Shown here: piece after piece, positions 1-57,710 of the stretch
How positions within the stretch are numbered: the stretch's first letter is position 1
Layout: the number at the start of each line of letters is the position of its first letter
NCBI GenBank assembly: GCA_019509785.1
Contig: JAEKLQ010000068.1
Coordinates: 1 to 57,710, forward strand
Direction: 5' to 3'
DNA from: Fibrobacterota bacterium
GTDB lineage: Bacteria; Fibrobacterota; Fibrobacteria; UBA11236
DNA: 57,710 nucleotides
Position numbers and translations under genes: made by a program
The notes under the pieces: model-generated
What the model was told of the DNA's origin: nothing
What the model saw: the letters and a program-made list of their open reading frames with translations, nothing else
Databases searched by the model: none

Positions 1-186
1 AGCTACATGCATTTGCGGATCCGCAAAACCTTCTCCGCCAACCTGAAGGATTAATCGTTCACCAACCTCTACCATTACGTTAATGCATCATCCTCGCCCA
101 TTACTTGGGCGCCGTGGGAAGATACGCGGTTCCCTTCCGGCGGCCTGACTTTCTGGCCCACCGGAAGCGGGGCCCCGACGGGCAAT

Positions 187-858
187 GTGGGACTGCTGAA
201 GCAGGTGCGGGATACGCTCGGCGTCACCTGGTTCACTTATGACAGTTCCGCCAGCCTTTCTGGCACGACCAAGATTTTCTCCGACGGTGGCGCGGCGGGG
301 TGGATGGCCCACGTGGACAAGGGGAGGGTGCTTTTCATCAAGAAGTTCACCGATACGCCCTTGGCCAAGAAGGCGCCGGGGACGGAAAACGAATGCGAAC
401 TCTATGTCACGCAAGCGCTGCAGGAAATGGAATTGCAAGGGGCGTACGATGCCATTCCCGCCAACGATTCGGTCGCTTGGGAAGTGAAATGGTTCGTCCG
501 CAAGCTGCCTGATGGCATCGCGATTTCACGCAATAAGGCGTTGGCCGATTTCGTGACTCAAGTGGTTTCCGGCGCCACCACGGGACTCGGAGCGGGGCGT
601 GCCGGAGGGCAGGCGGAATTCCGGTCCGGGATTTCCCGGGAGTCGATCCGCTTGCGGATATCCCGCCCTCTGGAGATGAAAGTTTCCCTGGTCGATGCGC
701 GTGGCAACGCGGGTATCGTATTAGCGGAAGGCCATTTCGATGCCGGCTGGCACGTATTCCATGCTCCGCAAGCACGGAACACGGGACCGGCATGGTTGAT
801 TGTCCGCGCCGCGGGAAGCAATGCGGTATTGTACCGAAGCTTGATACCCGGCCTCTAA
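187..858 (+). CDS. Exported protein, C-terminal part (DUF4380-like, with sorting-type C-terminus), 5' partial
   Basis: Only the 3' part of this gene lies in the window. The frame reads back from 187 (a GTG) to base 1 as protein-like sequence, but an in-frame TAA at 52-54 interrupts it; the text on both sides (LRIRKTFSANLKD, then SFTNLYHYVNASS) reads as one continuous domain. Position 187 is therefore only the first possible restart, not a convincing native start. The region rich in Trp, Phe and Gly resembles DUF4380/mutarotase-like sugar-binding proteins by eye (weak). The last ~65 residues (VSLVDARGNAG, then FDAGWHVF) resemble the FlgD/T9SS-like C-terminal domains of secreted Fibrobacterota and Bacteroidota proteins. 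It converges on the GH9 locus with a 23-bp gap. Whether the TAA is a real nonsense mutation or an assembly error cannot be told here. Confidence 0.55.
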   Translation: MGLLKQVRDTLGVTWFTYDSSASLSGTTKIFSDGGAAGWMAHVDKGRVLFIKKFTDTPLAKKAPGTENECELYVTQALQEMELQGAYDAIPANDSVAWEVKWFVRKLPDGIAISRNKALADFVTQVVSGATTGLGAGRAGGQAEFRSGISRESIRLRISRPLEMKVSLVDARGNAGIVLAEGHFDAGWHVFHAPQARNTGPAWLIVRAAGSNAVLYRSLIPGL

Positions 859-881
859 ACGGGCCGGTTGGTCTCCGGGTT

Positions 882-2369
882 TCAATTCCTCCGCAATAGC
901 CCGATGATCTTCGAGGACGAAATGGCTGCCTGCTTGGTTGCGCCCAAGGGGACGATGTTCACCTTCCAGATGTAGGCCCCCGTCCCCGCCCGCGTTCCGT
1001 TCACGGCCTTCCCGTTCCAGATCAACCGTATCCGATAATGCCCCGTCGCTGGGTCCAAGTGGACGGGCGCCGACGCATTTCCGTTCCCGTCCATCAGATT
1101 CGCATCCACGGTGCCCGCGATTCCGGCCACAAAGGCGCCCAGGTTGCTGAAAAGGATGCTTTCGTAGCGGAAGGGCTTGTCGAAGGTGATGAGGATCGAG
1201 GGCTTGGTTACCGAGCCGTCCGCGGCGGATGGGAGAGGTTGGCCGCAGTCCGTGCCCGTGCAGTTCCGGGACAGGCTCCCGACCGAGCCTTGCACGGGGG
1301 TCCAATTGCCGCCGCCGTCCCGGGAGGAGAGGACGAAGGGCGCGCCTTCGGGACCGCTCGATTGGGAATCATACACGCGGGGGTCCCATTGGACGGTGAA
1401 CACCGCCGGCGGCACGGGAGGCAGGCGCTTGCCGCCTTCCACGGGAACCCAGCGGTTGTTGACGGAAGGGCGATTGCCTAATAGGTCGACGATGCCGGCG
1501 GCGATGCGAAGGCTGTCGCCGGGCGCCAAGAGGATCTTTGAATTGGCATCGAGGAGCAACACCAGACGCAAAGGCTGCACGTCCGGCGATGCGAGGACGG
1601 TGATATCGGAGGCGGCGTGGGCGGTTCCTCCCTGCCAATTTAGGAAGGGATGCTTTTCGGAGGGCGTGTAGGTAATGGCCTCGCTGAAAGTCACCGTCAG
1701 GGTATCCGGCAATTCGGGGCTGGAGGCCGGCGCGAGTACGGCCCGGTTCAGGACCGGCCCCACGCTATCGGCCAGGGTGAAGGCCGAGGTACGCGACTTC
1801 CCGCCATCGGTGAGGAAGGACCGTCCCGAATTGCGGTTGTCGCCCGCGAAGCCCGTCGTGCCGGCGGCGAAGGGGGGCTGTAGGACGGCTTCGACCCGCG
1901 TCCCTTGGAAGGTAAAGCCACCCATGGCGGAGGTAAAGGTCTTTTGGGCGGCCGCATCCGGGAACCAGAGTTGTAGGGAGTCCGGGGCGGATTTCAGGGC
2001 CTTCGAGTAATTGACCACGGCCTTGTCCACCGCGCCATCCCCATCGGTATCCAGGTACCACCCGGAGACCGCCTGAGGGAAAGTGGCCGGCGTGTATAGG
2101 TAGGCGTGGGAAGAATCGTCCGGGTCGGTCGGGTCCACATAAGTGACCCATACGCTGTCGCCTTCGCTCATGGCGATTTGGCCCGCTCCCGTTGCAGCGG
2201 GGGAAACGTCCAGGACCGCCACGGGAACGGAGGAACGGAACACCCCCGTCTTCGGCCCTGTTTCGGTCAGGGTAACGCGCAGGCTATCCCCCTGATTGGG
2301 ATTGGCCACCAGCACTTGCAACTGATCGGCGTTCGCCGTGAGGTCGCCGTTCTTGTCCTGCACCTCCAC
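882..2369 (-). CDS. C-terminal part of the GH9 multidomain protein, behind an in-frame TAG
   Basis: This frame of 495 codons is in phase with the upstream GH9 gene. Only the TAG at 2394-2396 and eight codons separate them, and the peptide across the stop (FVNRHF, stop, VIGQTQFIVEVQD) reads as an unbroken beta-rich domain. The GTG at 2369 falls inside a beta strand and has no clear ribosome-binding site, so independent translation is doubtful. The segment contains Ig-like domains of the kind found in large secreted proteins and ends with a FlgD-like C-terminus (WNGKAVNG, then GTGAYIWKV), typical of type IX-like sorting tails. If the TAG is a sequencing error, the full product is about 1,690 residues. 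If real, the cellulase loses its sorting domain and would probably not be anchored or secreted normally. Confidence 0.6.
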   Translation of the reverse strand: MEVQDKNGDLTANADQLQVLVANPNQGDSLRVTLTETGPKTGVFRSSVPVAVLDVSPAATGAGQIAMSEGDSVWVTYVDPTDPDDSSHAYLYTPATFPQAVSGWYLDTDGDGAVDKAVVNYSKALKSAPDSLQLWFPDAAAQKTFTSAMGGFTFQGTRVEAVLQPPFAAGTTGFAGDNRNSGRSFLTDGGKSRTSAFTLADSVGPVLNRAVLAPASSPELPDTLTVTFSEAITYTPSEKHPFLNWQGGTAHAASDITVLASPDVQPLRLVLLLDANSKILLAPGDSLRIAAGIVDLLGNRPSVNNRWVPVEGGKRLPPVPPAVFTVQWDPRVYDSQSSGPEGAPFVLSSRDGGGNWTPVQGSVGSLSRNCTGTDCGQPLPSAADGSVTKPSILITFDKPFRYESILFSNLGAFVAGIAGTVDANLMDGNGNASAPVHLDPATGHYRIRLIWNGKAVNGTRAGTGAYIWKVNIVPLGATKQAAISSSKIIGLLRRN

Positions 2370-2393
2370 GATGAATTGCGTTTGTCCGATGAC

Positions 2394-2396
2394 CTA
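2394..2396 (-). other. In-frame TAG splitting the GH9 protein
   Basis: The TAG lies in exact phase with the frame above and below it. No domain boundary, spacer or new ribosome-binding site accompanies it. The downstream bases (GTCATC) do not match known leaky-stop contexts I can recall. A point mutation or an assembly error is the simplest explanation. Confidence 0.7.
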
Positions 2397-5300
2397 AAAG
2401 TGCCGGTTGACGAAGGCGCAGCCCACGCAACCCTGGCAATTGGGATCGGCGCCTCCGAACAGGGTGATATCGACTTCATTGGGGCCGGGCTTCAGTTTGA
2501 TCGGCACGTTCAGGTTCCAGGCATTGGCCTTGGCGTCGTAGGTTGCGACCTGGGAGACATTGGCGACGCGTTCACCGTTCACCCAAACGTCCGTGAGCTT
2601 GCCCGCGTCCGAGATGGTGACCGTGCCCTTAACGATGGCGGTAGAGGAAGCTTGATCCAGCTTCTTGTAATCCTCAGGAGGATTGTTCAGGGGCGCCGTG
2701 ATCTGCACGTTCATCTGGTAATTCGTAACCTTGGTGGCTTGTTCCTTGCTCGAAGGCGAATAACCCCAGACGAATTGGCCCTTGCGGTATACGGTGATGT
2801 AGGGGTCGACCTCGGTGAAGATGTACTTGGTATCGACATCGTCCTTGGTCCCGGTTTTAATGCCTCCGAAGTCGACGGGATCGCCTTGGGCCCGCGAATG
2901 GGGAGCCCAGCTCCAGTCCTTCGAGCTTGGGACATAGGTGGAGGGCTGGTCGAGTAGATCGTTATGCTCGTTACGTTTGACGAATGTCACGTCGACGCGG
3001 AATCGTGCTCCCGAGGCCATCACGGCGTTTCCCATCGGCAGCGAGACGTACCAAAAATAAGTGTTGGTCGCGGCGTCGAAGGTCTCGTCCATTCGTACCG
3101 GCTTCACGCGCTGGATGAGGGTGTCCAGCCCGGTCTTGAAGGCATTAGTGGGATCGAGATAGCCGGTGGAAAGGTAGGCCTGCCCGATGTCGGCGCGTAC
3201 GCCGAAGTCGGCCATCTGGTCCACAGTCGCGCGCATGTACAAGCGCACATCTAGCGAATCGTAACTTTTGATATCCTGGTTCACGATATTGAAGCCCAGA
3301 TAGGTCTTGCCGTCCAACGGGTAGCTGATCGCGCGGACATCGAATTCCACGTGCTGGATTTTCGTCGTGAAGGTATAGAACTGCCCTTGGTTATCGTCCG
3401 TGATGTCGCCGTCATGCACCTGGGTCGGCGGTTTGCCGGTTCCGTAGACCACCTTGCTATCGTAAGCGCCGTTCGGAGTGTACCAAAGGATCTCCGCCGT
3501 CTTATCGGTGACGTTGCAAACCTTCACCTGGGCGATTTGGGCCGCGCCCGGGGGCTGGGCCAGGGTCGTGAAAACGAACTTGCTCCCGCCGTTATCATTG
3601 AGACCCGAACCCCCTTTGATGTCGACGGCTTCGGCCTGAAAGTAATAAGTGGTGCCAGGCGTCAAACCGGAGAGGACGATGCGATGCTCCATGCCGGCGG
3701 AATCGCCGGCTTTAGTCGTGTTGAGCGCGGTCGCCGAAGTTCCGTAGCGGATTAGGGCGGTGCCGAATCGGCTTTGCCGCACAATGATGATCGCATGATC
3801 GGTGCCGACGTATTCGATTTGCACTTGCACAGCCAAGGGATCCGCGGCCTCGTCGTTGGCCAAGCCCAATGCCGGCAAAAGCATGCTGGTCGTCCCGTCC
3901 AGGCAAGATTCGGAATGATCGTAATCTCCCCAAAATTCATAGTACAAGCCGGAACCGTTCTGGCCTGCCGCAGGATAGCCGCCTTGCAAGGCCCCCACGG
4001 GGGGGCGGTAATGATAAAAAGCGCCGGGCAGATTCGATCCCTCCGGATTGGCTCCGCGATGATGGGGATGATTGAAGTTCTTCGCGCCTACGCCGTAGAT
4101 CATGCTGATGTCCCAGGGGTTCACTCCCAGCATGTAATCCATTTGGCGCACCAGCAGTTGATGCACTTCATCCGCTTTCCAATCCATGGAAGCAGGGGTA
4201 TGCGGCAAGGCTTTGCCTTGCAGATCCTTCGCCATATCGTAATAGCAGAAAATATCTGAGGAGTTGCCTGCGATATAACGGTTATAGACCGGGGTTGCAT
4301 TGGCGCCGATATGGGTGTTGATCTTCCAAAGCGGATCATAGGTCAGGATGTTGCCCCCGTAAAGCTGGGGATTCGATGCCGGTAAGGTGATGGTGCTTGT
4401 GCCGCCTTGCATCCAGCCGAGATTGGCGATGTATCCGAAAGCGACGTCCTCGATTAAATCCAACCGCTGACTGGTAATGCCATAGGTCGCGGCTTGCGCC
4501 GAATCCTTCAGGATCAAGCGATAGAAAGCCCAAAGCGTGGGCATCTGGAGGCTTGCCCAGCAGGTGTTGGCGCCGCCGCGATTGAGGTAGCCTTGGCCGC
4601 TATCGGCGAGCCAACCTGCCGCGAAGGTCCCTTGGACGTAGTAATTGGTGTTCGCGTAGGTCCCTAGGGTGGCGTTGGCAATCAGGTCATTCTTGTATGT
4701 CGTATCCTTCGTGGCCCACAACAAGGCGACCGCCGCCAAGGCCAAATCATCGCGATAAGAAGCATCACCGTTGTAAGCCGAGCTATTCGTGATGGTGAGA
4801 TTGGTCTTTCCGTATGCGTATATCTTCTTGGCGGCCGCCAAGCAGCGATCCGAATAATCTTTGTCGAATGGGGAGTATTGCCGGGAGAAGAAAGCCAACC
4901 CGGCGGCGATTTTCCCGGTGACGTTGGCCCCGACCTCCACGCGTACGTCGCGAACGGGTCCGCCGCGATCATGCGGCAACCCGTCCTGGAATTCCGGCCG
5001 CCCCCACCAGCCATGATCGCCCCCGAAAGATCCGATGGAAGTGATCATCTTCGAGGGATCGCCTTTGGCGAGGTCGTAGGATTTCAAGAAGTAATCCGCG
5101 CCGATTTTGGTTTCGTAGAGCATGTCGGGGACGCCGTCGGTGCGATAGGTATCGTTCTGATTCCTGCCATAATGGTCCGCGTCGCGATCCGGAAGCGTTG
5201 CCGAGTAAAGGCCGAGCATGGCCATGGCATAACCCATGGTTTGGGATTCCTTCAGGTGATCTCCGCAATCAAACCAGCCTCCGGTCAAGGAGCCATCCCC

Positions 5301-5954
5301 ATTGGGACCGTCTTTCATATGCGAGGCGGGATGGAACCAGGAATCGGTATTGCCGTCGCGGTTGACGCCATAGAACTTGAGGAGGGCATCCTTGACCCAG
5401 CTGTAAATCCGGTTGTCGACCATGAAAGGCGCCGAAGTATCGGTGCCGACCACGATGCGGTATTTGCCCGGAGCGATGCTCGTCGGGATTTCACCCTCGG
5501 AAACCGGGCCGGAAAAAATCGGTCCAATCATGGTATAACGCGTGTCGCCGCCGGAGACCAAGGAGGCGTTGTTTGAAGCTTTGATGGAAAGCTGCCCCGA
5601 AGTCGACTGCCCGGTCGCGGTCAGCGTCCCCGTCGCCACCTGCGCCTTCCCCTCATCGATGACCTTGAAAGTCGTTCCCGTCGCGCCCACGGTGTAGAAA
5701 AACTTGCGGTCGGTCGTGCGGTAGCCCGCCTGATTCACCCGGATCTTCGAGAACTTGATGTTCAGGGAATCGCGATAGAGCTGATCCATGGTATCCGGGA
5801 GCGGATTGGCGATTGGCGCGTAGGGGAGAGGTCCTCCCGCCTGGGCGGAGGCGGTCCGGGGCGCCCCCGCCAACAGGCAGGCGGCCGACACGAGGCCGGC
5901 CAGGACGGAATTGCTGAAATGTCTTAGCGCCCGACGCGCCGCGTTTGCGCGCAT
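2394..5954 (-). CDS. Secreted GH9 endoglucanase (cellulase)
   Basis: The 1,186-residue product should be an exported beta-1,4-glucanase. It has a signal peptide (about 1-38), a CelD_N-type E-set domain (KIRVNQAGYRTTDRKFF, about 70-180), then a GH9 catalytic domain (about 185-700). The DCGDH motif places the catalytic-base aspartates at D229 and D232, HPHHR lies at 629-633, and DYDHSESC places the likely catalytic acid at E682. One or two FnIII domains follow (about 705-890), then beta-rich modules. Start: ATG preceded by GAGGGGG about 7 nt upstream. The frame stops at a TAG (2394-2396) but continues in phase into 882-2369, so the native protein was probably longer. Extra Ig/FnIII modules are normal in Fibrobacter cellulases. 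Substrate (cellulose versus mixed-linkage glucan or xyloglucan) cannot be decided. Confidence 0.9.
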   Translation of the reverse strand: MRANAARRALRHFSNSVLAGLVSAACLLAGAPRTASAQAGGPLPYAPIANPLPDTMDQLYRDSLNIKFSKIRVNQAGYRTTDRKFFYTVGATGTTFKVIDEGKAQVATGTLTATGQSTSGQLSIKASNNASLVSGGDTRYTMIGPIFSGPVSEGEIPTSIAPGKYRIVVGTDTSAPFMVDNRIYSWVKDALLKFYGVNRDGNTDSWFHPASHMKDGPNGDGSLTGGWFDCGDHLKESQTMGYAMAMLGLYSATLPDRDADHYGRNQNDTYRTDGVPDMLYETKIGADYFLKSYDLAKGDPSKMITSIGSFGGDHGWWGRPEFQDGLPHDRGGPVRDVRVEVGANVTGKIAAGLAFFSRQYSPFDKDYSDRCLAAAKKIYAYGKTNLTITNSSAYNGDASYRDDLALAAVALLWATKDTTYKNDLIANATLGTYANTNYYVQGTFAAGWLADSGQGYLNRGGANTCWASLQMPTLWAFYRLILKDSAQAATYGITSQRLDLIEDVAFGYIANLGWMQGGTSTITLPASNPQLYGGNILTYDPLWKINTHIGANATPVYNRYIAGNSSDIFCYYDMAKDLQGKALPHTPASMDWKADEVHQLLVRQMDYMLGVNPWDISMIYGVGAKNFNHPHHRGANPEGSNLPGAFYHYRPPVGALQGGYPAAGQNGSGLYYEFWGDYDHSESCLDGTTSMLLPALGLANDEAADPLAVQVQIEYVGTDHAIIIVRQSRFGTALIRYGTSATALNTTKAGDSAGMEHRIVLSGLTPGTTYYFQAEAVDIKGGSGLNDNGGSKFVFTTLAQPPGAAQIAQVKVCNVTDKTAEILWYTPNGAYDSKVVYGTGKPPTQVHDGDITDDNQGQFYTFTTKIQHVEFDVRAISYPLDGKTYLGFNIVNQDIKSYDSLDVRLYMRATVDQMADFGVRADIGQAYLSTGYLDPTNAFKTGLDTLIQRVKPVRMDETFDAATNTYFWYVSLPMGNAVMASGARFRVDVTFVKRNEHNDLLDQPSTYVPSSKDWSWAPHSRAQGDPVDFGGIKTGTKDDVDTKYIFTEVDPYITVYRKGQFVWGYSPSSKEQATKVTNYQMNVQITAPLNNPPEDYKKLDQASSTAIVKGTVTISDAGKLTDVWVNGERVANVSQVATYDAKANAWNLNVPIKLKPGPNEVDITLFGGADPNCQGCVGCAFVNRHF

Positions 5955-6090
5955 GGAACACCCCCTCGGGAAGGCTTGGTGGGGAACAGGGCAGGTGGGG
6001 TTCGTGCGAACTCGAACCTCTCGTGTGGAATTGGGCTATGGATTGGGTTGATGTCGAAATTAGCGGGCTTTTCGTCGCCGGGATACCATT

Positions 6091-6116
6091 CGCCAAGGGG
6101 CCTCAAGGCCCCGGCG
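6091..6116 (-). terminator. GC-rich hairpin after the 6122-6784 gene
   Basis: GGGGCC-TCAA-GGCCCC forms a perfect 6-bp stem extended by a CGCC/GGCG outer stem across an AA bulge. It begins about 5 nt past the stop codon of the minus-strand gene. No T-run follows, so intrinsic termination is uncertain; it may only protect the 3' end. Confidence 0.4.
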
Positions 6117-6121
6117 AACTC

Positions 6122-6784
6122 TTACCAAACGTCCGGGCCGGAGGCTTCTTCCCCTTTGGCGGCCGCCGCGGCTTCTTCCAGCTCCTTGGCCGCCGCGGCA
6201 TACTCCGCGTTCTTATGGGACTTGGCCTTGAAGTGTTCGAGGATGACCTGGAGCTTTTCCTCGGTGAAGGTCAGCTTCATCTGCTTGGTGACCTTGCCCT
6301 TATAGCCCCACTTCTTCATCAATTCCTCGGAGAGCTCGAAGCTGTCCTCGGTGGCGTAAAAGTTCATCTCCGCTGATTGGAAGGCGAAGCATTGGTCCAT
6401 ATCCATGCACTCGGGGGAGGGCGCGCCGGCGGCCTTTTGCTCCATCCATTTATGGATGTGGCGCTTCCGCACCTCGAGGATCTGATCCAGGCGCATGTAT
6501 CCGATGATGAGGAACTTGCCGCGGAACGGCTCGGCCATCCCTTGGTAGCGCGTGCCGAACAGGAAATAGCGGCGGCGGTTCTTCATGGTGGCCAGGCGCG
6601 TCTTGGCGTCCGAGCATTGCAGATAGCCGAAGGTTCCCGTCTCGTAATTCGGGTCCAGAATGGGCAGGCCTTGCTCGTTCAAGGGCTCGCGCACGGGCAG
6701 GGCATGCTGCTTGGACGTATCGAGGTGGATGAGCACCCCTTCGCCCTTGCCGCGGTAGTCCTGCCAGTTTCCCGTGCTCAACAT
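6122..6784 (-). CDS. Hypothetical cytoplasmic protein
   Basis: I do not recognise this 220-residue protein. The ATG at 6784 is preferred over the upstream in-frame codon at 6877, whose extra 31 residues look like non-coding translation. The sequence has no signal peptide or membrane segment. The middle (GYLQCSDAKTRLATMKNRRR, then FLIIGYMRLDQILEVRKRH) alternates strands and charged helices, vaguely like small nucleic-acid or modified-nucleotide-binding folds, but that is only an impression. The C-terminus is a charged helix ending in an Ala/Glu-rich tail (AAAAKELEEAAAAAKGEEA). It lies between the GH9 gene and murI, both on the same strand but each separated by more than 150 bp, so it is probably its own transcription unit. 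Confidence 0.75.
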   Translation of the reverse strand: MLSTGNWQDYRGKGEGVLIHLDTSKQHALPVREPLNEQGLPILDPNYETGTFGYLQCSDAKTRLATMKNRRRYFLFGTRYQGMAEPFRGKFLIIGYMRLDQILEVRKRHIHKWMEQKAAGAPSPECMDMDQCFAFQSAEMNFYATEDSFELSEELMKKWGYKGKVTKQMKLTFTEEKLQVILEHFKAKSHKNAEYAAAAKELEEAAAAAKGEEASGPDVW

Positions 6785-6955
6785 ATGCGCCCTTTCGGCT
6801 GAAAAGGAGGGAGGGAACCGCGGTGTTTCCGGGTTCCGGCAAAGTCTGCCACGGGGGCTTTGTAGGCCCGGTGGCAAAAGGTCAATATAAGGATATGGTC
6901 ATGGAACCGTCAACGGAATCCCGCCCGCGCCGCCCGGTCCCATCTCTCTCGAGAG

Positions 6956-7798
6956 TTAGATCTCGACCCGCTCCGATACCACGCGGTGCCCGAGGAATAC
7001 TTCCGAGAGGCGATCGAAGCCATCGGTTTGATCCGTCGTGAGGAATCGCTGGGTGCCGCCGCGCGATAGCGAGCTTTCGATCTCGCGATGCCGCGAGAGG
7101 TAATCCGCCAGGCTGGGCGCGACGATGTCGCCTTGCACCACGATATCGATCCCGGCCGGAACGCGTTTGCGGATGAGGGGGTGGAGGAGCGGGTAATGGG
7201 TGCAGGCCAACAGCAAAGCGCCGATGCCTCCCTGCGGCCCCCCCTTCGGTGCGGCGGCGCGGGCCAGGTCGAGCGTTTCCTGCCAATACTTGTCGAGGTA
7301 GTATTCGATGCCCGGACCGGAGATCTCGCCCGCTTCCACCAGCGGGACCAGGAGCGGGCAGGCCTTCTGGATCAGGCGCAAACCCGGGGCGAGCTTTTCC
7401 AGCTCGAGCGCGAAACTTCCCGACTTGACCGTGCCTTCGGTGGCCCACAGGGCGACCGCGCGGTCGCGGGGGTAGTCGGCCAGGGCCTCGGCGGAAGGGC
7501 GGATAATGCCGAGCACGCGGCGATCGGGATGCTCCAGGGGGAGGTTCTTCTGCTGGATGGAGCGCAGGGCCTTGGCGGAAGCGGTATTACAGGCGATGAT
7601 GACGAGTTTGCAGCCGCGCGCGAACAGGTGATCGACGCCTTCCTTGGTGAAGCGGTAAATCGCCTCGAAGGAACGGTTGCCGTACGGCGCGCGGGCATTG
7701 TCGCCCAGATATACGTAGTCGTAGGACGGGAAACGGGCGCGTATGCTCCGGAAGATGGAGAGCCCGCCGAACCCCGAATCGAATATTCCAATTTGCAT
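6956..7798 (-). CDS. murI: Glutamate racemase
   Basis: Interconverts L- and D-glutamate, supplying D-Glu for peptidoglycan. The 280 residues match the family length. The N-terminal FDSGFGGLS motif carries the conserved D7-S8 pair, YLGDNARAPYG follows at 30-40, and the two catalytic cysteines sit in ACNTAS (C70) and ACTHYP (C199). Start: ATG at 7798, only about 10-30 bp from the divergent SEC-C gene, so the two promoters must overlap the coding starts. A short CTCTCGAGAG palindrome (6946-6955) follows the stop, without a T-run. Confidence 0.96.
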   Translation of the reverse strand: MQIGIFDSGFGGLSIFRSIRARFPSYDYVYLGDNARAPYGNRSFEAIYRFTKEGVDHLFARGCKLVIIACNTASAKALRSIQQKNLPLEHPDRRVLGIIRPSAEALADYPRDRAVALWATEGTVKSGSFALELEKLAPGLRLIQKACPLLVPLVEAGEISGPGIEYYLDKYWQETLDLARAAAPKGGPQGGIGALLLACTHYPLLHPLIRKRVPAGIDIVVQGDIVAPSLADYLSRHREIESSLSRGGTQRFLTTDQTDGFDRLSEVFLGHRVVSERVEI

Positions 7799-7832
7799 TA
7801 TTTAGATTATGCGGGGTGGTTTCCCGATCCGC

Positions 7833-9086
7833 ATGGACGCAAGCAAATTAAGGAATAGTTGCATTTGCGGCAATACCCGGCCCTATCTGGAATGCTGCGG
7901 CCGTTACGCCGATCCCCAGACGGCGGGATCGACGGAGGCCCCCGAATCCGAGGCCGCGTGCTATCATGCGTTCCGGCATGGCTTGCACGAATTGTCCATG
8001 GCCCTCTTCCCCTTGCGATCCCTGTACCAGGCCTATTGGGAAAAGCTCGGCAAGGAGGATTATCCGCATGATATGCTCATGGAGGATGCGGATTACGCCC
8101 GGGCCATCGTCGAGAATTTCTTTTGGGATCATTTCGTGCAATACTCGGACGCGCGCCCCATCCTGCGCACCGCCCGCGAATTGGAAAGCAAGGACCTGCG
8201 TTTGGCCCACGATCTGATGCAATGGTCCTATGCCCCCGTTTGGTTCTATCGCGTGGTGGAGCGGAATGAGCGCACCGCGCGGCTGGCCAACCTGGGCAAT
8301 CTCAAGACCCACGTGGTGATGCATGGAGGCCGTATGCCGGCGGTGGGCGAAGGGGTCATCACGCGCATCCTTCCCTTTCGCGGACGCGAGTATTGCGGCC
8401 ATGCGGTGTTGTCTTTCGGCGACGGCGAGCGCCCGGCCAATGCCGTGGGGGCGGCGCGCCTGGATTCGCTTTTCCGCGCCGGTTGCCGCGATCTGGGGGT
8501 TAAGCCTTCCGTTACCTTGCGGCCGGACGTGCATTGCGACGAATGGCGCCGCCATGGCGCGGCCTTCCTCGCGCTCTGGCGCGCCGAGATCTACGATGCC
8601 GCGGTGGGCCGCCCCACCCGCCCTTCCGAAGATGCCGCCTCGAGCCCGATCTTCAGCTTGGCAATCCGGAACCGCGAGGCCCTGGTGGGCGCCCTGGGTA
8701 AGGCCCAGGAGGTCCGCCCCGCGGGCGCCGGGCAATGGGAATTGCGTTACCGTTCCTTGCGATTGGCGCGCATCGAGATCAAGGGGGGAAACCTGCTGGT
8801 TACGGTGGCGGACGCGGCTTTCCGGGCCTACGTACGCGATTGGCTGTCGGAGCGCCTGGGCCAGTCGGTGAGCCCGCCCGAGGAAAGCGCGGCGGAATCC
8901 TTGCCCGGCGATAGCGCCGAGTCGCAAGACATGTGGATCCACACCCCTTTGGATCTGCTGAACGGACAGACCCCGATTCAGGCCAGCATCCATGACCTGG
9001 GTCGGCGGCGTTTGAATCTGATCCTCAAGGATATGATCCGGCAAGGCCGGGACGTTACCTCGCTAAGAAAGCAACTCGGGCTGTGA
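7833..9086 (+). CDS. SEC-C zinc-motif protein with MbcA/ParS-like C-terminus
   Basis: About 417 residues from ATG 7833; an in-frame ATG at 7809 adds eight residues but lacks a visible ribosome-binding site. The N-terminus carries a SEC-C-like zinc-binding motif (CICGNTRPYLECCG). The last ~50 residues (WIHTPLDLLNGQTPIQAS, then GRRRLNLILKDM) resemble the DUF2384 (MbcA/ParS/Xre antitoxin C-terminal) signature that also ends many SEC-C proteins. The centre is an unassigned cytoplasmic domain with many aromatic residues. It heads a tight operon: its stop overlaps the GTG start of the next gene by 4 bp. SEC-C domains bind zinc and sometimes SecB; no specific role can be assigned. Confidence 0.75.
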   Translation: MDASKLRNSCICGNTRPYLECCGRYADPQTAGSTEAPESEAACYHAFRHGLHELSMALFPLRSLYQAYWEKLGKEDYPHDMLMEDADYARAIVENFFWDHFVQYSDARPILRTARELESKDLRLAHDLMQWSYAPVWFYRVVERNERTARLANLGNLKTHVVMHGGRMPAVGEGVITRILPFRGREYCGHAVLSFGDGERPANAVGAARLDSLFRAGCRDLGVKPSVTLRPDVHCDEWRRHGAAFLALWRAEIYDAAVGRPTRPSEDAASSPIFSLAIRNREALVGALGKAQEVRPAGAGQWELRYRSLRLARIEIKGGNLLVTVADAAFRAYVRDWLSERLGQSVSPPEESAAESLPGDSAESQDMWIHTPLDLLNGQTPIQASIHDLGRRRLNLILKDMIRQGRDVTSLRKQLGL

Positions 9087-11011
9087 AGCCGTTCGCCTGG
9101 GCATTGTTCCTGCTGGGCGCCGCCCAGGCCGTACCAACCGCTTGGGCCGCCGATCCCATCGAATTGGATTCGGTCAAGCTCCTGATGCTGGACCCCAACG
9201 ACGTTTCCCTGCGGGACGTTTCCATGTTGCCTCCCAACGCCCGTCCGGACCGCTTCCGGCTGACCCGGGTGGAAGCCTTGTTGCGGGAGCCTTTCCGCTT
9301 GGGGGAGGTGACCACGGAAATCATGGGCCGCACCGCTCCCGACACGGGCCGGGCGAGGCTTCCCGTCCATCCCGATTCCCTGTGGCCCCTGTTGGATGCG
9401 CCCGTTTCCAGCGACGCGGCCGGAGCCCGCGTCCCCGCAGGTAACGTGTCGGTTACCCCGGCGGCTGCGGGTAAGGCCGCCGTTGTCCGTGCCCCGGGCG
9501 ACACGGGCGCGGCCAAGGCCGGGCCGGTACGGGCGTTCGCGCCCGATTCCTCGGCGCCGGAGATCGATATCGCCCTGCTGCGCGCCGGCCTCAAGGAACA
9601 CACTTCGGGCCTCTCCGCGGAGGAAGCTCTCTTCCTTTACCGCGAGGCTCCCGGCCTCTTCCTCCAGGACGAAGAGGATACCACCTTGACCCCGGTGCAG
9701 ATGGAGCTGAAGCGGTTGGAAGATGATACGCGCACGCACCGGGTGATGGAATTGGCGGATCGCCTCCATCGAGAAGGGTTATCGCGCGCGGCGGCGGCGG
9801 CCTGGCGCCTGGAGGCCTGGCTGATCGGGGAGGTGCGCGCGGGCCGGGCCCGGCAGGCGGCGGCCCTTCTGAAGCGCCTGGGCGGGAACGATATCCCCGT
9901 CCATTTGGGCGGGACGGGAGCGGACCGGTACATCGTGGGGCAGGGGATTTGGATCGATCCCGGCGGCGACGACGAATACGTATTCAAGGGACCGGGGAAG
10001 CCGGGAGGCTTCAGCATGGTCGTGGACGGCGGAGGGGACGATCTTTACATCTCCAAGGACAGCCTCGATCTGGGAGCAGGTAACCTGGGGGTTTCCCTGA
10101 TCGCGGACCTGGGCGGATCCGATCGCTATCTGGGCCGCAACTTCGCCTGGGGCTCGGCGCTGTTCGGATACGCGTCCCTCTTCGATGCGGCCGGGCACGA
10201 CTCTTACGAAGGCCGCTGCGCCTCCCTCGGCTTCGGCTTTTTCGGCATCGGCGTGCTCCAGGACGAAAGCGGGAATGACGTATATACCGCCAGCCTGCTC
10301 TCGGAAGGCGCGGCCTCCACGCGGGGGTTGGGCGCGCTCCTCGATCGATCAGGGGATGATCGCTACCTGGCGCGCCCCACCTTCAAGGATGATCTGCGTT
10401 ACTCGGATCATTACATCCAGATGGTGCAGGGTTTCGCCACGGGTTTTTCCCCGGACTACGGGGGCGGCATCGGCCTGTTACGGGACGGGGCCGGCAACGA
10501 CGTCTATCTGGCCGATATCTTCGGGCAAGGTTCGGCCTATTGGTACGCCCTGGGTTTGCTCATCGACGAGGCCGGGGACGACCGCTACGAGGCCCATCAA
10601 TACGCGCAAGGGGCCGGGGTGCATATCGCGGTAGGCGCGGCCCTGGACTTCGGCGGTAACGATCAACGGGCTTCCAAGGGCGTCAGCCAGGGTTGCGGCC
10701 ACGATTACGGATTCGGCTACCTCTACGATCGCGGCGGCGACGATAACTACTTCGCCGTCGACATGAGCCAAGGCGCCGGCAGCGCCAACGGCTTGGGGAT
10801 CATGCAAGACGGGTCCGGGAACGATTTCTACGTCACCGCCAATCCGGAGATGGCTTTGGGCCATGCCGATTTGCGGCGCGACCGGGGCAGTTACGGTTTC
10901 TTCCTCGATCGCGGGGGCAAGGACAAATACACCCGGCCGCGCAGCGATGGCGCCGCGTGGCGCGTCTCGGACGGAAAGTTGAAGGGCAATGGCTTCGGTC
11001 TGGACAGATAA
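9083..11011 (+). CDS. Exported protein with 27-residue DxxGxDxY repeats
   Basis: A 642-residue protein with a signal peptide (about 1-22, cleavage near AWAAD). A disordered Ala/Pro-rich stretch (about 110-160) and a helical region (about 160-270) lead into a repeat array. Repeats have the core G-[GSA]-x-D-x-Y at residues 294, 317, 344, 370, 396, 423, 470, 497, 524, 551, 578 and 611. Spacing is 26-27 residues for most of the array, with exactly 27 between 470 and 578. Gly/Ala-rich segments between cores suggest a solenoid. Asp-rich turns hint at calcium binding, like RTX but with one motif per 27 residues rather than per nine. Starts with GTG overlapping the SEC-C stop and overlaps the next gene by 23 bp. 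Function unknown. Confidence 0.85.
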   Translation: MKPFAWALFLLGAAQAVPTAWAADPIELDSVKLLMLDPNDVSLRDVSMLPPNARPDRFRLTRVEALLREPFRLGEVTTEIMGRTAPDTGRARLPVHPDSLWPLLDAPVSSDAAGARVPAGNVSVTPAAAGKAAVVRAPGDTGAAKAGPVRAFAPDSSAPEIDIALLRAGLKEHTSGLSAEEALFLYREAPGLFLQDEEDTTLTPVQMELKRLEDDTRTHRVMELADRLHREGLSRAAAAAWRLEAWLIGEVRAGRARQAAALLKRLGGNDIPVHLGGTGADRYIVGQGIWIDPGGDDEYVFKGPGKPGGFSMVVDGGGDDLYISKDSLDLGAGNLGVSLIADLGGSDRYLGRNFAWGSALFGYASLFDAAGHDSYEGRCASLGFGFFGIGVLQDESGNDVYTASLLSEGAASTRGLGALLDRSGDDRYLARPTFKDDLRYSDHYIQMVQGFATGFSPDYGGGIGLLRDGAGNDVYLADIFGQGSAYWYALGLLIDEAGDDRYEAHQYAQGAGVHIAVGAALDFGGNDQRASKGVSQGCGHDYGFGYLYDRGGDDNYFAVDMSQGAGSANGLGIMQDGSGNDFYVTANPEMALGHADLRRDRGSYGFFLDRGGKDKYTRPRSDGAAWRVSDGKLKGNGFGLDR

Positions 11012-11921
11012 GCATTGGCGCGCTTGCGCGAAGTTGGCGCTGGGCCTGGCCGGCGCCTTGATCGCGAGTACTACGCCTCCGGTTTTCGCGGCTGCGCCTG
11101 CAACCGCAAACGCAGCGGCCGTCTCGAAGGCCACGCCCAAAGCCGTCGCGATCGTCCCCGTCCTGACGCGCCAGGACTCCCTCTTCATCGCCGCCGCCAC
11201 CGGCGAGCCTCGCTTCCAACGCATACGCGATAGCTCCGAGAAGATCCTGGTAGCGGGGGACACGGCCACCCTGGACTATTTGATCGCCCATCGCCTCATG
11301 GGCCAGACCCCGCGCCAGCGTCATTACGTGGAGACCTTATTCAAGGCCATCTCCGACTCCGGCCGGCATCCCGCCGCCGCCGCCCGCTTGTCCGCGGCTT
11401 TGCCGGCGGTCCCTGACAGCTTGAAGACGCAATTGCTGCACATCGGGTCCGAGCTAGGGGACTCTTCCTTTCTGAAGACCGCCCGCCATTTCCTCGAACA
11501 CGATAGCCTGGAGGTGCGCAAGAACGCGGTCCGCAGCCTGGGGTCCTATCCGTCGCCGGACAACGCCGCCTGGCTGATCGCGGGATTGGACAAGACCCGG
11601 GACCTGGAGCGGGCCGAACGCCTGTGGGCCTTGGGCAGGCAGAAGGGCTTCCAGGACTGGCCGAAGGTGCTGCCCATCTTGAGGGACTCGAATTTATACA
11701 ACCGCGAGTTGGCGCGCCGCATCGTGGCGGCGTCTTGCGTCGATTGGTCCAACGTGGAAAAGCTGGCCCCCTCGCCCATGGACGATGACGAGCTTTTGGA
11801 GTGGGTCCTGATGGCGGACGAATCCCCGGGCCTATCGGCCAAAATCTGGGTCCGCAAGCACGTGCCCATGCTCTCGCCGGCGCGCATGAAGTTCATCGGG
11901 TCCGCCCTGCGTTTGCAATAG
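10989..11921 (+). CDS. Exported HEAT-like helical repeat protein
   Basis: The 310-residue protein begins with a signal peptide (hydrophobic stretch about 12-35, cleavage near VFAAAP). The rest is predicted helical, with HEAT/PBS-like pairs such as DSLEVRKNAVRSLGSYPSPD followed by NAAWLIAGLDKTRD. This suggests a periplasmic protein-binding scaffold. Its ATG lies inside the 3' end of the repeat-protein gene (23-bp overlap), with a GAAGGG site just upstream, so the two are translationally coupled. The partner may be the 27-residue-repeat protein itself (inference). No catalytic motif is visible. Confidence 0.8.
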   Translation: MASVWTDKHWRACAKLALGLAGALIASTTPPVFAAAPATANAAAVSKATPKAVAIVPVLTRQDSLFIAAATGEPRFQRIRDSSEKILVAGDTATLDYLIAHRLMGQTPRQRHYVETLFKAISDSGRHPAAAARLSAALPAVPDSLKTQLLHIGSELGDSSFLKTARHFLEHDSLEVRKNAVRSLGSYPSPDNAAWLIAGLDKTRDLERAERLWALGRQKGFQDWPKVLPILRDSNLYNRELARRIVAASCVDWSNVEKLAPSPMDDDELLEWVLMADESPGLSAKIWVRKHVPMLSPARMKFIGSALRLQ

Positions 11922-11978
11922 GCTATTAGCCCTGCGATGGGCCGAATTCCGCGCTTTTCCCGGGATTCGGGCAGGTTG

Positions 11979-11984
11979 TATAAT
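11979..11984 (+). promoter_or_regulatory. TATAAT -10 element upstream of gdhA
   Basis: A perfect TATAAT stands 37 bp before the gdhA ATG. A -35 hexamer at the expected distance is poor (CTTTTCC region near 11955-11961). The placement gives a short leader of about 30 nt containing the GGAAAGG site. Confidence 0.45.
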
Positions 11985-12020
11985 ATGGATAGTCCTCCGC
12001 AGGACCCTTGGAAAGGCCCC

Positions 12021-13277
12021 ATGATCCAACCCACCCGTAAACTCACCCCCTTTGGAGAAGTCAACGCCCGCGTCAACCGCGCCTCCGATTTGCTCGGTAT
12101 CAAGGAGAATTACCGCCGGCTCCTCACCTCATGCTGGCGGGAAGTCAAGGTCTCCCTGCCCATTACCAACGACAAGGGAGAGATGAACGTCTACGAGGGT
12201 TACCGCGTCCAGCACAACGGCGTGCGTGGGCCCTATAAGGGCGGCGTGCGTTACCATCCCGAGGTGGATTTGGATGAGGTGAAGGCCCTAGCTTCCCTGA
12301 TGACCTGGAAATGCGCTATCGTGAACATTCCCTTCGGCGGCGCCAAGGGCGGCATCGCGGTCGATCCCTCCAAATTATCCGAGCGGGAATTGCAGACGCT
12401 TTCCCGACGGTTCATGATGAGCGTGAAGGGCATGGTGGGCCCTTACAAGGATATCATGGCGCCCGACGTGGGCACTAATCCCAAGGTGATGGGATGGATG
12501 ATGGACGCCTATCAGCAAGTGGCAGGATATTCGCCGGCCATCGTTACCGGTAAGCCGGTGGCCCTGGGAGGCACCCCGGATCGACTAGACGCGACCGGCC
12601 TGGGCGTCGCGATGATCACGCGGCGCATCCTGGAAGAACGCAAGGAATTTCTGAGCGGGAAAAGCGTGGTGGTGCAAGGCTTCGGCAACGTAGGCAGCTT
12701 CGCCGCCCTGCATCTGCATCGCATGAGCGCCAAGGTGGTCGCCATCGGTGACGTTACGGGCGTGGTGCGGGACAAGGACGGGATCGACGTGGAGAAGCTG
12801 ATGGCCCATTTCGAGGCCAACCGCACCCTGAAGGGTTTCCCCCAAGGCGAGTTCGCCCCGCGGGAGCAATTGGACGTCCTCACGGTCCCCTGCGATATCC
12901 TGGTGCCGGCGGCGCTGGGGCACGTCATTCATTCCGGCAACATGGACAAGATCAGGGCCCGCTATGTCATCGAAGGCGCCAACGGCCCGATCACCCCGGA
13001 AGCGGACGAATACTTAGGGCGGCAGGGGATTATCGTGGTGCCCGACATCCTGGCCAATGCGGGCGGGGTGGTCGGCTCCTATTTCGAGTGGGCCCAGAAC
13101 ATCCAGGTCCACAATTGGGAGCGCGCGGAAAGCAAATTGGAGCTCGACAAATTCATGTCGACGGCCTTGGCCGGCGTCTCGGCGGCGGCCAAGAAGCACG
13201 CCATCAATTACCGCGAGGCGGCTTTCGTGGTGGGCGTGGATCGCGTGTTCCAGGCGGCGGTGGCCCGCGGGCATTGA
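12021..13277 (+). CDS. gdhA: Glutamate dehydrogenase (Glu/Leu/Phe/Val family)
   Basis: Catalyses reversible oxidative deamination of glutamate to 2-oxoglutarate and ammonia. The start at 12021 gives 418 residues, the usual hexameric GDH length; GGAAAGG lies about 5 nt upstream. Conserved features are PYKGGVRYHP (K73), TWKCAI (K97), PFGGAKGGI (catalytic lysine K109), APDVGTNP (D149), and the Rossmann motif GFGNVG at 220-225. Earlier in-frame ATGs (11937, 11985) would add non-conserved residues and overlap the TATAAT. Cofactor preference (NAD or NADP) is not obvious from the motifs alone. Confidence 0.95.
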   Translation: MIQPTRKLTPFGEVNARVNRASDLLGIKENYRRLLTSCWREVKVSLPITNDKGEMNVYEGYRVQHNGVRGPYKGGVRYHPEVDLDEVKALASLMTWKCAIVNIPFGGAKGGIAVDPSKLSERELQTLSRRFMMSVKGMVGPYKDIMAPDVGTNPKVMGWMMDAYQQVAGYSPAIVTGKPVALGGTPDRLDATGLGVAMITRRILEERKEFLSGKSVVVQGFGNVGSFAALHLHRMSAKVVAIGDVTGVVRDKDGIDVEKLMAHFEANRTLKGFPQGEFAPREQLDVLTVPCDILVPAALGHVIHSGNMDKIRARYVIEGANGPITPEADEYLGRQGIIVVPDILANAGGVVGSYFEWAQNIQVHNWERAESKLELDKFMSTALAGVSAAAKKHAINYREAAFVVGVDRVFQAAVARGH

Positions 13278-13315
13278 GCCGAACCAATGCCTGAGAGCCC
13301 AAGTTGGCGCGGCCG

Positions 13316-13951
13316 TCATCGGAAGGCGTAGAACAGGTTCACCGCGAAGGTGACGATGACCTGCTCCGATTGGCCGGTCAGATGCCCGGAGGCGAGGAAA
13401 GGCAATTTCAGCGTCGTCAGATCCAGGTTCAGATCCAGGCCCAGCGGATGGGACTCGAAGGGCATCCAATACTTCCCGAGCGAGATGGATGCCATAGGGC
13501 GCGCGCCCAGGCGCGTGCCGTCGAAATCGTAGGCGTAATAGGCGCCCAAGGACATCCCGAAGTATTCCGAATTCCGGATAGGAACCGTGTCCTCGTCCCC
13601 GAACCAGAGCTTACGCAGGGAAAGGCTGGCCAACGGCAGGTAATCGTAGCCGATGCGGGCCGGTCCGATGGCGAAGCGCGCCTGGGCGCCGATCTGCCAG
13701 GTCCCGGGCAAATCATGGAAGAAGCCGAGCTGGGGCAAGGTGCCCAGCTTGCTTCCGATGGCGATGCCCGATCCTGCTTCCGCCAGGTTATACATGCGCT
13801 CGTCGTGGTTTTGGCCTTCTTCGGGAAGCTGTTCCGGTTCGGCCGCGCGGATCCCGTTCATCGCTCCCGCCAAAATGAAGGCGGACAGGGCGACCCTCAG
13901 CGGAAGGCAGAATAGACGCGGGGCGCGGCGTTGCGGCGGCGGAAGGCTCAA
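13316..13951 (-). CDS. Predicted outer-membrane beta-barrel protein
   Basis: A 211-residue hypothetical protein with a signal peptide (hydrophobic stretch about 16-35, cleavage near IRAAE). The mature part alternates polar and hydrophobic residues and ends with an aromatic strand (TFAVNLFYAFR), as expected for a small barrel. Its start is uncertain: the codon at 13951 is TTG without a good ribosome-binding site and no ATG precedes the signal sequence. It follows the PyrD-like gene by about 10 bp and is probably cotranscribed. No family recognised. Confidence 0.65.
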   Translation of the reverse strand: MSLPPPQRRAPRLFCLPLRVALSAFILAGAMNGIRAAEPEQLPEEGQNHDERMYNLAEAGSGIAIGSKLGTLPQLGFFHDLPGTWQIGAQARFAIGPARIGYDYLPLASLSLRKLWFGDEDTVPIRNSEYFGMSLGAYYAYDFDGTRLGARPMASISLGKYWMPFESHPLGLDLNLDLTTLKLPFLASGHLTGQSEQVIVTFAVNLFYAFR

Positions 13952-13961
13952 CGGCGCGATC

Positions 13962-15152
13962 TCAAGCGGTGGCGGGCGGATAGGCGTCCAGGCTTTGGAC
14001 GCCGCGGGCGCGCATGGCTTCGAGCAATTCCTTGTTCATCTTGCGGATGGCGTTCCAGCGGTAGGCGACCACGGAGTAGCATTGCACGGCGTCGGCGCCG
14101 GCTTCGATCAGGTCAAGTACCTTGGCGCCGTGGTCCACCCCTCCCGAGGCGAAGATGGTCAGCTTGGGCAATTGCCTGCGGATGTACTGGACCGCGGGCA
14201 AGGTATTCTTGTACAAAATGCGACCGGATAAGCCGCCTTTGCCGCCGTCGGCTTGCACCGGCTTGATCTCTTCCTCGGGGGTCTGCATGCGCAGGTAGCG
14301 GGCCTTATCGCCGGGGAAGGTGTTGAAAAGGACCAGGCCCGTAACCCCGGCGTCGGAGATGATCTGCAGATTGGCATCCAAGGCGCGCGCGGAAAGGTCG
14401 GGCGAAAGCTTGACCAGTACGGCTTTGCGCGGCGCCAGCCCCTTACGGGCTTCCATCACCTCGCGCAACAGGTCCGTCAGGAAGGCTTCTTGCCTGTCCA
14501 GGCGGTTCTTCCCCGTGTTCGGGCAACTCACGTTGAGCTCGATGTAATCGGCGGCGCGATAGGCGCGCCGGAAGGTGGCCAGCACGTCCGCGATCTTGGC
14601 TTCGGCATCATCGTCGCCGGGGGTATCCGCCACGCTGATCCCGAGGGCCAGCTTGCGGCGGTGGCACTTGCCGAGGGCTTTATCCACTTCGGTGGCGATG
14701 GCCTCCACGCCCGGATTGTTGAGCCCCATGGCGTTGCTCATGGAGCGGTCCTTGGGCAGCATGCGCATGCGGGGGCGGAAGGGATTCCCCTCGCGGGCTT
14801 CGCGGGTGGCCGAGCCCACCGAAACCGCGCCGAAGCCGAGGCCCGCATAAGCTGCCAGATGGTCGGCGTACTTATTGCCTCCCGCGGCCAGCATGATGGG
14901 GCTGGCCAAGGTCAAAGGCACGCTGCGGTCGTGGAAACGGACGGTCTTCTCGAGATCGTGATGGGGCCGGCCATGCGGAATGAGATCGGCGCAGGCCGCG
15001 TAAGTGGAGTAAAGCTTGTGCCTGGCTTCCGGGGTGCGCACCACGGACTTGAAGGTTTCCAGCAGGAAATCGCCTAGCCCGCGACTATAATCGTGATGTA
15101 CGACCCCTTGGCCGCGTTGCTCGATCTTGAGCGTATCGGGCATGTTCCCCAT
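13962..15152 (-). CDS. Dihydroorotate dehydrogenase-like flavoprotein (PyrD family)
   Basis: An FMN-dependent TIM-barrel enzyme of 396 residues, probably oxidising dihydroorotate to orotate in pyrimidine synthesis. Motifs include LASPIMLAAG, SVGSATREAREGNPFRPRM, ELNVSCPNTGKNRLD, VLVKLSPDLSA, GGLSGRILYKNTLPA and FASGGVDHGAKVLDLIEAGA, the order seen in class 2 (quinone-linked) enzymes. The N-terminal extension is consistent with the class 2 membrane-contact helix. The sequence is divergent in places, so another DHOD-like role cannot be excluded. pyrE lies 17 kb away in the same window rather than adjacent. Start: ATG 15152. Confidence 0.8.
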   Translation of the reverse strand: MGNMPDTLKIEQRGQGVVHHDYSRGLGDFLLETFKSVVRTPEARHKLYSTYAACADLIPHGRPHHDLEKTVRFHDRSVPLTLASPIMLAAGGNKYADHLAAYAGLGFGAVSVGSATREAREGNPFRPRMRMLPKDRSMSNAMGLNNPGVEAIATEVDKALGKCHRRKLALGISVADTPGDDDAEAKIADVLATFRRAYRAADYIELNVSCPNTGKNRLDRQEAFLTDLLREVMEARKGLAPRKAVLVKLSPDLSARALDANLQIISDAGVTGLVLFNTFPGDKARYLRMQTPEEEIKPVQADGGKGGLSGRILYKNTLPAVQYIRRQLPKLTIFASGGVDHGAKVLDLIEAGADAVQCYSVVAYRWNAIRKMNKELLEAMRARGVQSLDAYPPATA

Positions 15153-15267
15153 GGCTGGACTATAAGGTAATAAAGGGGGAGAGGCAAGGCGGAAGCCGGC
15201 CGGGAGCCGGGGCTCCGGCGTCGCGGCGGGGTTCGGGGCGATTTGTTAGATTGGAACCGTATATACC

Positions 15268-15861
15268 ATGGCCAAAGTCCAGAAAACCTCGGAGACACCC
15301 AACCCGCTCGCCATCCGCTTCCATATGGACGCGAAGGTGGTCGCATCGGGATCGCGTTCCTATCCCGATCCCGAATCGGCGCAGGCCGACCCTACCGCCA
15401 ATCGCCTCTTCGCCATTCCCCACGTGACTTCGGTGTTTTACGTCGGGACCACAGTGACGGTGAACAAGGATGAGGACGGCGATTGGAACGAAATGATCAC
15501 CCCCATCGCGGACGTGTTGGAGGATTCGATCTCGCCCGCGCCGGAATCCGCGGCTCCGGAAGAGGAGGCTTTCGATCCGTATGCCGCCGGCGCCCATATC
15601 CAGCGGCCGGAGGATTTCTTCCAACTGACGCTAGAGGACCAGTTAGCCCACCTGAATCTCGTCATGGATGAGATGGTGCGGCCGGGGCTGGCGGGCGATG
15701 GCGGGGGATTGGAGCTATTGGGAATCGAGGGCACTACGGTGCGCATCCACTATGAAGGCGCTTGCGGAAGCTGTCCCAGCGCGACTTCGGGAACCCTGAT
15801 GTACATCGAAGGGGCCTTGCAGAAGAAGGCCCATCCCGAACTGACGGTCGCGGCGGATTAG
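15268..15861 (+). CDS. Nfu-type iron-sulfur cluster scaffold protein
   Basis: A 197-residue scaffold or carrier for Fe-S cluster delivery. The N-terminal Nfu_N domain (about 8-95, starting TPNPLAIRFHMD) and the C-terminal NifU-like domain (about 122-195) are both present. The cluster-binding CxxC is C166-x-x-C169 in ACGSCPSAT. This two-domain layout matches NFU1-like proteins. Aconitase, an Fe-S client, is encoded about 7 kb away. It is a monocistronic gene convergent with the FnIII protein gene; a CCGGCC-AA-GGCCGG hairpin at 15869-15882 lies in the gap, without a T-run. Confidence 0.9.
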   Translation: MAKVQKTSETPNPLAIRFHMDAKVVASGSRSYPDPESAQADPTANRLFAIPHVTSVFYVGTTVTVNKDEDGDWNEMITPIADVLEDSISPAPESAAPEEEAFDPYAAGAHIQRPEDFFQLTLEDQLAHLNLVMDEMVRPGLAGDGGGLELLGIEGTTVRIHYEGACGSCPSATSGTLMYIEGALQKKAHPELTVAAD

Positions 15862-15931
15862 CCCCGAACCGGCCAAGGCCGGCCCCATTCAAGAGACGAT
15901 TACCAAGGGCGCTTGCGGCGTCCCTCCCGGA

Positions 15932-16459
15932 TCAACGATTCGTCGGCTGGGCCATCCGGTTCGTGAAGATCACGCCTTCGCCGCCGCGGCCCTGGACCGG
16001 GTTCTGGCGCCGGCCGGCGGCGTCGAATTGATCGAAGCCCGCAGGGCGCGCCCCGGGAAGGACGGGGATGATGCCTGCTGTGGTCAAGGTCTTGAAGGTT
16101 CCCGACGAGGTATAGGGCCTTTCTCCGCCCCGGGTATCTATCGCCTTGATGCTGTAATTGTATTGGGTGTTGGGGGTGAGCCCCGTAATGTTGAACGAAC
16201 CCGCGTTGCCGGATGCGTTCTTGGTGCTGCAATTATTCGCCGCCGTGGCCGGGGCGGGATCATAGCACAAGGTACGGGTCCCGTAGTTGTACTTGTCCTT
16301 GCTGTAATTGATGGTAGCCGTAGTGGCCGTGATATTGGCGGTCGCGACGGTGAGGCTGGCCGCCGAAACGGCGTCTACTTCCGCTACGGCTCCGCGCCGT
16401 GCCAGGAACACGAGAGGCAGCGCGGCGAGGGCCAACGGCAAAGCGATGCGCATTTTCAT
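15932..16459 (-). CDS. Exported FnIII-domain protein
   Basis: About 175 residues from the ATG near 16459, which has AAGGAG six bases upstream; the longer in-frame start at 16510 would overlap the end of the DUF3570 gene. A signal peptide (MRIALPLALAALPLVFLA) precedes one fibronectin type III domain (about 28-125, GSFNITGLTPNTQYNYSIKAID). The C-terminal ~50 residues are rich in Gly, Arg and Gln with no recognisable fold. It sits about 50 bp behind the DUF3570 gene on the same strand and is probably the last gene of that operon. Two cysteines (C-YDPAPATAANN-C) could form a disulfide. Confidence 0.7.
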   Translation of the reverse strand: MKMRIALPLALAALPLVFLARRGAVAEVDAVSAASLTVATANITATTATINYSKDKYNYGTRTLCYDPAPATAANNCSTKNASGNAGSFNITGLTPNTQYNYSIKAIDTRGGERPYTSSGTFKTLTTAGIIPVLPGARPAGFDQFDAAGRRQNPVQGRGGEGVIFTNRMAQPTNR

Positions 16460-16506
16460 GGGGGACTCCTTTTCTTGGTGGCGATTCATCTTTCCTTCGC
16501 GGCGTA

Positions 16507-17691
16507 TCATAGATCGAAAACCAGTCCGGCCATGATAACGCCTTGGCTATAGTCTTCTTCCGGGTCGTATAGCTGATAGCGGATGCTGCGGGGTTCCCTC
16601 GCGGCCTGGGCGGCTACCTTGTCCCCGCGCGTGTCCCGCAAGGTGTAGTCGAACTTGATATCCCAGCGATCGGGCAGGAAGGCGGATTTCTCCCAATCCT
16701 CGGGGAAGGCCGCCGAAATCTTGATGCCGCCCAGCCAGGAGGTGAATGGGAACCAACGGATGTCGGCGGTACGGTACACCTCGGTTCCGGAGTAGAATTC
16801 TTTCGCGAATACGGCCCCGTTCTGGTTGTAATAGCGGACCCGGAACCGGACGTACGCGGTCTCGGTGAAGTACTGGCTGAGCTTGGCATCGAGCGTATTC
16901 GATTTCAGGCCCCAATCATCCTGATAGCGACGGTAATCAAGGTTGAGCGAGCCCAGCCGATCGCCCATATGGAAACCCTGGACGATCTGGGAGGCTAAGG
17001 CGCCACCCTGCTTGTGGTTCGGGACCGCCTCGGTCATCATGTCCCCGAGCACGTTCATGGGAGGGTTGTACGGATGCCCGAGGAATCCCCAATTGCGGTT
17101 CAATGTGGCCGTGAATCCGATTAGGGTCAGGGAGGTGACGGATTGCGCGAAGGTCGCCCCGACGCTGGTGATGCGTTTCTTTCCGCCCAGCCCCGCGAAG
17201 GCCCCGGTGGGTTTGAAGTCATCGAAGAATTCGGCGTAGGATGCGCCCAAGGTGGTATTGCGCTCGTTGAAGTCGAACGATACCGAGGCCGCCGGCGAGA
17301 TCGATACGTAGTCGTCTTCGTGGCTATAGTAGAGCGAGCCGGTGGCGATCGTTCCGTGTTCGGAATAGGTGAGCGAAGGGTTTTCGGAATGCCGCATTTC
17401 GATCTTCGAGGCCCCTGAGACGGCGTCGATATCGCGATCGCCGGTCAGTCCCACTTTATCCATCCCGAGCCGCCGGGAGGCGCCGGTTACGAAATCGAAT
17501 TCCTGTTCCCATCCGAAGCTCCAGATACGGGATAGCGCCTGGGTGAGGGAGAAGGCAGGGGTCTGGTTCCAGACTTTATTCTTGTCCCAGAAGTATTCGT
17601 CCTTGAGTTCCAGGCGACTTCCCGCCTCGCCGGCCGCGCAAGGCAGCGCCGCCGCCAGAAGATAGGCTGCCAGGCAGGCGCGCATCAGCAT
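16507..17691 (-). CDS. DUF3570 outer-membrane protein
   Basis: About 394 residues with a signal peptide (ACLAAYLLAAALPCAAG) and a beta-rich body ending in phenylalanine-containing strands (GVIMAGLVFDL), as expected for an outer-membrane barrel. It matches DUF3570 by pattern: ELKDEYFWDKNKVWNQTPAFS near the N-terminus, and GASKIEMRHSENPSLTYSEHG in the middle. Three ATGs (17697, 17691, 17685) overlap the end of the DUF4266 gene; 17691 has the best-spaced GGAGG (about 9 nt). DUF3570 and DUF4266 genes commonly occur together, often with ApbE and a thioredoxin-like protein, neither of which is present here. Role unknown; an envelope redox function is inferred. Confidence 0.85.
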   Translation of the reverse strand: MLMRACLAAYLLAAALPCAAGEAGSRLELKDEYFWDKNKVWNQTPAFSLTQALSRIWSFGWEQEFDFVTGASRRLGMDKVGLTGDRDIDAVSGASKIEMRHSENPSLTYSEHGTIATGSLYYSHEDDYVSISPAASVSFDFNERNTTLGASYAEFFDDFKPTGAFAGLGGKKRITSVGATFAQSVTSLTLIGFTATLNRNWGFLGHPYNPPMNVLGDMMTEAVPNHKQGGALASQIVQGFHMGDRLGSLNLDYRRYQDDWGLKSNTLDAKLSQYFTETAYVRFRVRYYNQNGAVFAKEFYSGTEVYRTADIRWFPFTSWLGGIKISAAFPEDWEKSAFLPDRWDIKFDYTLRDTRGDKVAAQAAREPRSIRYQLYDPEEDYSQGVIMAGLVFDL

Positions 17692-17912
17692 CCGCATCCG
17701 CCTCCGCTTCCCGACGAACCGCCCGTGGACCCTTCCCGGCGGGGCATATCGTGGCTTTCCAGGCCGCTTTCGAGGCCGTCTTCCTGGCGCTGCATGATGG
17801 GATCGCTCAGGATTTCGCGGTCCTTCTGATGCACCATGGCGCATCCGGAAAGCGTGGCGAGAGCGGTCAAGCCCGAGAGCGCGGTCAGCAGGAGTCGGAA
17901 CGCATTCATCAT
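17685..17912 (-). CDS. DUF4266 small lipoprotein
   Basis: About 75 residues. The signal peptide ends in a lipobox (ATLSGC), followed by a short helix (KDREILSDPIMQ) typical of DUF4266 and a tail rich in Gly, Ser and Cys that ends GGGCGC. The ATG at 17912 overlaps the TGA of the upstream cytochrome gene (ATGA), and its own TGA overlaps the DUF3570 start region, so all three are translationally coupled. The paired terminal cysteines are a family hallmark and could bind metal or carry a covalent redox group; this is inference. Confidence 0.85.
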   Translation of the reverse strand: MMNAFRLLLTALSGLTALATLSGCAMVHQKDREILSDPIMQRQEDGLESGLESHDMPRREGSTGGSSGSGGGCGC

Positions 17913-18712
17913 TTGCCGCCTCGTTTGGCCAGCGCGCCCCGCTTGGCGGCGCCCGTGGTTTCGTTGCAAGTGGGATCATTGCCATCCAGCGACGGGCAAT
18001 TGGAAAGCCCGCGGCTGGGATCCATGAAACGGTAGGTCGCGGCAGGTTGGTTGTGGCACGCGATGGCGGAACAGGAAAAATCGCGGGGCTTATAGGCGGT
18101 CGCGAGGGAATCGGGAGTGGTGACGTCGTTGGGCGCCAGGAACACGTCCACCACGCCGTTGTCATGATAGGGGCCGGTTCGCCAGGGTACGTGCTTCGAT
18201 TGCCGGGCGTAGCGGAAGATAAGGGAATCGATGTCTTGGGCCAGCGAACGGCCGCGCGTGGTATCCACGGGGAATTGGGGCAGGGGCCTCCAACCACGGT
18301 AAGTGGTCACGTGCATGGTATCCTTATCGGTATGCTGGAACACCTCGATGCCGTTGGAGTCGAACCAGGTCGTGTCGCTATGCAGGAAGGTGAAGTGCTG
18401 GATGGAATTGAAGTGGCAATCCATGCAGGTGGTGACGTTGTTGAGCTGAGGAAAGGTCAGGTTGTTCCGGTTCACGTTGGCCGAAATCAAATGGTACTGG
18501 TGGTTGACGTCGTGCAAAGGATAGGCATGACAGCTCGCGCAATCGGGTGCAGGCGGCACCGCGCCTGGCGTGCTTGCCGTGAGGGCGGCCGTATCCGGGG
18601 CCAGCTTGGGCATGGGATCGCAAGCGCATAACAAGGAGAGGGCGGCCATTGCCGCCGCCCTTCCTGCCCGTCCCCCGGTTCCCCCCGGGCCTGATCTCTT
18701 CTTTTTACGCAT
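17909..18712 (-). CDS. Multiheme cytochrome c lipoprotein (two CxxCH, one CX4CH)
   Basis: The 267-residue exported protein starts with a basic N-terminus and a hydrophobic segment ending LLCAC, giving a plausible though imperfect lipid attachment at C31. Heme sites are CASCH (58-62), CMDCH (96-100) and CSAIACH (214-220). The last is a CX4CH site as seen in Geobacter-type CxxxxCH proteins. Several extra histidines (for example HDVNHQYH) could act as distal ligands. It is the first gene of a coupled operon with DUF4266 and DUF3570, suggesting electron transfer at the outer membrane or periplasm. The upstream region holds two identical palindromes. Whether the CX4CH site carries heme is unproven. 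Confidence 0.8.
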   Translation of the reverse strand: MRKKKRSGPGGTGGRAGRAAAMAALSLLCACDPMPKLAPDTAALTASTPGAVPPAPDCASCHAYPLHDVNHQYHLISANVNRNNLTFPQLNNVTTCMDCHFNSIQHFTFLHSDTTWFDSNGIEVFQHTDKDTMHVTTYRGWRPLPQFPVDTTRGRSLAQDIDSLIFRYARQSKHVPWRTGPYHDNGVVDVFLAPNDVTTPDSLATAYKPRDFSCSAIACHNQPAATYRFMDPSRGLSNCPSLDGNDPTCNETTGAAKRGALAKRGGK

Positions 18713-18784
18713 GTCTTTTTTTCCCCGACACTGGTGAATCTACCGCGGAATCGCTTCCAACACCCTCAATCCTATCGACCCTTT

Positions 18785-18800
18785 GTACACTTTTGTGTAC
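18785..18800. promoter_or_regulatory. Operator-like palindrome, copy 1
   Basis: GTACACTTTTGTGTAC: perfect 6-bp inverted repeats around TTTT, 73 bp upstream of the cytochrome start on the minus strand. An identical copy lies 68 bp away, in the divergent promoter region shared with the TIGR02147 gene. Probably a binding site for a dimeric regulator. Confidence 0.65.
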
Positions 18801-18852
18801 GCGGATAATCCCGCTTTCATTGATCCCGAAGCCCACTAGGCTGTCCCGGCCC

Positions 18853-18868
18853 GTACACTTTTGTGTAC
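18853..18868. promoter_or_regulatory. Operator-like palindrome, copy 2
   Basis: Second exact copy of the 16-bp GTACAC-TTTT-GTGTAC palindrome, 69 bp before the TIGR02147 start. The 68-bp start-to-start distance is about 6.5 helical turns. Confidence 0.65.
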
Positions 18869-18937
18869 AGGAACGTCGCGATGCCGATACATGGGACTGC
18901 GAACGGATGTTATTCTTGTTAAGGCTGGAGGTGGCCC

Positions 18938-19813
18938 CTGAATTCCGTTAACGCTAAGGATAACGCGAAGCAATCCCTTAAGGGGACGGGAGGTTTACCC
19001 GACCTCCTGAATTACACCAACTACCGCCAATTCCTGAAAGACTATTACCTCGCCCGCAAGCAAGCGGACCCGAGGTTTTCCCTGCGTTCCCTCGCGATGG
19101 CGGCCCGCTTCCCCAGCCATGGCTTGTTGCAGTACCTGATGGACGGCGAACGTAACCTGAGCAAGAAGACCTTGGTCAAATTGTCCTTGGCCCTCGGTTT
19201 GGATAAGGAACGGACCCAGTATTTCGAGAACCTGGTATTCTTCAACCAAGCGAAAACCTTGGAGGAAAAAGGCTTCTTTTACGACAAACTGGTCCGCTCA
19301 AACGGGAAGTCCACTTTCAAGAAGCTGGATTCCTCGCAACTGCAAGCCTTCCGCCGTTGGTATACTATCGCTATACGGGAGATGTTGAACCTGGAGGGTT
19401 TCCGGGGGAACGCCGCCTGGATTACCGGGCGACTGCTTCCTCCCGTCCAGACCTACGAATCGGAAGAAGCCTTGGCCTTGTTGCTGGAAACCGGACTGAT
19501 CAAGAAGACCGCGAACGGGTATAAAGCGGCTGATCCTGACATCACCACCGAGGACGAGGTGAAATCCTTCCTCGTCAAGAACTACCATGCCCAAATGATC
19601 CGCCTGGCCGGTTGGGCCCAGGACGAGGTGGCCGTGGCCGAGCGGGACGTTTCCTCGGTCACTTTCGCGATCAAGGAATCGGAGTTGCCGGCACTTAAGA
19701 AGCAATTGCAATTGATGCGTAAAGAGCTGCGCGCCTTCGCGGCCGAGCCCGGCACGGCGGATCGCATCGTACAGGTGAACATGCAGATGTTCCCTTTGAC
19801 CAAGGCGAAGTAG
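18938..19813 (+). CDS. TIGR02147 family protein (Fibrobacter paralogous family)
   Basis: Probably a cytoplasmic regulator. The family is greatly expanded in Fibrobacter, and its N-terminus resembles a helix-turn-helix/DUF4423-type module. Diagnostic text here is LLNYTNYRQFLKDYY, then LRSLAMAARFPSHGLLQYLMDGERNLS. An ATG exists at 19097, but it lies well inside this conserved region. Reading upstream, the frame is open to a TAA at 18920-18922. The best start is CTG 18938, with GGAGG six bases upstream, giving 291 residues. The gene is followed after one base by a lipoprotein gene, the usual arrangement in Fibrobacter. It is divergent from the cytochrome operon, so it may control that operon and itself. 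Confidence 0.85.
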   Translation: MNSVNAKDNAKQSLKGTGGLPDLLNYTNYRQFLKDYYLARKQADPRFSLRSLAMAARFPSHGLLQYLMDGERNLSKKTLVKLSLALGLDKERTQYFENLVFFNQAKTLEEKGFFYDKLVRSNGKSTFKKLDSSQLQAFRRWYTIAIREMLNLEGFRGNAAWITGRLLPPVQTYESEEALALLLETGLIKKTANGYKAADPDITTEDEVKSFLVKNYHAQMIRLAGWAQDEVAVAERDVSSVTFAIKESELPALKKQLQLMRKELRAFAAEPGTADRIVQVNMQMFPLTKAK

Positions 19814-19814
19814 C

Positions 19815-20579
19815 ATGCGTTTTCCGGGGATCTTATTGGCCGCCGCCATTTTCGGCGGTTGCTTTACCGAAGTCGGCAATGCGGGCGATGACCGTTTGTT
19901 GGAAGCCCAATTCAGCGTCGACTACTCGCAGCCCGTGAAAGCCCAACCGAAACGGGCCGCCTATACGGCGCCCATCCAGACGGCTACCATCCTGCGTTTC
20001 TACTTGGGCGTGCGCGAGGCCGAGTTCCAGCTGTTCGATTCCGCCACCAACCAGCGGGCGGAATACCATTTATGGAAGGAAGATACGGCCGTTTTACCCG
20101 TGGACTTCACCGGGCATGATCCGGCCGCGTCCTTGCCCGATCAAAAGGTGAGCGGAATCGATCCTTTATCCATGAAGCTGGAATGCGTTCTTCCCGTGCC
20201 CAAGACCTTGAGCTCGACGACCTTGAACTTCGGAACCTTTACCGATCCCGGGTATATCAAAGGCGTGATGTGGGATGGCCGCGATTCCACGGCTTTCCTT
20301 TTCGCATTGCCGTCGGGAAGCGAACTTTCCCTGGCCTACCCGAAATCCATCATTGAAACCTGGTACAGCAGCACGCACTACCGTTGCCAGTTCATCTTTT
20401 ACGCGAACAAATGGATCGCCGCGGCCGACTTGTCCGCCGCGGAGGAAACTCCGGACGTGACCGGACGGAAGGTGATCCTATTGGACGCCAGCCACAATGC
20501 GGCGGCATTCGCCGCGCTCACGACGGCCTTTTCCACCTCTTTCAACGCCCCCAACGTGTATTTGGAGACGCATCCCTAA
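19815..20579 (+). CDS. Fibrobacter-type lipoprotein (CFTEVGN)
   Basis: A 254-residue surface or periplasmic lipoprotein. The signal peptide ends GGC and the mature protein begins CFTEVGN, a motif typical of Fibrobacter lipoproteins encoded beside TIGR02147 genes. The rest is predicted mostly beta (for example ILRFYLGVREAEFQLFDS and KLECVLPVPKTLSSTTLNFG). It starts one base after the regulator stop, so the two are cotranscribed, and converges on the Gx-transporter gene with a 5-bp gap. Function unknown; the pairing suggests a regulator-sensor or regulator-effector unit (inference). Confidence 0.8.
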   Translation: MRFPGILLAAAIFGGCFTEVGNAGDDRLLEAQFSVDYSQPVKAQPKRAAYTAPIQTATILRFYLGVREAEFQLFDSATNQRAEYHLWKEDTAVLPVDFTGHDPAASLPDQKVSGIDPLSMKLECVLPVPKTLSSTTLNFGTFTDPGYIKGVMWDGRDSTAFLFALPSGSELSLAYPKSIIETWYSSTHYRCQFIFYANKWIAAADLSAAEETPDVTGRKVILLDASHNAAAFAALTTAFSTSFNAPNVYLETHP

Positions 20580-20584
20580 GCGGG

Positions 20585-21703
20585 CTAAGCGTTTTCCGAG
20601 GCCGCGGCCGCCGCCTCGAGCTTACGGCGCCAAGCCGTAAAGGCAGGGGCCAACACCCCATGCCTTTTCCCCGCCATGAGCCCCCGGATCAATTCGCGTC
20701 CGAATTGCAGGCTGGGCCCGAAGACCCCCGCGAGCAAGGGCAGGCATAAGAGGAAGCCGCGCAGATAAGGCGATCGCGAGCGCGCGGCCCATTGCCAGGG
20801 GAACCGCGGCGCGGCCCAACGTCCCAACAGCATCAGGTTGGCGAGGCGCAACGCGTAAAGCGCGAATGCGGATGCGCCTTCGCGGGTAATCGGCCCCCAT
20901 ATGTATGCTCCCGGCGTATGGAACAGGTGCAGCCATAGGAGGTAGAAGAAAAACGGCCAGGCTTGCATGAGTACGGCGAAACGGCCCGGCGCCATGGGCA
21001 GCAAAACCACCAGGAATATTGCTTGGGCGGCGGGCCAGGGAACCATGAAGACGGCGGCCATGGCAGCCAGCGCCCCCAGGAAGGGGAGGAGAGGGGCCGG
21101 CGAAAGCGGCGCGGATCGTAATCCGCCGGCGGAGGGCGAGTGGCCCAGCAAATCATTCAGCTCGGCTTCGGAAAAGCGGATCAGGAAGGCTACCCCGGCG
21201 CCGGAAAGCAGGGACCAGGCCAGGATGGGCCCGGTCTGGAAGTAGAAACCCGCATGCCGGATCAGGGCCAAGTTGACCAAAGCGAGTTGGGTCACGTTGA
21301 AGGCCGAAGCCAGGGCCACGCTGGCCCCGAGGATGCCGATCAGCTTTTGGCGATGGCCCCAGGCAACGGCGGGGCCCAAGGTCAACAAGGTGGCGCAACC
21401 CGCCCCGGTCCCGATCAGGAAGGACGTGAGAGGCTGGCCTCCGTATAAAAGGGCGATGGCGTTGCGCGCCAGGAACAGGGCGCAAGCGGCTTCCGCGCCG
21501 AAGGAGAGCAGGAAGGGAAGGATGACCACGTAGGAAAGCCCCATGCGCATCCAGGGAAACAGGGGCAGCCGGGGGACCAGATTCTCCATGATCTGAAGGC
21601 TGGCGGCGATCAGCAAGGCCAGGGCGAAGGTTTCCGGCGCGGGACGGCCGGGCGCGGCCCCGCTTAACGCCACGGGGTGGTTGGGTTCAGTAGGTGACGG
21701 CAT
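20585..21703 (-). CDS. Gx transporter family membrane protein, probably fused to an EcfT-like domain
   Basis: 372 residues with about ten hydrophobic segments. The N-terminal half (LLIASLQIMENLVPRLP-like start, then ALFLARNAIALLYGGQPLTS) matches the Gx transporter/heptaprenyl diphosphate synthase component I family. The C-terminal half (FFFYLLWLHLFHTPGAYIW, then RLANLMLLGRWAAP) resembles an EcfT/CbiQ energy-coupling transmembrane domain, but the match is by eye. The ATG at 21703 overlaps the NusG-II gene by 17 bp; further upstream this frame is only a shadow of that gene. Such pairs are often near flavin or quinone redox genes. Substrate unknown. Confidence 0.75.
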   Translation of the reverse strand: MPSPTEPNHPVALSGAAPGRPAPETFALALLIAASLQIMENLVPRLPLFPWMRMGLSYVVILPFLLSFGAEAACALFLARNAIALLYGGQPLTSFLIGTGAGCATLLTLGPAVAWGHRQKLIGILGASVALASAFNVTQLALVNLALIRHAGFYFQTGPILAWSLLSGAGVAFLIRFSEAELNDLLGHSPSAGGLRSAPLSPAPLLPFLGALAAMAAVFMVPWPAAQAIFLVVLLPMAPGRFAVLMQAWPFFFYLLWLHLFHTPGAYIWGPITREGASAFALYALRLANLMLLGRWAAPRFPWQWAARSRSPYLRGFLLCLPLLAGVFGPSLQFGRELIRGLMAGKRHGVLAPAFTAWRRKLEAAAAASENA

Positions 21704-22079
21704 CGATGGATTTTTCGCGAGGGTCCCCCGGCCCGCCTTCGAGGAGGACGAGCAGGCGCGCGGGCATGCAGATGAGCTCCGCATGGGAGCGGCGTACGGA
21801 ACCTTGGTGGACGCATAGCTGATTGGGGCAAGGGGAATGGAAGACGCGCGCCGAGCCCGCGCCGATCTCCAGGGTAACCGGGCCGATACGCGTGGGCACA
21901 TCGATGCGCCGGACGGCGCCGCCGAGATCGTACCAGCCGTAGCGGGCATCGCCCACGAATACCACCGCCTTACCGGCCGCCGAAAAGCGGAACGCCAGGA
22001 ATCCCCATAGGGCCGCTGCCGCGATGACGCCGAGGATGATCGCGTCCAAGGGACGGAAAAAATCGCGGGAGCCCTGCAC
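21687..22079 (-). CDS. NusG domain II-containing exported protein
   Basis: A 130-residue protein with one N-terminal transmembrane or signal helix (about 12-32) and a NusG-II-type beta domain. The family signature is clear: HSPCPNQLCVHQG followed by ICMPARLLVLL. This family is regularly encoded next to Gx transporter proteins, as here (17-bp overlap). It is unrelated to NusG function in transcription. The cysteines C84-x4-C89 and C106 (approximate numbering) may be redox active or bind metal (inference). Confidence 0.85.
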   Translation of the reverse strand: MQGSRDFFRPLDAIILGVIAAAALWGFLAFRFSAAGKAVVFVGDARYGWYDLGGAVRRIDVPTRIGPVTLEIGAGSARVFHSPCPNQLCVHQGSVRRSHAELICMPARLLVLLEGGPGDPREKSIDAVTY

Positions 22080-22105
22080 GGGAACAATTTAGCACGTTAG
22101 GCGCG

Positions 22106-22486
22106 CTACACCGGAGGTTTCGGACGCATCCATGCGTCCAGGCGCGCGGAAACCTTGCTCGCGACTTGGCTCCGGAACCGCGCTTCGAAAGTCATGGGCA
22201 ACCCTTCCCCCTCCATGGCGGACGCCCAATGGCGCAACCGGGTCCGGGCGCAGGCCGCGAAATCCCGACGCAGCCCGCCCATGGCCGCGAACTCACGATC
22301 CCACGACTCCGCGATGCGCGCGGCCACGTCTTCGGGATCCGAAAGGCGGGGGAAGCCGGGATGGGGTCCGTCATCCGATCTGGGGAGGGCTTGGTTCCTC
22401 CGGCTGGCATCGGCCGGGTCATGCGGGCCCTGGCGGGGGTGGAAACCGACCCGGGTGGAAATCGACCGGAGGGTGAACTTTTCCAT
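22106..22486 (-). CDS. Small hypothetical protein
   Basis: An unrecognised 126-residue frame ending 27 bp before the NusG-II gene on the same strand. The C-terminal half (PEDVAARIAESWDREFAAM, then FRSQVASKVSARLDAWM) looks like real amphipathic helix and uses the GC-rich codons of the neighbours. The N-terminal half is rich in Pro and Arg and less convincing, and no clear ribosome-binding site precedes the ATG, so the start may lie downstream. It could be the first gene of the NusG-II/Gx operon. Confidence 0.5.
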   Translation of the reverse strand: MEKFTLRSISTRVGFHPRQGPHDPADASRRNQALPRSDDGPHPGFPRLSDPEDVAARIAESWDREFAAMGGLRRDFAACARTRLRHWASAMEGEGLPMTFEARFRSQVASKVSARLDAWMRPKPPV

Positions 22487-22646
22487 GGCAATCGCTTAGT
22501 GCCGGGGTGCGGGTCCGGCTGGCTCGTATCCGCTAAGGCGCGGCTCCTTGATCCATTTTATCCGTCCCTGGGGGCGGAGTCAAAGATCCGGGAGGCGATA
22601 ACACAGAAGTTACGGGACCGTGACAGAGAGGGGCAAATGCGTCGGG

Positions 22647-22672
22647 AAAACGGGCGGGGCAGCGCCCCCGCC
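22647..22672 (-). terminator. Rho-independent terminator of the aconitase gene
   Basis: GGCGGGG/CCCCGCC stem of 7 bp with a 6-nt loop (22653-22672), followed on the minus strand by TTTT (22650-22647). It lies 15 bp past the aconitase stop codon. Confidence 0.75.
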
Positions 22673-22686
22673 TACGTCATGGGGCC

Positions 22687-24951
22687 CTAGCTCATCAGGT
22701 TCAAGGCGCTGCCCGCCTTGAACCAGGCGATCTGCTCGGGATTGAAGGTATGCGTCACTTCGAAGTCCTCGCGGGTCCCGTCGCTGTGGGCCAAGGTGAC
22801 CTTCAGGTTCTTGCCGGGGGCGAATGCGGTAAGCCCGGTGATGCTGACGCGATCGTCCTCGCGTACCTTATCGTAGTCGGCGGGGTTGGCGAACTTCAGC
22901 GGCAGCAGCCCTTGCTTCTTCAGGTTGGTCTCGTGGATGCGGGCCATGCTCTTGGCGATCACGGCCTTGCAGCCGAGAAAGCGCGGCGACATGGCGGCAT
23001 GCTCGCGCGAGCTGCCTTCGCCGTAATTCTCCTCCCCGAAAATGACCCAGCCTTTGCCTTCCGCCTTGTAATCGCGGGCGATTTGCGCGTAGGTCTTGCC
23101 CGTTACGCCGGTCAGCACGTTGCGGCCCTTACCGATGCCGTCCGCTCCCGCGTTCGGCGTGGCGAAGGCATTGGTCGCGCCCAACAACATGTTGTCCGAG
23201 ATCTTGTCCAGGTGCCCGCGGAACTTGAGCCACTTGCCGGCGGGCGAGATATGATCGGTGGTGCACTTGCCGGCCGCCTTGGCCAGCACCAGAACGCCCT
23301 CGATATCCTTGCCGTCCCAAGCCTTGAAAGGCTCCAGGAGCTGGAGACGCTGGCTATCCGGCGCCACCTTGACTTCGACGGCCGCGCCGTCCTGGGCGGG
23401 GGGCACGAAGCCGCCGTCGTTGAAGGCGTAGCCGTTCTTCGGGAGCGCATCGGCCTGGGGGGGCTGGAGCTTGTAGGCCGAGCCGTCCGGGGCGGAGAGC
23501 GTATCCGTCAGGGGGTTGAACTTGATGGTGCCCGCCAAGGCCATCGCGGTCACGAGCTCGGGCGAACCGATGAAGGAAAGCGTGGCGTTGTTGCCGTCGT
23601 TGCGGCCGCGGAAATTGCGGTTGAAAGAGGTGATGATGGAATTGGGCACGCCGTCCGCGAGATCCTTGCGCTGCCATTGCCCGATGCAAGGGCCGCAGGC
23701 GTTAGCCATCACGACGGCGCCCATCTGATCCAGGGTGGCCAGGTAACCGTCGCGTTTCGTGGTATCGAACACCTGTTCCGAGCCGGGGCTTACGAAGAAT
23801 TGCGAGGCGGCCTTGGCGCCCTTGGAAAGGGCCTGCTTAGCGACGAAGGCTGCGCGGCCCACGTCCTCGTAGCTGGAGTTGGTGCAGGATCCGATCAGGG
23901 CCGCGGAGAGGCGCTCGGGATACTTCTCCTTTTCGATCTCTTCCTTGAACTTGGAGATGGGACGGGCCTTGTCCGGGCTATGCGGCCCGACCACGTAAGG
24001 CTCCAGCTTGTCCAAATCGATCTCGATCACCTCGTCGTAAAAGGCTTGCGGGTTGGCCATGACCTCGGGATCGGGATTGAGGAAGGCCTTGTACTTGTCC
24101 GCAAGATCGGCGACGTCGGCGCGGCGGGTGGCGCTCAAGTAGGCGCCCATGGCGGCATGGTAGGGGAAAAGCGAACAGGTGGCGCCCAGCTCGGCCCCCA
24201 TGTTGGTCACCGTGGCTTGGGCCGTGCAGGACAAGCTTTCCACGCCCTTGCCGAAGTACTCGATGATCTTATTGGTCCCGCCCTTTACCGTGAGGATCTC
24301 GAGCAGCTTAAGGATGATGTCCTTGCCCGACGTCCAGCCGTTGAGCTTGCCTTTCAAGTGGACGCCCGTAACCTTGGGATAGAGCACTTCCCAAGGCATC
24401 CCCACCATCACGTCAACGGCATCGGAGCCGCCCACGCCCACCGCCATCATGCCGAGGCCGCCGGCGTTGGGGGTGTGGCTGTCGGTGCCGATCATCATGC
24501 CGCCGGGGAAGGCGTAATTCTCGAGTACGACCTGGTGGATGATGCCGGAGCCTGGCTTCCAGAAACCCATGCCGTATTTCCGGGCCGCGGAACTGAGGAA
24601 GTCGAAGACCTCCTTGTTGTCATGGTTGGCGATCTCGACGTCGCGGGTGGCGCCGTCGCGGGCGATGATGAGGTGATCGCAATGCACCGTGGTGGGGACC
24701 GCCACCTTGGGCCGGCGCGCTTGCATGAACTGGAGGATGGCCATCTGCGCGGTGGCGTCCTGCATGGCCACGCGGTCGGGGCGCAGCAGCGCGAAGGACT
24801 TGCCGCGTTCCATCTTGGGCTGGTTCGTATCGTGCAGGTGCGACCAGATGATTTTTTCGGCTAGGGTGAGGGGCTTGCCCAGGGTCTTGCGCGCGTACGC
24901 GTGCTTCGCGTCCAGCCCGGCGTAAATCGCTGCGATGTCAATGCCTTCCAT
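22687..24951 (-). CDS. Aconitate hydratase (mitochondrial type)
   Basis: TCA-cycle isomerisation of citrate to isocitrate through a [4Fe-4S] cluster. The start at 24951 has a GAGGA site about 8 nt upstream and gives 754 residues; the open frame extends upstream to 25128 without family similarity. Cluster ligands are C356 (GSCTNSS) and C419/C422 (ACGPCIGQW), almost the numbering of mitochondrial aconitase. [10 protein letters not shown] and [13 protein letters not shown] are also conserved. The length and cysteine spacing fit the eukaryotic-mitochondrial/Bacteroidota-type enzyme rather than AcnA (about 890) or AcnB. Its own terminator follows. Divergent from the beta-helix gene at 25175. Confidence 0.95.
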
Positions 24952-25174
24952 GGTCGCGTCCTCGTTGGGAGAGCCAGGCGGCGCGTTCGCCGCGGGGCGG
25001 GTACGTATGCTTGCAACATTAGAAATCGGGCCTTTACCCGGCAATTTGATGGACAAACCTCTGAATCCGTTGGCTTGAATTCCACCCAGTCCCCCGAGCC
25101 CGTGATACAAAGTCCGATCGCCGCCCATCTAAATCCAGGGCCAGGTGTCCTGGATCCAAAGCATTGGAGCCGCT

Positions 25175-26524
25175 ATGTTCCACTCCGCCTTTCTTTCCCG
25201 TGTCTCTCGCGCCGGATTGGCGCTCGCCGCCCTGTTTGCCTTCCATGGAACCGTATTCGCGAATTCCGTCACCATGCATATCCGTACCTCCCGAGGGTTG
25301 CTCTCCGCTATCAACAGTGCCAACTCCAACCCCGGGGATTACTACTACGTGTATCTCGCCCCGGGTACCTACCCGATTTACAGCCGCATCTCCCTATATC
25401 AAGGGAAGCTGCTGCTGATCGGCGATTCCATGCATCCGGAAAACGTCGTCATTACGGCGCAGCAACCGGCGGACATCAATTCCCGATTCCCCGTTATGGA
25501 CATTACCGGCACCAATGGAAGCTATCCGTTCCTGGAATTGTACGGCGTCACCATACGCGACGGTTATGCCGACAATGATATCGGCTTGGAAGGCGGAGGC
25601 GGATTGCGCGCCGTTCACGCATACGTGTACGTCTACTACAGCATCGTGCGGAAGAACCGGGGCGATCTCTGGGGCTCGGGGTTATTCGCCCAGGACGCCA
25701 CCCTCTATCTGTTTCATTCCCTGGTGGACAGCAATACCAACCTGCAAGGGACGCAATGCGGCGGCGGGAGGACGAACTCCGGAGGCGGTATCGGGGCTGT
25801 CGATGCCGACCTTACCGTCGAGTCCTCTACGGTCCGGGATAACGGGGCTTGCCGCGGAGGCGGGATCGTGGACGGCGGAGGCGGTACCTTCACCTTGGAA
25901 AATACGACCGTGAGCGGCAACAAAGGGTATGCGCGCGGCGGGGGCGTTTATCTCCAGGAAGGGAATGCGGACGTACTCTTGCGATTCAACACCATCGCCA
26001 ACAATGTCGCCGGGAGCGACAATTCCGGGGATGAATCCCATTACGGCGGAGGACTGGGAATGTCCTATTTCTCGGGAAGCCTGAAATCCTACGGGAACAT
26101 CCTCGCGGAGAACTCGGTGGCCATCCCGAATCCATCGCTGCTCTACGGATACGAGGGCCGCGATTGCTACAGCGATAATAGTTACGCATGGACCGTCGAT
26201 CAGAATACCAACATGGTTGGTATCATCGACAATTGCTCCTACTATTTCGGTTCCAGCGGATTCGGGTATATCGGATGGTCCGGGGCCCCTTACGATCCGG
26301 GATTGCAGGTATTGCTGGACAACGGAAACGACGGGTATGGCTTCACCTTGCCCACCCAGATGACCTACGCGAACAGCCATGCGATTGGCGCGTACGAGCC
26401 CGCCGGGTCGGGCCAGGATAACTGCCCCTACGACGATGAGCGGGGATTTTACCGCCCCAACGCCAATAGCTCCCCGCCCAATTGCGATATCGGGGCCATC
26501 GAACACAACGGGACCTTACCGTAA
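25175..26524 (+). CDS. Secreted right-handed beta-helix protein (choice-of-anchor Q type)
   Basis: 449 residues from the ATG at 25175 (GGAG five bases upstream). The signal peptide ends near TVFANS. The body is rich in Gly, Asn and Tyr with beta-helix rungs such as GGGGLRAVHAYVYVYYSIVRKN, ESSTVRDNG, ENTTVSGNKG and RFNTIANNV. It ends CDIGAIEHNG, the signature of choice-of-anchor Q proteins. Polymorphic-outer-membrane or pectate-lyase-like helices are the nearest folds; no catalytic residues can be named. Six or more cysteines (for example NCPYDDERG) may form disulfides. A lone gene between aconitase and the TPR protein. Confidence 0.8.
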   Translation: MFHSAFLSRVSRAGLALAALFAFHGTVFANSVTMHIRTSRGLLSAINSANSNPGDYYYVYLAPGTYPIYSRISLYQGKLLLIGDSMHPENVVITAQQPADINSRFPVMDITGTNGSYPFLELYGVTIRDGYADNDIGLEGGGGLRAVHAYVYVYYSIVRKNRGDLWGSGLFAQDATLYLFHSLVDSNTNLQGTQCGGGRTNSGGGIGAVDADLTVESSTVRDNGACRGGGIVDGGGGTFTLENTTVSGNKGYARGGGVYLQEGNADVLLRFNTIANNVAGSDNSGDESHYGGGLGMSYFSGSLKSYGNILAENSVAIPNPSLLYGYEGRDCYSDNSYAWTVDQNTNMVGIIDNCSYYFGSSGFGYIGWSGAPYDPGLQVLLDNGNDGYGFTLPTQMTYANSHAIGAYEPAGSGQDNCPYDDERGFYRPNANSSPPNCDIGAIEHNGTLP

Positions 26525-26651
26525 GGCGATCGGTTCAGGCCCACCCGGCCGAGGCATAACCGCATAGATCGATACGGGGAGTGGATCCCCGTATCGCGTC
26601 GGATGTAGAATTCCTTCGCCTGCTCATGCGATTCGCCATCTTCGGTTTGAT

Positions 26652-27455
26652 ATGATCGCCCGCCGCATCCAACTGCTGAAAGTAAGGGCCAACGGGCTGT
26701 ACCGTGGGCGAAAATACCGGGAGGCGGTCGATCTCTACTCCGCCTGCGCGCGCCTGGATCCCAATGATGCCAATGCCCGCAACGATATGGCGGGCTGCTA
26801 CCAGAAGCTGGGGCTGAAGGATTCGGCGTTGGCATGCGCTCGCGAGGCCTTGCGCCTGGCCGATGCCAGCCTGGCCTCCGCCGACACCTCGGTATGGTCC
26901 TTCCCGGATCTGCGCGACCGTAAGAACGCCTACTTCCTCCTGGACAAGCTGGGAGCGCCCATGTCGGCGCCCAAGCCCGGCCAATGCGAGACTTGGACGG
27001 CCTCGGAAGGAGAGTGCCGCGCCCGACTCCGGGTTTGCAGCGAACGGGGCGGCCGCCCGTCCCCAGGCGGGACCTTGCGCTGGGACGTCCTGCGCGCCAG
27101 CGTCTTCCCGCTCAAGGCCCTCTTCGCGTACGAGGAACTCGAATCCGCCTCCCTCGTGCCCCGCCCCGAGTTGCGCGACATGGAGTGGAATTCCATCGAC
27201 GGCGTGTCCGAAGGCTTTTCGCGCTGGGTGAACCGCGATTCGGCGGCGACGATCTCCTTGGGGGAATTCCTGGAACGGTCCGACCCGGCCTGCGCCGGGC
27301 CCGCTTGCGGCGGCCTGGAGAAGGAACTGATCGAATGCCGCATCCTGAACTTCGATGGCTGCGCGGGCGTCATCGGGCTGGCTTGCGCCTACCAAGAGGA
27401 CGACGGTCCCGATCATATCGAAATCGGGGAGGCCTACTTCCTTCCCGCTCGCTGA
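26652..27455 (+). CDS. TPR-containing hypothetical protein
   Basis: 267 residues with no signal peptide. The first ~75 residues form two tetratricopeptide repeats (ANGLYRGRKYREAVDLYSAC and ARNDMAGCYQKLGLKDSALA). The remaining region is unassigned; it contains nine or so cysteines, including CAGPACGG and CRILNFDGC. A protein-protein interaction role is likely. Start: ATG 26652 without a strong ribosome-binding site. The gap 26525-26651 holds nothing recognisable. Convergent with the Ycf48-like gene. Confidence 0.7.
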   Translation: MIARRIQLLKVRANGLYRGRKYREAVDLYSACARLDPNDANARNDMAGCYQKLGLKDSALACAREALRLADASLASADTSVWSFPDLRDRKNAYFLLDKLGAPMSAPKPGQCETWTASEGECRARLRVCSERGGRPSPGGTLRWDVLRASVFPLKALFAYEELESASLVPRPELRDMEWNSIDGVSEGFSRWVNRDSAATISLGEFLERSDPACAGPACGGLEKELIECRILNFDGCAGVIGLACAYQEDDGPDHIEIGEAYFLPAR

Positions 27456-27475
27456 TCTGCTTTTACAGTCGTTGG

Positions 27476-27505
27476 AAAAGTCCGCGCGGGCAGCGGCGCG
27501 CGGAC
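27476..27505 (-). terminator. Rho-independent terminator of the Ycf48-like gene
   Basis: GTCCGCGCG/CGCGCGGAC, a perfect 9-bp stem with an 8-nt loop (27480-27505), followed on the minus strand by TTTT (27479-27476). It lies in the convergent gap and may also slow plus-strand transcripts. Confidence 0.75.
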
Positions 27506-27517
27506 GGGCCGGGAGTT

Positions 27518-29605
27518 TCACGGAAGGAAGCGATGGCGTACGCCCTTCGATTCCAATACGAGGATCAAGCCTTTACGTCGAAACGCGTCAGGAAGCCTGA
27601 ACCCGTGCGGGCCGGCGGGTTCGGTCTCATCGAGAAGGACCGCGAGGCGCCGTCCGCGGGCATCGAATGCCGAAAGCCGCACCCGGGCCGCCGATTCCAA
27701 CGCGTAGGCCACCGTTCCGTTCCGCATAAGAGCCTGGCCACGGGATGCCCGGATGGGCGGGCGCGCATTGGAGGCGTTGTCGGGAATCAATTTCAGGATT
27801 ACCCCGTCCCGACCCACGGCGTACGCGTAATCCCGATCGATGGGAATGATGGAAGACAATCCGTTCCGGGTCGGGCACGCCATCGCTTCCCAGGTCTCCC
27901 CTCCGTCTTGCGTCTCGAGGATGTCATCCGAACCCAGCGCGAAACCGATCTTGGAATCCAGGAAACGGATCGACGATAGGCCGTCTACCGCCGCATTAGG
28001 GATAGAATCCCAATGCTTTCCGCCATCAAGGGTTTTCAGGATCGGTCCGCCCGCGGCGAATCCCTTCTCGGGGGTGGAGAACCAAACAGAATTCAAGGCC
28101 CATGTAAGACCCGAAGTTTGGATTTCCCATAGGGCTCCGCCATTCGACGTATGCAGGATGGTTCCATTGTCCCCTACGGCGAATCCGTTGAGGGTATCGG
28201 GGAAGAATATGGAGTAGAGCGTTTCCCGGGTCGGGACGCTCTGATGGATCCAAGTCGCCCCGCTATCCGTGCTTTTGCAAATCCCGGCCCCCGCAGTGAA
28301 CCCGATTGCCGCGGATGGGAATACGATGGCCGCGCGGTAGTCGTTCATCGACGTTGAGATATCTTCCCATGTGTCGCCGCCGTCGCGGGTCCGCGCCATG
28401 GACCCGCCCAGGCCCGCGGCGACGGCGATGCGGGGCGTCGCGAAGGCGATCGAAAGGAAGCCGCCGAGCTTGGGAAGGGAATAGGATGACCATGTCCTGC
28501 CTCCGTCCCCGGTTTTCAAGATGATGTCGGTCCCGAGATTGATGCCGCCCACCGCGATTCCCGTAGCGGAATCGAGAAATCGCGCATCGTGCAACCACTC
28601 CGTCGTCACGGCCGTGGAGATCATCGACCAGGAGTCCCCTCCATCGAAGGTTTTCAGGATGATTCCGGTGTCGCCCACCGCGTATCCCGTACGGGACCCC
28701 GTGAAAGCGATCGAGTTGAATCGGGTGGTGAGGCCTGGCGGGGAAACTGGAGACCAGTCCCTGCCGCCGTCCACGGTTTTAAGGATCGCGACTAAACCGA
28801 AGTTCGAAGAGGTGTCCCCGGCCAGGAATCCCGTATCGGGACTGGTGAATCGAACGGAATAGATCCGATTGATCCGTGTCCTTCCCCGGTCCGTCCAAGT
28901 CGCCCCGCCGTCATCGGTGCGATAGGCGTGGCCGGAATTCCCGACCGCGTAGCCGTGACGGGTATCCAGGAAATAAAGGACCGAAGCCGGGTTGCTCGCA
29001 AAATCGTATTTGTGCCGTACCCAGGTCGTCCCCCCGTTGGTGGTCTTAAAGATCCCGCTGTCGCTCAAGGCGAATCCGGTATCCGGGGCCGGGAAGGACA
29101 AGTCCTCGAAGAAGGTCCCCTTTTGGATCGGCGACCCCAGCCAATTCGTACCGCCGTCCCGGCTTCTGAGCAGGGAGTCGGCGCCATTCAAGAGGTAAAG
29201 CGTTTGCGCATCCGTAGCCTGAATCGAGGATGGTCTGGCGTAGAGCGGGGTTATTACACGGCTCCAATTTCCGCCGCCATCGGAGGTGCGTAATAGGGAG
29301 TAATTCCCTGCCAAGTACCCGTGATTCTCATCCGGGAATCGGAGCATCGTGAAATCTTCGGCCGGGAGATCCGCCATGGCCTTCCAGTTGGTTCCCGCAT
29401 CGGTCGTCTTGAGGAGGGCGCCGTCTTCGCCCGCCGCATAGCCCACGTCGGGACTGGGAAAGTCCACCGCCAAGAGGCGGTTTCCCTGCGGGAGCGGATT
29501 CATCCATATCCATTTCCCGCCGGGAATGAGGCCGAAGGATAAGCCCGAGAAGAGCAGGAGCCAGGGAATCCGGGCGAACGGATAGGCGACGGTGGATCGA
29601 CGCAT
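27518..29605 (-). CDS. Exported Ycf48/BNR-like beta-propeller with sorting-type C-terminus
   Basis: 695 residues from ATG 29605, chosen because the signal segment (FARIPWLLLFSGLSFGLIPG) follows directly; the open frame reaches 29908 but overlaps the peptidase gene. At least twelve repeats with the core DGGxxW or near variants (for example KTTDAGTNW, RTSDGGGNW, KTFDGGDSW) form one or two Ycf48/BNR-type propellers, about 35-620. The last ~70 residues (RVRLSAFDARGRRLAVLLDE) match FlgD/T9SS-like C-terminal domains. In bacteria outside phototrophs these proteins are secreted or surface-exposed, with unknown ligands. The gene ends at a strong terminator. Confidence 0.85.
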   Translation of the reverse strand: MRRSTVAYPFARIPWLLLFSGLSFGLIPGGKWIWMNPLPQGNRLLAVDFPSPDVGYAAGEDGALLKTTDAGTNWKAMADLPAEDFTMLRFPDENHGYLAGNYSLLRTSDGGGNWSRVITPLYARPSSIQATDAQTLYLLNGADSLLRSRDGGTNWLGSPIQKGTFFEDLSFPAPDTGFALSDSGIFKTTNGGTTWVRHKYDFASNPASVLYFLDTRHGYAVGNSGHAYRTDDGGATWTDRGRTRINRIYSVRFTSPDTGFLAGDTSSNFGLVAILKTVDGGRDWSPVSPPGLTTRFNSIAFTGSRTGYAVGDTGIILKTFDGGDSWSMISTAVTTEWLHDARFLDSATGIAVGGINLGTDIILKTGDGGRTWSSYSLPKLGGFLSIAFATPRIAVAAGLGGSMARTRDGGDTWEDISTSMNDYRAAIVFPSAAIGFTAGAGICKSTDSGATWIHQSVPTRETLYSIFFPDTLNGFAVGDNGTILHTSNGGALWEIQTSGLTWALNSVWFSTPEKGFAAGGPILKTLDGGKHWDSIPNAAVDGLSSIRFLDSKIGFALGSDDILETQDGGETWEAMACPTRNGLSSIIPIDRDYAYAVGRDGVILKLIPDNASNARPPIRASRGQALMRNGTVAYALESAARVRLSAFDARGRRLAVLLDETEPAGPHGFRLPDAFRRKGLILVLESKGVRHRFLP

Positions 29606-29610
29606 CCCGC

Positions 29611-31473
29611 TCAAGCTGGGATCCCGGACGCCAGCCATTCGCTGAACTTCTTCTCGATCGATTCGAAGCTTTCGCCGTTCTCGTTGCTGGCGATGATCTC
29701 GTCCCCGTGCGCGAGGCGGATGACGGCGTCCAGGTCTACCTTCCCTCCGGGGACGGCGTCGCGCGCGCGCGTGAAGGCCTTTTCCGCCTCGGCGAGGGCT
29801 TCGGCCAGGGGCTTGTTCACCATCTCGACGGTGGCTTCGGCCCCGAAAGGCTGGCCAGTCAGGCCTTTGATCATTTCCGGGAAGGTCAGGGAGTTGCCCG
29901 GCTTCCAATAATGCTCCGCCAGGTCGCGGCCGATGGCCGGGTTGTCTACGAGATATCCGTCACGCTTCTCGAAAAATCGGCGGGTCTGATGCACGGCCAT
30001 CTCCGCCAAGACGTAACCGTGGTAATACGCCGAAGATTCACCCGAGAGCAGGTGAGGCACGCTCAAGACCGGGCGCGTGCCTTCGTTCAGGAACTGCATG
30101 CCCGATTCGATCTCGCGAAGGGTCTTGATGACGTTGTCCGGCGTGAGGGATGCTTCGGGCATTTCGTAAATGGCCTTCTCGGCGAAGCAAACCGTGAGCA
30201 TGGCCCTAAGGGCGAAGGCCTTGTAAGGATGCTTCTTTGAGATGTTGGAGCGGATCAGCTCCAACGGCATGGGGCCTCCCGCCGCGTCGCGTGCGTAGCG
30301 AGCCAGCCAATCCGGGGTTTCGATGAAGCTGTCCAGGAACATGCTCTGGGTTTCGGCGAAGGCCACCGAGGTAGGCGCGTACTCTTGCGCGAAGCAGGGG
30401 GAGGGCATGAGGATGTTGCTGAAGTGGGCGGCGTGGCCGCCTTCGTGGAAAAGGGTTTCGGTGGCGCGGTGGCCGCTGCCCACTTGGCCGGGAATGGCGT
30501 TGGCGGTGAAGTTGATGCGGGCCGGCAGGTATTTCCCGCCGTCGACGAAGCCGGGTACGGGACCGTGCATGAACCCGTTTTCGTATTTGCCCTTGCGATC
30601 AAGCAGATCCAAGGTGAGGGTCGCCCCGCGATACTTGATGCCCAACGCCGTGAAGGAACGACCCCAACGCCCCAGGGCCGAAGCGAAACCGAAATAAGGA
30701 TCCATCTGCGCGGTCACGTCCCCGGCGGTCAGGTAGAGCAGGTTCCAGCCTTCCCGCGCTGAAGGCCCGCGTTCCTTCGCGAGCGCGTCGATGGCGGCCT
30801 TGCAAGCATCGCGGGTGCGAGCTTCCAGATCGCCCAGGATCCCGAACAGGATTTTCTTGGAGAAGCCTTCGTTGCGCGAGACCTTGTAATCGTAATAGTC
30901 CTCGTAGCCGAGCATGCGCCCGAGCTTGTTCCTTTCGCGCACGATGTCCAGGAAGCCCTTGTCCAGCACCTCGCGTTCGATGGATTGCAGACCGCGATGG
31001 GCCGCTTTGCGTAGCGCTTCGTCCGGCGCGGTCCGCACCATCAGGCCGAGCCGCACCGAACTGGCCGGCACGGTTTCCCCGGAGATGGGGTCCCGATAGC
31101 CGAGTTTCATGGCGCCGCGGGCCTCCTGCAGCCGGCCTTCCATCCCCACGATCCGTTCGGCCAGGGCCCGGGCATCGGGATTTTCGATGGCGTTCACCTC
31201 GAAGAAGCGGACCCAACCCTGGAGGCCCACGCGATCATCCCCGGAGAGATCGGGCTTGGCCAATTCCGTCCGCAGCGCGGGCAGATAGGCGGGATCGGAA
31301 ACCCACGCCTGCAACCGGTTCTCCTTGCTTTCGAAGTCCCCGGCCACGCGCGCGGTCAGCCCCATCTTATCCTTCCAGAAAGCGTCCTCCTTGGCGAAAT
31401 GGGCTTGCAGGTACTCCCGGTTCAGCTTGGCGAGCAAGGGGTTCAAGGCGGAATCGATGGCTTTGGCGATCAT
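29611..31473 (-). CDS. M3 family oligoendopeptidase
   Basis: A 620-residue cytoplasmic zinc metallopeptidase that trims short peptides. The zinc motif HEGGH is at H343-E344-x-x-H347, and the third ligand is probably E374 (SVAFAETQ), 27 residues later, as in the M3 family. The body is helical throughout and the length is normal for PepF-like enzymes. There is no signal peptide. Start: ATG 31473 with GGAG 7 nt upstream. It lies immediately upstream of the Ycf48-like gene (5-bp gap), so the two are probably cotranscribed although the products act in different compartments. Confidence 0.92.
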   Translation of the reverse strand: MIAKAIDSALNPLLAKLNREYLQAHFAKEDAFWKDKMGLTARVAGDFESKENRLQAWVSDPAYLPALRTELAKPDLSGDDRVGLQGWVRFFEVNAIENPDARALAERIVGMEGRLQEARGAMKLGYRDPISGETVPASSVRLGLMVRTAPDEALRKAAHRGLQSIEREVLDKGFLDIVRERNKLGRMLGYEDYYDYKVSRNEGFSKKILFGILGDLEARTRDACKAAIDALAKERGPSAREGWNLLYLTAGDVTAQMDPYFGFASALGRWGRSFTALGIKYRGATLTLDLLDRKGKYENGFMHGPVPGFVDGGKYLPARINFTANAIPGQVGSGHRATETLFHEGGHAAHFSNILMPSPCFAQEYAPTSVAFAETQSMFLDSFIETPDWLARYARDAAGGPMPLELIRSNISKKHPYKAFALRAMLTVCFAEKAIYEMPEASLTPDNVIKTLREIESGMQFLNEGTRPVLSVPHLLSGESSAYYHGYVLAEMAVHQTRRFFEKRDGYLVDNPAIGRDLAEHYWKPGNSLTFPEMIKGLTGQPFGAEATVEMVNKPLAEALAEAEKAFTRARDAVPGGKVDLDAVIRLAHGDEIIASNENGESFESIEKKFSEWLASGIPA

Positions 31474-31572
31474 GCTTCGCTCCGTAGTGAGGATGGGGGA
31501 CGGGAATGCAAAATGGAAAATCGGAGGGGCGGGGACAAGGCGGCCCCATGGATCGAGATGCCTAAAGGGGAC

Positions 31573-31959
31573 TTAAAGGCCGCTGATGGAGACCGGGCCG
31601 TACTTCAATTCGGCTTCCCGGAGGGACGGGAAGATTTCGAAGAGGGAGTCGAGATGGCTGCCTTCCAAAGCGGCTCGGATCTGCGCGGGGACCTCGACGA
31701 GGACCATTTCCATGGCCTTTTCCGCGAAGGCCTGATGTTGGCGGGCGAGGGCGGCCATGGCCGCCGAGTCGATGGAATAGCATCCCTGCAGGCTGAAGAT
31801 CAGCTTGCCGCTCGCATGCGCCAGGGCCCGGTTCAGGATCACGTGCAACTTGGCGGCGTTCCCGCCGGCCAGGTTTCCCGCCACGCGCAGGAAGGTGTTG
31901 GCGCGGCCCACCCCGAGGGTGTAGTTGAGATCTCCGAGGATGACGTCCATGACGGGCAT
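31573..31959 (-). CDS. STAS-domain protein
   Basis: 128 residues from ATG 31959 (GGAGG lies about 12 nt upstream; ATG 31950 is an alternative). The core (KLIFSLQGCYSIDSAAMAAL) fits the STAS/SpoIIAA fold, with the serine of IDS at the position phosphorylated in anti-sigma antagonists. No partner kinase or anti-sigma gene is nearby. Divergent from pyrE by about 160 bp, and 99 bp upstream of the M3 peptidase gene on the same strand. A role in partner switching is plausible but unproven. Confidence 0.7.
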   Translation of the reverse strand: MPVMDVILGDLNYTLGVGRANTFLRVAGNLAGGNAAKLHVILNRALAHASGKLIFSLQGCYSIDSAAMAALARQHQAFAEKAMEMVLVEVPAQIRAALEGSHLDSLFEIFPSLREAELKYGPVSISGL

Positions 31960-32121
31960 AATTCGAGTATACCTCCGGCCCGCGGGGGTGGGAAGATAAA
32001 TGATCGGCAAGCGCCGGCGGCGCGCGGGCGCGGCATCGCCGCGGCAGTTGCTATTTTCCCGGGCGCCGCGGCGGGCCTGTACCGGATGGTACGTGGGAGA
32101 CCGATCGGGCTGGGAAGGTCA

Positions 32122-32808
32122 ATGGAAAACTTCAAGCAATCCTTCATCGAGTTCATGCTGTCGGCGGGGGCCTTGCGCTTCGGGGACTTCACCACCAAGA
32201 GCGGGCGCAAGACGCCTTACTTCATCAATACGGGAGCCTACGTGCGCGCCTCCCAGGCGAAAAGGCTGGGCGAATTCTACGCCCGCGCCATCCACGCCGC
32301 CTTCGGCCGCGAGATCGACAACCTGTTCGGGCCCGCCTATAAGGGAATCCCCCTGGCGGTTACCGCGGCTATCGCCTTGAACGAATTGTACGGGCACGAT
32401 GTCAGCTACACTTTCAATCGCAAAGAGCCCAAGGATCACGGCGAAGGCGGAACCCTGGTCGGTTACAATTACGCTTCCCGCCCCGACCCGGACAAGCCCT
32501 GCCGCGTGGTGATTATCGAGGACGTAACGACCGCCGGAACCTCGATACGCGAAAGCCTGCCCCTGATCGCGTTGCCGGGTATCGAACCGACGGGCCTCGT
32601 GGTTTCCGTGGACCGCATGGAACGCGGCAAGGGGAACCTGCCCGCGCTCAAGGAAATCGAGTCCGAGTTCGGGCTCAAGACCACGGCCATCGTGACCCTG
32701 GAGGATATTTTCTCATTCCTCAAGAGCGGGGCCGGGGAAGTGCATTTGGAGCTTGATCCGCAATTGCTCAAGCGGATGGACGCCTACCGCAAGGAGTACG
32801 GGGCTTAG
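32122..32808 (+). CDS. pyrE: Orotate phosphoribosyltransferase
   Basis: Converts orotate and PRPP to orotidine 5'-phosphate. 228 residues, the family length. N-terminal FGDFTTKSGRKTPYFINTG binds orotate; the PRPP loop is VVIIEDVTTAGTS at 129-141. Start: ATG 32122 with GGGAAGG about 6 nt upstream; the open frame upstream is a shadow of the divergent genes. A single-gene unit convergent with the pel-linked hydrolase gene (33-bp gap). Confidence 0.95.
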   Translation: MENFKQSFIEFMLSAGALRFGDFTTKSGRKTPYFINTGAYVRASQAKRLGEFYARAIHAAFGREIDNLFGPAYKGIPLAVTAAIALNELYGHDVSYTFNRKEPKDHGEGGTLVGYNYASRPDPDKPCRVVIIEDVTTAGTSIRESLPLIALPGIEPTGLVVSVDRMERGKGNLPALKEIESEFGLKTTAIVTLEDIFSFLKSGAGEVHLELDPQLLKRMDAYRKEYGA

Positions 32809-32841
32809 CCCCGTTCCATTAGGGGTCCCAGGCAAGGAGCA

Positions 32842-35106
32842 CTAAGGGATCCAAAGCCGCGAGAAGGGAGCCTCGCCTTCGGCCCGGACCCAGATCAAGA
32901 CCACGGCTTTCCGCTCGGCGGATCCCGACCAGGTCATTTCCTCTCCCGACAGTCCCGGGCGGTCGAGGAGGACCTTGCCGTCAAGTCCGTAAATGCGGAT
33001 CTCGGCCCGGCCCCTCGGATTGGGGAAACCGATGCTCAGCCCGTCGCCCCGGTTGCTTATGCGTATGGCGCGCGGGATCGCCATTTCCCGCGGTACGATG
33101 CGCTCGGTGTTTCCATGGGTGAAGGAGTAGGAAAAGCCGGTAAGGCCCAGGTCCGGCAGGGTTTCGTGCCGATCGGAAGAAGCCGCGAGCAGATCGATCC
33201 CGGTCCCCGCCGCCTCCAAATCCCGCTTGGCGATACGCAGTTCCAACCGGTTGCCGGAAAACTCCATGACCACGGTGCCTGGGGATTCGGCCCAATCGCC
33301 GTCCTGGTACTTATAGAAGTTTCCCGCTTCCCATTTGTAGTCCGCTCCGTGGAAGCCGCCCCCCACCGCCGCGGGATCGCCGGTATTGCCCCGGCGATCG
33401 GAGTTGAAAAGCAGAACGGTCTTGGCAGGATCGGCATTCCCTTGATACTGAAGCAAGAGGTAGAGGTAATTCTGGTCGTCGGTGGCGGAGAGTCCGGTGA
33501 AATCGACCCCGCTTCCGTCCCCGGACGGGTCGGTAATCGACGTGATGGCTCCCCAATCTCCGAAGGCGCCGTCGATGGAGATCGGGTAGGCGGCCGAATC
33601 CCGCGGTATGGCCATGAGGACCACGCCATTGGTGTCCTCGATGCCGCCGCCCGGCCCGATGCGACCCGAGGCGGGCGCCGCGCCGCTGGTACCGTCCTCG
33701 GCGCGTACCGCGAAGCGGTACAAGGCATTGTTCGCAAGGCCGGTCACGGTGAATTGATAAGGACAGCCATCGTCGGCGCCTTCATGGGCGCGGTCGGTGT
33801 AATCCGCCCCCACCTCGGTCGCCACCGCCTCCAGATGCGGGGACGAGGCGAAATCCAGGGGAGCGTTCTTGGAGTAGTAGACGTTGTACTTCACCGGCCA
33901 GGTCTGATCGGCCGCGACGTCCCAGCGTAGGGTAACCTTCCCGTTACCCGGGATGGCCTTCAGCAAGCCCACCCGGGGCGGCGGGGGGGCGTTCGTATCC
34001 ACGCTTCCGGAAACGGTATTCCGCCATTTGGGCGGATCGCGATCGGCCTGGGCGGGATTGTCGAGGAACAGCGTGGGCGCTTGGCCCAGCAGGCGATCGT
34101 TGACCTCCGGCACCCATCCCTGCTCCACCACCGCCTCCCGCTGGATGGTCCGGAACAAGTCGGGATGATCCTGGAGGATGCGCGCCGGATCGGCCACGTA
34201 GTCGAGGTGGAAAACGGCCCCCCGGCTGTCGGGCCGGTTCATTTCGGCGTTGAGGCGGGGCGCGCTGATGAATTTATTCGACCCGAAGTACGGACTGGGT
34301 TGCCATATCCCGTTCCCCCCTTGGTCCGTGGTGTAATTGCTCCCGGTGTAAAAGCTTTCGAACAGGATTCCATCCACGTATTTCCGCGGGCTCGCCCCGT
34401 ACTGCAAGGGATAATCCGGATCGAAGAAGAAAAGCCCCCGGTTGAGGAGCAGGTACTTCCCAGGGTACGCCAATCGGAGGCGGCGGATCAGATCGGACAT
34501 GCCCGGCGCGGTCCAACCGTAGCCATGCCAGGGATCGGCCGTTTCCGGGGTGTCGAGGAACAGCCCGTCGGCCCCCAGGGCCATCAAGCGCGCCGCCTCG
34601 GTCAGCACCACCCGTTGCCAGGCCGTATCGCCGGCATTGACGAGGCAAGCCCCCCAATCGCCTTGGCGATCCGGGATCCCGTCCGGCACCTTATTCACCC
34701 CGTCCGCGTCCATGCCCTTGGCGTTCCACTCGTCGAGGTAATAGGAAGCGATTCCCTTATTCTCGTAGATGGTGGTAAGGCCCTTTTCGTCATAGTGTAC
34801 GGGCCCGCGGCCATCGCCATGCGCAGGCGCCGCCTGGTTGAACGTGGAGGCGTCTTCGCCGATGGAAATGTAAAGCAAGACCTTGGTGCCGTTCGCGCGT
34901 ACGCGGGCGATGGCTTGGGCCTCCGATTCGGGAGGGGAATACGTTCCCGATTGCAAGGCGACGAGCCCGAAGCGCTGGAAGAGGGCGACATCGCTTTCCT
35001 GCCAAGCGCCATAGTGGGTCAAATGCGAAGTGATGCGCGCGCCGGCCGCCGGCAGGGCGAACCCGATGGCGGCGGTAATGACCGTGAGCCGAAGCGCAAA
35101 TTTCAT
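32842..35106 (-). CDS. Secreted glycoside hydrolase with FnIII, CBM9-like and sorting domains, pel-operon gene 9
   Basis: A 754-residue secreted protein: signal peptide (about 1-22), a TIM-barrel hydrolase domain (about 25-340), FnIII (about 375-490), a CBM9/DOMON-like domain (about 505-660, SIDGAFGDW) and a FlgD-like C-terminal sorting domain (about 680-754). The barrel resembles the hydrolase domain of PelA encoded in the same operon. GLFLDTPE and LLLNRGLFF, then ILFESFYTG align with PelA GFFLDALD, LVLNRGFDL and VAFESLFRG. D185 and E250 are therefore the likely catalytic pair (GH114/GH166-like). Its ATG overlaps the pelG stop (ATGA), making it the last gene of the pel operon. A role in trimming or releasing a GalNAc-rich polysaccharide is inferred. 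Confidence 0.8.
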   Translation of the reverse strand: MKFALRLTVITAAIGFALPAAGARITSHLTHYGAWQESDVALFQRFGLVALQSGTYSPPESEAQAIARVRANGTKVLLYISIGEDASTFNQAAPAHGDGRGPVHYDEKGLTTIYENKGIASYYLDEWNAKGMDADGVNKVPDGIPDRQGDWGACLVNAGDTAWQRVVLTEAARLMALGADGLFLDTPETADPWHGYGWTAPGMSDLIRRLRLAYPGKYLLLNRGLFFFDPDYPLQYGASPRKYVDGILFESFYTGSNYTTDQGGNGIWQPSPYFGSNKFISAPRLNAEMNRPDSRGAVFHLDYVADPARILQDHPDLFRTIQREAVVEQGWVPEVNDRLLGQAPTLFLDNPAQADRDPPKWRNTVSGSVDTNAPPPPRVGLLKAIPGNGKVTLRWDVAADQTWPVKYNVYYSKNAPLDFASSPHLEAVATEVGADYTDRAHEGADDGCPYQFTVTGLANNALYRFAVRAEDGTSGAAPASGRIGPGGGIEDTNGVVLMAIPRDSAAYPISIDGAFGDWGAITSITDPSGDGSGVDFTGLSATDDQNYLYLLLQYQGNADPAKTVLLFNSDRRGNTGDPAAVGGGFHGADYKWEAGNFYKYQDGDWAESPGTVVMEFSGNRLELRIAKRDLEAAGTGIDLLAASSDRHETLPDLGLTGFSYSFTHGNTERIVPREMAIPRAIRISNRGDGLSIGFPNPRGRAEIRIYGLDGKVLLDRPGLSGEEMTWSGSAERKAVVLIWVRAEGEAPFSRLWIP

Positions 35107-36488
35107 GGTTGCCTCATAAAGGTACGGAACTCAAGATCGTGGAGATTCCGGTCCAATGTCCAGAGCCCCGCCAGCACGGCGACGAGCAGGGCCGCGGCGA
35201 AACCGTAACCATAGAACTCGGCCCCCAGGCTCACGCTCGCCATGGTGAAAAGGAGATTCGACGCGAGCAGGAGCGAGGACAGCCCCAACACCGCGCGCCG
35301 TTTGTCGAGATAGAAGAGGACGTTGCACAGCCCCAGGAATACCACCTGCATCCCCGCGGCCACGACGTCGATGTAGAGCAGATGCTGATAGAGTTGGGAG
35401 ATGCCCAGCCAGCGCAGCATGGCCGGGCCCCAGATCATGGCGAAGAGCACGCCCAGGCCCTGGATCTTCGCGATCTCCAGCAACCCCTGCCGGATGGTAT
35501 CCACCATCTCGTCCTTGGCCCCCGCGATTTGCCCCAGGGTGGCGCCCCCATGGATGGCGCCGTAATAATCCTTATGCTTCTCGGCGAAATCGGTTTCCAT
35601 GCGCACCAGGAATACGGCCATCCCGGGCAAGGTGGCGACGTAGGACAGGAAGATGGGGATATCGTAGATGAGGGAGGAGCGCAGCATCCCTATGATGGGC
35701 TGGCCCAGATGCGGCGCGTACCAGAAGTAGGCCTTGTCCGCCCAGATCCCCAGATTGTAGGCCAGGGCGGCGAAGGTGAGGGACGCGTACCAATGCCGCC
35801 GCTCCAGGAAATCGAAACGCACGCTCGCGCCGGCGGACGTCGCCGCCGGAAAGGCGCCCAGGATAAGCCGGAGCATTCCCGTCAGCATCAGGAAATGGCC
35901 CAACAGGAAGCCTCCCAGAAGGCCCTCCAGCCCGCGGGAGCGTAAGGCCAGGGACACCGCCACCACGACCGCGTAACCGATCCCGAACAATCCTACCAAG
36001 GCCAGATAGCGTTTGAGGCCCGAGAGCAGGGAGGCGGAAAGCCAGATGCAGTTCATGGTCACGAAGGACATCACCATGAAGATGCGATAAACCGGGCTCT
36101 GGCCCGGGAAGGCGAAGGCGGCCAGGAGCAGGCCCAGGGCGAAACTGCCTGCGGTGATGAGAGTCAAGGCGCCCAGGAAGGCCGGGCCTACCCGCTCGGG
36201 CTTATTCTCGTATATCCGGTCGGAGGCGTAACGCGTGAAGGACAAGGTCAGGACCCCGCTGAAGACGAGGCTGGCGGCGATGACGTAGGTGACCGAGGTT
36301 TGGAATTGGGTGATGAGCCGGACCGGGATGCCCAGGCGGCGGCCCAGGATATGGATCATGAGGATGCCGGCGAAGGAAAGGATCCAAGGGCCGGAGCCGA
36401 TGACGCCCGCGTACGCATACGCGCGGAAGAAACCCAGGAAGGTATCCCTGCGCAAAAGATCGCGGATGCCGAAACCTATGCCTGCCAT
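35103..36488 (-). CDS. pelG: Pel polysaccharide inner-membrane transporter PelG
   Basis: 461 residues, almost entirely hydrophobic, with about 12 transmembrane helices. The opening MAGIGFGIRDLLRRDTFLG and the early YAGVIGSGPWILSF are characteristic of PelG, a MATE/flippase-like protein that moves the Pel polymer across the inner membrane together with PelD and PelE. It starts 18 bp after pelF and its stop overlaps the ATG of the hydrolase gene by 4 bp. Length and order match the canonical locus. Confidence 0.93.
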   Translation of the reverse strand: MAGIGFGIRDLLRRDTFLGFFRAYAYAGVIGSGPWILSFAGILMIHILGRRLGIPVRLITQFQTSVTYVIAASLVFSGVLTLSFTRYASDRIYENKPERVGPAFLGALTLITAGSFALGLLLAAFAFPGQSPVYRIFMVMSFVTMNCIWLSASLLSGLKRYLALVGLFGIGYAVVVAVSLALRSRGLEGLLGGFLLGHFLMLTGMLRLILGAFPAATSAGASVRFDFLERRHWYASLTFAALAYNLGIWADKAYFWYAPHLGQPIIGMLRSSLIYDIPIFLSYVATLPGMAVFLVRMETDFAEKHKDYYGAIHGGATLGQIAGAKDEMVDTIRQGLLEIAKIQGLGVLFAMIWGPAMLRWLGISQLYQHLLYIDVVAAGMQVVFLGLCNVLFYLDKRRAVLGLSSLLLASNLLFTMASVSLGAEFYGYGFAAALLVAVLAGLWTLDRNLHDLEFRTFMRQP

Positions 36489-36506
36489 GACATCACCGCG
36501 GCCCCT

Positions 36507-38099
36507 TCAGGCCAGGGCCTTCCCGTAGATCTCCGCGTAGCGATCCAACATGAGCCGTTCCGTGTAATAACGCTCGACCCGGGTCATGGCGGCGGCGCGG
36601 GCGCGAGACCATTCTTCCTGGTCTTGGTAGAGCCCGGCTATCGCTTCGGCCAAGGCCGCCGGATCGCCTATGCCCACCACCCGGCCCGCCGCGCCGATGG
36701 CTTTATCCTCCGCATCCTCCTCCTTGCCCTGGATCAGCTGCCGGCAGGAGCCTACGTCGGTGGAGACCGCCGGAACCCCCGCGGCGAAGCCTTCCAGCAA
36801 GGTCAAGGGCAGGGCCTCGCTGATGGAACTGAGGACCAGCACGGCGGTTTGCGGCAAAACTTCGTTAACGTCGCGGAAACCGAGGAAGCGGACGGTATCC
36901 GAAAGGCCGAGGGCCTCGGCCAAGGCCTGGCATTCCGCGAAGTAGGCGGGATCTTCGTCGCCCGGGCCGACGATCCAGCCTTCGGCCCGGGGCACCCGCG
37001 CGCGCACCGACCGCATGGCGCGCAAGAAGGTCTTGATATCCTTGATGGGAACCACCCGGCCGATAAGGGTGAAGATGGGCTTCGGCGGGATCGCCTGCCG
37101 GGATCGTAAGGGCTGGAAGCGTTCCAGGCGGATGCCGTTCGGGATGGAGATGGCCCGGTCGGCGGCGGCGCCATCCTGGATTTGCTGTTGGCGGATTCCT
37201 TGGTATAGGGAGATAACGGGATCGGCCGCAGCGTAGGCCGATTTCCCCAAGGCCTCGAAGAAGCGGATCCAGAGCCGGCGGATATAGCTGCCTTCCGGCC
37301 CTTCGGCGCCCAGGCTTCCCCCGGCCGGCTTTGCGCCCGGGGTCCCGCCGCCCGGCGCCTCGCTGCCCGGCGCCTCGCCGCCCGGCGCCTCGCCGCCCCC
37401 CTCGATCCATGCGCTTTGCAGCAGATCGATCTTGCGTTCTTTCGTGTACAAGCCATGCTCGGTCAGGACGAACGGCCGCTTGCGCGCTTGCGAGAGCAGC
37501 GCGCCCAGGAACCCGGCATAGCCGGTCGATACGCTGTGGTAGCAACGGGCCGGTATGAGTCCGCGCGCGATGCGCGCCAGGGCCCATACGGGATCGTGCA
37601 TGGAGCGGATGGTCCAGAAATAATCCAGGAAGGACGAATCGGGAGCGTGATCCCGGTAATAGGCGGTGATCATGTCCCAGGCTTCCCGCGAGCCTTGGAA
37701 CTGGCCTTCGCCGAGCCGCCCCGCCAAGAGATGATCCGCGTTGGCGGCGAGCACGTGGGCCGGGCAACCGCCGGGCGCGGCGAAGCCTTCGTGCATGGCG
37801 CGCATGTCGGCGAATGCGTGAGGGTCGACCCGGGTCTCTTCGCGGGGCTTCGCTCGGGACCGGTCGTAAAGGTAATGCACTTCCAGATGCACCAGGTTCG
37901 GTGGCAACTCGTAACGGATGCCTTTATACGCGCCCGGCTCGCTGCCAAGGAAGACCGCCGCGAAGCGGATTTCCGGGAAGCCTTGGATCAAATGATGGAC
38001 CCAGGCGGAGACGCCCCCGCGGACGAAGGGGTAGGTGCCTTCGAGCAATAAGGCGACGTCGGCGGATGCGGCGGTGGGAATCTTGGGGGTGGTCGGCAT
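36507..38099 (-). CDS. pelF: Pel glycosyltransferase PelF (GT4)
   Basis: A cytoplasmic GT-B enzyme that polymerises Pel from UDP-sugar. The N-terminal lobe opens with LLEGTYPFVRGGVSAWVHHL, the PelF hallmark. The C-terminal lobe holds PIKDIKTFLRA, GPGDEDPAY and the EX7E motif in SEALPLTLLEGFAAG. At 530 residues it is slightly longer than typical, because a Gly/Ala/Pro/Glu-rich insertion (bases 37336-37395 and flanks) lies in the linker region after ERKIDLLQSAW. One base separates it from pelE. Confidence 0.93.
   Translation of the reverse strand: MPTTPKIPTAASADVALLLEGTYPFVRGGVSAWVHHLIQGFPEIRFAAVFLGSEPGAYKGIRYELPPNLVHLEVHYLYDRSRAKPREETRVDPHAFADMRAMHEGFAAPGGCPAHVLAANADHLLAGRLGEGQFQGSREAWDMITAYYRDHAPDSSFLDYFWTIRSMHDPVWALARIARGLIPARCYHSVSTGYAGFLGALLSQARKRPFVLTEHGLYTKERKIDLLQSAWIEGGGEAPGGEAPGSEAPGGGTPGAKPAGGSLGAEGPEGSYIRRLWIRFFEALGKSAYAAADPVISLYQGIRQQQIQDGAAADRAISIPNGIRLERFQPLRSRQAIPPKPIFTLIGRVVPIKDIKTFLRAMRSVRARVPRAEGWIVGPGDEDPAYFAECQALAEALGLSDTVRFLGFRDVNEVLPQTAVLVLSSISEALPLTLLEGFAAGVPAVSTDVGSCRQLIQGKEEDAEDKAIGAAGRVVGIGDPAALAEAIAGLYQDQEEWSRARAAAMTRVERYYTERLMLDRYAEIYGKALA
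37336..37395 (-). repeat. 15-bp tandem repeat within pelF
   Basis: Four head-to-tail 15-bp units; the last three are nearly identical (CCCGGCGCCTCGCTG, then twice CCCGGCGCCTCGCCG) and the first is degenerate. On the coding strand they encode GGEAP-type pentapeptides in a flexible loop. In-frame unit length means copy-number change would not shift the frame. Confidence 0.85.
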
Positions 38100-38100
38100 G

Positions 38101-39159
38101 TCAGCGATCCCGTCCCAGCCAGAACCGGATCACCGGCTCCAAAGGGCCGCCCTGGCTTTGCCCGCGCAGTTCCGCGAGGTGGCCGCGAACGGCGGCGAAG
38201 TCCCCCTTTTGGAAATCGGATTCGGCGCGATGCGGAAGCAGCCGAGAGGCCTGCGCCCCGGATCCGGCCGCATCGGCGAAGGCGCTTTGCGCGGAGTCCC
38301 AGGCTCCCAGGCGCGCCAGGATACGGCCCTTCAAGAGGGCCATGAATGCGTCCCCGGGATCCAGATCCAGGAGTTCCTGGGCGGCAGGCAAGGCTTGTTC
38401 GAGATGGTGCCGGGAAACCTCCCCGTCCGCCAGTTCCTGGTAGGCGGCTTCCCAGTGGAGGAAGGCCACTCGCCGCAGGGCGGCCCGGCGGCCGGGCCCG
38501 TACCCCGCTTCGCGCAAGACCGCATGGGCGGCCGAGAGGGAGGCCTGGGAATCCCGTTCCATGCGCTCCAAGGCGGCGTATGCCGCCAAGCGCAGTTCAT
38601 CGACGGGATCGCGCAACATTTCCTTGAGCAGGCGGTTCCCGCGGGGGCTGGAGCGTCGGCGGATGGCAAGTAAGGCGCCCATGCGTTGCTGCGCCGGCGT
38701 ACCGCGCGCCAGCAAGCGGGCGCGGAATCCGCCCGGGCCATGGCGCGCGGGGTAAACGGGGAAGGCGATCCGCGCGCGATCATCGCGAAGGATCCCGTAC
38801 GACCGTCGTCCCGGTTTCGCTTCCCTGGACAAGGCCGGGAGCGCCCCGAATACGATCCCGAGCATGCCCAGCAAGGGCAATGCGAAGGAAAAAGCGAAGA
38901 CGAAGATCGTGAACCATCGCCGGCCCGCGTCTCTGCCCTGGGCCGGAAGGAAGGCGAGGCCGAACAAGGCGCAAGCGGCGAAATGGAGCAGGAGCAGGGG
39001 GAGCATGGGCGCGGAGCCGGCGGGCGCCCCCAGGAAATCCCGGGCCGTTACCGCTTCCACGGTCATGGCCGCCGCGGCCGCCAGGATGCGCGCCAGCCGT
39101 ACCATCTGTAATACCGGGATACGCGGGGGCGGAAGGGAATCTTGAGAACCATTATTCAT
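38101..39159 (-). CDS. pelE: Pel inner-membrane TPR protein PelE
   Basis: 352 residues: two transmembrane segments near the N-terminus (about 45-75 and 85-110) and a helical cytoplasmic region with TPR-like repeats (for example LLDLDPGDAFMALLKGRILARLG). Layout and position between pelD and pelF identify it as PelE, which bridges PelD and PelF at the membrane. Sequence identity is poorly conserved in this family, so the call leans on synteny. The ATG overlaps the pelD stop by 4 bp. Confidence 0.82.
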   Translation of the reverse strand: MNNGSQDSLPPPRIPVLQMVRLARILAAAAAMTVEAVTARDFLGAPAGSAPMLPLLLLHFAACALFGLAFLPAQGRDAGRRWFTIFVFAFSFALPLLGMLGIVFGALPALSREAKPGRRSYGILRDDRARIAFPVYPARHGPGGFRARLLARGTPAQQRMGALLAIRRRSSPRGNRLLKEMLRDPVDELRLAAYAALERMERDSQASLSAAHAVLREAGYGPGRRAALRRVAFLHWEAAYQELADGEVSRHHLEQALPAAQELLDLDPGDAFMALLKGRILARLGAWDSAQSAFADAAGSGAQASRLLPHRAESDFQKGDFAAVRGHLAELRGQSQGGPLEPVIRFWLGRDR

Positions 39160-40484
39160 GGTTTCCTTCCCGTTGCCATCCGCGGGGCGAGGTCTACGGA
39201 CGCTTCCAATGATGCGAGGAAGTCGGATAATTCCCGCACGGGTTCGTTCCGGGTCAGCGCCTTCACTTGCGTCCGCCCCGGTCCGCCCGGCAGCCTGGCG
39301 AGCGCGGCCCTAGCCTGCTCTTCGCCGCAGAAAGGCATCAACAGGATCAAGGCGATGCTTCCGTCCTGGGCTTCGCGGCGCCAGGTCAGATCGGCTCCGC
39401 GCCTGGGCGCGGGGATTTCCCCTTCGGAACCGGCGGGCGCGATCCGCGCCGCCAAGACGCCCGGCACGCCGGACGTGGCCTGCAAGCGGTGGAGGCGCAA
39501 GTATCCTGCCGCGAATTCGGGGGGGCAATCCGGCGCTTTCGCGATCACTTGCGCGGCCAGGGCTCCGGCGGCCAGGGTGTCCGCGTAATATCCGAGGGCG
39601 GCGAAGAGGCCGCGGAGGTTTTCTTCCTGGAAGGCGAAGAAGGGCATCTTTTCCACGGCCAAGACGGCCAGGATGGGTCCTCCTACCGCGGCAACGGGGG
39701 CGGCGAACAGATAGGGTCCGGGCGCTCCTGCCGGAGCGGGCGCACCTGGGGGTGCGGGCGCTCCCGCGTCTTCGAGGGCATGGCAAAGGGATCGGGTTTC
39801 CAGGCAGGCGGCGATCAATTTTTCCCTTCCGTCGAGACGGCGGGCGTGGCCCAAGGCCGCGATGGGGTCGGCCCGCAGCCCATCTTCTTCCATAAGGTGG
39901 AGCGCGGCGGTTTCGAGTTGGAAGAAGCGCGCCAGGAAAACGAGCAGGGCTTGCGCGGATTCGGCGTCCAGCCGGCCGGAGGCGGCGCGGGGGATTTCGG
40001 CGAGGGCGTCCCGCAGGGTGGGGGGATGCCCGATGAAATCGGTCATGAGCCTTTCATGCGATTCCGCCAACACGTGGTGGGCGCGCCCCAGCTCGTCCAG
40101 GCGCAGGCCGAGATGTTCGCGGGTCTTGCGTTCCTTGCGTACCTCGGCCAATCCGAGATCGCGGAACTCACCGCACAGGAAGGTGGTTATGAAACCTCCC
40201 AGGAAAAAGCCGCGGGGAAAATCCATCCCTCGCGCGGCCGTAAGGCTCCAACCGGCGGCCAGGGTCAGGGAAGCGATCAGGGCCGCGGCCGAGCCGTAGC
40301 GCAAGGCCGCCAGTATGGGAACCAGCCAGATCCAAGGGAAGGGCGCGGCCAGGAAGAACGGGTCCTTGGGCCGCAGCCAAAGGCAAAGCATAAGGCAGAA
40401 CGCCGGCAACAGGACGGACTCCGCCGCGGCGGGGAGGAAGGATCGCTCCTTCATTTCCTCGCGGGACTGCCGATTCAGGAACAT
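39156..40484 (-). CDS. pelD: Pel c-di-GMP receptor PelD
   Basis: 442 residues: N-terminal transmembrane helices (about 18-110), a coiled segment, a GAF domain (about 170-320) and a degenerate GGDEF domain (about 325-430). An RxxD motif, R362-G-A-D365, is followed by DLTWRREAQDGSIALILLMPF. This closely matches the position of the inhibitory-site RxxD (367-370) that binds c-di-GMP in Pseudomonas aeruginosa PelD. Pel secretion here is therefore probably gated by c-di-GMP. An odd Gly/Ala/Pro-rich insertion (GAPAPPGAPAPAGAPGP) lies in the GAF domain. Starts 7 bp after pelC. Confidence 0.88.
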   Translation of the reverse strand: MFLNRQSREEMKERSFLPAAAESVLLPAFCLMLCLWLRPKDPFFLAAPFPWIWLVPILAALRYGSAAALIASLTLAAGWSLTAARGMDFPRGFFLGGFITTFLCGEFRDLGLAEVRKERKTREHLGLRLDELGRAHHVLAESHERLMTDFIGHPPTLRDALAEIPRAASGRLDAESAQALLVFLARFFQLETAALHLMEEDGLRADPIAALGHARRLDGREKLIAACLETRSLCHALEDAGAPAPPGAPAPAGAPGPYLFAAPVAAVGGPILAVLAVEKMPFFAFQEENLRGLFAALGYYADTLAAGALAAQVIAKAPDCPPEFAAGYLRLHRLQATSGVPGVLAARIAPAGSEGEIPAPRRGADLTWRREAQDGSIALILLMPFCGEEQARAALARLPGGPGRTQVKALTRNEPVRELSDFLASLEASVDLAPRMATGRKP

Positions 40485-40491
40485 CCGGACC

Positions 40492-41022
40492 TCAATTGCA
40501 CGAGATGGTCGCCTTGGACACCATATTCTTGATGAGCTTCAAACCCACGCCGCTCAAGGCATCGTTGCTCCAACCGGTTTTCGCGCCTCCCGCGCTCCAG
40601 ATGCCTTTGCCGCTTTCCACGTCCACCACTTCCAAGGTCAGGCCCACCGCGGGTTCGCCGTCCATGCCGCTCTTGTAGCGCCACTCCGTCACCGAGCCGG
40701 TCACCGCATAGCGGGCGTTCTGCCCCTTGGCCCAATCCAGGGCCCGCTCGTATTGCCCTTGGCTCATGCCGTACTCGCCCAAGCTGTCGTCGAGGGAGGA
40801 CGGGTAATAGTGGAGATCGGCCAGCCCCCGGCTGCGCAAGGCGTTCTCCACGATGCGGGCGACCGCCGGACCCGCTTGCGGCGTCTCGGAATAATTGTGG
40901 AACGGCAGCACCGCCCACTTTTCCGAGCAGGACATGGCCGGCGAGGCGCTGTGCTGGATCGGGGAGCAACCGGCCAAGGCGGCGGCGATCAGGCAGACCG
41001 CCGTTTTCATGCATGGATTCAT
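40492..41022 (-). CDS. pelC: Pel outer-membrane lipoprotein PelC
   Basis: 176 residues with a lipobox (AALAGCSPI). The mature region (WAVLPFHNYSETPQAGPAVARIVENALRSRGL) is the PelC/CsgG-like domain that forms a periplasmic ring around the PelB barrel. Start: ATG 41022, with GAGG about 8 nt upstream, 10 bp after pelB. The nearby in-frame ATG 41010 is a less well-placed alternative. Confidence 0.93.
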   Translation of the reverse strand: MNPCMKTAVCLIAAALAGCSPIQHSASPAMSCSEKWAVLPFHNYSETPQAGPAVARIVENALRSRGLADLHYYPSSLDDSLGEYGMSQGQYERALDWAKGQNARYAVTGSVTEWRYKSGMDGEPAVGLTLEVVDVESGKGIWSAGGAKTGWSNDALSGVGLKLIKNMVSKATISCN

Positions 41023-41032
41023 CTCGTTTTCC

Positions 41033-43930
41033 TCATCTGAAAGTGCAAGCGTAGTTCAAGGATAATGCGGATTCGGATTCGTTGCGGGTCAGGAGGCCGC
41101 TCGCGTACTCGGCGAGAGCGGTGATCCTTTGCGCGGCGGAAGGCTTCAGGGTGAATCCCGCCCGGACCGCCAATTCATTGGCCCATGCCCCCGGTCCTTC
41201 GGATCCGGGATCGGGAAAATAGTTCCGTCCCAGTTCGAAGGACGCGGTCGGAGAGGGGAGCCAACCGGCTTCCGGCCGGGTCCGGTCCTGCCATTCCAGG
41301 TAGGCCGAACCGTGCCAAAAGGTTTGGGGGAATTCCTTCGGCGTAAGCAGTCCGCCAATCAGGGAAATCCCTTTCGGCCCCGGCATGGCTTGGGCCGACG
41401 CGAAACCGTTGTAGGCGAAACTGGTGCCCGCCGACAGCGATGGCAAAAGGCGGTGCTCGACGACGACGCGCGCCAAGGCGCCTTCGCCCAACCAACGGCG
41501 GTCCCAAGAGCGGAATCCGGCGCGGGCCAGATGCAGATCCAAATCGACTTCGGCCGGCAGGGAAAGGTGCAAGCCGCCCCGCCAGCATTCTTTCACCGCC
41601 GCGATGGCCAGGATGGGATTTTCTTCCGCGAGCGCGTTCCGGTCATAGCCGGCGATGATCGAAACCTCACGCATCGGACGCCAGTCCTGCTCGGCGGTCA
41701 CGGAATAAAGCGGATCCCGGGAGCCGCCCACGGCGGCGGCGGAAGTCGAGCGGATGCCTGCCGCCAGACGGGTGGTTCCATGCCGGGTTACACGCTTGAG
41801 TTCCAGGTTTCCGGCGTCTTCCCGATCGGGAACCGTCACGTCGAGGTCTTTCGAGATCCATGGCCGCCGGCGCGTTTCCGCGTGCGCGCTCAAAAGGACT
41901 CCCGCGCCCATGGGCCGGTCGCCCTGCAAGACCGCCTTCTCCTCATCGTAAAAAAGATGGCGGTCCGCCTCGTATCCGCCGCCGATGCCGGCGGCCCCGC
42001 GCAAGGCCCGGATGCCGGTGGGCTCGGGAATGGAGGCCAGGCCCATGCCGCCTTCGCCGGCGTACCCCGCCGCCGCCCGGGCGTTCCCCAAAAAGGCCGC
42101 CGCGCGGGCCTTGTCCTCCGCGCCCAATCCCGCTTCCTTGTTGTCCAGCAGATCGGCGACCTTGCCTACGTTCTCGGTCCGCATGGCCACCGCCAACTGG
42201 GCCCAAGCGGGGAAATCCTTTTCACCGGTCCCGGCGCCGCCCAGGGCGGCCATGGCATCCTCGGGGTTTTCCCCGCGGTCGACCCTCCAGGAGAATGCCG
42301 CTTCCTTGCTGCCCGAGCCGCCCTTGAATTGCCGGTTCAAGGCCGCCATGCGGCCGGCCGTTTCATCGCTGGAGCCGAACTTCCATGCCCAACGCGCCTC
42401 CGCTTCGAGCCATTCCCGGCCTTGCCGATCGTCCCCGGGAGCCGGTGGCGCCCGCATCGCTTCCCCTGCGCGCCGATATGCGCGCAGGGCGCCTTGCCCA
42501 TCGCCGGCCTCCTCAAGGATCTCGGCGTAACTCAAGAGGAACGGGAAATCGGGATGCTCCCCTTCCCGGTCCAGCAATCGGAAATACGCCAAAGCCTCGC
42601 GATGGCGTTGCAACAACTTGTTGGCCATGGCCAGGGGCTCGAGAAGGGATTGCGGCGTGGCGGGACCGCGGTTCCAGCGATCGGCATAGACCGCCAGATC
42701 CGAGAGGCGGCTTTGCTCGATCAGCAGCCACAGGTATCCCGATTGGAAATCCTCGGAACCGGGTTCTTGCGAAAGGGCGCGCTGGAATTCCCGGCGGGCC
42801 AAAGCGGGCTTACCTTCCTTCTGATGGATCCGCGCCGCCAGCACGTAAAAGTAGGGCGCGTCCGTGAACAGGGCCCATTGATCCGGGGTCAAGCCGGCCA
42901 AGGCGCGCGAGGCCAGATCCCAGCGATCGACTTCGATGCATCGCTCCAGGTAATACACCAACATATCTGGTTCACGGAACTTGGCCCATCCCGCGACTGC
43001 GGCGCGCATGGCCAGGTCCGGATCGCGCAAGCGGGCCAGCCCGTTCAGATCCCGCAAATCCGCGGCGTCATAACGCCCGCTTTCGAAAAGCGCCCGATAG
43101 GCCTTGAGGGCGTCCCCGTACCTCTGCATCCAAACGTATGCGGAAGCCTGGAGGCGCAAGATAGGGATCCGTTCGGCCTCGCCCGTGGCCAGGCCATGCA
43201 CGGCATCCAGGACCGCCGCGGCCTCCCGGATGCGGCCCCGGCGGCTGTAGATTTCAGCGCGACGGAGCCCGATGGCGGGGGAGTTCCCGTATTGCGAGGC
43301 CATCGTTTCCAGCGTCTTCAGGGCTTCCGCATCCCGGTCCGTACGCTCCAGGAGTTCGATCAGCTTAAGCGTGAGCACGGAATCGGGGCGGCCGGCCAGG
43401 CGCTTCCGCAAACGTTCGATGCCCTTCCCGGGCTCGCCGCTGTTTTCGTAGGCATCCAGAAACTGGCTCCACTCCGCCGCGTCCAGATCCTGCTCGGCGG
43501 CGATCCCTTCCCAAGCCCGCACCGACGCGTTGTAATCCCGCAAGGCCGCTGCCAGGCGCACGGCCTCGCGATAGGCCTCCCCGCGACGGCCATGCGCGCC
43601 CAGGTATTCCCACTCGCGCAGGGCCAGGGCGGGGTCCCCGGCCCACTCCGCGGTCTTGGCCAGGCGTTCCCGCCAAGCGGAAAGCTCCGGGCGTTGGCGC
43701 ACCGCCTCCTTCGCCAACTCGAAGGCGTCCTTGACGTTGCGCGCCGCCAGGAAAACATCGTATGCCAGCGCGTAAACGGTATCGTTGAAGGCGCGGAAGG
43801 GCTTGGCGCCCGTAACATCGGAGTTACCGGAGGCATCCGCCTCTGGAATGCCGGCCGAAAGGGCGGGCCAGGCGAACGTCAAAATCGCGGCCGCCGACAG
43901 GATCAGCAGGCCGCTTCCGGTATGCCTCAT
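41033..43930 (-). CDS. pelB: PelB C-terminal half: periplasmic TPR domain and outer-membrane barrel
   Basis: 965 residues with its own signal peptide (LLILSAAAILTFAWPALSAG). Multiple TPR repeats span about 45-600. From about 650 onward the sequence turns beta-rich (GAGVLLSAHAETRRRPW, then FWHGSAYLEWQDRTRPEAG) and ends in an aromatic-terminated strand (LSLNYACTFR), as expected of the porin that exports Pel. In Pseudomonas one PelB chain of about 1,190 residues also carries the inner-membrane anchor; here that part is a separate upstream gene whose stop overlaps this ATG by 4 bp. Combined length is about 1,259 residues. Confidence 0.88.
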   Translation of the reverse strand: MRHTGSGLLILSAAAILTFAWPALSAGIPEADASGNSDVTGAKPFRAFNDTVYALAYDVFLAARNVKDAFELAKEAVRQRPELSAWRERLAKTAEWAGDPALALREWEYLGAHGRRGEAYREAVRLAAALRDYNASVRAWEGIAAEQDLDAAEWSQFLDAYENSGEPGKGIERLRKRLAGRPDSVLTLKLIELLERTDRDAEALKTLETMASQYGNSPAIGLRRAEIYSRRGRIREAAAVLDAVHGLATGEAERIPILRLQASAYVWMQRYGDALKAYRALFESGRYDAADLRDLNGLARLRDPDLAMRAAVAGWAKFREPDMLVYYLERCIEVDRWDLASRALAGLTPDQWALFTDAPYFYVLAARIHQKEGKPALARREFQRALSQEPGSEDFQSGYLWLLIEQSRLSDLAVYADRWNRGPATPQSLLEPLAMANKLLQRHREALAYFRLLDREGEHPDFPFLLSYAEILEEAGDGQGALRAYRRAGEAMRAPPAPGDDRQGREWLEAEARWAWKFGSSDETAGRMAALNRQFKGGSGSKEAAFSWRVDRGENPEDAMAALGGAGTGEKDFPAWAQLAVAMRTENVGKVADLLDNKEAGLGAEDKARAAAFLGNARAAAGYAGEGGMGLASIPEPTGIRALRGAAGIGGGYEADRHLFYDEEKAVLQGDRPMGAGVLLSAHAETRRRPWISKDLDVTVPDREDAGNLELKRVTRHGTTRLAAGIRSTSAAAVGGSRDPLYSVTAEQDWRPMREVSIIAGYDRNALAEENPILAIAAVKECWRGGLHLSLPAEVDLDLHLARAGFRSWDRRWLGEGALARVVVEHRLLPSLSAGTSFAYNGFASAQAMPGPKGISLIGGLLTPKEFPQTFWHGSAYLEWQDRTRPEAGWLPSPTASFELGRNYFPDPGSEGPGAWANELAVRAGFTLKPSAAQRITALAEYASGLLTRNESESALSLNYACTFR

Positions 43931-44811
43931 GGGCGGGGCCCGGAAGCGATGGGCTTGACCAAAAGTTGGGCGTAACGTTGGGCCTGGCCGGGCCGATCGG
44001 CGGCTTGGGCCAAACGTACCAGGAAAAGCAGTACCTCGGTGTCGCCGCTCCATTCCCGCATGCGGCTGTCGGCGGCGGCCAGGGCTTCGTCCAGTCGGCC
44101 GCAGGCTTGCAAGTCGCGCAAGCCGTCCAGGAACGCGGATTTGCGCTCCGCCGCATCCTTCAGTACCGCCCCGTCCTTCCGGCCATCCAGGGCCGCGAAA
44201 AGCGCCGCCGAGGCCCCCTGGCAATCGCCCGCGGCCCGGCTCATTTCCGCCGAGCGACGGTACCAGGCCGGGTGAAGCGAATCCGCGCCCGCGGCCCGCA
44301 GGTATAACTTGGCGGCCAGATCATACGCGCCGCCGGCTCCCGCCTTTTCCCCGGCCCAGGCCAGATGCGACGGCGTCCCTCCTTGCAGCAATTCTTCCCC
44401 CGCCGTCCGCAAGCGCGCCGCGGCATTCGCGTCCTTGCCTGATGCGGAGGAGAAGGCCCAGGAGGCGACCTCGATTTCCAGCATCCACAAGCTGTCCCGC
44501 GGACTTCCGCGATCCGTTTGCAAGCGATCGAACTCCGCGAAGGCTCCCGCGTAATCCCCCGTGAGCCCGAGTTGGCGGATATATTCGCGCCGCAAGGGAA
44601 ACCCCTTTTCCCCTTTCGCCAGCAGGCTGCGCAAAAGCAGCACGCGCACGCTGTCCCCATGATCGGCATCGCCCCCGCCCCCGCCCCCGAGTTGCTGGAA
44701 GACCGAGGCCTTCGGGAAAATCAGGACGATGATCATGAGCATGGCCGCCCCGAAGAGGGCCAAGGCCCAAGGGGGCAAGAGACGGCGGCGGGGAAGATGG
44801 GACGGGCTCAT
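43927..44811 (-). CDS. PelB N-terminal half: membrane-anchored TPR protein
   Basis: 294 residues from ATG 44811, which overlaps the pelA stop (ATGA). One transmembrane helix (WALALFGAAMLMIIVLIF, about 14-31) is followed by TPR-like repeats such as REYIRQLGLTGDYAGAFAEFD. This equals the N-terminal anchor and first TPRs of PelB from Pseudomonas. Both ends are coupled to pelA and to the second pelB half. Because the second half has its own signal peptide, the split looks established rather than a recent frameshift. A Gly-rich linker (GGGGGGD) follows the membrane helix. Confidence 0.83.
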   Translation of the reverse strand: MSPSHLPRRRLLPPWALALFGAAMLMIIVLIFPKASVFQQLGGGGGGDADHGDSVRVLLLRSLLAKGEKGFPLRREYIRQLGLTGDYAGAFAEFDRLQTDRGSPRDSLWMLEIEVASWAFSSASGKDANAAARLRTAGEELLQGGTPSHLAWAGEKAGAGGAYDLAAKLYLRAAGADSLHPAWYRRSAEMSRAAGDCQGASAALFAALDGRKDGAVLKDAAERKSAFLDGLRDLQACGRLDEALAAADSRMREWSGDTEVLLFLVRLAQAADRPGQAQRYAQLLVKPIASGPRP

Positions 44812-47591
44812 GGGCAGTCCGCCTCGATACGGGCCTTGCGAGAGGCGATGCGGAAGGTTTGGCGATCGCCGGGGCCGGCTTTCCCGCCCACGGGCGCGCC
44901 ATCGGCCTTGATCCGGCACCGCCCGGCCCCTCCCAACGAAAAGACGAGATCCAAATGGCCTTCCAGCGTCATGCTAAGGCGCCGCCCGTCCGAGGCCCAA
45001 TCCGAAAGAACGGCATTGGCGGCGGCCAGGTAAGGCCGTTCCGGGGGTTTGGGGGAGAGAACCAATTTGCACGTCGCTCCGGATAGGTGGATGTAGCGCG
45101 ACTCCCCGGCGTCGGCGTAGCCGATCACGCCTTCCGAACGGGCCAAATCCGGATATCCCATGGATGCCGGGATACGCAATTCCCTGAGCGATCCCCCGCC
45201 TTGGATGAGCCATGCCTCGCCTGAGCGAGCAAGCGCCATGCCGTTGAAGTCGAGGACCTTGGCGGTATATTCGGATACGTAGACGTTATAGAGCTCGCGA
45301 CCCAGCGCCCAGTCATACACCTTCTTCAGGGCCTTCAGGGAGGCTTCCTTGGAGCCCGAGTAGCTGTGGTAATAGATGTCCACGGGCTTGAAGCGGACTG
45401 GCTTATCGGTACGTTCGAAGGTTTCGATCACGTTTTCGTACCCGTAAAAAGGGCCGGTCCATTCATTGGTGTACATGTTTTCGTTCTGGTTCGGGGCGTA
45501 CACCTGGAAAAACCCGCCCTTGTTCAGCCCTATGGGGGCGATGCCGGTCCAGCTATCGCTCGAGGCCGTGATCACCGTCTCGCCGCCGTTCATATTGGCT
45601 ACCCCGGCGGCATAGGTCAATCCGACGGTGCGGGAATCCGGATTGCAATTCCCGGACCAAAGCAGAACCTTGCAGGTTTTGCCGGGAGGGGCCAGTTCCT
45701 TGTTGATGTAGTCGATGGACCCGCCCACTTCCCGTTGCATTAGATCGGGCCCGAAACGGAATCCGGGAATGTCCAAGTGGTTCTCTTTCCCTTCCTTGCC
45801 GCCGCGCGCGAATCGGCCCCAATTGAAAGGGTGGGAATAGGTATGGCTGGCGATCTCGATCTGGGGGAGCGCCAGGATCCGTTTGGCGACAGGCAAGGTC
45901 TGCGGGCTGGATTGGGGATACATACCCTTGGGCGCCACCTCCCCTTCGATGACGGAGAAGGTCGTGGCGAAGGGATACTTGGAGAGGACTTCCTGCTCCA
46001 GGACTTCCCCGGCGAAGGGATGGGGGACCCAATCCGCCCGGTTGGCGAATCCGTCCCCGTCCACGTGGACCATCAGCAAACGCGTACCGTTCTCGGTGGT
46101 GATATCGGGCGCGGGCAATACCGGCAGGCGCAGGGCCTGCGCCAGGAATTCCATAGGCTGCGTCACCCATCTTTCCAGTCGATTGTCCGGCAGGGTCCGC
46201 ATCAGGAAGGGAGACAGGACGTAACCGCCCCAGGGCGTGTAGGCCGCGGCCACCATGGTGTCCCCGCGTACGCCGGCGATTTGGAGCAGAGGCTTCCCGG
46301 CCGCGATGCGCAAGGGCCGGAAGGCGCGGGCGTCGGGGAGCGGCTCCATCTCGAAGTGCATCACCTTTTCGGACTGCACCAGTCGCACTACCGTGTCCTT
46401 GGCGGAAGCCCGCGAAGGCCGGAAGCCGAATGCCTGGGCGTGGGGGCCGGTCCACGAGAAAGGGAGCTCGCCCCAAAAAACGATTTTCATCCCCTCGGCG
46501 GATTGGGCAACCAACCAGGTAGCCATCGCCGAGCTGACCGGAGGGGTTCCGCCCGCTTGCCAGCAAAGGATGCCGGCGTAGCGGCCTGCCAGCGGGAAGT
46601 TCGGCGGAGGAAGACGGATGTCGCGGAATTCCGGGATGTAACCCAGGTAGGTGAGCATGGGATCGGCATTGCGGTGGATGGCCAATTCGTCGAGATCGCC
46701 GCCCTCCTCCCCGTCGTACAGCATGAGGATCCGGCGGGGCACCGCTTCCACGGAGCCTACCCCGAGCATGTCCAGGCCCGGCGTGGTCACCCACGGTACC
46801 AGCCCCACGTCCCGGATCCGTTCCGCCGTGGCGCGCATCAGATCGCGATCGGAAGCGGGCACGTAATCGATGGCGATGGCCGGTAAGCCATATTTTTTGG
46901 TAACCTGGCCGGCCTTGTCCAACAGGTAGAAGCGGTCCTGCTCGGATACCTCGGTGAACTTCCCGCGCGCGGCATCCCATCCCCGAAAAAGCGATTCGAA
47001 GGCCACAGCGTAGATTTGCTCATGGATTTCCGGCAGCAGATCGAAGCCCCGGTTCAGAACCAGGCGGGCCTCGGGATAAGCCTTCTTGATGCGGCGGATC
47101 ACCGCTATGAGGCCTTTTTCCTGCCGGGCCCGCTCTTCCGGCGACTTCACGTACAATTCATAAGAATCAAGGGCGTCCAGGAAGAAACCACGATATCCCC
47201 GTTTCCATAGCGGAACGATGACATGCGCCAAATAAAAATCAGGCCACGCTTCCGCCGTTTGATCGAGAACGGCGGAGCCCCAGGCGGGATTTTCGCCCAG
47301 GATCCATTGCTTGGGGATTTTACGGTAATAGTTCCGGCTGCGGTGGACTTCGCCCAAGGCTACGTAGGCTATCCAGCGATTGGCGGAGGCCGAATCCCCG
47401 GGTCCGAAAACGGGCGCAGGGCCATTCACGTGATCCGGTTCGAGGATGACATGATCGAAAACGCGAAGCTCCTGCAAGGGAGGATTCGCTCCATAATAGA
47501 ATGCGAAAGACTTCTGGGTGGTCGTGGCGCAAACGCTGACAGGGAGTGCGGCAAACCAAAGCCAGAAGCGAAAGCTTTGGCGAACGGACAC
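44808..47591 (-). CDS. pelA: Pel hydrolase/deacetylase PelA
   Basis: A 927-residue periplasmic bifunctional enzyme. Signal peptide (about 1-22), a GH166-type hydrolase domain (about 28-290) with likely catalytic D139 (GFFLDALD) and E199 (VAFES), a central domain, then a polysaccharide deacetylase domain (about 495-800). Deacetylase metal and catalytic residues are D511 and D513 (VHVDGDGF) and H583 and H587 (SHTYSH). These are exactly 17 positions before D528, D530, H600 and H604 of Pseudomonas PelA, so both activities should be intact. Start: GTG 47591, the only in-frame start that preserves the signal peptide, just after GCGGG; a stop lies upstream. First gene of the operon. Confidence 0.94.
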   Translation of the reverse strand: MSVRQSFRFWLWFAALPVSVCATTTQKSFAFYYGANPPLQELRVFDHVILEPDHVNGPAPVFGPGDSASANRWIAYVALGEVHRSRNYYRKIPKQWILGENPAWGSAVLDQTAEAWPDFYLAHVIVPLWKRGYRGFFLDALDSYELYVKSPEERARQEKGLIAVIRRIKKAYPEARLVLNRGFDLLPEIHEQIYAVAFESLFRGWDAARGKFTEVSEQDRFYLLDKAGQVTKKYGLPAIAIDYVPASDRDLMRATAERIRDVGLVPWVTTPGLDMLGVGSVEAVPRRILMLYDGEEGGDLDELAIHRNADPMLTYLGYIPEFRDIRLPPPNFPLAGRYAGILCWQAGGTPPVSSAMATWLVAQSAEGMKIVFWGELPFSWTGPHAQAFGFRPSRASAKDTVVRLVQSEKVMHFEMEPLPDARAFRPLRIAAGKPLLQIAGVRGDTMVAAAYTPWGGYVLSPFLMRTLPDNRLERWVTQPMEFLAQALRLPVLPAPDITTENGTRLLMVHVDGDGFANRADWVPHPFAGEVLEQEVLSKYPFATTFSVIEGEVAPKGMYPQSSPQTLPVAKRILALPQIEIASHTYSHPFNWGRFARGGKEGKENHLDIPGFRFGPDLMQREVGGSIDYINKELAPPGKTCKVLLWSGNCNPDSRTVGLTYAAGVANMNGGETVITASSDSWTGIAPIGLNKGGFFQVYAPNQNENMYTNEWTGPFYGYENVIETFERTDKPVRFKPVDIYYHSYSGSKEASLKALKKVYDWALGRELYNVYVSEYTAKVLDFNGMALARSGEAWLIQGGGSLRELRIPASMGYPDLARSEGVIGYADAGESRYIHLSGATCKLVLSPKPPERPYLAAANAVLSDWASDGRRLSMTLEGHLDLVFSLGGAGRCRIKADGAPVGGKAGPGDRQTFRIASRKARIEADCP

Positions 47592-47784
47592 CCCGCAAAT
47601 TTACTCAATGAATCATGTTTTCAAATCAGCAAAAAGCGGCGGCCTTCTCCCAAAAGCGAAATCAAACCGGACATTAAAAAATGGTCAGATTAAGGTAACG
47701 TACCGGTGGACCGCCGGGCTCGCCGGTGTACCGGATGGGACAGTGTCCGGAACCGGTATTGTTATCTTCCTTGGCTCCCAGCCC
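47592..47784. promoter_or_regulatory. Divergent pelA/creB intergenic region
   Basis: 193 bp between the pel operon (leftward) and the cre operon (rightward). The pelA-proximal half is AT-rich and the creB-proximal half GC-rich, with a direct repeat of CCGGTG (near 47704 and 47724) and nearby GTACCGG. Both promoters must lie here. I cannot place a -10/-35 pair confidently. I see no TTCAC-N6-TTCAC pair, the Cre tag of E. coli. Confidence 0.45.
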
Positions 47785-48516
47785 ATGCCCGGACGCATCC
47801 TCATCATCGAAGACGAACCGGCAATCGCCGACAATATCGTCTATGCGCTGGAAACAGAAGGATTCACTTGCCGCTGGTGCGCGACCGGGCGGGAAGGGCT
47901 GGCGGCCCTGGACGAGCCCTTCGACTTGGCGGTATTGGACGTCGGCCTTCCCGACATGGGGGGATTCGACGTTTGCCGCGAGATCCGCAAGCGTCGCGAT
48001 TTGCCCATTCTATTCCTGACCGCCCGCGCGGGCGAAATCGATCGCGTAGTGGGGCTTGAGCTCGGGGCCGACGATTACGTCGTCAAACCTTTCAGTCCCC
48101 GGGAATTGGCGGCGCGTATCAAGGCCATCCTGCGGCGAACCGCCAAGGGTCCAGGCGAGCCCGGACCGGTTGGGCCCATCGCTTCGGCGAATCCCGTCCC
48201 TGGCGAGCCGGCCCGAGCGGACATATCGCCCTTCCATCACGATGCGGAACGTTGCTCGATTACCTATTTCGGAAAACGCCTGGACCTGTCCCGCTACGAA
48301 TACCGTCTCCTCTTGGCTCTCATCGAGAAGCCCGGGCGCGTATGGTCGCGCGAGCGCTTGATGGAAAAAGCCTGGGACGAGCCGGAGGCGAGCCTGGACC
48401 GCACCGTGGATGCGCATATCAAGGCGGTGCGCGCCAAGCTACGCCAGGTACGGCCGGATGTGGAAGCCATCATGACCCATCGGGGCATGGGCTATTCCCT
48501 CAAAGAGGAGTGGTGA
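47785..48516 (+). CDS. creB: CreB-like response regulator (OmpR/PhoB family)
   Basis: 243 residues. Receiver domain about 3-118 with acidic pocket E9-D10, phosphoacceptor D52 (AVLDVGLPDMGG) and the switch KPF; winged-helix DNA-binding domain about 145-240 (LDLSRYEYRLLLALIEKPGRVWSRERL). Start: ATG 47785. The next genes encode CreC- and CreD-like proteins, which supports the CreB name over other OmpR-type regulators. Divergent from pelA, so it may control the pel operon (inference). Confidence 0.88.
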   Translation: MPGRILIIEDEPAIADNIVYALETEGFTCRWCATGREGLAALDEPFDLAVLDVGLPDMGGFDVCREIRKRRDLPILFLTARAGEIDRVVGLELGADDYVVKPFSPRELAARIKAILRRTAKGPGEPGPVGPIASANPVPGEPARADISPFHHDAERCSITYFGKRLDLSRYEYRLLLALIEKPGRVWSRERLMEKAWDEPEASLDRTVDAHIKAVRAKLRQVRPDVEAIMTHRGMGYSLKEEW

Positions 48517-48519
48517 CGC

Positions 48520-49983
48520 GTGCGGTTGCGGACGCGCCTGTTCTTGGGCTTCTTTCTGCTGACCGGCGCCGGTTTCTATGTCCTGGTCGGCTGGATCCTC
48601 CGCGATTTAAGGCCGCGCTATCTGGAATCCTCCGAGGAAAGCCTGATCGATTCGGCCAACCTGCTGGCCGCCTTGTTAGAGCAGGATATCGGGCCCGACG
48701 GGGCCATCCCCGTGGAGCGGCTACGCGGCGCATACGCCAGGCTTCCGGGCCGCCCGATAAGCGCGCAGATCTACCGCTTCGCCAAGACCCGGGTGGACTT
48801 GCGCGTGTATGTTACCGACTCCTCGGGAAAGGTCCTCTTCGATTCCGACGCCGGCCGCGATGAGGGGAAAGATTACTCGCGTTGGCGGGACGTTTTCCTC
48901 GCCTTGCGCGGGCAGTACGGGGCCCGGACCACCCGCGTCGATCCCGCGGTCGCGTCTTCATCGGTGCTGTACGTGGCCGCGCCCGTACGCGAGCCTGGGG
49001 GCCGCATCGCGGGGGTGGTGACGGTTTCCAAGCCTTCCAACAGCATCAATCTTTTCATCCAGGCGGCGCGGGGGAAAATCGTGCTGGCGGGCCTGTTGGC
49101 GGCCGCCGCGGTGGCCCTGGCGGGCATGGTGCTTTCCGCCTTCGTGACCCGGCCCATCCAGCGGATCACGGACTATGCCCGCGCGATCAGGGACGGACGG
49201 CCCGCCGCCTTCCCAGCCTTGGGCCGCAGCGAAATCGGGGAGATGGGCCGCGCCTTCGAGGAAATGCGCGAAGCCCTGGAGGGGAAGAAATACGTGGAAG
49301 AGTACGTGCATACCTTGACCCACGAGCTCAAGAGCCCCATTTCCTCGGTGCGCGGCGCCGCCGAGTTGTTGCAAGAGGAAATGCCTCCGGAGCGGCGCGC
49401 CGGGTTCCTCGCCAATATCCGCTCCGAAACCGAGCGCATGCAATCCCTGGTGGATCGGATGCTCGATCTCTCCGGTTTGGAGAGCCGGCGTGGCTTGCTT
49501 CAAATCGAGCCGGTGGACGTCGCCGCCCTCGCGGCGGAATCGCAGGCCCGCCTGGAATCCGCCTTGGCCGGCAAAGGCTTGCGTTGGGATTCCGATATCG
49601 CGCCCGGGCTGACGGTTCCGGGGGAGCGCTTCCTGCTGCAACAGGCATTGCTGAACCTGATCGAAAACGCGGTTTCCTTTTCCCCGCGGAATGGAGCGAT
49701 CCGGATCAAGGCGGCGCGCGTAGACGAAGGGCCGCGCTCATGGGCGCGCATCGAAATCCTGGACGATGGGCCGGGTCTGCCCGACTTCGCGGGGGAACGC
49801 GTTTTCGAGAAATTCTATTCCCTGCAACGTCCGGACACCGGTCGCAAGAGTTCGGGGCTCGGCCTGACGATAGTGCAAGAGATCACCCGCCTGCATAAAG
49901 GGACCATCCGCCTGGGGAATCGCAGCGAAGGCGGCCTGCGGGCCGAATGGATACTTCCCGCCGAATTCTCCGCGTCTTCATAA
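48520..49983 (+). CDS. creC: CreC-like sensor histidine kinase
   Basis: 487 residues: transmembrane helix about 7-28, periplasmic sensor about 30-185, second helix about 186-210, HAMP (about 210-260), HisKA with H268 (LTHELKSP), and HATPase (about 365-480; NLIENAVSFSP, DDGPGLP, SGLGLTI). The periplasmic region contains VYVTDSSGKVLFDSDAGRDEGKDYSRW, characteristic of CreC. The GTG start lies 3 bp after the creB stop. Confidence 0.9.
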   Translation: MRLRTRLFLGFFLLTGAGFYVLVGWILRDLRPRYLESSEESLIDSANLLAALLEQDIGPDGAIPVERLRGAYARLPGRPISAQIYRFAKTRVDLRVYVTDSSGKVLFDSDAGRDEGKDYSRWRDVFLALRGQYGARTTRVDPAVASSSVLYVAAPVREPGGRIAGVVTVSKPSNSINLFIQAARGKIVLAGLLAAAAVALAGMVLSAFVTRPIQRITDYARAIRDGRPAAFPALGRSEIGEMGRAFEEMREALEGKKYVEEYVHTLTHELKSPISSVRGAAELLQEEMPPERRAGFLANIRSETERMQSLVDRMLDLSGLESRRGLLQIEPVDVAALAAESQARLESALAGKGLRWDSDIAPGLTVPGERFLLQQALLNLIENAVSFSPRNGAIRIKAARVDEGPRSWARIEILDDGPGLPDFAGERVFEKFYSLQRPDTGRKSSGLGLTIVQEITRLHKGTIRLGNRSEGGLRAEWILPAEFSASS

Positions 49984-50069
49984 GGCTTTCATACTCCCTT
50001 CACCTAGGGTCCCTATCCTTTGGGCATGGCCTCGGGAACGCATCCCGCGGCCTTAACCAGGAAGGCCCT

Positions 50070-51476
50070 ATGATGATTCCCGATCCCGAACGTTACGACC
50101 ACGCCGACGAAACCGCGTTCCCCGCCGGATCCCGCGCCCCCTTCGCCAAAGCGATACAGGGTGCCGGTTCCGTGGGCAAGATGGCCTTCATCGCCATCCT
50201 CATCGGCTTGTTGTTGATCCCGGTAGGCATGGTGGAGAGCTTGATCAGGGAGCGCGAATACAACGGGACATCGGCGGAACAGGAAGTGGCGGGCAAATGG
50301 GGCGGAAGCCAGCAAGTCACGGGGCCCATCCTGACCGTACCTTACCGCGTCTTCACCCAGCGCGAGAAAGGCAAGACGGATACCAGCATCGAGTACGCGC
50401 ATTTCCTGCCCGAAGATCTGAGCGTCACCGGATCCTTGGAGCCGGAAATCCGCCACCGCGGCATTTACGACGTGGCGCTTTTCCGGGCCAATCTCCACCT
50501 CACCGGGCACTTCGCCCGTCCGGACTTCTCGGGATGGCGCGTGGCCCCGGAGAATATCCTTTGGGACGCGGCCTTCGTGACCCTGGCGGTTCCCGACGTG
50601 CGCTCCCTGGCCGGCGAAGTCCCCTTGAGCTGGAACGGTAAAACGGCCCAATGCCTACCGGACAATTTCGTCGGAAGCCCTGTCTCCGCGGGCCTGCATG
50701 CCCCCGTGAACATGGCCCCGCAAGCCTCCGGCAAGGAAGTGTATCCCTTCGAGATGAGCGTGGCGTTGAATGGAAGCGGTAGCATGCAATTCCTGCCCAT
50801 GGGCAAGGAAACCCGGGTCTCCCTCGCTTCGCCCTGGAAAACCCCTAGCTTCTCCGGCGCCTTCCTGCCGCGCGAGAACCGCGTGGATGCCCAAGGGTTC
50901 ACCGCCAACTGGGCCACCTTCCATCTTTCGCGTTCCTTCCCCCAAAGCTGGCGCGGATCGGAGATCACCGAGGCGAATTGGGACCGGTATGCATTCGGCG
51001 TGGATCTGAAATTGCCCGTCGACCGCTATCAGAAGACGAACCGGTGCGCCAAATACGCGGTCCTATTCATCGTATTGACCTTCCTGATTTTCTTCATGAA
51101 CGAAACCTTCGATCGCCGCCGCATCCATCCCTTGCAATACGTGCTGGTCGGTTGCGCCCTCTGCCTGTTCTACTTGCTGTTATTGGCCCTGACCGAGCAG
51201 GTCCCCTTCGGCTACGCTTACGCCATCGCCACGGCGGGCATCGTGGGGATGATCACCGCTTACGGTGCCGCGGTGCTCAGCACCCGTAAACGCGCTTATG
51301 CCCTGGGGGGAATGCTCGCGTGCCTGTATGCCTACCTGTATTCGCTCTTGCAGATGGAGGATTTTTCCCTGCTGATGGGCGCGCTGGGTTTGTTCGCCAT
51401 CCTCGGTGGCGTGATGTACCTGACCCGCAAACTCAATCGGGCAACCTCGACCATTCCCGCCCCGGGGGCCGCATGA
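50070..51476 (+). CDS. creD: CreD-like inner-membrane protein
   Basis: 468 residues. N-terminal transmembrane helix (about 37-57), a large extracytoplasmic domain (VTGPILTVPYRVFTQ, then FLPEDLSVTGSLEPEIRHRGIYDVALF) and five or six C-terminal helices (from about 330). This is the CreD layout; in E. coli the protein is induced by CreBC and affects envelope integrity. Start: ATG 50070 with GGAAGG about 4 nt upstream; ATG 50073 is an alternative. It overlaps the following gene by 4 bp. Confidence 0.92.
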   Translation: MMIPDPERYDHADETAFPAGSRAPFAKAIQGAGSVGKMAFIAILIGLLLIPVGMVESLIREREYNGTSAEQEVAGKWGGSQQVTGPILTVPYRVFTQREKGKTDTSIEYAHFLPEDLSVTGSLEPEIRHRGIYDVALFRANLHLTGHFARPDFSGWRVAPENILWDAAFVTLAVPDVRSLAGEVPLSWNGKTAQCLPDNFVGSPVSAGLHAPVNMAPQASGKEVYPFEMSVALNGSGSMQFLPMGKETRVSLASPWKTPSFSGAFLPRENRVDAQGFTANWATFHLSRSFPQSWRGSEITEANWDRYAFGVDLKLPVDRYQKTNRCAKYAVLFIVLTFLIFFMNETFDRRRIHPLQYVLVGCALCLFYLLLLALTEQVPFGYAYAIATAGIVGMITAYGAAVLSTRKRAYALGGMLACLYAYLYSLLQMEDFSLLMGALGLFAILGGVMYLTRKLNRATSTIPAPGAA

Positions 51477-52237
51477 GAGAGGCGTTTTTCCGTGAATGGC
51501 TCGACTATTTCCAATGGAACTCGGAGGAGCCGGATACCTTGCCCTGGGATGCCCGCGAATCGTTGACGCCCTTGGAACGCATGCGCATCGCCAAATCGAT
51601 CGCCGCCTTCCAGTTGGGCGAAAATTCCGAGGGCTCGGCGCTGCTCAAGTTCGCCCGGGCTTTCGGGGACCGGGAGGGCTTCGCGGTGCTGCCCCTGGTT
51701 ACGGCCTGCTTCATCCAGGAAGAGCGGAAGCATAGCGCGATGCTCACCCGCTTCATGGACAAGCACGCCATCCCTCGGCTGGCCTCCGATTGGACCGATT
51801 CTGTGTTCCGCGGCCTGCGCCGCCCCTTCGGATTCGCCGCGTCCATTTCGGTCTTGATTACGGCGGAGCTGATCGCCTTGATCTATTACCGGGCCCTGCG
51901 GGAGGCCACCGGATCCCGCTTGCTGCGGGCCATGTGCAACAAGATCCTGGACGATGAGAAGGCCCACGTCGAATACGAGTCCGCCTTGATCCGCTACGCG
52001 CAGGAGCGGACCTTCTGGCGGATGCGGATCTGGCGATGGGGGCAACGTGCGCTTTTCGCCGTCACCTTGGCCGTCGTCTTCCGGGAGCATCGCTTCGTGC
52101 TGCGGGCGGGAGGCTATCCCTGGCAACGGTTCCGCTCGGCATGTTGGCAGGAATTCCAGCGGGCCTTCCCGGAGCGGAGCGCGCGCATCGCTTTCCGCGA
52201 TGGACGGGAAGTCGAAGGCTTGCGAAGGGCGATATGA
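51473..52237 (+). CDS. Ferritin-like diiron protein
   Basis: 254 residues, helical. Two ExxH motifs (EERKHS near 81 and DEKAHVEYE near 162) each follow a helix with further acidic residues. This is the four-helix-bundle diiron signature of ferritin-like proteins. A C-terminal basic tail follows a hydrophobic segment (ALFAVTLAVVF). Its ATG overlaps the creD stop and its TGA overlaps the next ATG (both ATGA), so it belongs to the cre operon. Substrate unknown: oxidase, hydroxylase or iron binding. Confidence 0.75.
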   Translation: MREAFFREWLDYFQWNSEEPDTLPWDARESLTPLERMRIAKSIAAFQLGENSEGSALLKFARAFGDREGFAVLPLVTACFIQEERKHSAMLTRFMDKHAIPRLASDWTDSVFRGLRRPFGFAASISVLITAELIALIYYRALREATGSRLLRAMCNKILDDEKAHVEYESALIRYAQERTFWRMRIWRWGQRALFAVTLAVVFREHRFVLRAGGYPWQRFRSACWQEFQRAFPERSARIAFRDGREVEGLRRAI

Positions 52238-52977
52238 AAGCCCAACGCATCCTCGTGACGTCGATCACCGGTCTGGCCCTGGTCTCTTGCATTCCGCCGG
52301 GAACGCGAGGAATCCAAGGCGTGGACGTCTCCCATCATCAAGGGCCGATGGATTGGGACGTGTTATCGGGCCACGGGGTGCGTTTCGCCTATATCAAGGC
52401 CACGGAAGGAACCGATTGGAACGATCCCGCCTATCGGTCTCACGCGGAGGCTGCGCGTTCGCGCGGCCTCCTGGTCGGCGCCTACCATTATTTCAGCTTC
52501 TGCTCCGATCCGGAACGGCAAGCCATGCATTTTCTGGCCAGCTTGGATTTACGTCCTGGGGATATGCTTCCCGCCGTGGATATCGAGAACCAGGGAAATT
52601 GCCTGCGGGATCCCGATCCCGAAACCCTTCGCGCTAATTTGCGGATCTTCATCTCGGTCGTGGCCCGCTCAACGGGACGTGAGCCGATGCTTTATATGAC
52701 GGCGTGGTTCCATTGGCGGTACTTCGGGTCCCATCCTCTGACAGCGCCACTTTGGATTCGCGCCCCGTATTGGAGGCCCTCGGAAGGATCGCCTTGGGCC
52801 ATCTGGCAGTACGCCACGACCAGGATACCGGGTGCGGACGGTGCCGTTGATCTGAATGTCTTACGGGGAGGGGAGTCGACCTTGGCGGAGCTCCGATATG
52901 ATCCGGCGCATCGGTATATTGCTCCAGCTCAAGGCCAATCCGGGTCGACCGCGGCGATAGGCGCATCCGCCCCGTAG
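52234..52977 (+). CDS. GH25 lysozyme-like lipoprotein
   Basis: 247 residues: a lipobox (LALVSC, lipidated at C19) followed by one GH25 domain. Conserved residues are D31 in GVDVSHHQG, AYIKATEGTDWNDPAY, and D116-x-E118 in PAVDIEN, where E118 is the likely catalytic acid. It probably cleaves peptidoglycan at the envelope. It is the last gene of the cre operon, by ATGA overlap. Its 3' end overlaps the convergent SDR pseudogene by 49 bp. Confidence 0.9.
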   Translation: MKAQRILVTSITGLALVSCIPPGTRGIQGVDVSHHQGPMDWDVLSGHGVRFAYIKATEGTDWNDPAYRSHAEAARSRGLLVGAYHYFSFCSDPERQAMHFLASLDLRPGDMLPAVDIENQGNCLRDPDPETLRANLRIFISVVARSTGREPMLYMTAWFHWRYFGSHPLTAPLWIRAPYWRPSEGSPWAIWQYATTRIPGADGAVDLNVLRGGESTLAELRYDPAHRYIAPAQGQSGSTAAIGASAP

Positions 52978-53649
52978 GCGTAGAAGGCAGCATCCATCGG
53001 GCGCAGCGGCCTTCCGAAGGCTTTCTCCCAATGCCGCTTCGATCCTTCCAGATCGGCGAAGCCGTATTCGTCCGACAAGTCCCAACTGCCGAAGACGCGT
53101 CCCGATTTTTCCATCACCTTGGGATCGGCCGCCAGGGCCGCGACCGCGCGGCCGACGAAACAGGGGGATTCGGAGGCCAGGAAATGCGGATCCGTCTCCG
53201 CCCCTTTCCGCCAGTCTGCCTCGGTGACCCCGAAGCGCTCCAGCCCCGAAACCGTTGCCGTCGGTGATCTCGACGATGAGGCCCCCGCCCGTCCTGATCA
53301 GGAGCGGACCCGCATAGCGGCTGGCAATGAGGTGGGTGTGCACGGCGTTCGCCAACATGGGAAGGCCTTTGCCCATGTCCAGTTCCCAAAAAGGCTTCCC
53401 CCATTCCACCGCGTCCTCGCCGCCCCAGACATCGTTTACCAGGATGTCGAGACGGCCCCGCTCCCGCCGTACCCTGTCGAAGAGGGCTTCCGCCTGGGAC
53501 GGATCCAGGAAATCGACCCGCGTCGCTATGCCTTCGCCGCCATGGGCGGAAACCATCTCCGCGGTCTCTTCGATCGTTTCCGGTCGGCCGGCGGCAGCGG
53601 TAGCGCGCGTGCTACGTCCCGCGCAGAATACGGAGGAGAACAGGAGCCA
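52929..53649 (-). pseudogene. Short-chain dehydrogenase pseudogene (truncated, deleted and frameshifted)
   Basis: Three pieces of an SDR of about 300 residues are readable. The 5' piece (GRSTR, then GRPETIEETAEMVSAHGG, then GRLDILVNDVWGGE, then GLIVEITDGNGF) ends near 53245. The frame then shifts and resumes as FGVTEADWRKGAETDPHFLAS and the C-terminus (SGRVFGSWDLSDEYGF). About 45 codons that would hold the catalytic Tyr-x-x-x-Lys are missing at the junction. The N-terminal cofactor motif is also absent: an in-frame stop at 53650-53652 precedes the remnant. The frames at 52861-53556 and 52929-53117 are parts of this single relic. Confidence 0.8.
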
Positions 53650-53731
53650 TCATAATAGGGTTATGATAAAACTTCCGGTAGCCGGGAAATGGCAGCAGTG
53701 ACATGCTGGGGCCCCCATTGTTTTCCCCAAG

Positions 53732-53751
53732 TTATCAACAAGTTATCACCA
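53732..53751 (+). repeat. Tandem TTATC motifs resembling DnaA boxes
   Basis: AAGTTATCAACAAGTTATCACC holds TTATCAACA (53732-53740) and TTATCACCA (53743-53751), an 11-bp-spaced direct repeat. Each differs by one or more bases from the consensus TTATCCACA. It lies in the gap after recQ. Confidence 0.4.
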
Positions 53752-53753
53752 TA

Positions 53754-53768
53754 CGCACAGAGTGTGCG
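53754..53768. promoter_or_regulatory. Perfect 15-bp inverted repeat
   Basis: CGCACA-GAG-TGTGCG in the gap between the SDR relic and recQ, directly next to the TTATC repeats. Could be an operator or a small hairpin; no gene starts just downstream on either strand. Confidence 0.45.
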
Positions 53769-53806
53769 AGAACGATGAATTCAGTTTGACATCGGGGCTA
53801 ATCGGG

Positions 53807-53837
53807 TGAAATGAAAGGGTTCCTTTGGAAAGGAGCC
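53807..53837 (-). terminator. Probable terminator of recQ
   Basis: On the minus strand, a stem of nine pairs including one G-T (53818-53837, GGCTCCTTT/AAAGGAACC) with a very tight loop, then a pyrimidine-rich CTTTCATTTC. It begins 6 bp past the recQ stop. Confidence 0.5.
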
Positions 53838-53843
53838 TCCCAT

Positions 53844-55709
53844 TCACCCGTTCTGATCCCGTTCTTTGCTCGCATAGGCCCGGATTTCCTGCACGAATTC
53901 AATGCCGTACTTATCCCGCTTATTGTCGCCCACGCCTGGTATTTCCCGGAGGGCGGAAAGCGTCATGGGCATTTGCCGGCACATCTCGTGCAGGGTTCGA
54001 TCCGAAAATACCATGTAGGGCGGGATATTCTGGTTCTTGGCCAGGCCTTTGCGCAGGGTCCGCAGGCGATCGAAAAGTTCCCGATCGAAATCGACGGCTT
54101 CGCCTTCATCCCCCGCCGCGAGCGATGCGGAAGGGGCGAGACCCCGTTTCTTGGCCGCCGGCTTTTCGCGCTGAACGAGTTCCAGGATCTCGAAGGTTTC
54201 CTTGCCTTGCAAAACCGGCAAGCAAGCTTCCGTCAGTTTTAGGATGGGATAGAGCCCGGGATCCAAGGTCAGCAGTCCCCGGCCCAGCATCTCGCCGATG
54301 AGGGACCTCCAGAAGGGTTTATCCTTATGCTTGCCGGCGCCGTAGGTCTTGATTTGATCGTGACGCAACTCACGCACCTTCTGCGTATCCGCTCCGACGA
54401 TCACGTCTACGACATGGGCGGCTCCGAAGCGTTCGCCGGTGCGCACCAGGGCCGAAAGGACCATCTGCGCCTCGCGCGTCGCGTCCTGGGTGGAAGCCTT
54501 ACCGGTGCAGATGTCGCAGGAGCCGCAATCGGGTTCCGGATATACCTCTTCGAAGTAGGCGAGCAGTTGCTTGCGGCGGCATAGGTTGCGGGAAGCGAAG
54601 GCGGCCATCTGGTTAAGCCGCCTGATGGACAGTTCGCGCTCCTCGGGATCGTTAATCTGATCCAGGAAGTGGCGGATTTTCGGGATGTCCCCGCCGCCGT
54701 AATACAGTACGCAGAGGGACGGCTCGCCGTCGCGGCCCGCCCGTCCGGTTTCCTGGTAATAGCCTTCCAGGTTCTTGGGCAAATCGGCGTGCACCACGAA
54801 GCGCACGTTGGATTTGTCGATGCCCATCCCGAAGGCGATGGTCGCGACCACGACTTGGGTTTCGTCCTTGCTGAAGGCCTCCTGGTTGGAGGCGCGCTGC
54901 TCGACCGGCAGGCCCGCATGGTAGGGCAGGGCCTGGATGCCTTTCTTCTTCAGATGCGCGGCGGTTTTCTCAACGGCGTCGCGGGTGGTGCGGTAGATGA
55001 TGCCGGGCTCGTCGGGATGGGCCCGGAGGAATTCCAGGATCTGCGCGTCCACGTCGCGCTTGGCGCGCACTTCGTAGAAGAGGTTGGGCCGATTGAAGGA
55101 GGCGCGCACCCGGAAGGCATCACGAAGGCCAAGGCGCGCGGCGATGTCGTCGCCCACCTTTGAGGTGGCCGTGGCCGTGAAGGCGGCGATGGGCGCGCGC
55201 GGGAAGTGCCGGCGGATCTCGCCCAAGGCCAGGTAGTCGGGCCGGAAATCATGGCCCCATTCCGACAGGCAATGGGCCTCGTCCACGGCGAAGAAAGAAA
55301 TCTTGGCGGCCTTCAGGCTGTCCACGAAGGATTCCATGGCGAAGCGTTCGGGCGAGATGTAAAGGAGATCGAGATCGCCCGTTTCCAGCCGGCGATAAAC
55401 CTGCGCAGCCTGGCTCCCGCTCAGGGAACTGTTCAGGAAGGCCGCCGCCATGTTGTTTTCCTTAGCGGAATCGACCTGATCCTTCATCAGCGAGATGAGC
55501 GGGCTGATGACCACGGCGGTGCCGGCGGCCATGCGCGCGGGCAGCTGGTAACAGAGGGACTTGCCGCCTCCCGTCGGCATGATGGCCAGCACGTCCTGTC
55601 CCGCCAGAATGGCTTCGACGATTTCCTTCTGGTGCGGCCGGAACGAGGCGTATCCGAAGGTCCGGCTCAGGGCCGTAAGCAACAAGGGCTCGGAGACGGC
55701 GGAAGGCAT
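53844..55709 (-). CDS. recQ: ATP-dependent DNA helicase RecQ
   Basis: A 3'-5' DNA helicase of 621 residues. Walker A MPTGGGKS (44-51), DEAH box VDEAHCLSEWGHDFRPD, TATAT, and motif VI GRAGRDG form the helicase core. The zinc-binding RQC region (CRRKQLLAYFEEVYPEPDCGSCDIC) and a C-terminal HRDC domain (FDRELFDRLRTLRKG, then REIPGVGDNKRDKYG) complete the RecQ architecture. The start at 55709 is the first ATG before conserved sequence; the frame stays open upstream to about 56040 but that part is not RecQ. Confidence 0.96.
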   Translation of the reverse strand: MPSAVSEPLLLTALSRTFGYASFRPHQKEIVEAILAGQDVLAIMPTGGGKSLCYQLPARMAAGTAVVISPLISLMKDQVDSAKENNMAAAFLNSSLSGSQAAQVYRRLETGDLDLLYISPERFAMESFVDSLKAAKISFFAVDEAHCLSEWGHDFRPDYLALGEIRRHFPRAPIAAFTATATSKVGDDIAARLGLRDAFRVRASFNRPNLFYEVRAKRDVDAQILEFLRAHPDEPGIIYRTTRDAVEKTAAHLKKKGIQALPYHAGLPVEQRASNQEAFSKDETQVVVATIAFGMGIDKSNVRFVVHADLPKNLEGYYQETGRAGRDGEPSLCVLYYGGGDIPKIRHFLDQINDPEERELSIRRLNQMAAFASRNLCRRKQLLAYFEEVYPEPDCGSCDICTGKASTQDATREAQMVLSALVRTGERFGAAHVVDVIVGADTQKVRELRHDQIKTYGAGKHKDKPFWRSLIGEMLGRGLLTLDPGLYPILKLTEACLPVLQGKETFEILELVQREKPAAKKRGLAPSASLAAGDEGEAVDFDRELFDRLRTLRKGLAKNQNIPPYMVFSDRTLHEMCRQMPMTLSALREIPGVGDNKRDKYGIEFVQEIRAYASKERDQNG

Positions 55710-56371
55710 GGGGAAAATATAGGAATCGGCACGGGTCACCCCTGTGCCGGCGTTCTCAGCCCGGCATTGGGAGGAACATCCCGCGCTTGAAAATGGAGCT
55801 CCTTGGATGGAGCCGCGCGACTTTGGCATAGAACCGGATTTCCGGAGGATTCCTTCCGTAACGGGCTTCCAGTCGGCGCGGCCGTCCTCGGAAAAGAAGG
55901 CGACCCCGTTGCCGGCGAGGACGAAAAGGCCCTTGCCGGTTGCCACCGCTTGAGCAAAGCCAGCCCCCCGGTAGGCGAGGACGACTGCGGAGTCGGCTAC
56001 TGATTTCGGACCAGATCGTGACAGAGGTTTTGATCCAGGCGATCAATGTATCGAGGCGGATCAACACCCGGGTGTAGCGACCCCCGTAACGCAGGTATCG
56101 CGCCCCAGCCAGCTGAGCCCCCGTCCCTGGAAAGGAAAAGGACACGGACCTGGCAGGCCAGCCAATTTCCCTGGGAGGGAAAAAAAGGTAGGAACGAAGG
56201 AAATTCAGGGGCGGGCAAGGTACGCTATGAAGCGAATCGGGCCTCGAATCATCGGGCGGAGAGGGGAAAGGAGACGGGAAGAATGTGAGTGAGAAAGAGA
56301 ATGGCGGGTGTGTGGATGATGGACACGTCCATGGGTAGCTGGTTTTTTTGACCGGTCTCGGGCCGCTTTAT
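55710..56371. other. 660-bp gene-poor region with a possible propeller-gene relic
   Basis: No convincing gene. On the minus strand, in phase with recQ, about 55840-55998 reads DSAVVLAYRGAGFAQAVATG followed by KGLFVLAGNGVAFFSEDG and DWKPVTEG. This resembles the GxGxFVxVGxxGxxxxSxDGxxW pattern of Ycf48/BNR-type propeller repeats. It lacks a start, shifts frame and has no continuation, so it is probably a decayed fragment. From about 56150 to 56371 I see nothing recognisable. Confidence 0.35.
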
Positions 56372-57710
56372 TCAGTTCACCCTTTTTAGGATATGGTAAC
56401 CCTGCCCGCTTTTCACGATACCGCTGATTTCTCCGGGTTTCAGTTTTGACAATGCCTCCCTGAAGGTAGGCGACATGTCCTGCCTACTCATTATTCCCAT
56501 ATCACCGCAATCTTCTCGGGTTTTGTCATCAAGGGACTCCTCCCTGGCCAAATGCTCGAAAGTTGAGCCGTTTTTAATCAACAAAATGAGATCCGAGGCT
56601 TGTTGCTGATTTTTCGCCAGAATATTCCTGACCCGGTATTTTCCCGCCTTGATTTCCTTCCGGTAGTATTGAGCCATCGTAAGCATTTTTCGCGCAGCCT
56701 GAAATGTTGGGTTGATTTCGAGGGTCTTGCGGTATTCCTTGATAGCCAGGTCGTAAACCCCGAGTTGGAAGTCGCGTTGGCCGGCGCTGAAGTAGGCGTA
56801 ATAGTCGCCTGGATCAAGTTTGAGCGACTTACGTAGACTTTGATCCGCTTCTTGATAGCTTCCATCGCAAATGTAGGCTGCTGCCAAGCTGCTATGTCCG
56901 TCGGCATAATCTGAATCGATTGCAATGGCCGCTTTGGAGGCGGCGATGGCATCCTTGCACATTCCCGACAAGGTATAGGCCATTGCAAGTAGCTTGTAGG
57001 CTTCGAGAAGGCTTGAATCGAGGGAAAGAAGCGTCTTCAGATTCAAGATCGTTTCACTATCCTTTCCAAGTCGAAATTGGGCAAGAGCGAGTTGGAAATA
57101 TGCCGGCTTACTCGTGGAATCAAGCCTGATGGACTTGGTCAGATTTTCAATCGCAAGATTGAAAAGCAGGTTATCCCCGTAAATGGTTCCAATAGCGGCA
57201 TATGCGCCGCTATTGGCGGAGTCCATCTGCAAAGCCTTTCGCAACGATTCCATTCCCTCTTCCTTATGGCCGCGTTTTGCTTGGACGAATCCGTAGTTAA
57301 CCCAGGTCCGGGCATCCGCAGGCGCCAATTCCTTCGCCTTTTGGCAGTATGGATATGCCTTTTCATAGTCCTTCATGCCAATGTAAAAGGTGGCCATGGA
57401 AATGTAAGGTTCGAATTGACTGGAGTCCATGGCAATGGATGAATCCAGGAATGCGACGGCCTCTTTGTATCGGTGGCTCATGAAGTAAGCGGTTCCCAGG
57501 TTGGAACGAGCCGACGAACAAGCGGAATCAACTTGGATCGCTTTCTTAAAATACGCGATGCACTCATCGAAATGACCTTGCTTAAGCGCAACGATCCCGA
57601 GACATTCGTAGGCCTGCCCAGAAGTCGAATCAATTTTCAGGGCCCTATGCGAGTAATCGGCGGCGGCGCCATATTTTCCCACATTAAACATTGCACTTGC
57701 CAGATTCGAA
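56372..57710 (-). CDS. TPR-repeat protein with C-terminal parvulin PPIase domain (5' partial)
   Basis: At least 446 residues; the frame runs through the window edge, so the N-terminus is missing. About ten tandem 34-residue TPRs (for example YECLGIVALKQGHFDECIAYFKKAIQVDS, given in pieces by the A-[x]-YF-K pattern) occupy about 1-345. The last ~90 residues are a PpiC/parvulin-type prolyl isomerase: VRNILAKNQQQASDL, then GSTFEHLAREES, then GDMGIMSRQDM, then KLKPGEISGIVKSGQGYHIL. The domain probably assists folding of exported proteins, with the TPRs recruiting partners. Base composition is visibly more AT-rich than the rest of the window. Whether a signal peptide exists cannot be seen. Confidence 0.85.
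   Translation of the reverse strand, partial: SNLASAMFNVGKYGAAADYSHRALKIDSTSGQAYECLGIVALKQGHFDECIAYFKKAIQVDSACSSARSNLGTAYFMSHRYKEAVAFLDSSIAMDSSQFEPYISMATFYIGMKDYEKAYPYCQKAKELAPADARTWVNYGFVQAKRGHKEEGMESLRKALQMDSANSGAYAAIGTIYGDNLLFNLAIENLTKSIRLDSTSKPAYFQLALAQFRLGKDSETILNLKTLLSLDSSLLEAYKLLAMAYTLSGMCKDAIAASKAAIAIDSDYADGHSSLAAAYICDGSYQEADQSLRKSLKLDPGDYYAYFSAGQRDFQLGVYDLAIKEYRKTLEINPTFQAARKMLTMAQYYRKEIKAGKYRVRNILAKNQQQASDLILLIKNGSTFEHLAREESLDDKTREDCGDMGIMSRQDMSPTFREALSKLKPGEISGIVKSGQGYHILKRVN

Follow-up and report, generated by a model that had tools for sequence, protein, structure and literature searches.

The reason why Pel systems have hydrolases is understood only in part. Pel is a GalN/GalNAc polymer. 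In P. aeruginosa, the single hydrolase is joined to a deacetylase that Pel production also requires; because of this fusion, the role of the hydrolase in that species had to be deduced from point mutants. A locus encoding a further, apparently exported hydrolase apart from PelA would allow trimming during export and remodeling of the finished matrix to be tested separately. The stretch of DNA analyzed here (the window, 57,710 nucleotides, one contig of a 5.4 Mb, 96% complete draft genome of a soil-type Fibrobacterota bacterium) raises the question of what a hydrolase-like gene, ORF9, does in a pel operon that also encodes PelA. The operon is arranged as follows.

32842..35106, minus strand: ORF9, with a likely signal peptide, a GH166-like barrel, a probable FnIII domain, an all-beta domain and a C-terminal beta domain
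35103..36488, minus strand: pelG (Pfam PelG, E 6e-139)
36507..38099, minus strand: pelF (Pfam DUF3492 and GT4)
38101..39159, minus strand: pelE, assigned by position, with TPR
39156..40484, minus strand: pelD (Pfam PelD_GGDEF, E 5e-10)
40492..41022, minus strand: pelC, assigned by position; small lipoprotein, LpoB-like
41033..44224, minus strand: pelB, TPRs and outer-membrane barrel (B-barrel_PelB_C, E 2e-14); true start inside the ORF
43927..44919, minus strand: TPR protein, probably the N-terminal portion of PelB encoded separately; same gene in a genus-mate; true start inside the ORF
44808..47591, minus strand: pelA, encoding a hydrolase region, in which D139 and E199 are intact, and a deacetylase region

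ORF9 is open over all its 754 codons (754 amino acids, no internal stop), starting at 35106 and ending at 32842 on the minus strand. At the junction, the TGA stop of pelG and the ATG of ORF9 share an ATGA overlap, read in the sequence. With pelA, the split pelB, and pelC to pelG all on the same strand, ORF9 is the ninth gene when the split pelB is counted. The next gene downstream, a phosphoribosyltransferase gene on the plus strand (31399–32808), is convergent, so the operon ends at ORF9, which is the last gene of a complete pel operon. The PelA encoded in the window matches the full-length PelA 9cgy at E 1e-179. Promoter and terminator scans around ORF9 gave nothing clearly above expectation. 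The pelB gene of the window looks split in two, one product being a short membrane/TPR protein and the other carrying TPRs and the barrel; a genus-mate MAG has an identical split.

A search of 61 genomes returned one other full-length match to ORF9, in this genus-mate MAG, at 56% identity over residues 5–746. There too the gene comes after pelG, overlapping it by ATGA, in an operon of identical order. The coupling to pelG and the operon membership asserted in the first-pass annotation are thus seen in two genomes. Between ORF9 and the ortholog, codon positions 1, 2, and 3 differ in 35, 27, and 59% of cases, a bias as for a constrained protein. In the phylum, pelG was above cut-off in 3 of 168 genomes: that of the window, the genus-mate, and one genome of another family. 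Among genus relatives, every pelG carrier has ORF9 and no pelG-less one does. ORF9 stands next to pelG in both pel operons of the genus and is missing beside pelG in the single more distant case, the genome of the other family, where a separate contig holds a stand-alone PelA-hydrolase gene followed by a deacetylase-type gene. Co-directional with the pel genes, overlapping one of them, and kept in relatives, ORF9 has the marks of a pel-operon component, seen as such in two genomes only. A scan of the genome collection with narrow patterns likewise had the genus-mate as its sole match. The viral contigs searched held no relatives, and the phages searched gave just one chance-level match. In the genus-mate, pelA (L007, about 17745–20398) carries an in-frame TAG within its hydrolase domain and loses the frame ahead of the deacetylase part, which may be an assembly error or real PelA decay beside an intact ORF9; ORF9 and the remaining operon are open despite the broken pelA.

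The identity of the protein depends on its N-terminal barrel.

34072..35037, minus strand: GH166-like barrel, about residues 24–345, from profile comparisons

A Pfam search of the barrel gave no match, and a single-sequence search against PelA structures reached E 0.16, near noise. A profile of the two orthologs, run against the window's own genome, had PelA as its only other match (E 0.001). By tblastn against plasmids, Deinococcus proteins named 'endo alpha-1,4 polygalactosaminidases' matched ORF9 with E down to 3e-14, and the best of them in turn hit hydrolase domains of PelA with E of about 1e-20 to 1e-23. When PelA and Deinococcota relatives were combined in a profile that left ORF9 out, this profile found ORF9 at E 5e-21 (Z = 100,000) and reported none of 3000 shuffled barrels, a similarity well above chance; a profile of PelA domains only found it at 1.6e-8. 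With hhalign, the ORF9 barrel scored 98.0% (E 2e-13) against PelA GH166, 99.3% against the enzymes of Deinococcus pel loci, and 99.7% against PelA together with the free-standing Deinococcota relatives. These profile comparisons establish that the barrel is homologous to the hydrolase domain of PelA, and ORF9 belongs by sequence homology to the endo-alpha-1,4-galactosaminidase superfamily (GH114/GH135/GH166/GH191). As to the (beta/alpha)8 barrel expected of this superfamily, the AlphaFold model of the barrel, made with two sequences, had low confidence (pLDDT 41.5), and its best PDB match was the PelA hydrolase domain at E 0.03 only; the C-terminal half reached pLDDT 46.7. The low model confidence follows from having only two sequences in the alignment, and the fold searches made with these models carry correspondingly little weight.

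Within the superfamily, ORF9 occupies a place of its own. In the tree, five fused PelA domains form a clade (support 100/99) with ORF9 outside, so that ORF9 is not a member of the PelA hydrolase clade (GH166); it forms a long branch whose place among the GH166-like branches is without resolution. The nearest relatives found by profile are the free-standing Deinococcota enzymes. The likeness to the PelA domain proposed in the first-pass annotation is therefore upheld as homology, but PelA is not the closest relative found. Of the two families named there for comparison, the GH166 domain of PelA gave a match and GH114 did not: GH114 proper was rejected, with no Pfam match to ORF9, 13.5 bits for the ortholog against a cut-off of 27 (PF03537), and 17% by hhalign with a strict GH114 set. 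GH191 as the best home was also set aside, at 9.6 bits against a cut-off of 181 for TIGR01370/TM1410, 89% by hhalign, and an HMM E of 0.007. That ORF9 is a recent, decaying duplicate of the pelA hydrolase domain would explain the fold and motifs common to ORF9 and the PelA of the same operon, yet the long branch outside the well-supported PelA clade, the intact ortholog, and the codon-position bias of a constrained gene speak against it. The tree and the intact ortholog rule out this origin, to which we assign next to no probability.

Whether the barrel could cut a polymer depends on its active site, for which the alignments mark the following.

34552..34554, minus strand: codon of Asp185, aligned with P. 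aeruginosa PelA Asp160
34357..34359, minus strand: codon of Glu250, aligned with P. aeruginosa PelA Glu218
34657..34851, minus strand: enlarged segment after beta3, residues 86–150, with DADGVNKVPDGIPD; from the alignment, conserved in the ortholog

D185 and E250 share alignment columns with D139 and E199 of the window's PelA, the pairing that the first-pass annotation had drawn by eye. The catalytic pair of P. aeruginosa PelA is D160/E218 (PMC12022489), in agreement with a distance of 58 residues between the two in the 5TCB sequence. Alanine variants at the matching positions of P. thermotolerans PelA, D149 and E207, gave no biofilm disruption (PMC12022489). In a 17-row alignment, D185 is invariant, 15 rows have Glu in the E250 column out of 16 with a residue there, and Gly83, Trp163, Asn222, Arg223, Asp302, and Tyr303 show little or no variation. 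ORF9 thus has the catalytic Asp (after beta4) and the Glu in register, as the superfamily has them. Both ORF9 and its ortholog retain the pair and the neighboring residues, which weighs against the idea that ORF9 serves to bind the matrix or as an anchor, its barrel holding Pel uncut and fixing the polymer to the surface. This idea, which we consider improbable, draws on the several beta domains and the possible sorting tail described below, and on a related protein lacking the catalytic Glu: a CBM9 plus GH166-like protein on a Thermus brockianus plasmid (L021, 7068–8462), at a distance of roughly 7 kb from pelF, carries Ser at that position and may be an inactive, binding version.

Around the conserved center, ORF9 differs from PelA. 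Its insertions comprise about 55 residues after beta3, 9 following the NRG motif, and others ahead of the LDY strand, and it has a D-to-E change three residues past the catalytic Asp. The segment after beta3 holds DADGVNKVPDGIPD, which is similar to calcium-binding loops, although this likeness is only a resemblance; the segment is largely conserved in the ortholog. The long branch, enlarged loops, and D-to-E change could mean another specificity. ORF9 might accordingly keep the fold and have another substrate or reaction, for example chain-linking transglycosylation or cleavage of another polysaccharide. The roughly 55 extra residues lie at the beta3-alpha3 insertion thought to bind substrate, the other two insertions point the same way, and a GH114 enzyme with weak transglycosylation has been reported (PMC12054363). 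Placement in the pel operon argues to the contrary, as do the substrates of the characterized families in the superfamily, which are without exception GalN/GalNAc polymers (PMC12054363), and we give a changed reaction or substrate only a small chance.

The remainder of the protein bears on where it would act.

35038..35106, minus strand: likely Sec signal peptide, residues 1–23, judged by eye (basic start, hydrophobic stretch, A-x-A end)
33682..33984, minus strand: FnIII domain, about residues 375–475 (Pfam fn3, E 0.11; ortholog 9e-4)
33127..33639, minus strand: all-beta domain with a DGxFxDW start, about residues 490–660, at whose start lies a Firmicu_CTERM match
32845..33069, minus strand: C-terminal beta domain, a possible T9SS-type sorting tail, residues 680–754 (weak profile match)

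The ortholog has a likely signal peptide of the same type, which agrees with the earlier description of ORF9 as secreted. The FnIII domain, also named there, is supported mainly through the Pfam match of the ortholog. The Firmicu_CTERM match at the start of the all-beta domain has E 0.02 in ORF9 and 2e-4 in the ortholog. A CBM9-like label for this domain found no confirmation: there was no Pfam CBM9_1 match, and comparison with Deinococcota CBM9 regions by hhalign gave 0.6%. The sorting-type C-terminus found weak support. Against a profile of this genome's T9SS-type tails, the ORF9 tail scored a weak 12 bits (E 0.03), above all 2000 shuffles. With TIGR04183 (type A sorting tail), ORF9 was not among the above-cut-off matches in its own genome, and the ortholog reached E 0.1. 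The window's genome contains the T9SS translocon SprA and about 20 proteins whose type A sorting tails exceed the cut-off. T9SS export of ORF9 is plausible on these sequence features.

Comparison with known systems shows which parts of this arrangement have precedent. The PelA GH166 domains (P. aeruginosa 5TCB and the window's own, encoded in the same operon as ORF9) share the homologous barrel with its Asp/Glu pair in register. Unlike them, ORF9 lies outside the PelA clade, is a separate gene without a deacetylase, has enlarged loops, adds FnIII and further beta domains, and is probably exported beyond the periplasm. The free-standing GH166-like enzymes of pelF-bearing Deinococcus loci (L018, L020, L022, L027) are the best profile match and resemble ORF9 as separate genes in a pel-type locus; they have a single domain of about 250–300 amino acids, unlike the modular ORF9, and their loci carry an Agd3-like deacetylase instead of a PelA-type fusion. 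Three of these loci, on plasmids (L018, L020, L022), combine pelF, sugar-nucleotide genes, the Agd3-like (fungal GAG-type) deacetylase, and the free-standing GH166-like gene, which is followed by a second galactosaminidase, of GH114 type in D. ficus and D. sp. QL22 and of GH191 type in D. aquaticus. GH191 (TM1410, Env-GH191) is in the same superfamily with a weaker match to ORF9, and Env-GH191 cuts Pel (PMC12054363). In Gram-positive bacteria, PelA_H-like genes flank the pel operons (PMC7112168), like ORF9 a separate PelA-hydrolase-like gene beside pel; PelA lacks the hydrolase domain there, and PelA_H is commonly divergently transcribed (PMC7112168). Deletion of PelA_H in B. cereus gave more biofilm biomass (PMC9894940). 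Proteobacterial pel plasmids had one matching place per record, PelA itself, and no extra copy at that search sensitivity.

An extra galactosaminidase beside a pel locus therefore has precedent, and the statement in the first-pass annotation that no standard pel locus has such a gene is too broad in view of the two adjacent galactosaminidase-type genes of the Deinococcus pelF loci and the Gram-positive PelA_H genes. It stands in a narrower form: the literature compared describes no second hydrolase in a full pelABCDEFG operon with an intact PelA hydrolase and this domain make-up. Enzymes of this type are known, but a position within a complete pel operon and a modular build like that of ORF9 are unusual.

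The second group of relatives raises another use for the enzyme. CBM9 plus GH166-like proteins of Deinococcus and Thermus (L017, L019, L021) gave the best single-sequence match and are modular and secreted like ORF9; their CBM9 precedes the barrel, and the beta domain of ORF9 is not detectably the same. On two Deinococcus plasmids (L017, 9239–19809; L019, 7254–15623), such a gene heads an operon with sugar ABC transporter, SIS-domain, aldolase, and sugar-kinase genes; these operons look like pathways using GalN/GalNAc polymers as food, a setting unlike that of ORF9. ORF9 could by analogy be an active galactosaminidase for a foreign polymer (fungal galactosaminogalactan or the Pel of other bacteria) in feeding or competition, its co-transcription being incidental. 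Besides these relatives opening operons that resemble GalNAc uptake and catabolism, the action of PelA_h on the fungal polymer as well (PMC12054363) fits a foreign target. ORF9 nevertheless sits inside the pel operon with a start-stop overlap in both genomes, and no AgaS match was found in the window's genome, which slightly disfavors a feeding role. We judge a foreign target unlikely.

We infer instead that ORF9 is probably an exported endo-alpha-1,4-galactosaminidase that works outside the cell on Pel made by the same cell, as a complement to the periplasmic PelA; this covers its secretion route, activity, substrate, location, and physiological role. An exported protein co-transcribed with the synthesis genes would have, as its simplest target, the polymer already outside the cell. 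The ATGA coupling to pelG in two genomes supports an own-Pel role, as do relatives sitting in pelF-bearing loci and apparent GalNAc-catabolism operons, and all characterized families of the superfamily cut polymers of this kind (PMC12054363). Counting against it, ORF9 is seen in two genomes only, the signs of its export route are weak, and the PelA of the operon already supplies a hydrolase; within the superfamily, TmGH191 showed no detectable activity (PMC12054363). In the proposed mechanism, ORF9 would be made from the pel operon together with the Pel synthesis genes. Periplasmic trimming of Pel falls to PelA, and ORF9 would act on exported Pel at the cell surface or in the matrix, with catalysis through Asp185 and Glu250 as in PelA. 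The enlarged segment after beta3 may shape the substrate groove, and FnIII with the following beta domains may hold the enzyme on the matrix or surface. One would then expect a smaller share of Pel to stay attached to cells and more of it to be released, the matrix to soften, or dispersal to follow. PelA hydrolase activity leads to secreted low-molecular-weight Pel and lower adherence (PMC9894940).

A broader proposal, which we advance tentatively and hold to be doubtful, is that such proteins form a separate endo-galactosaminidase family working on exported, deacetylated Pel in remodeling or dispersal, with cutting in some Gram-negative pel systems split between periplasmic PelA and a T9SS-exported surface enzyme. 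With ORF9, a group of biofilm-degrading enzymes that has few characterized members gains a divergent branch. Just upstream of pelA, and divergent from it, the window also holds a response regulator gene and an adjacent sensor-kinase-like gene (47518–49983), which may control the operon.
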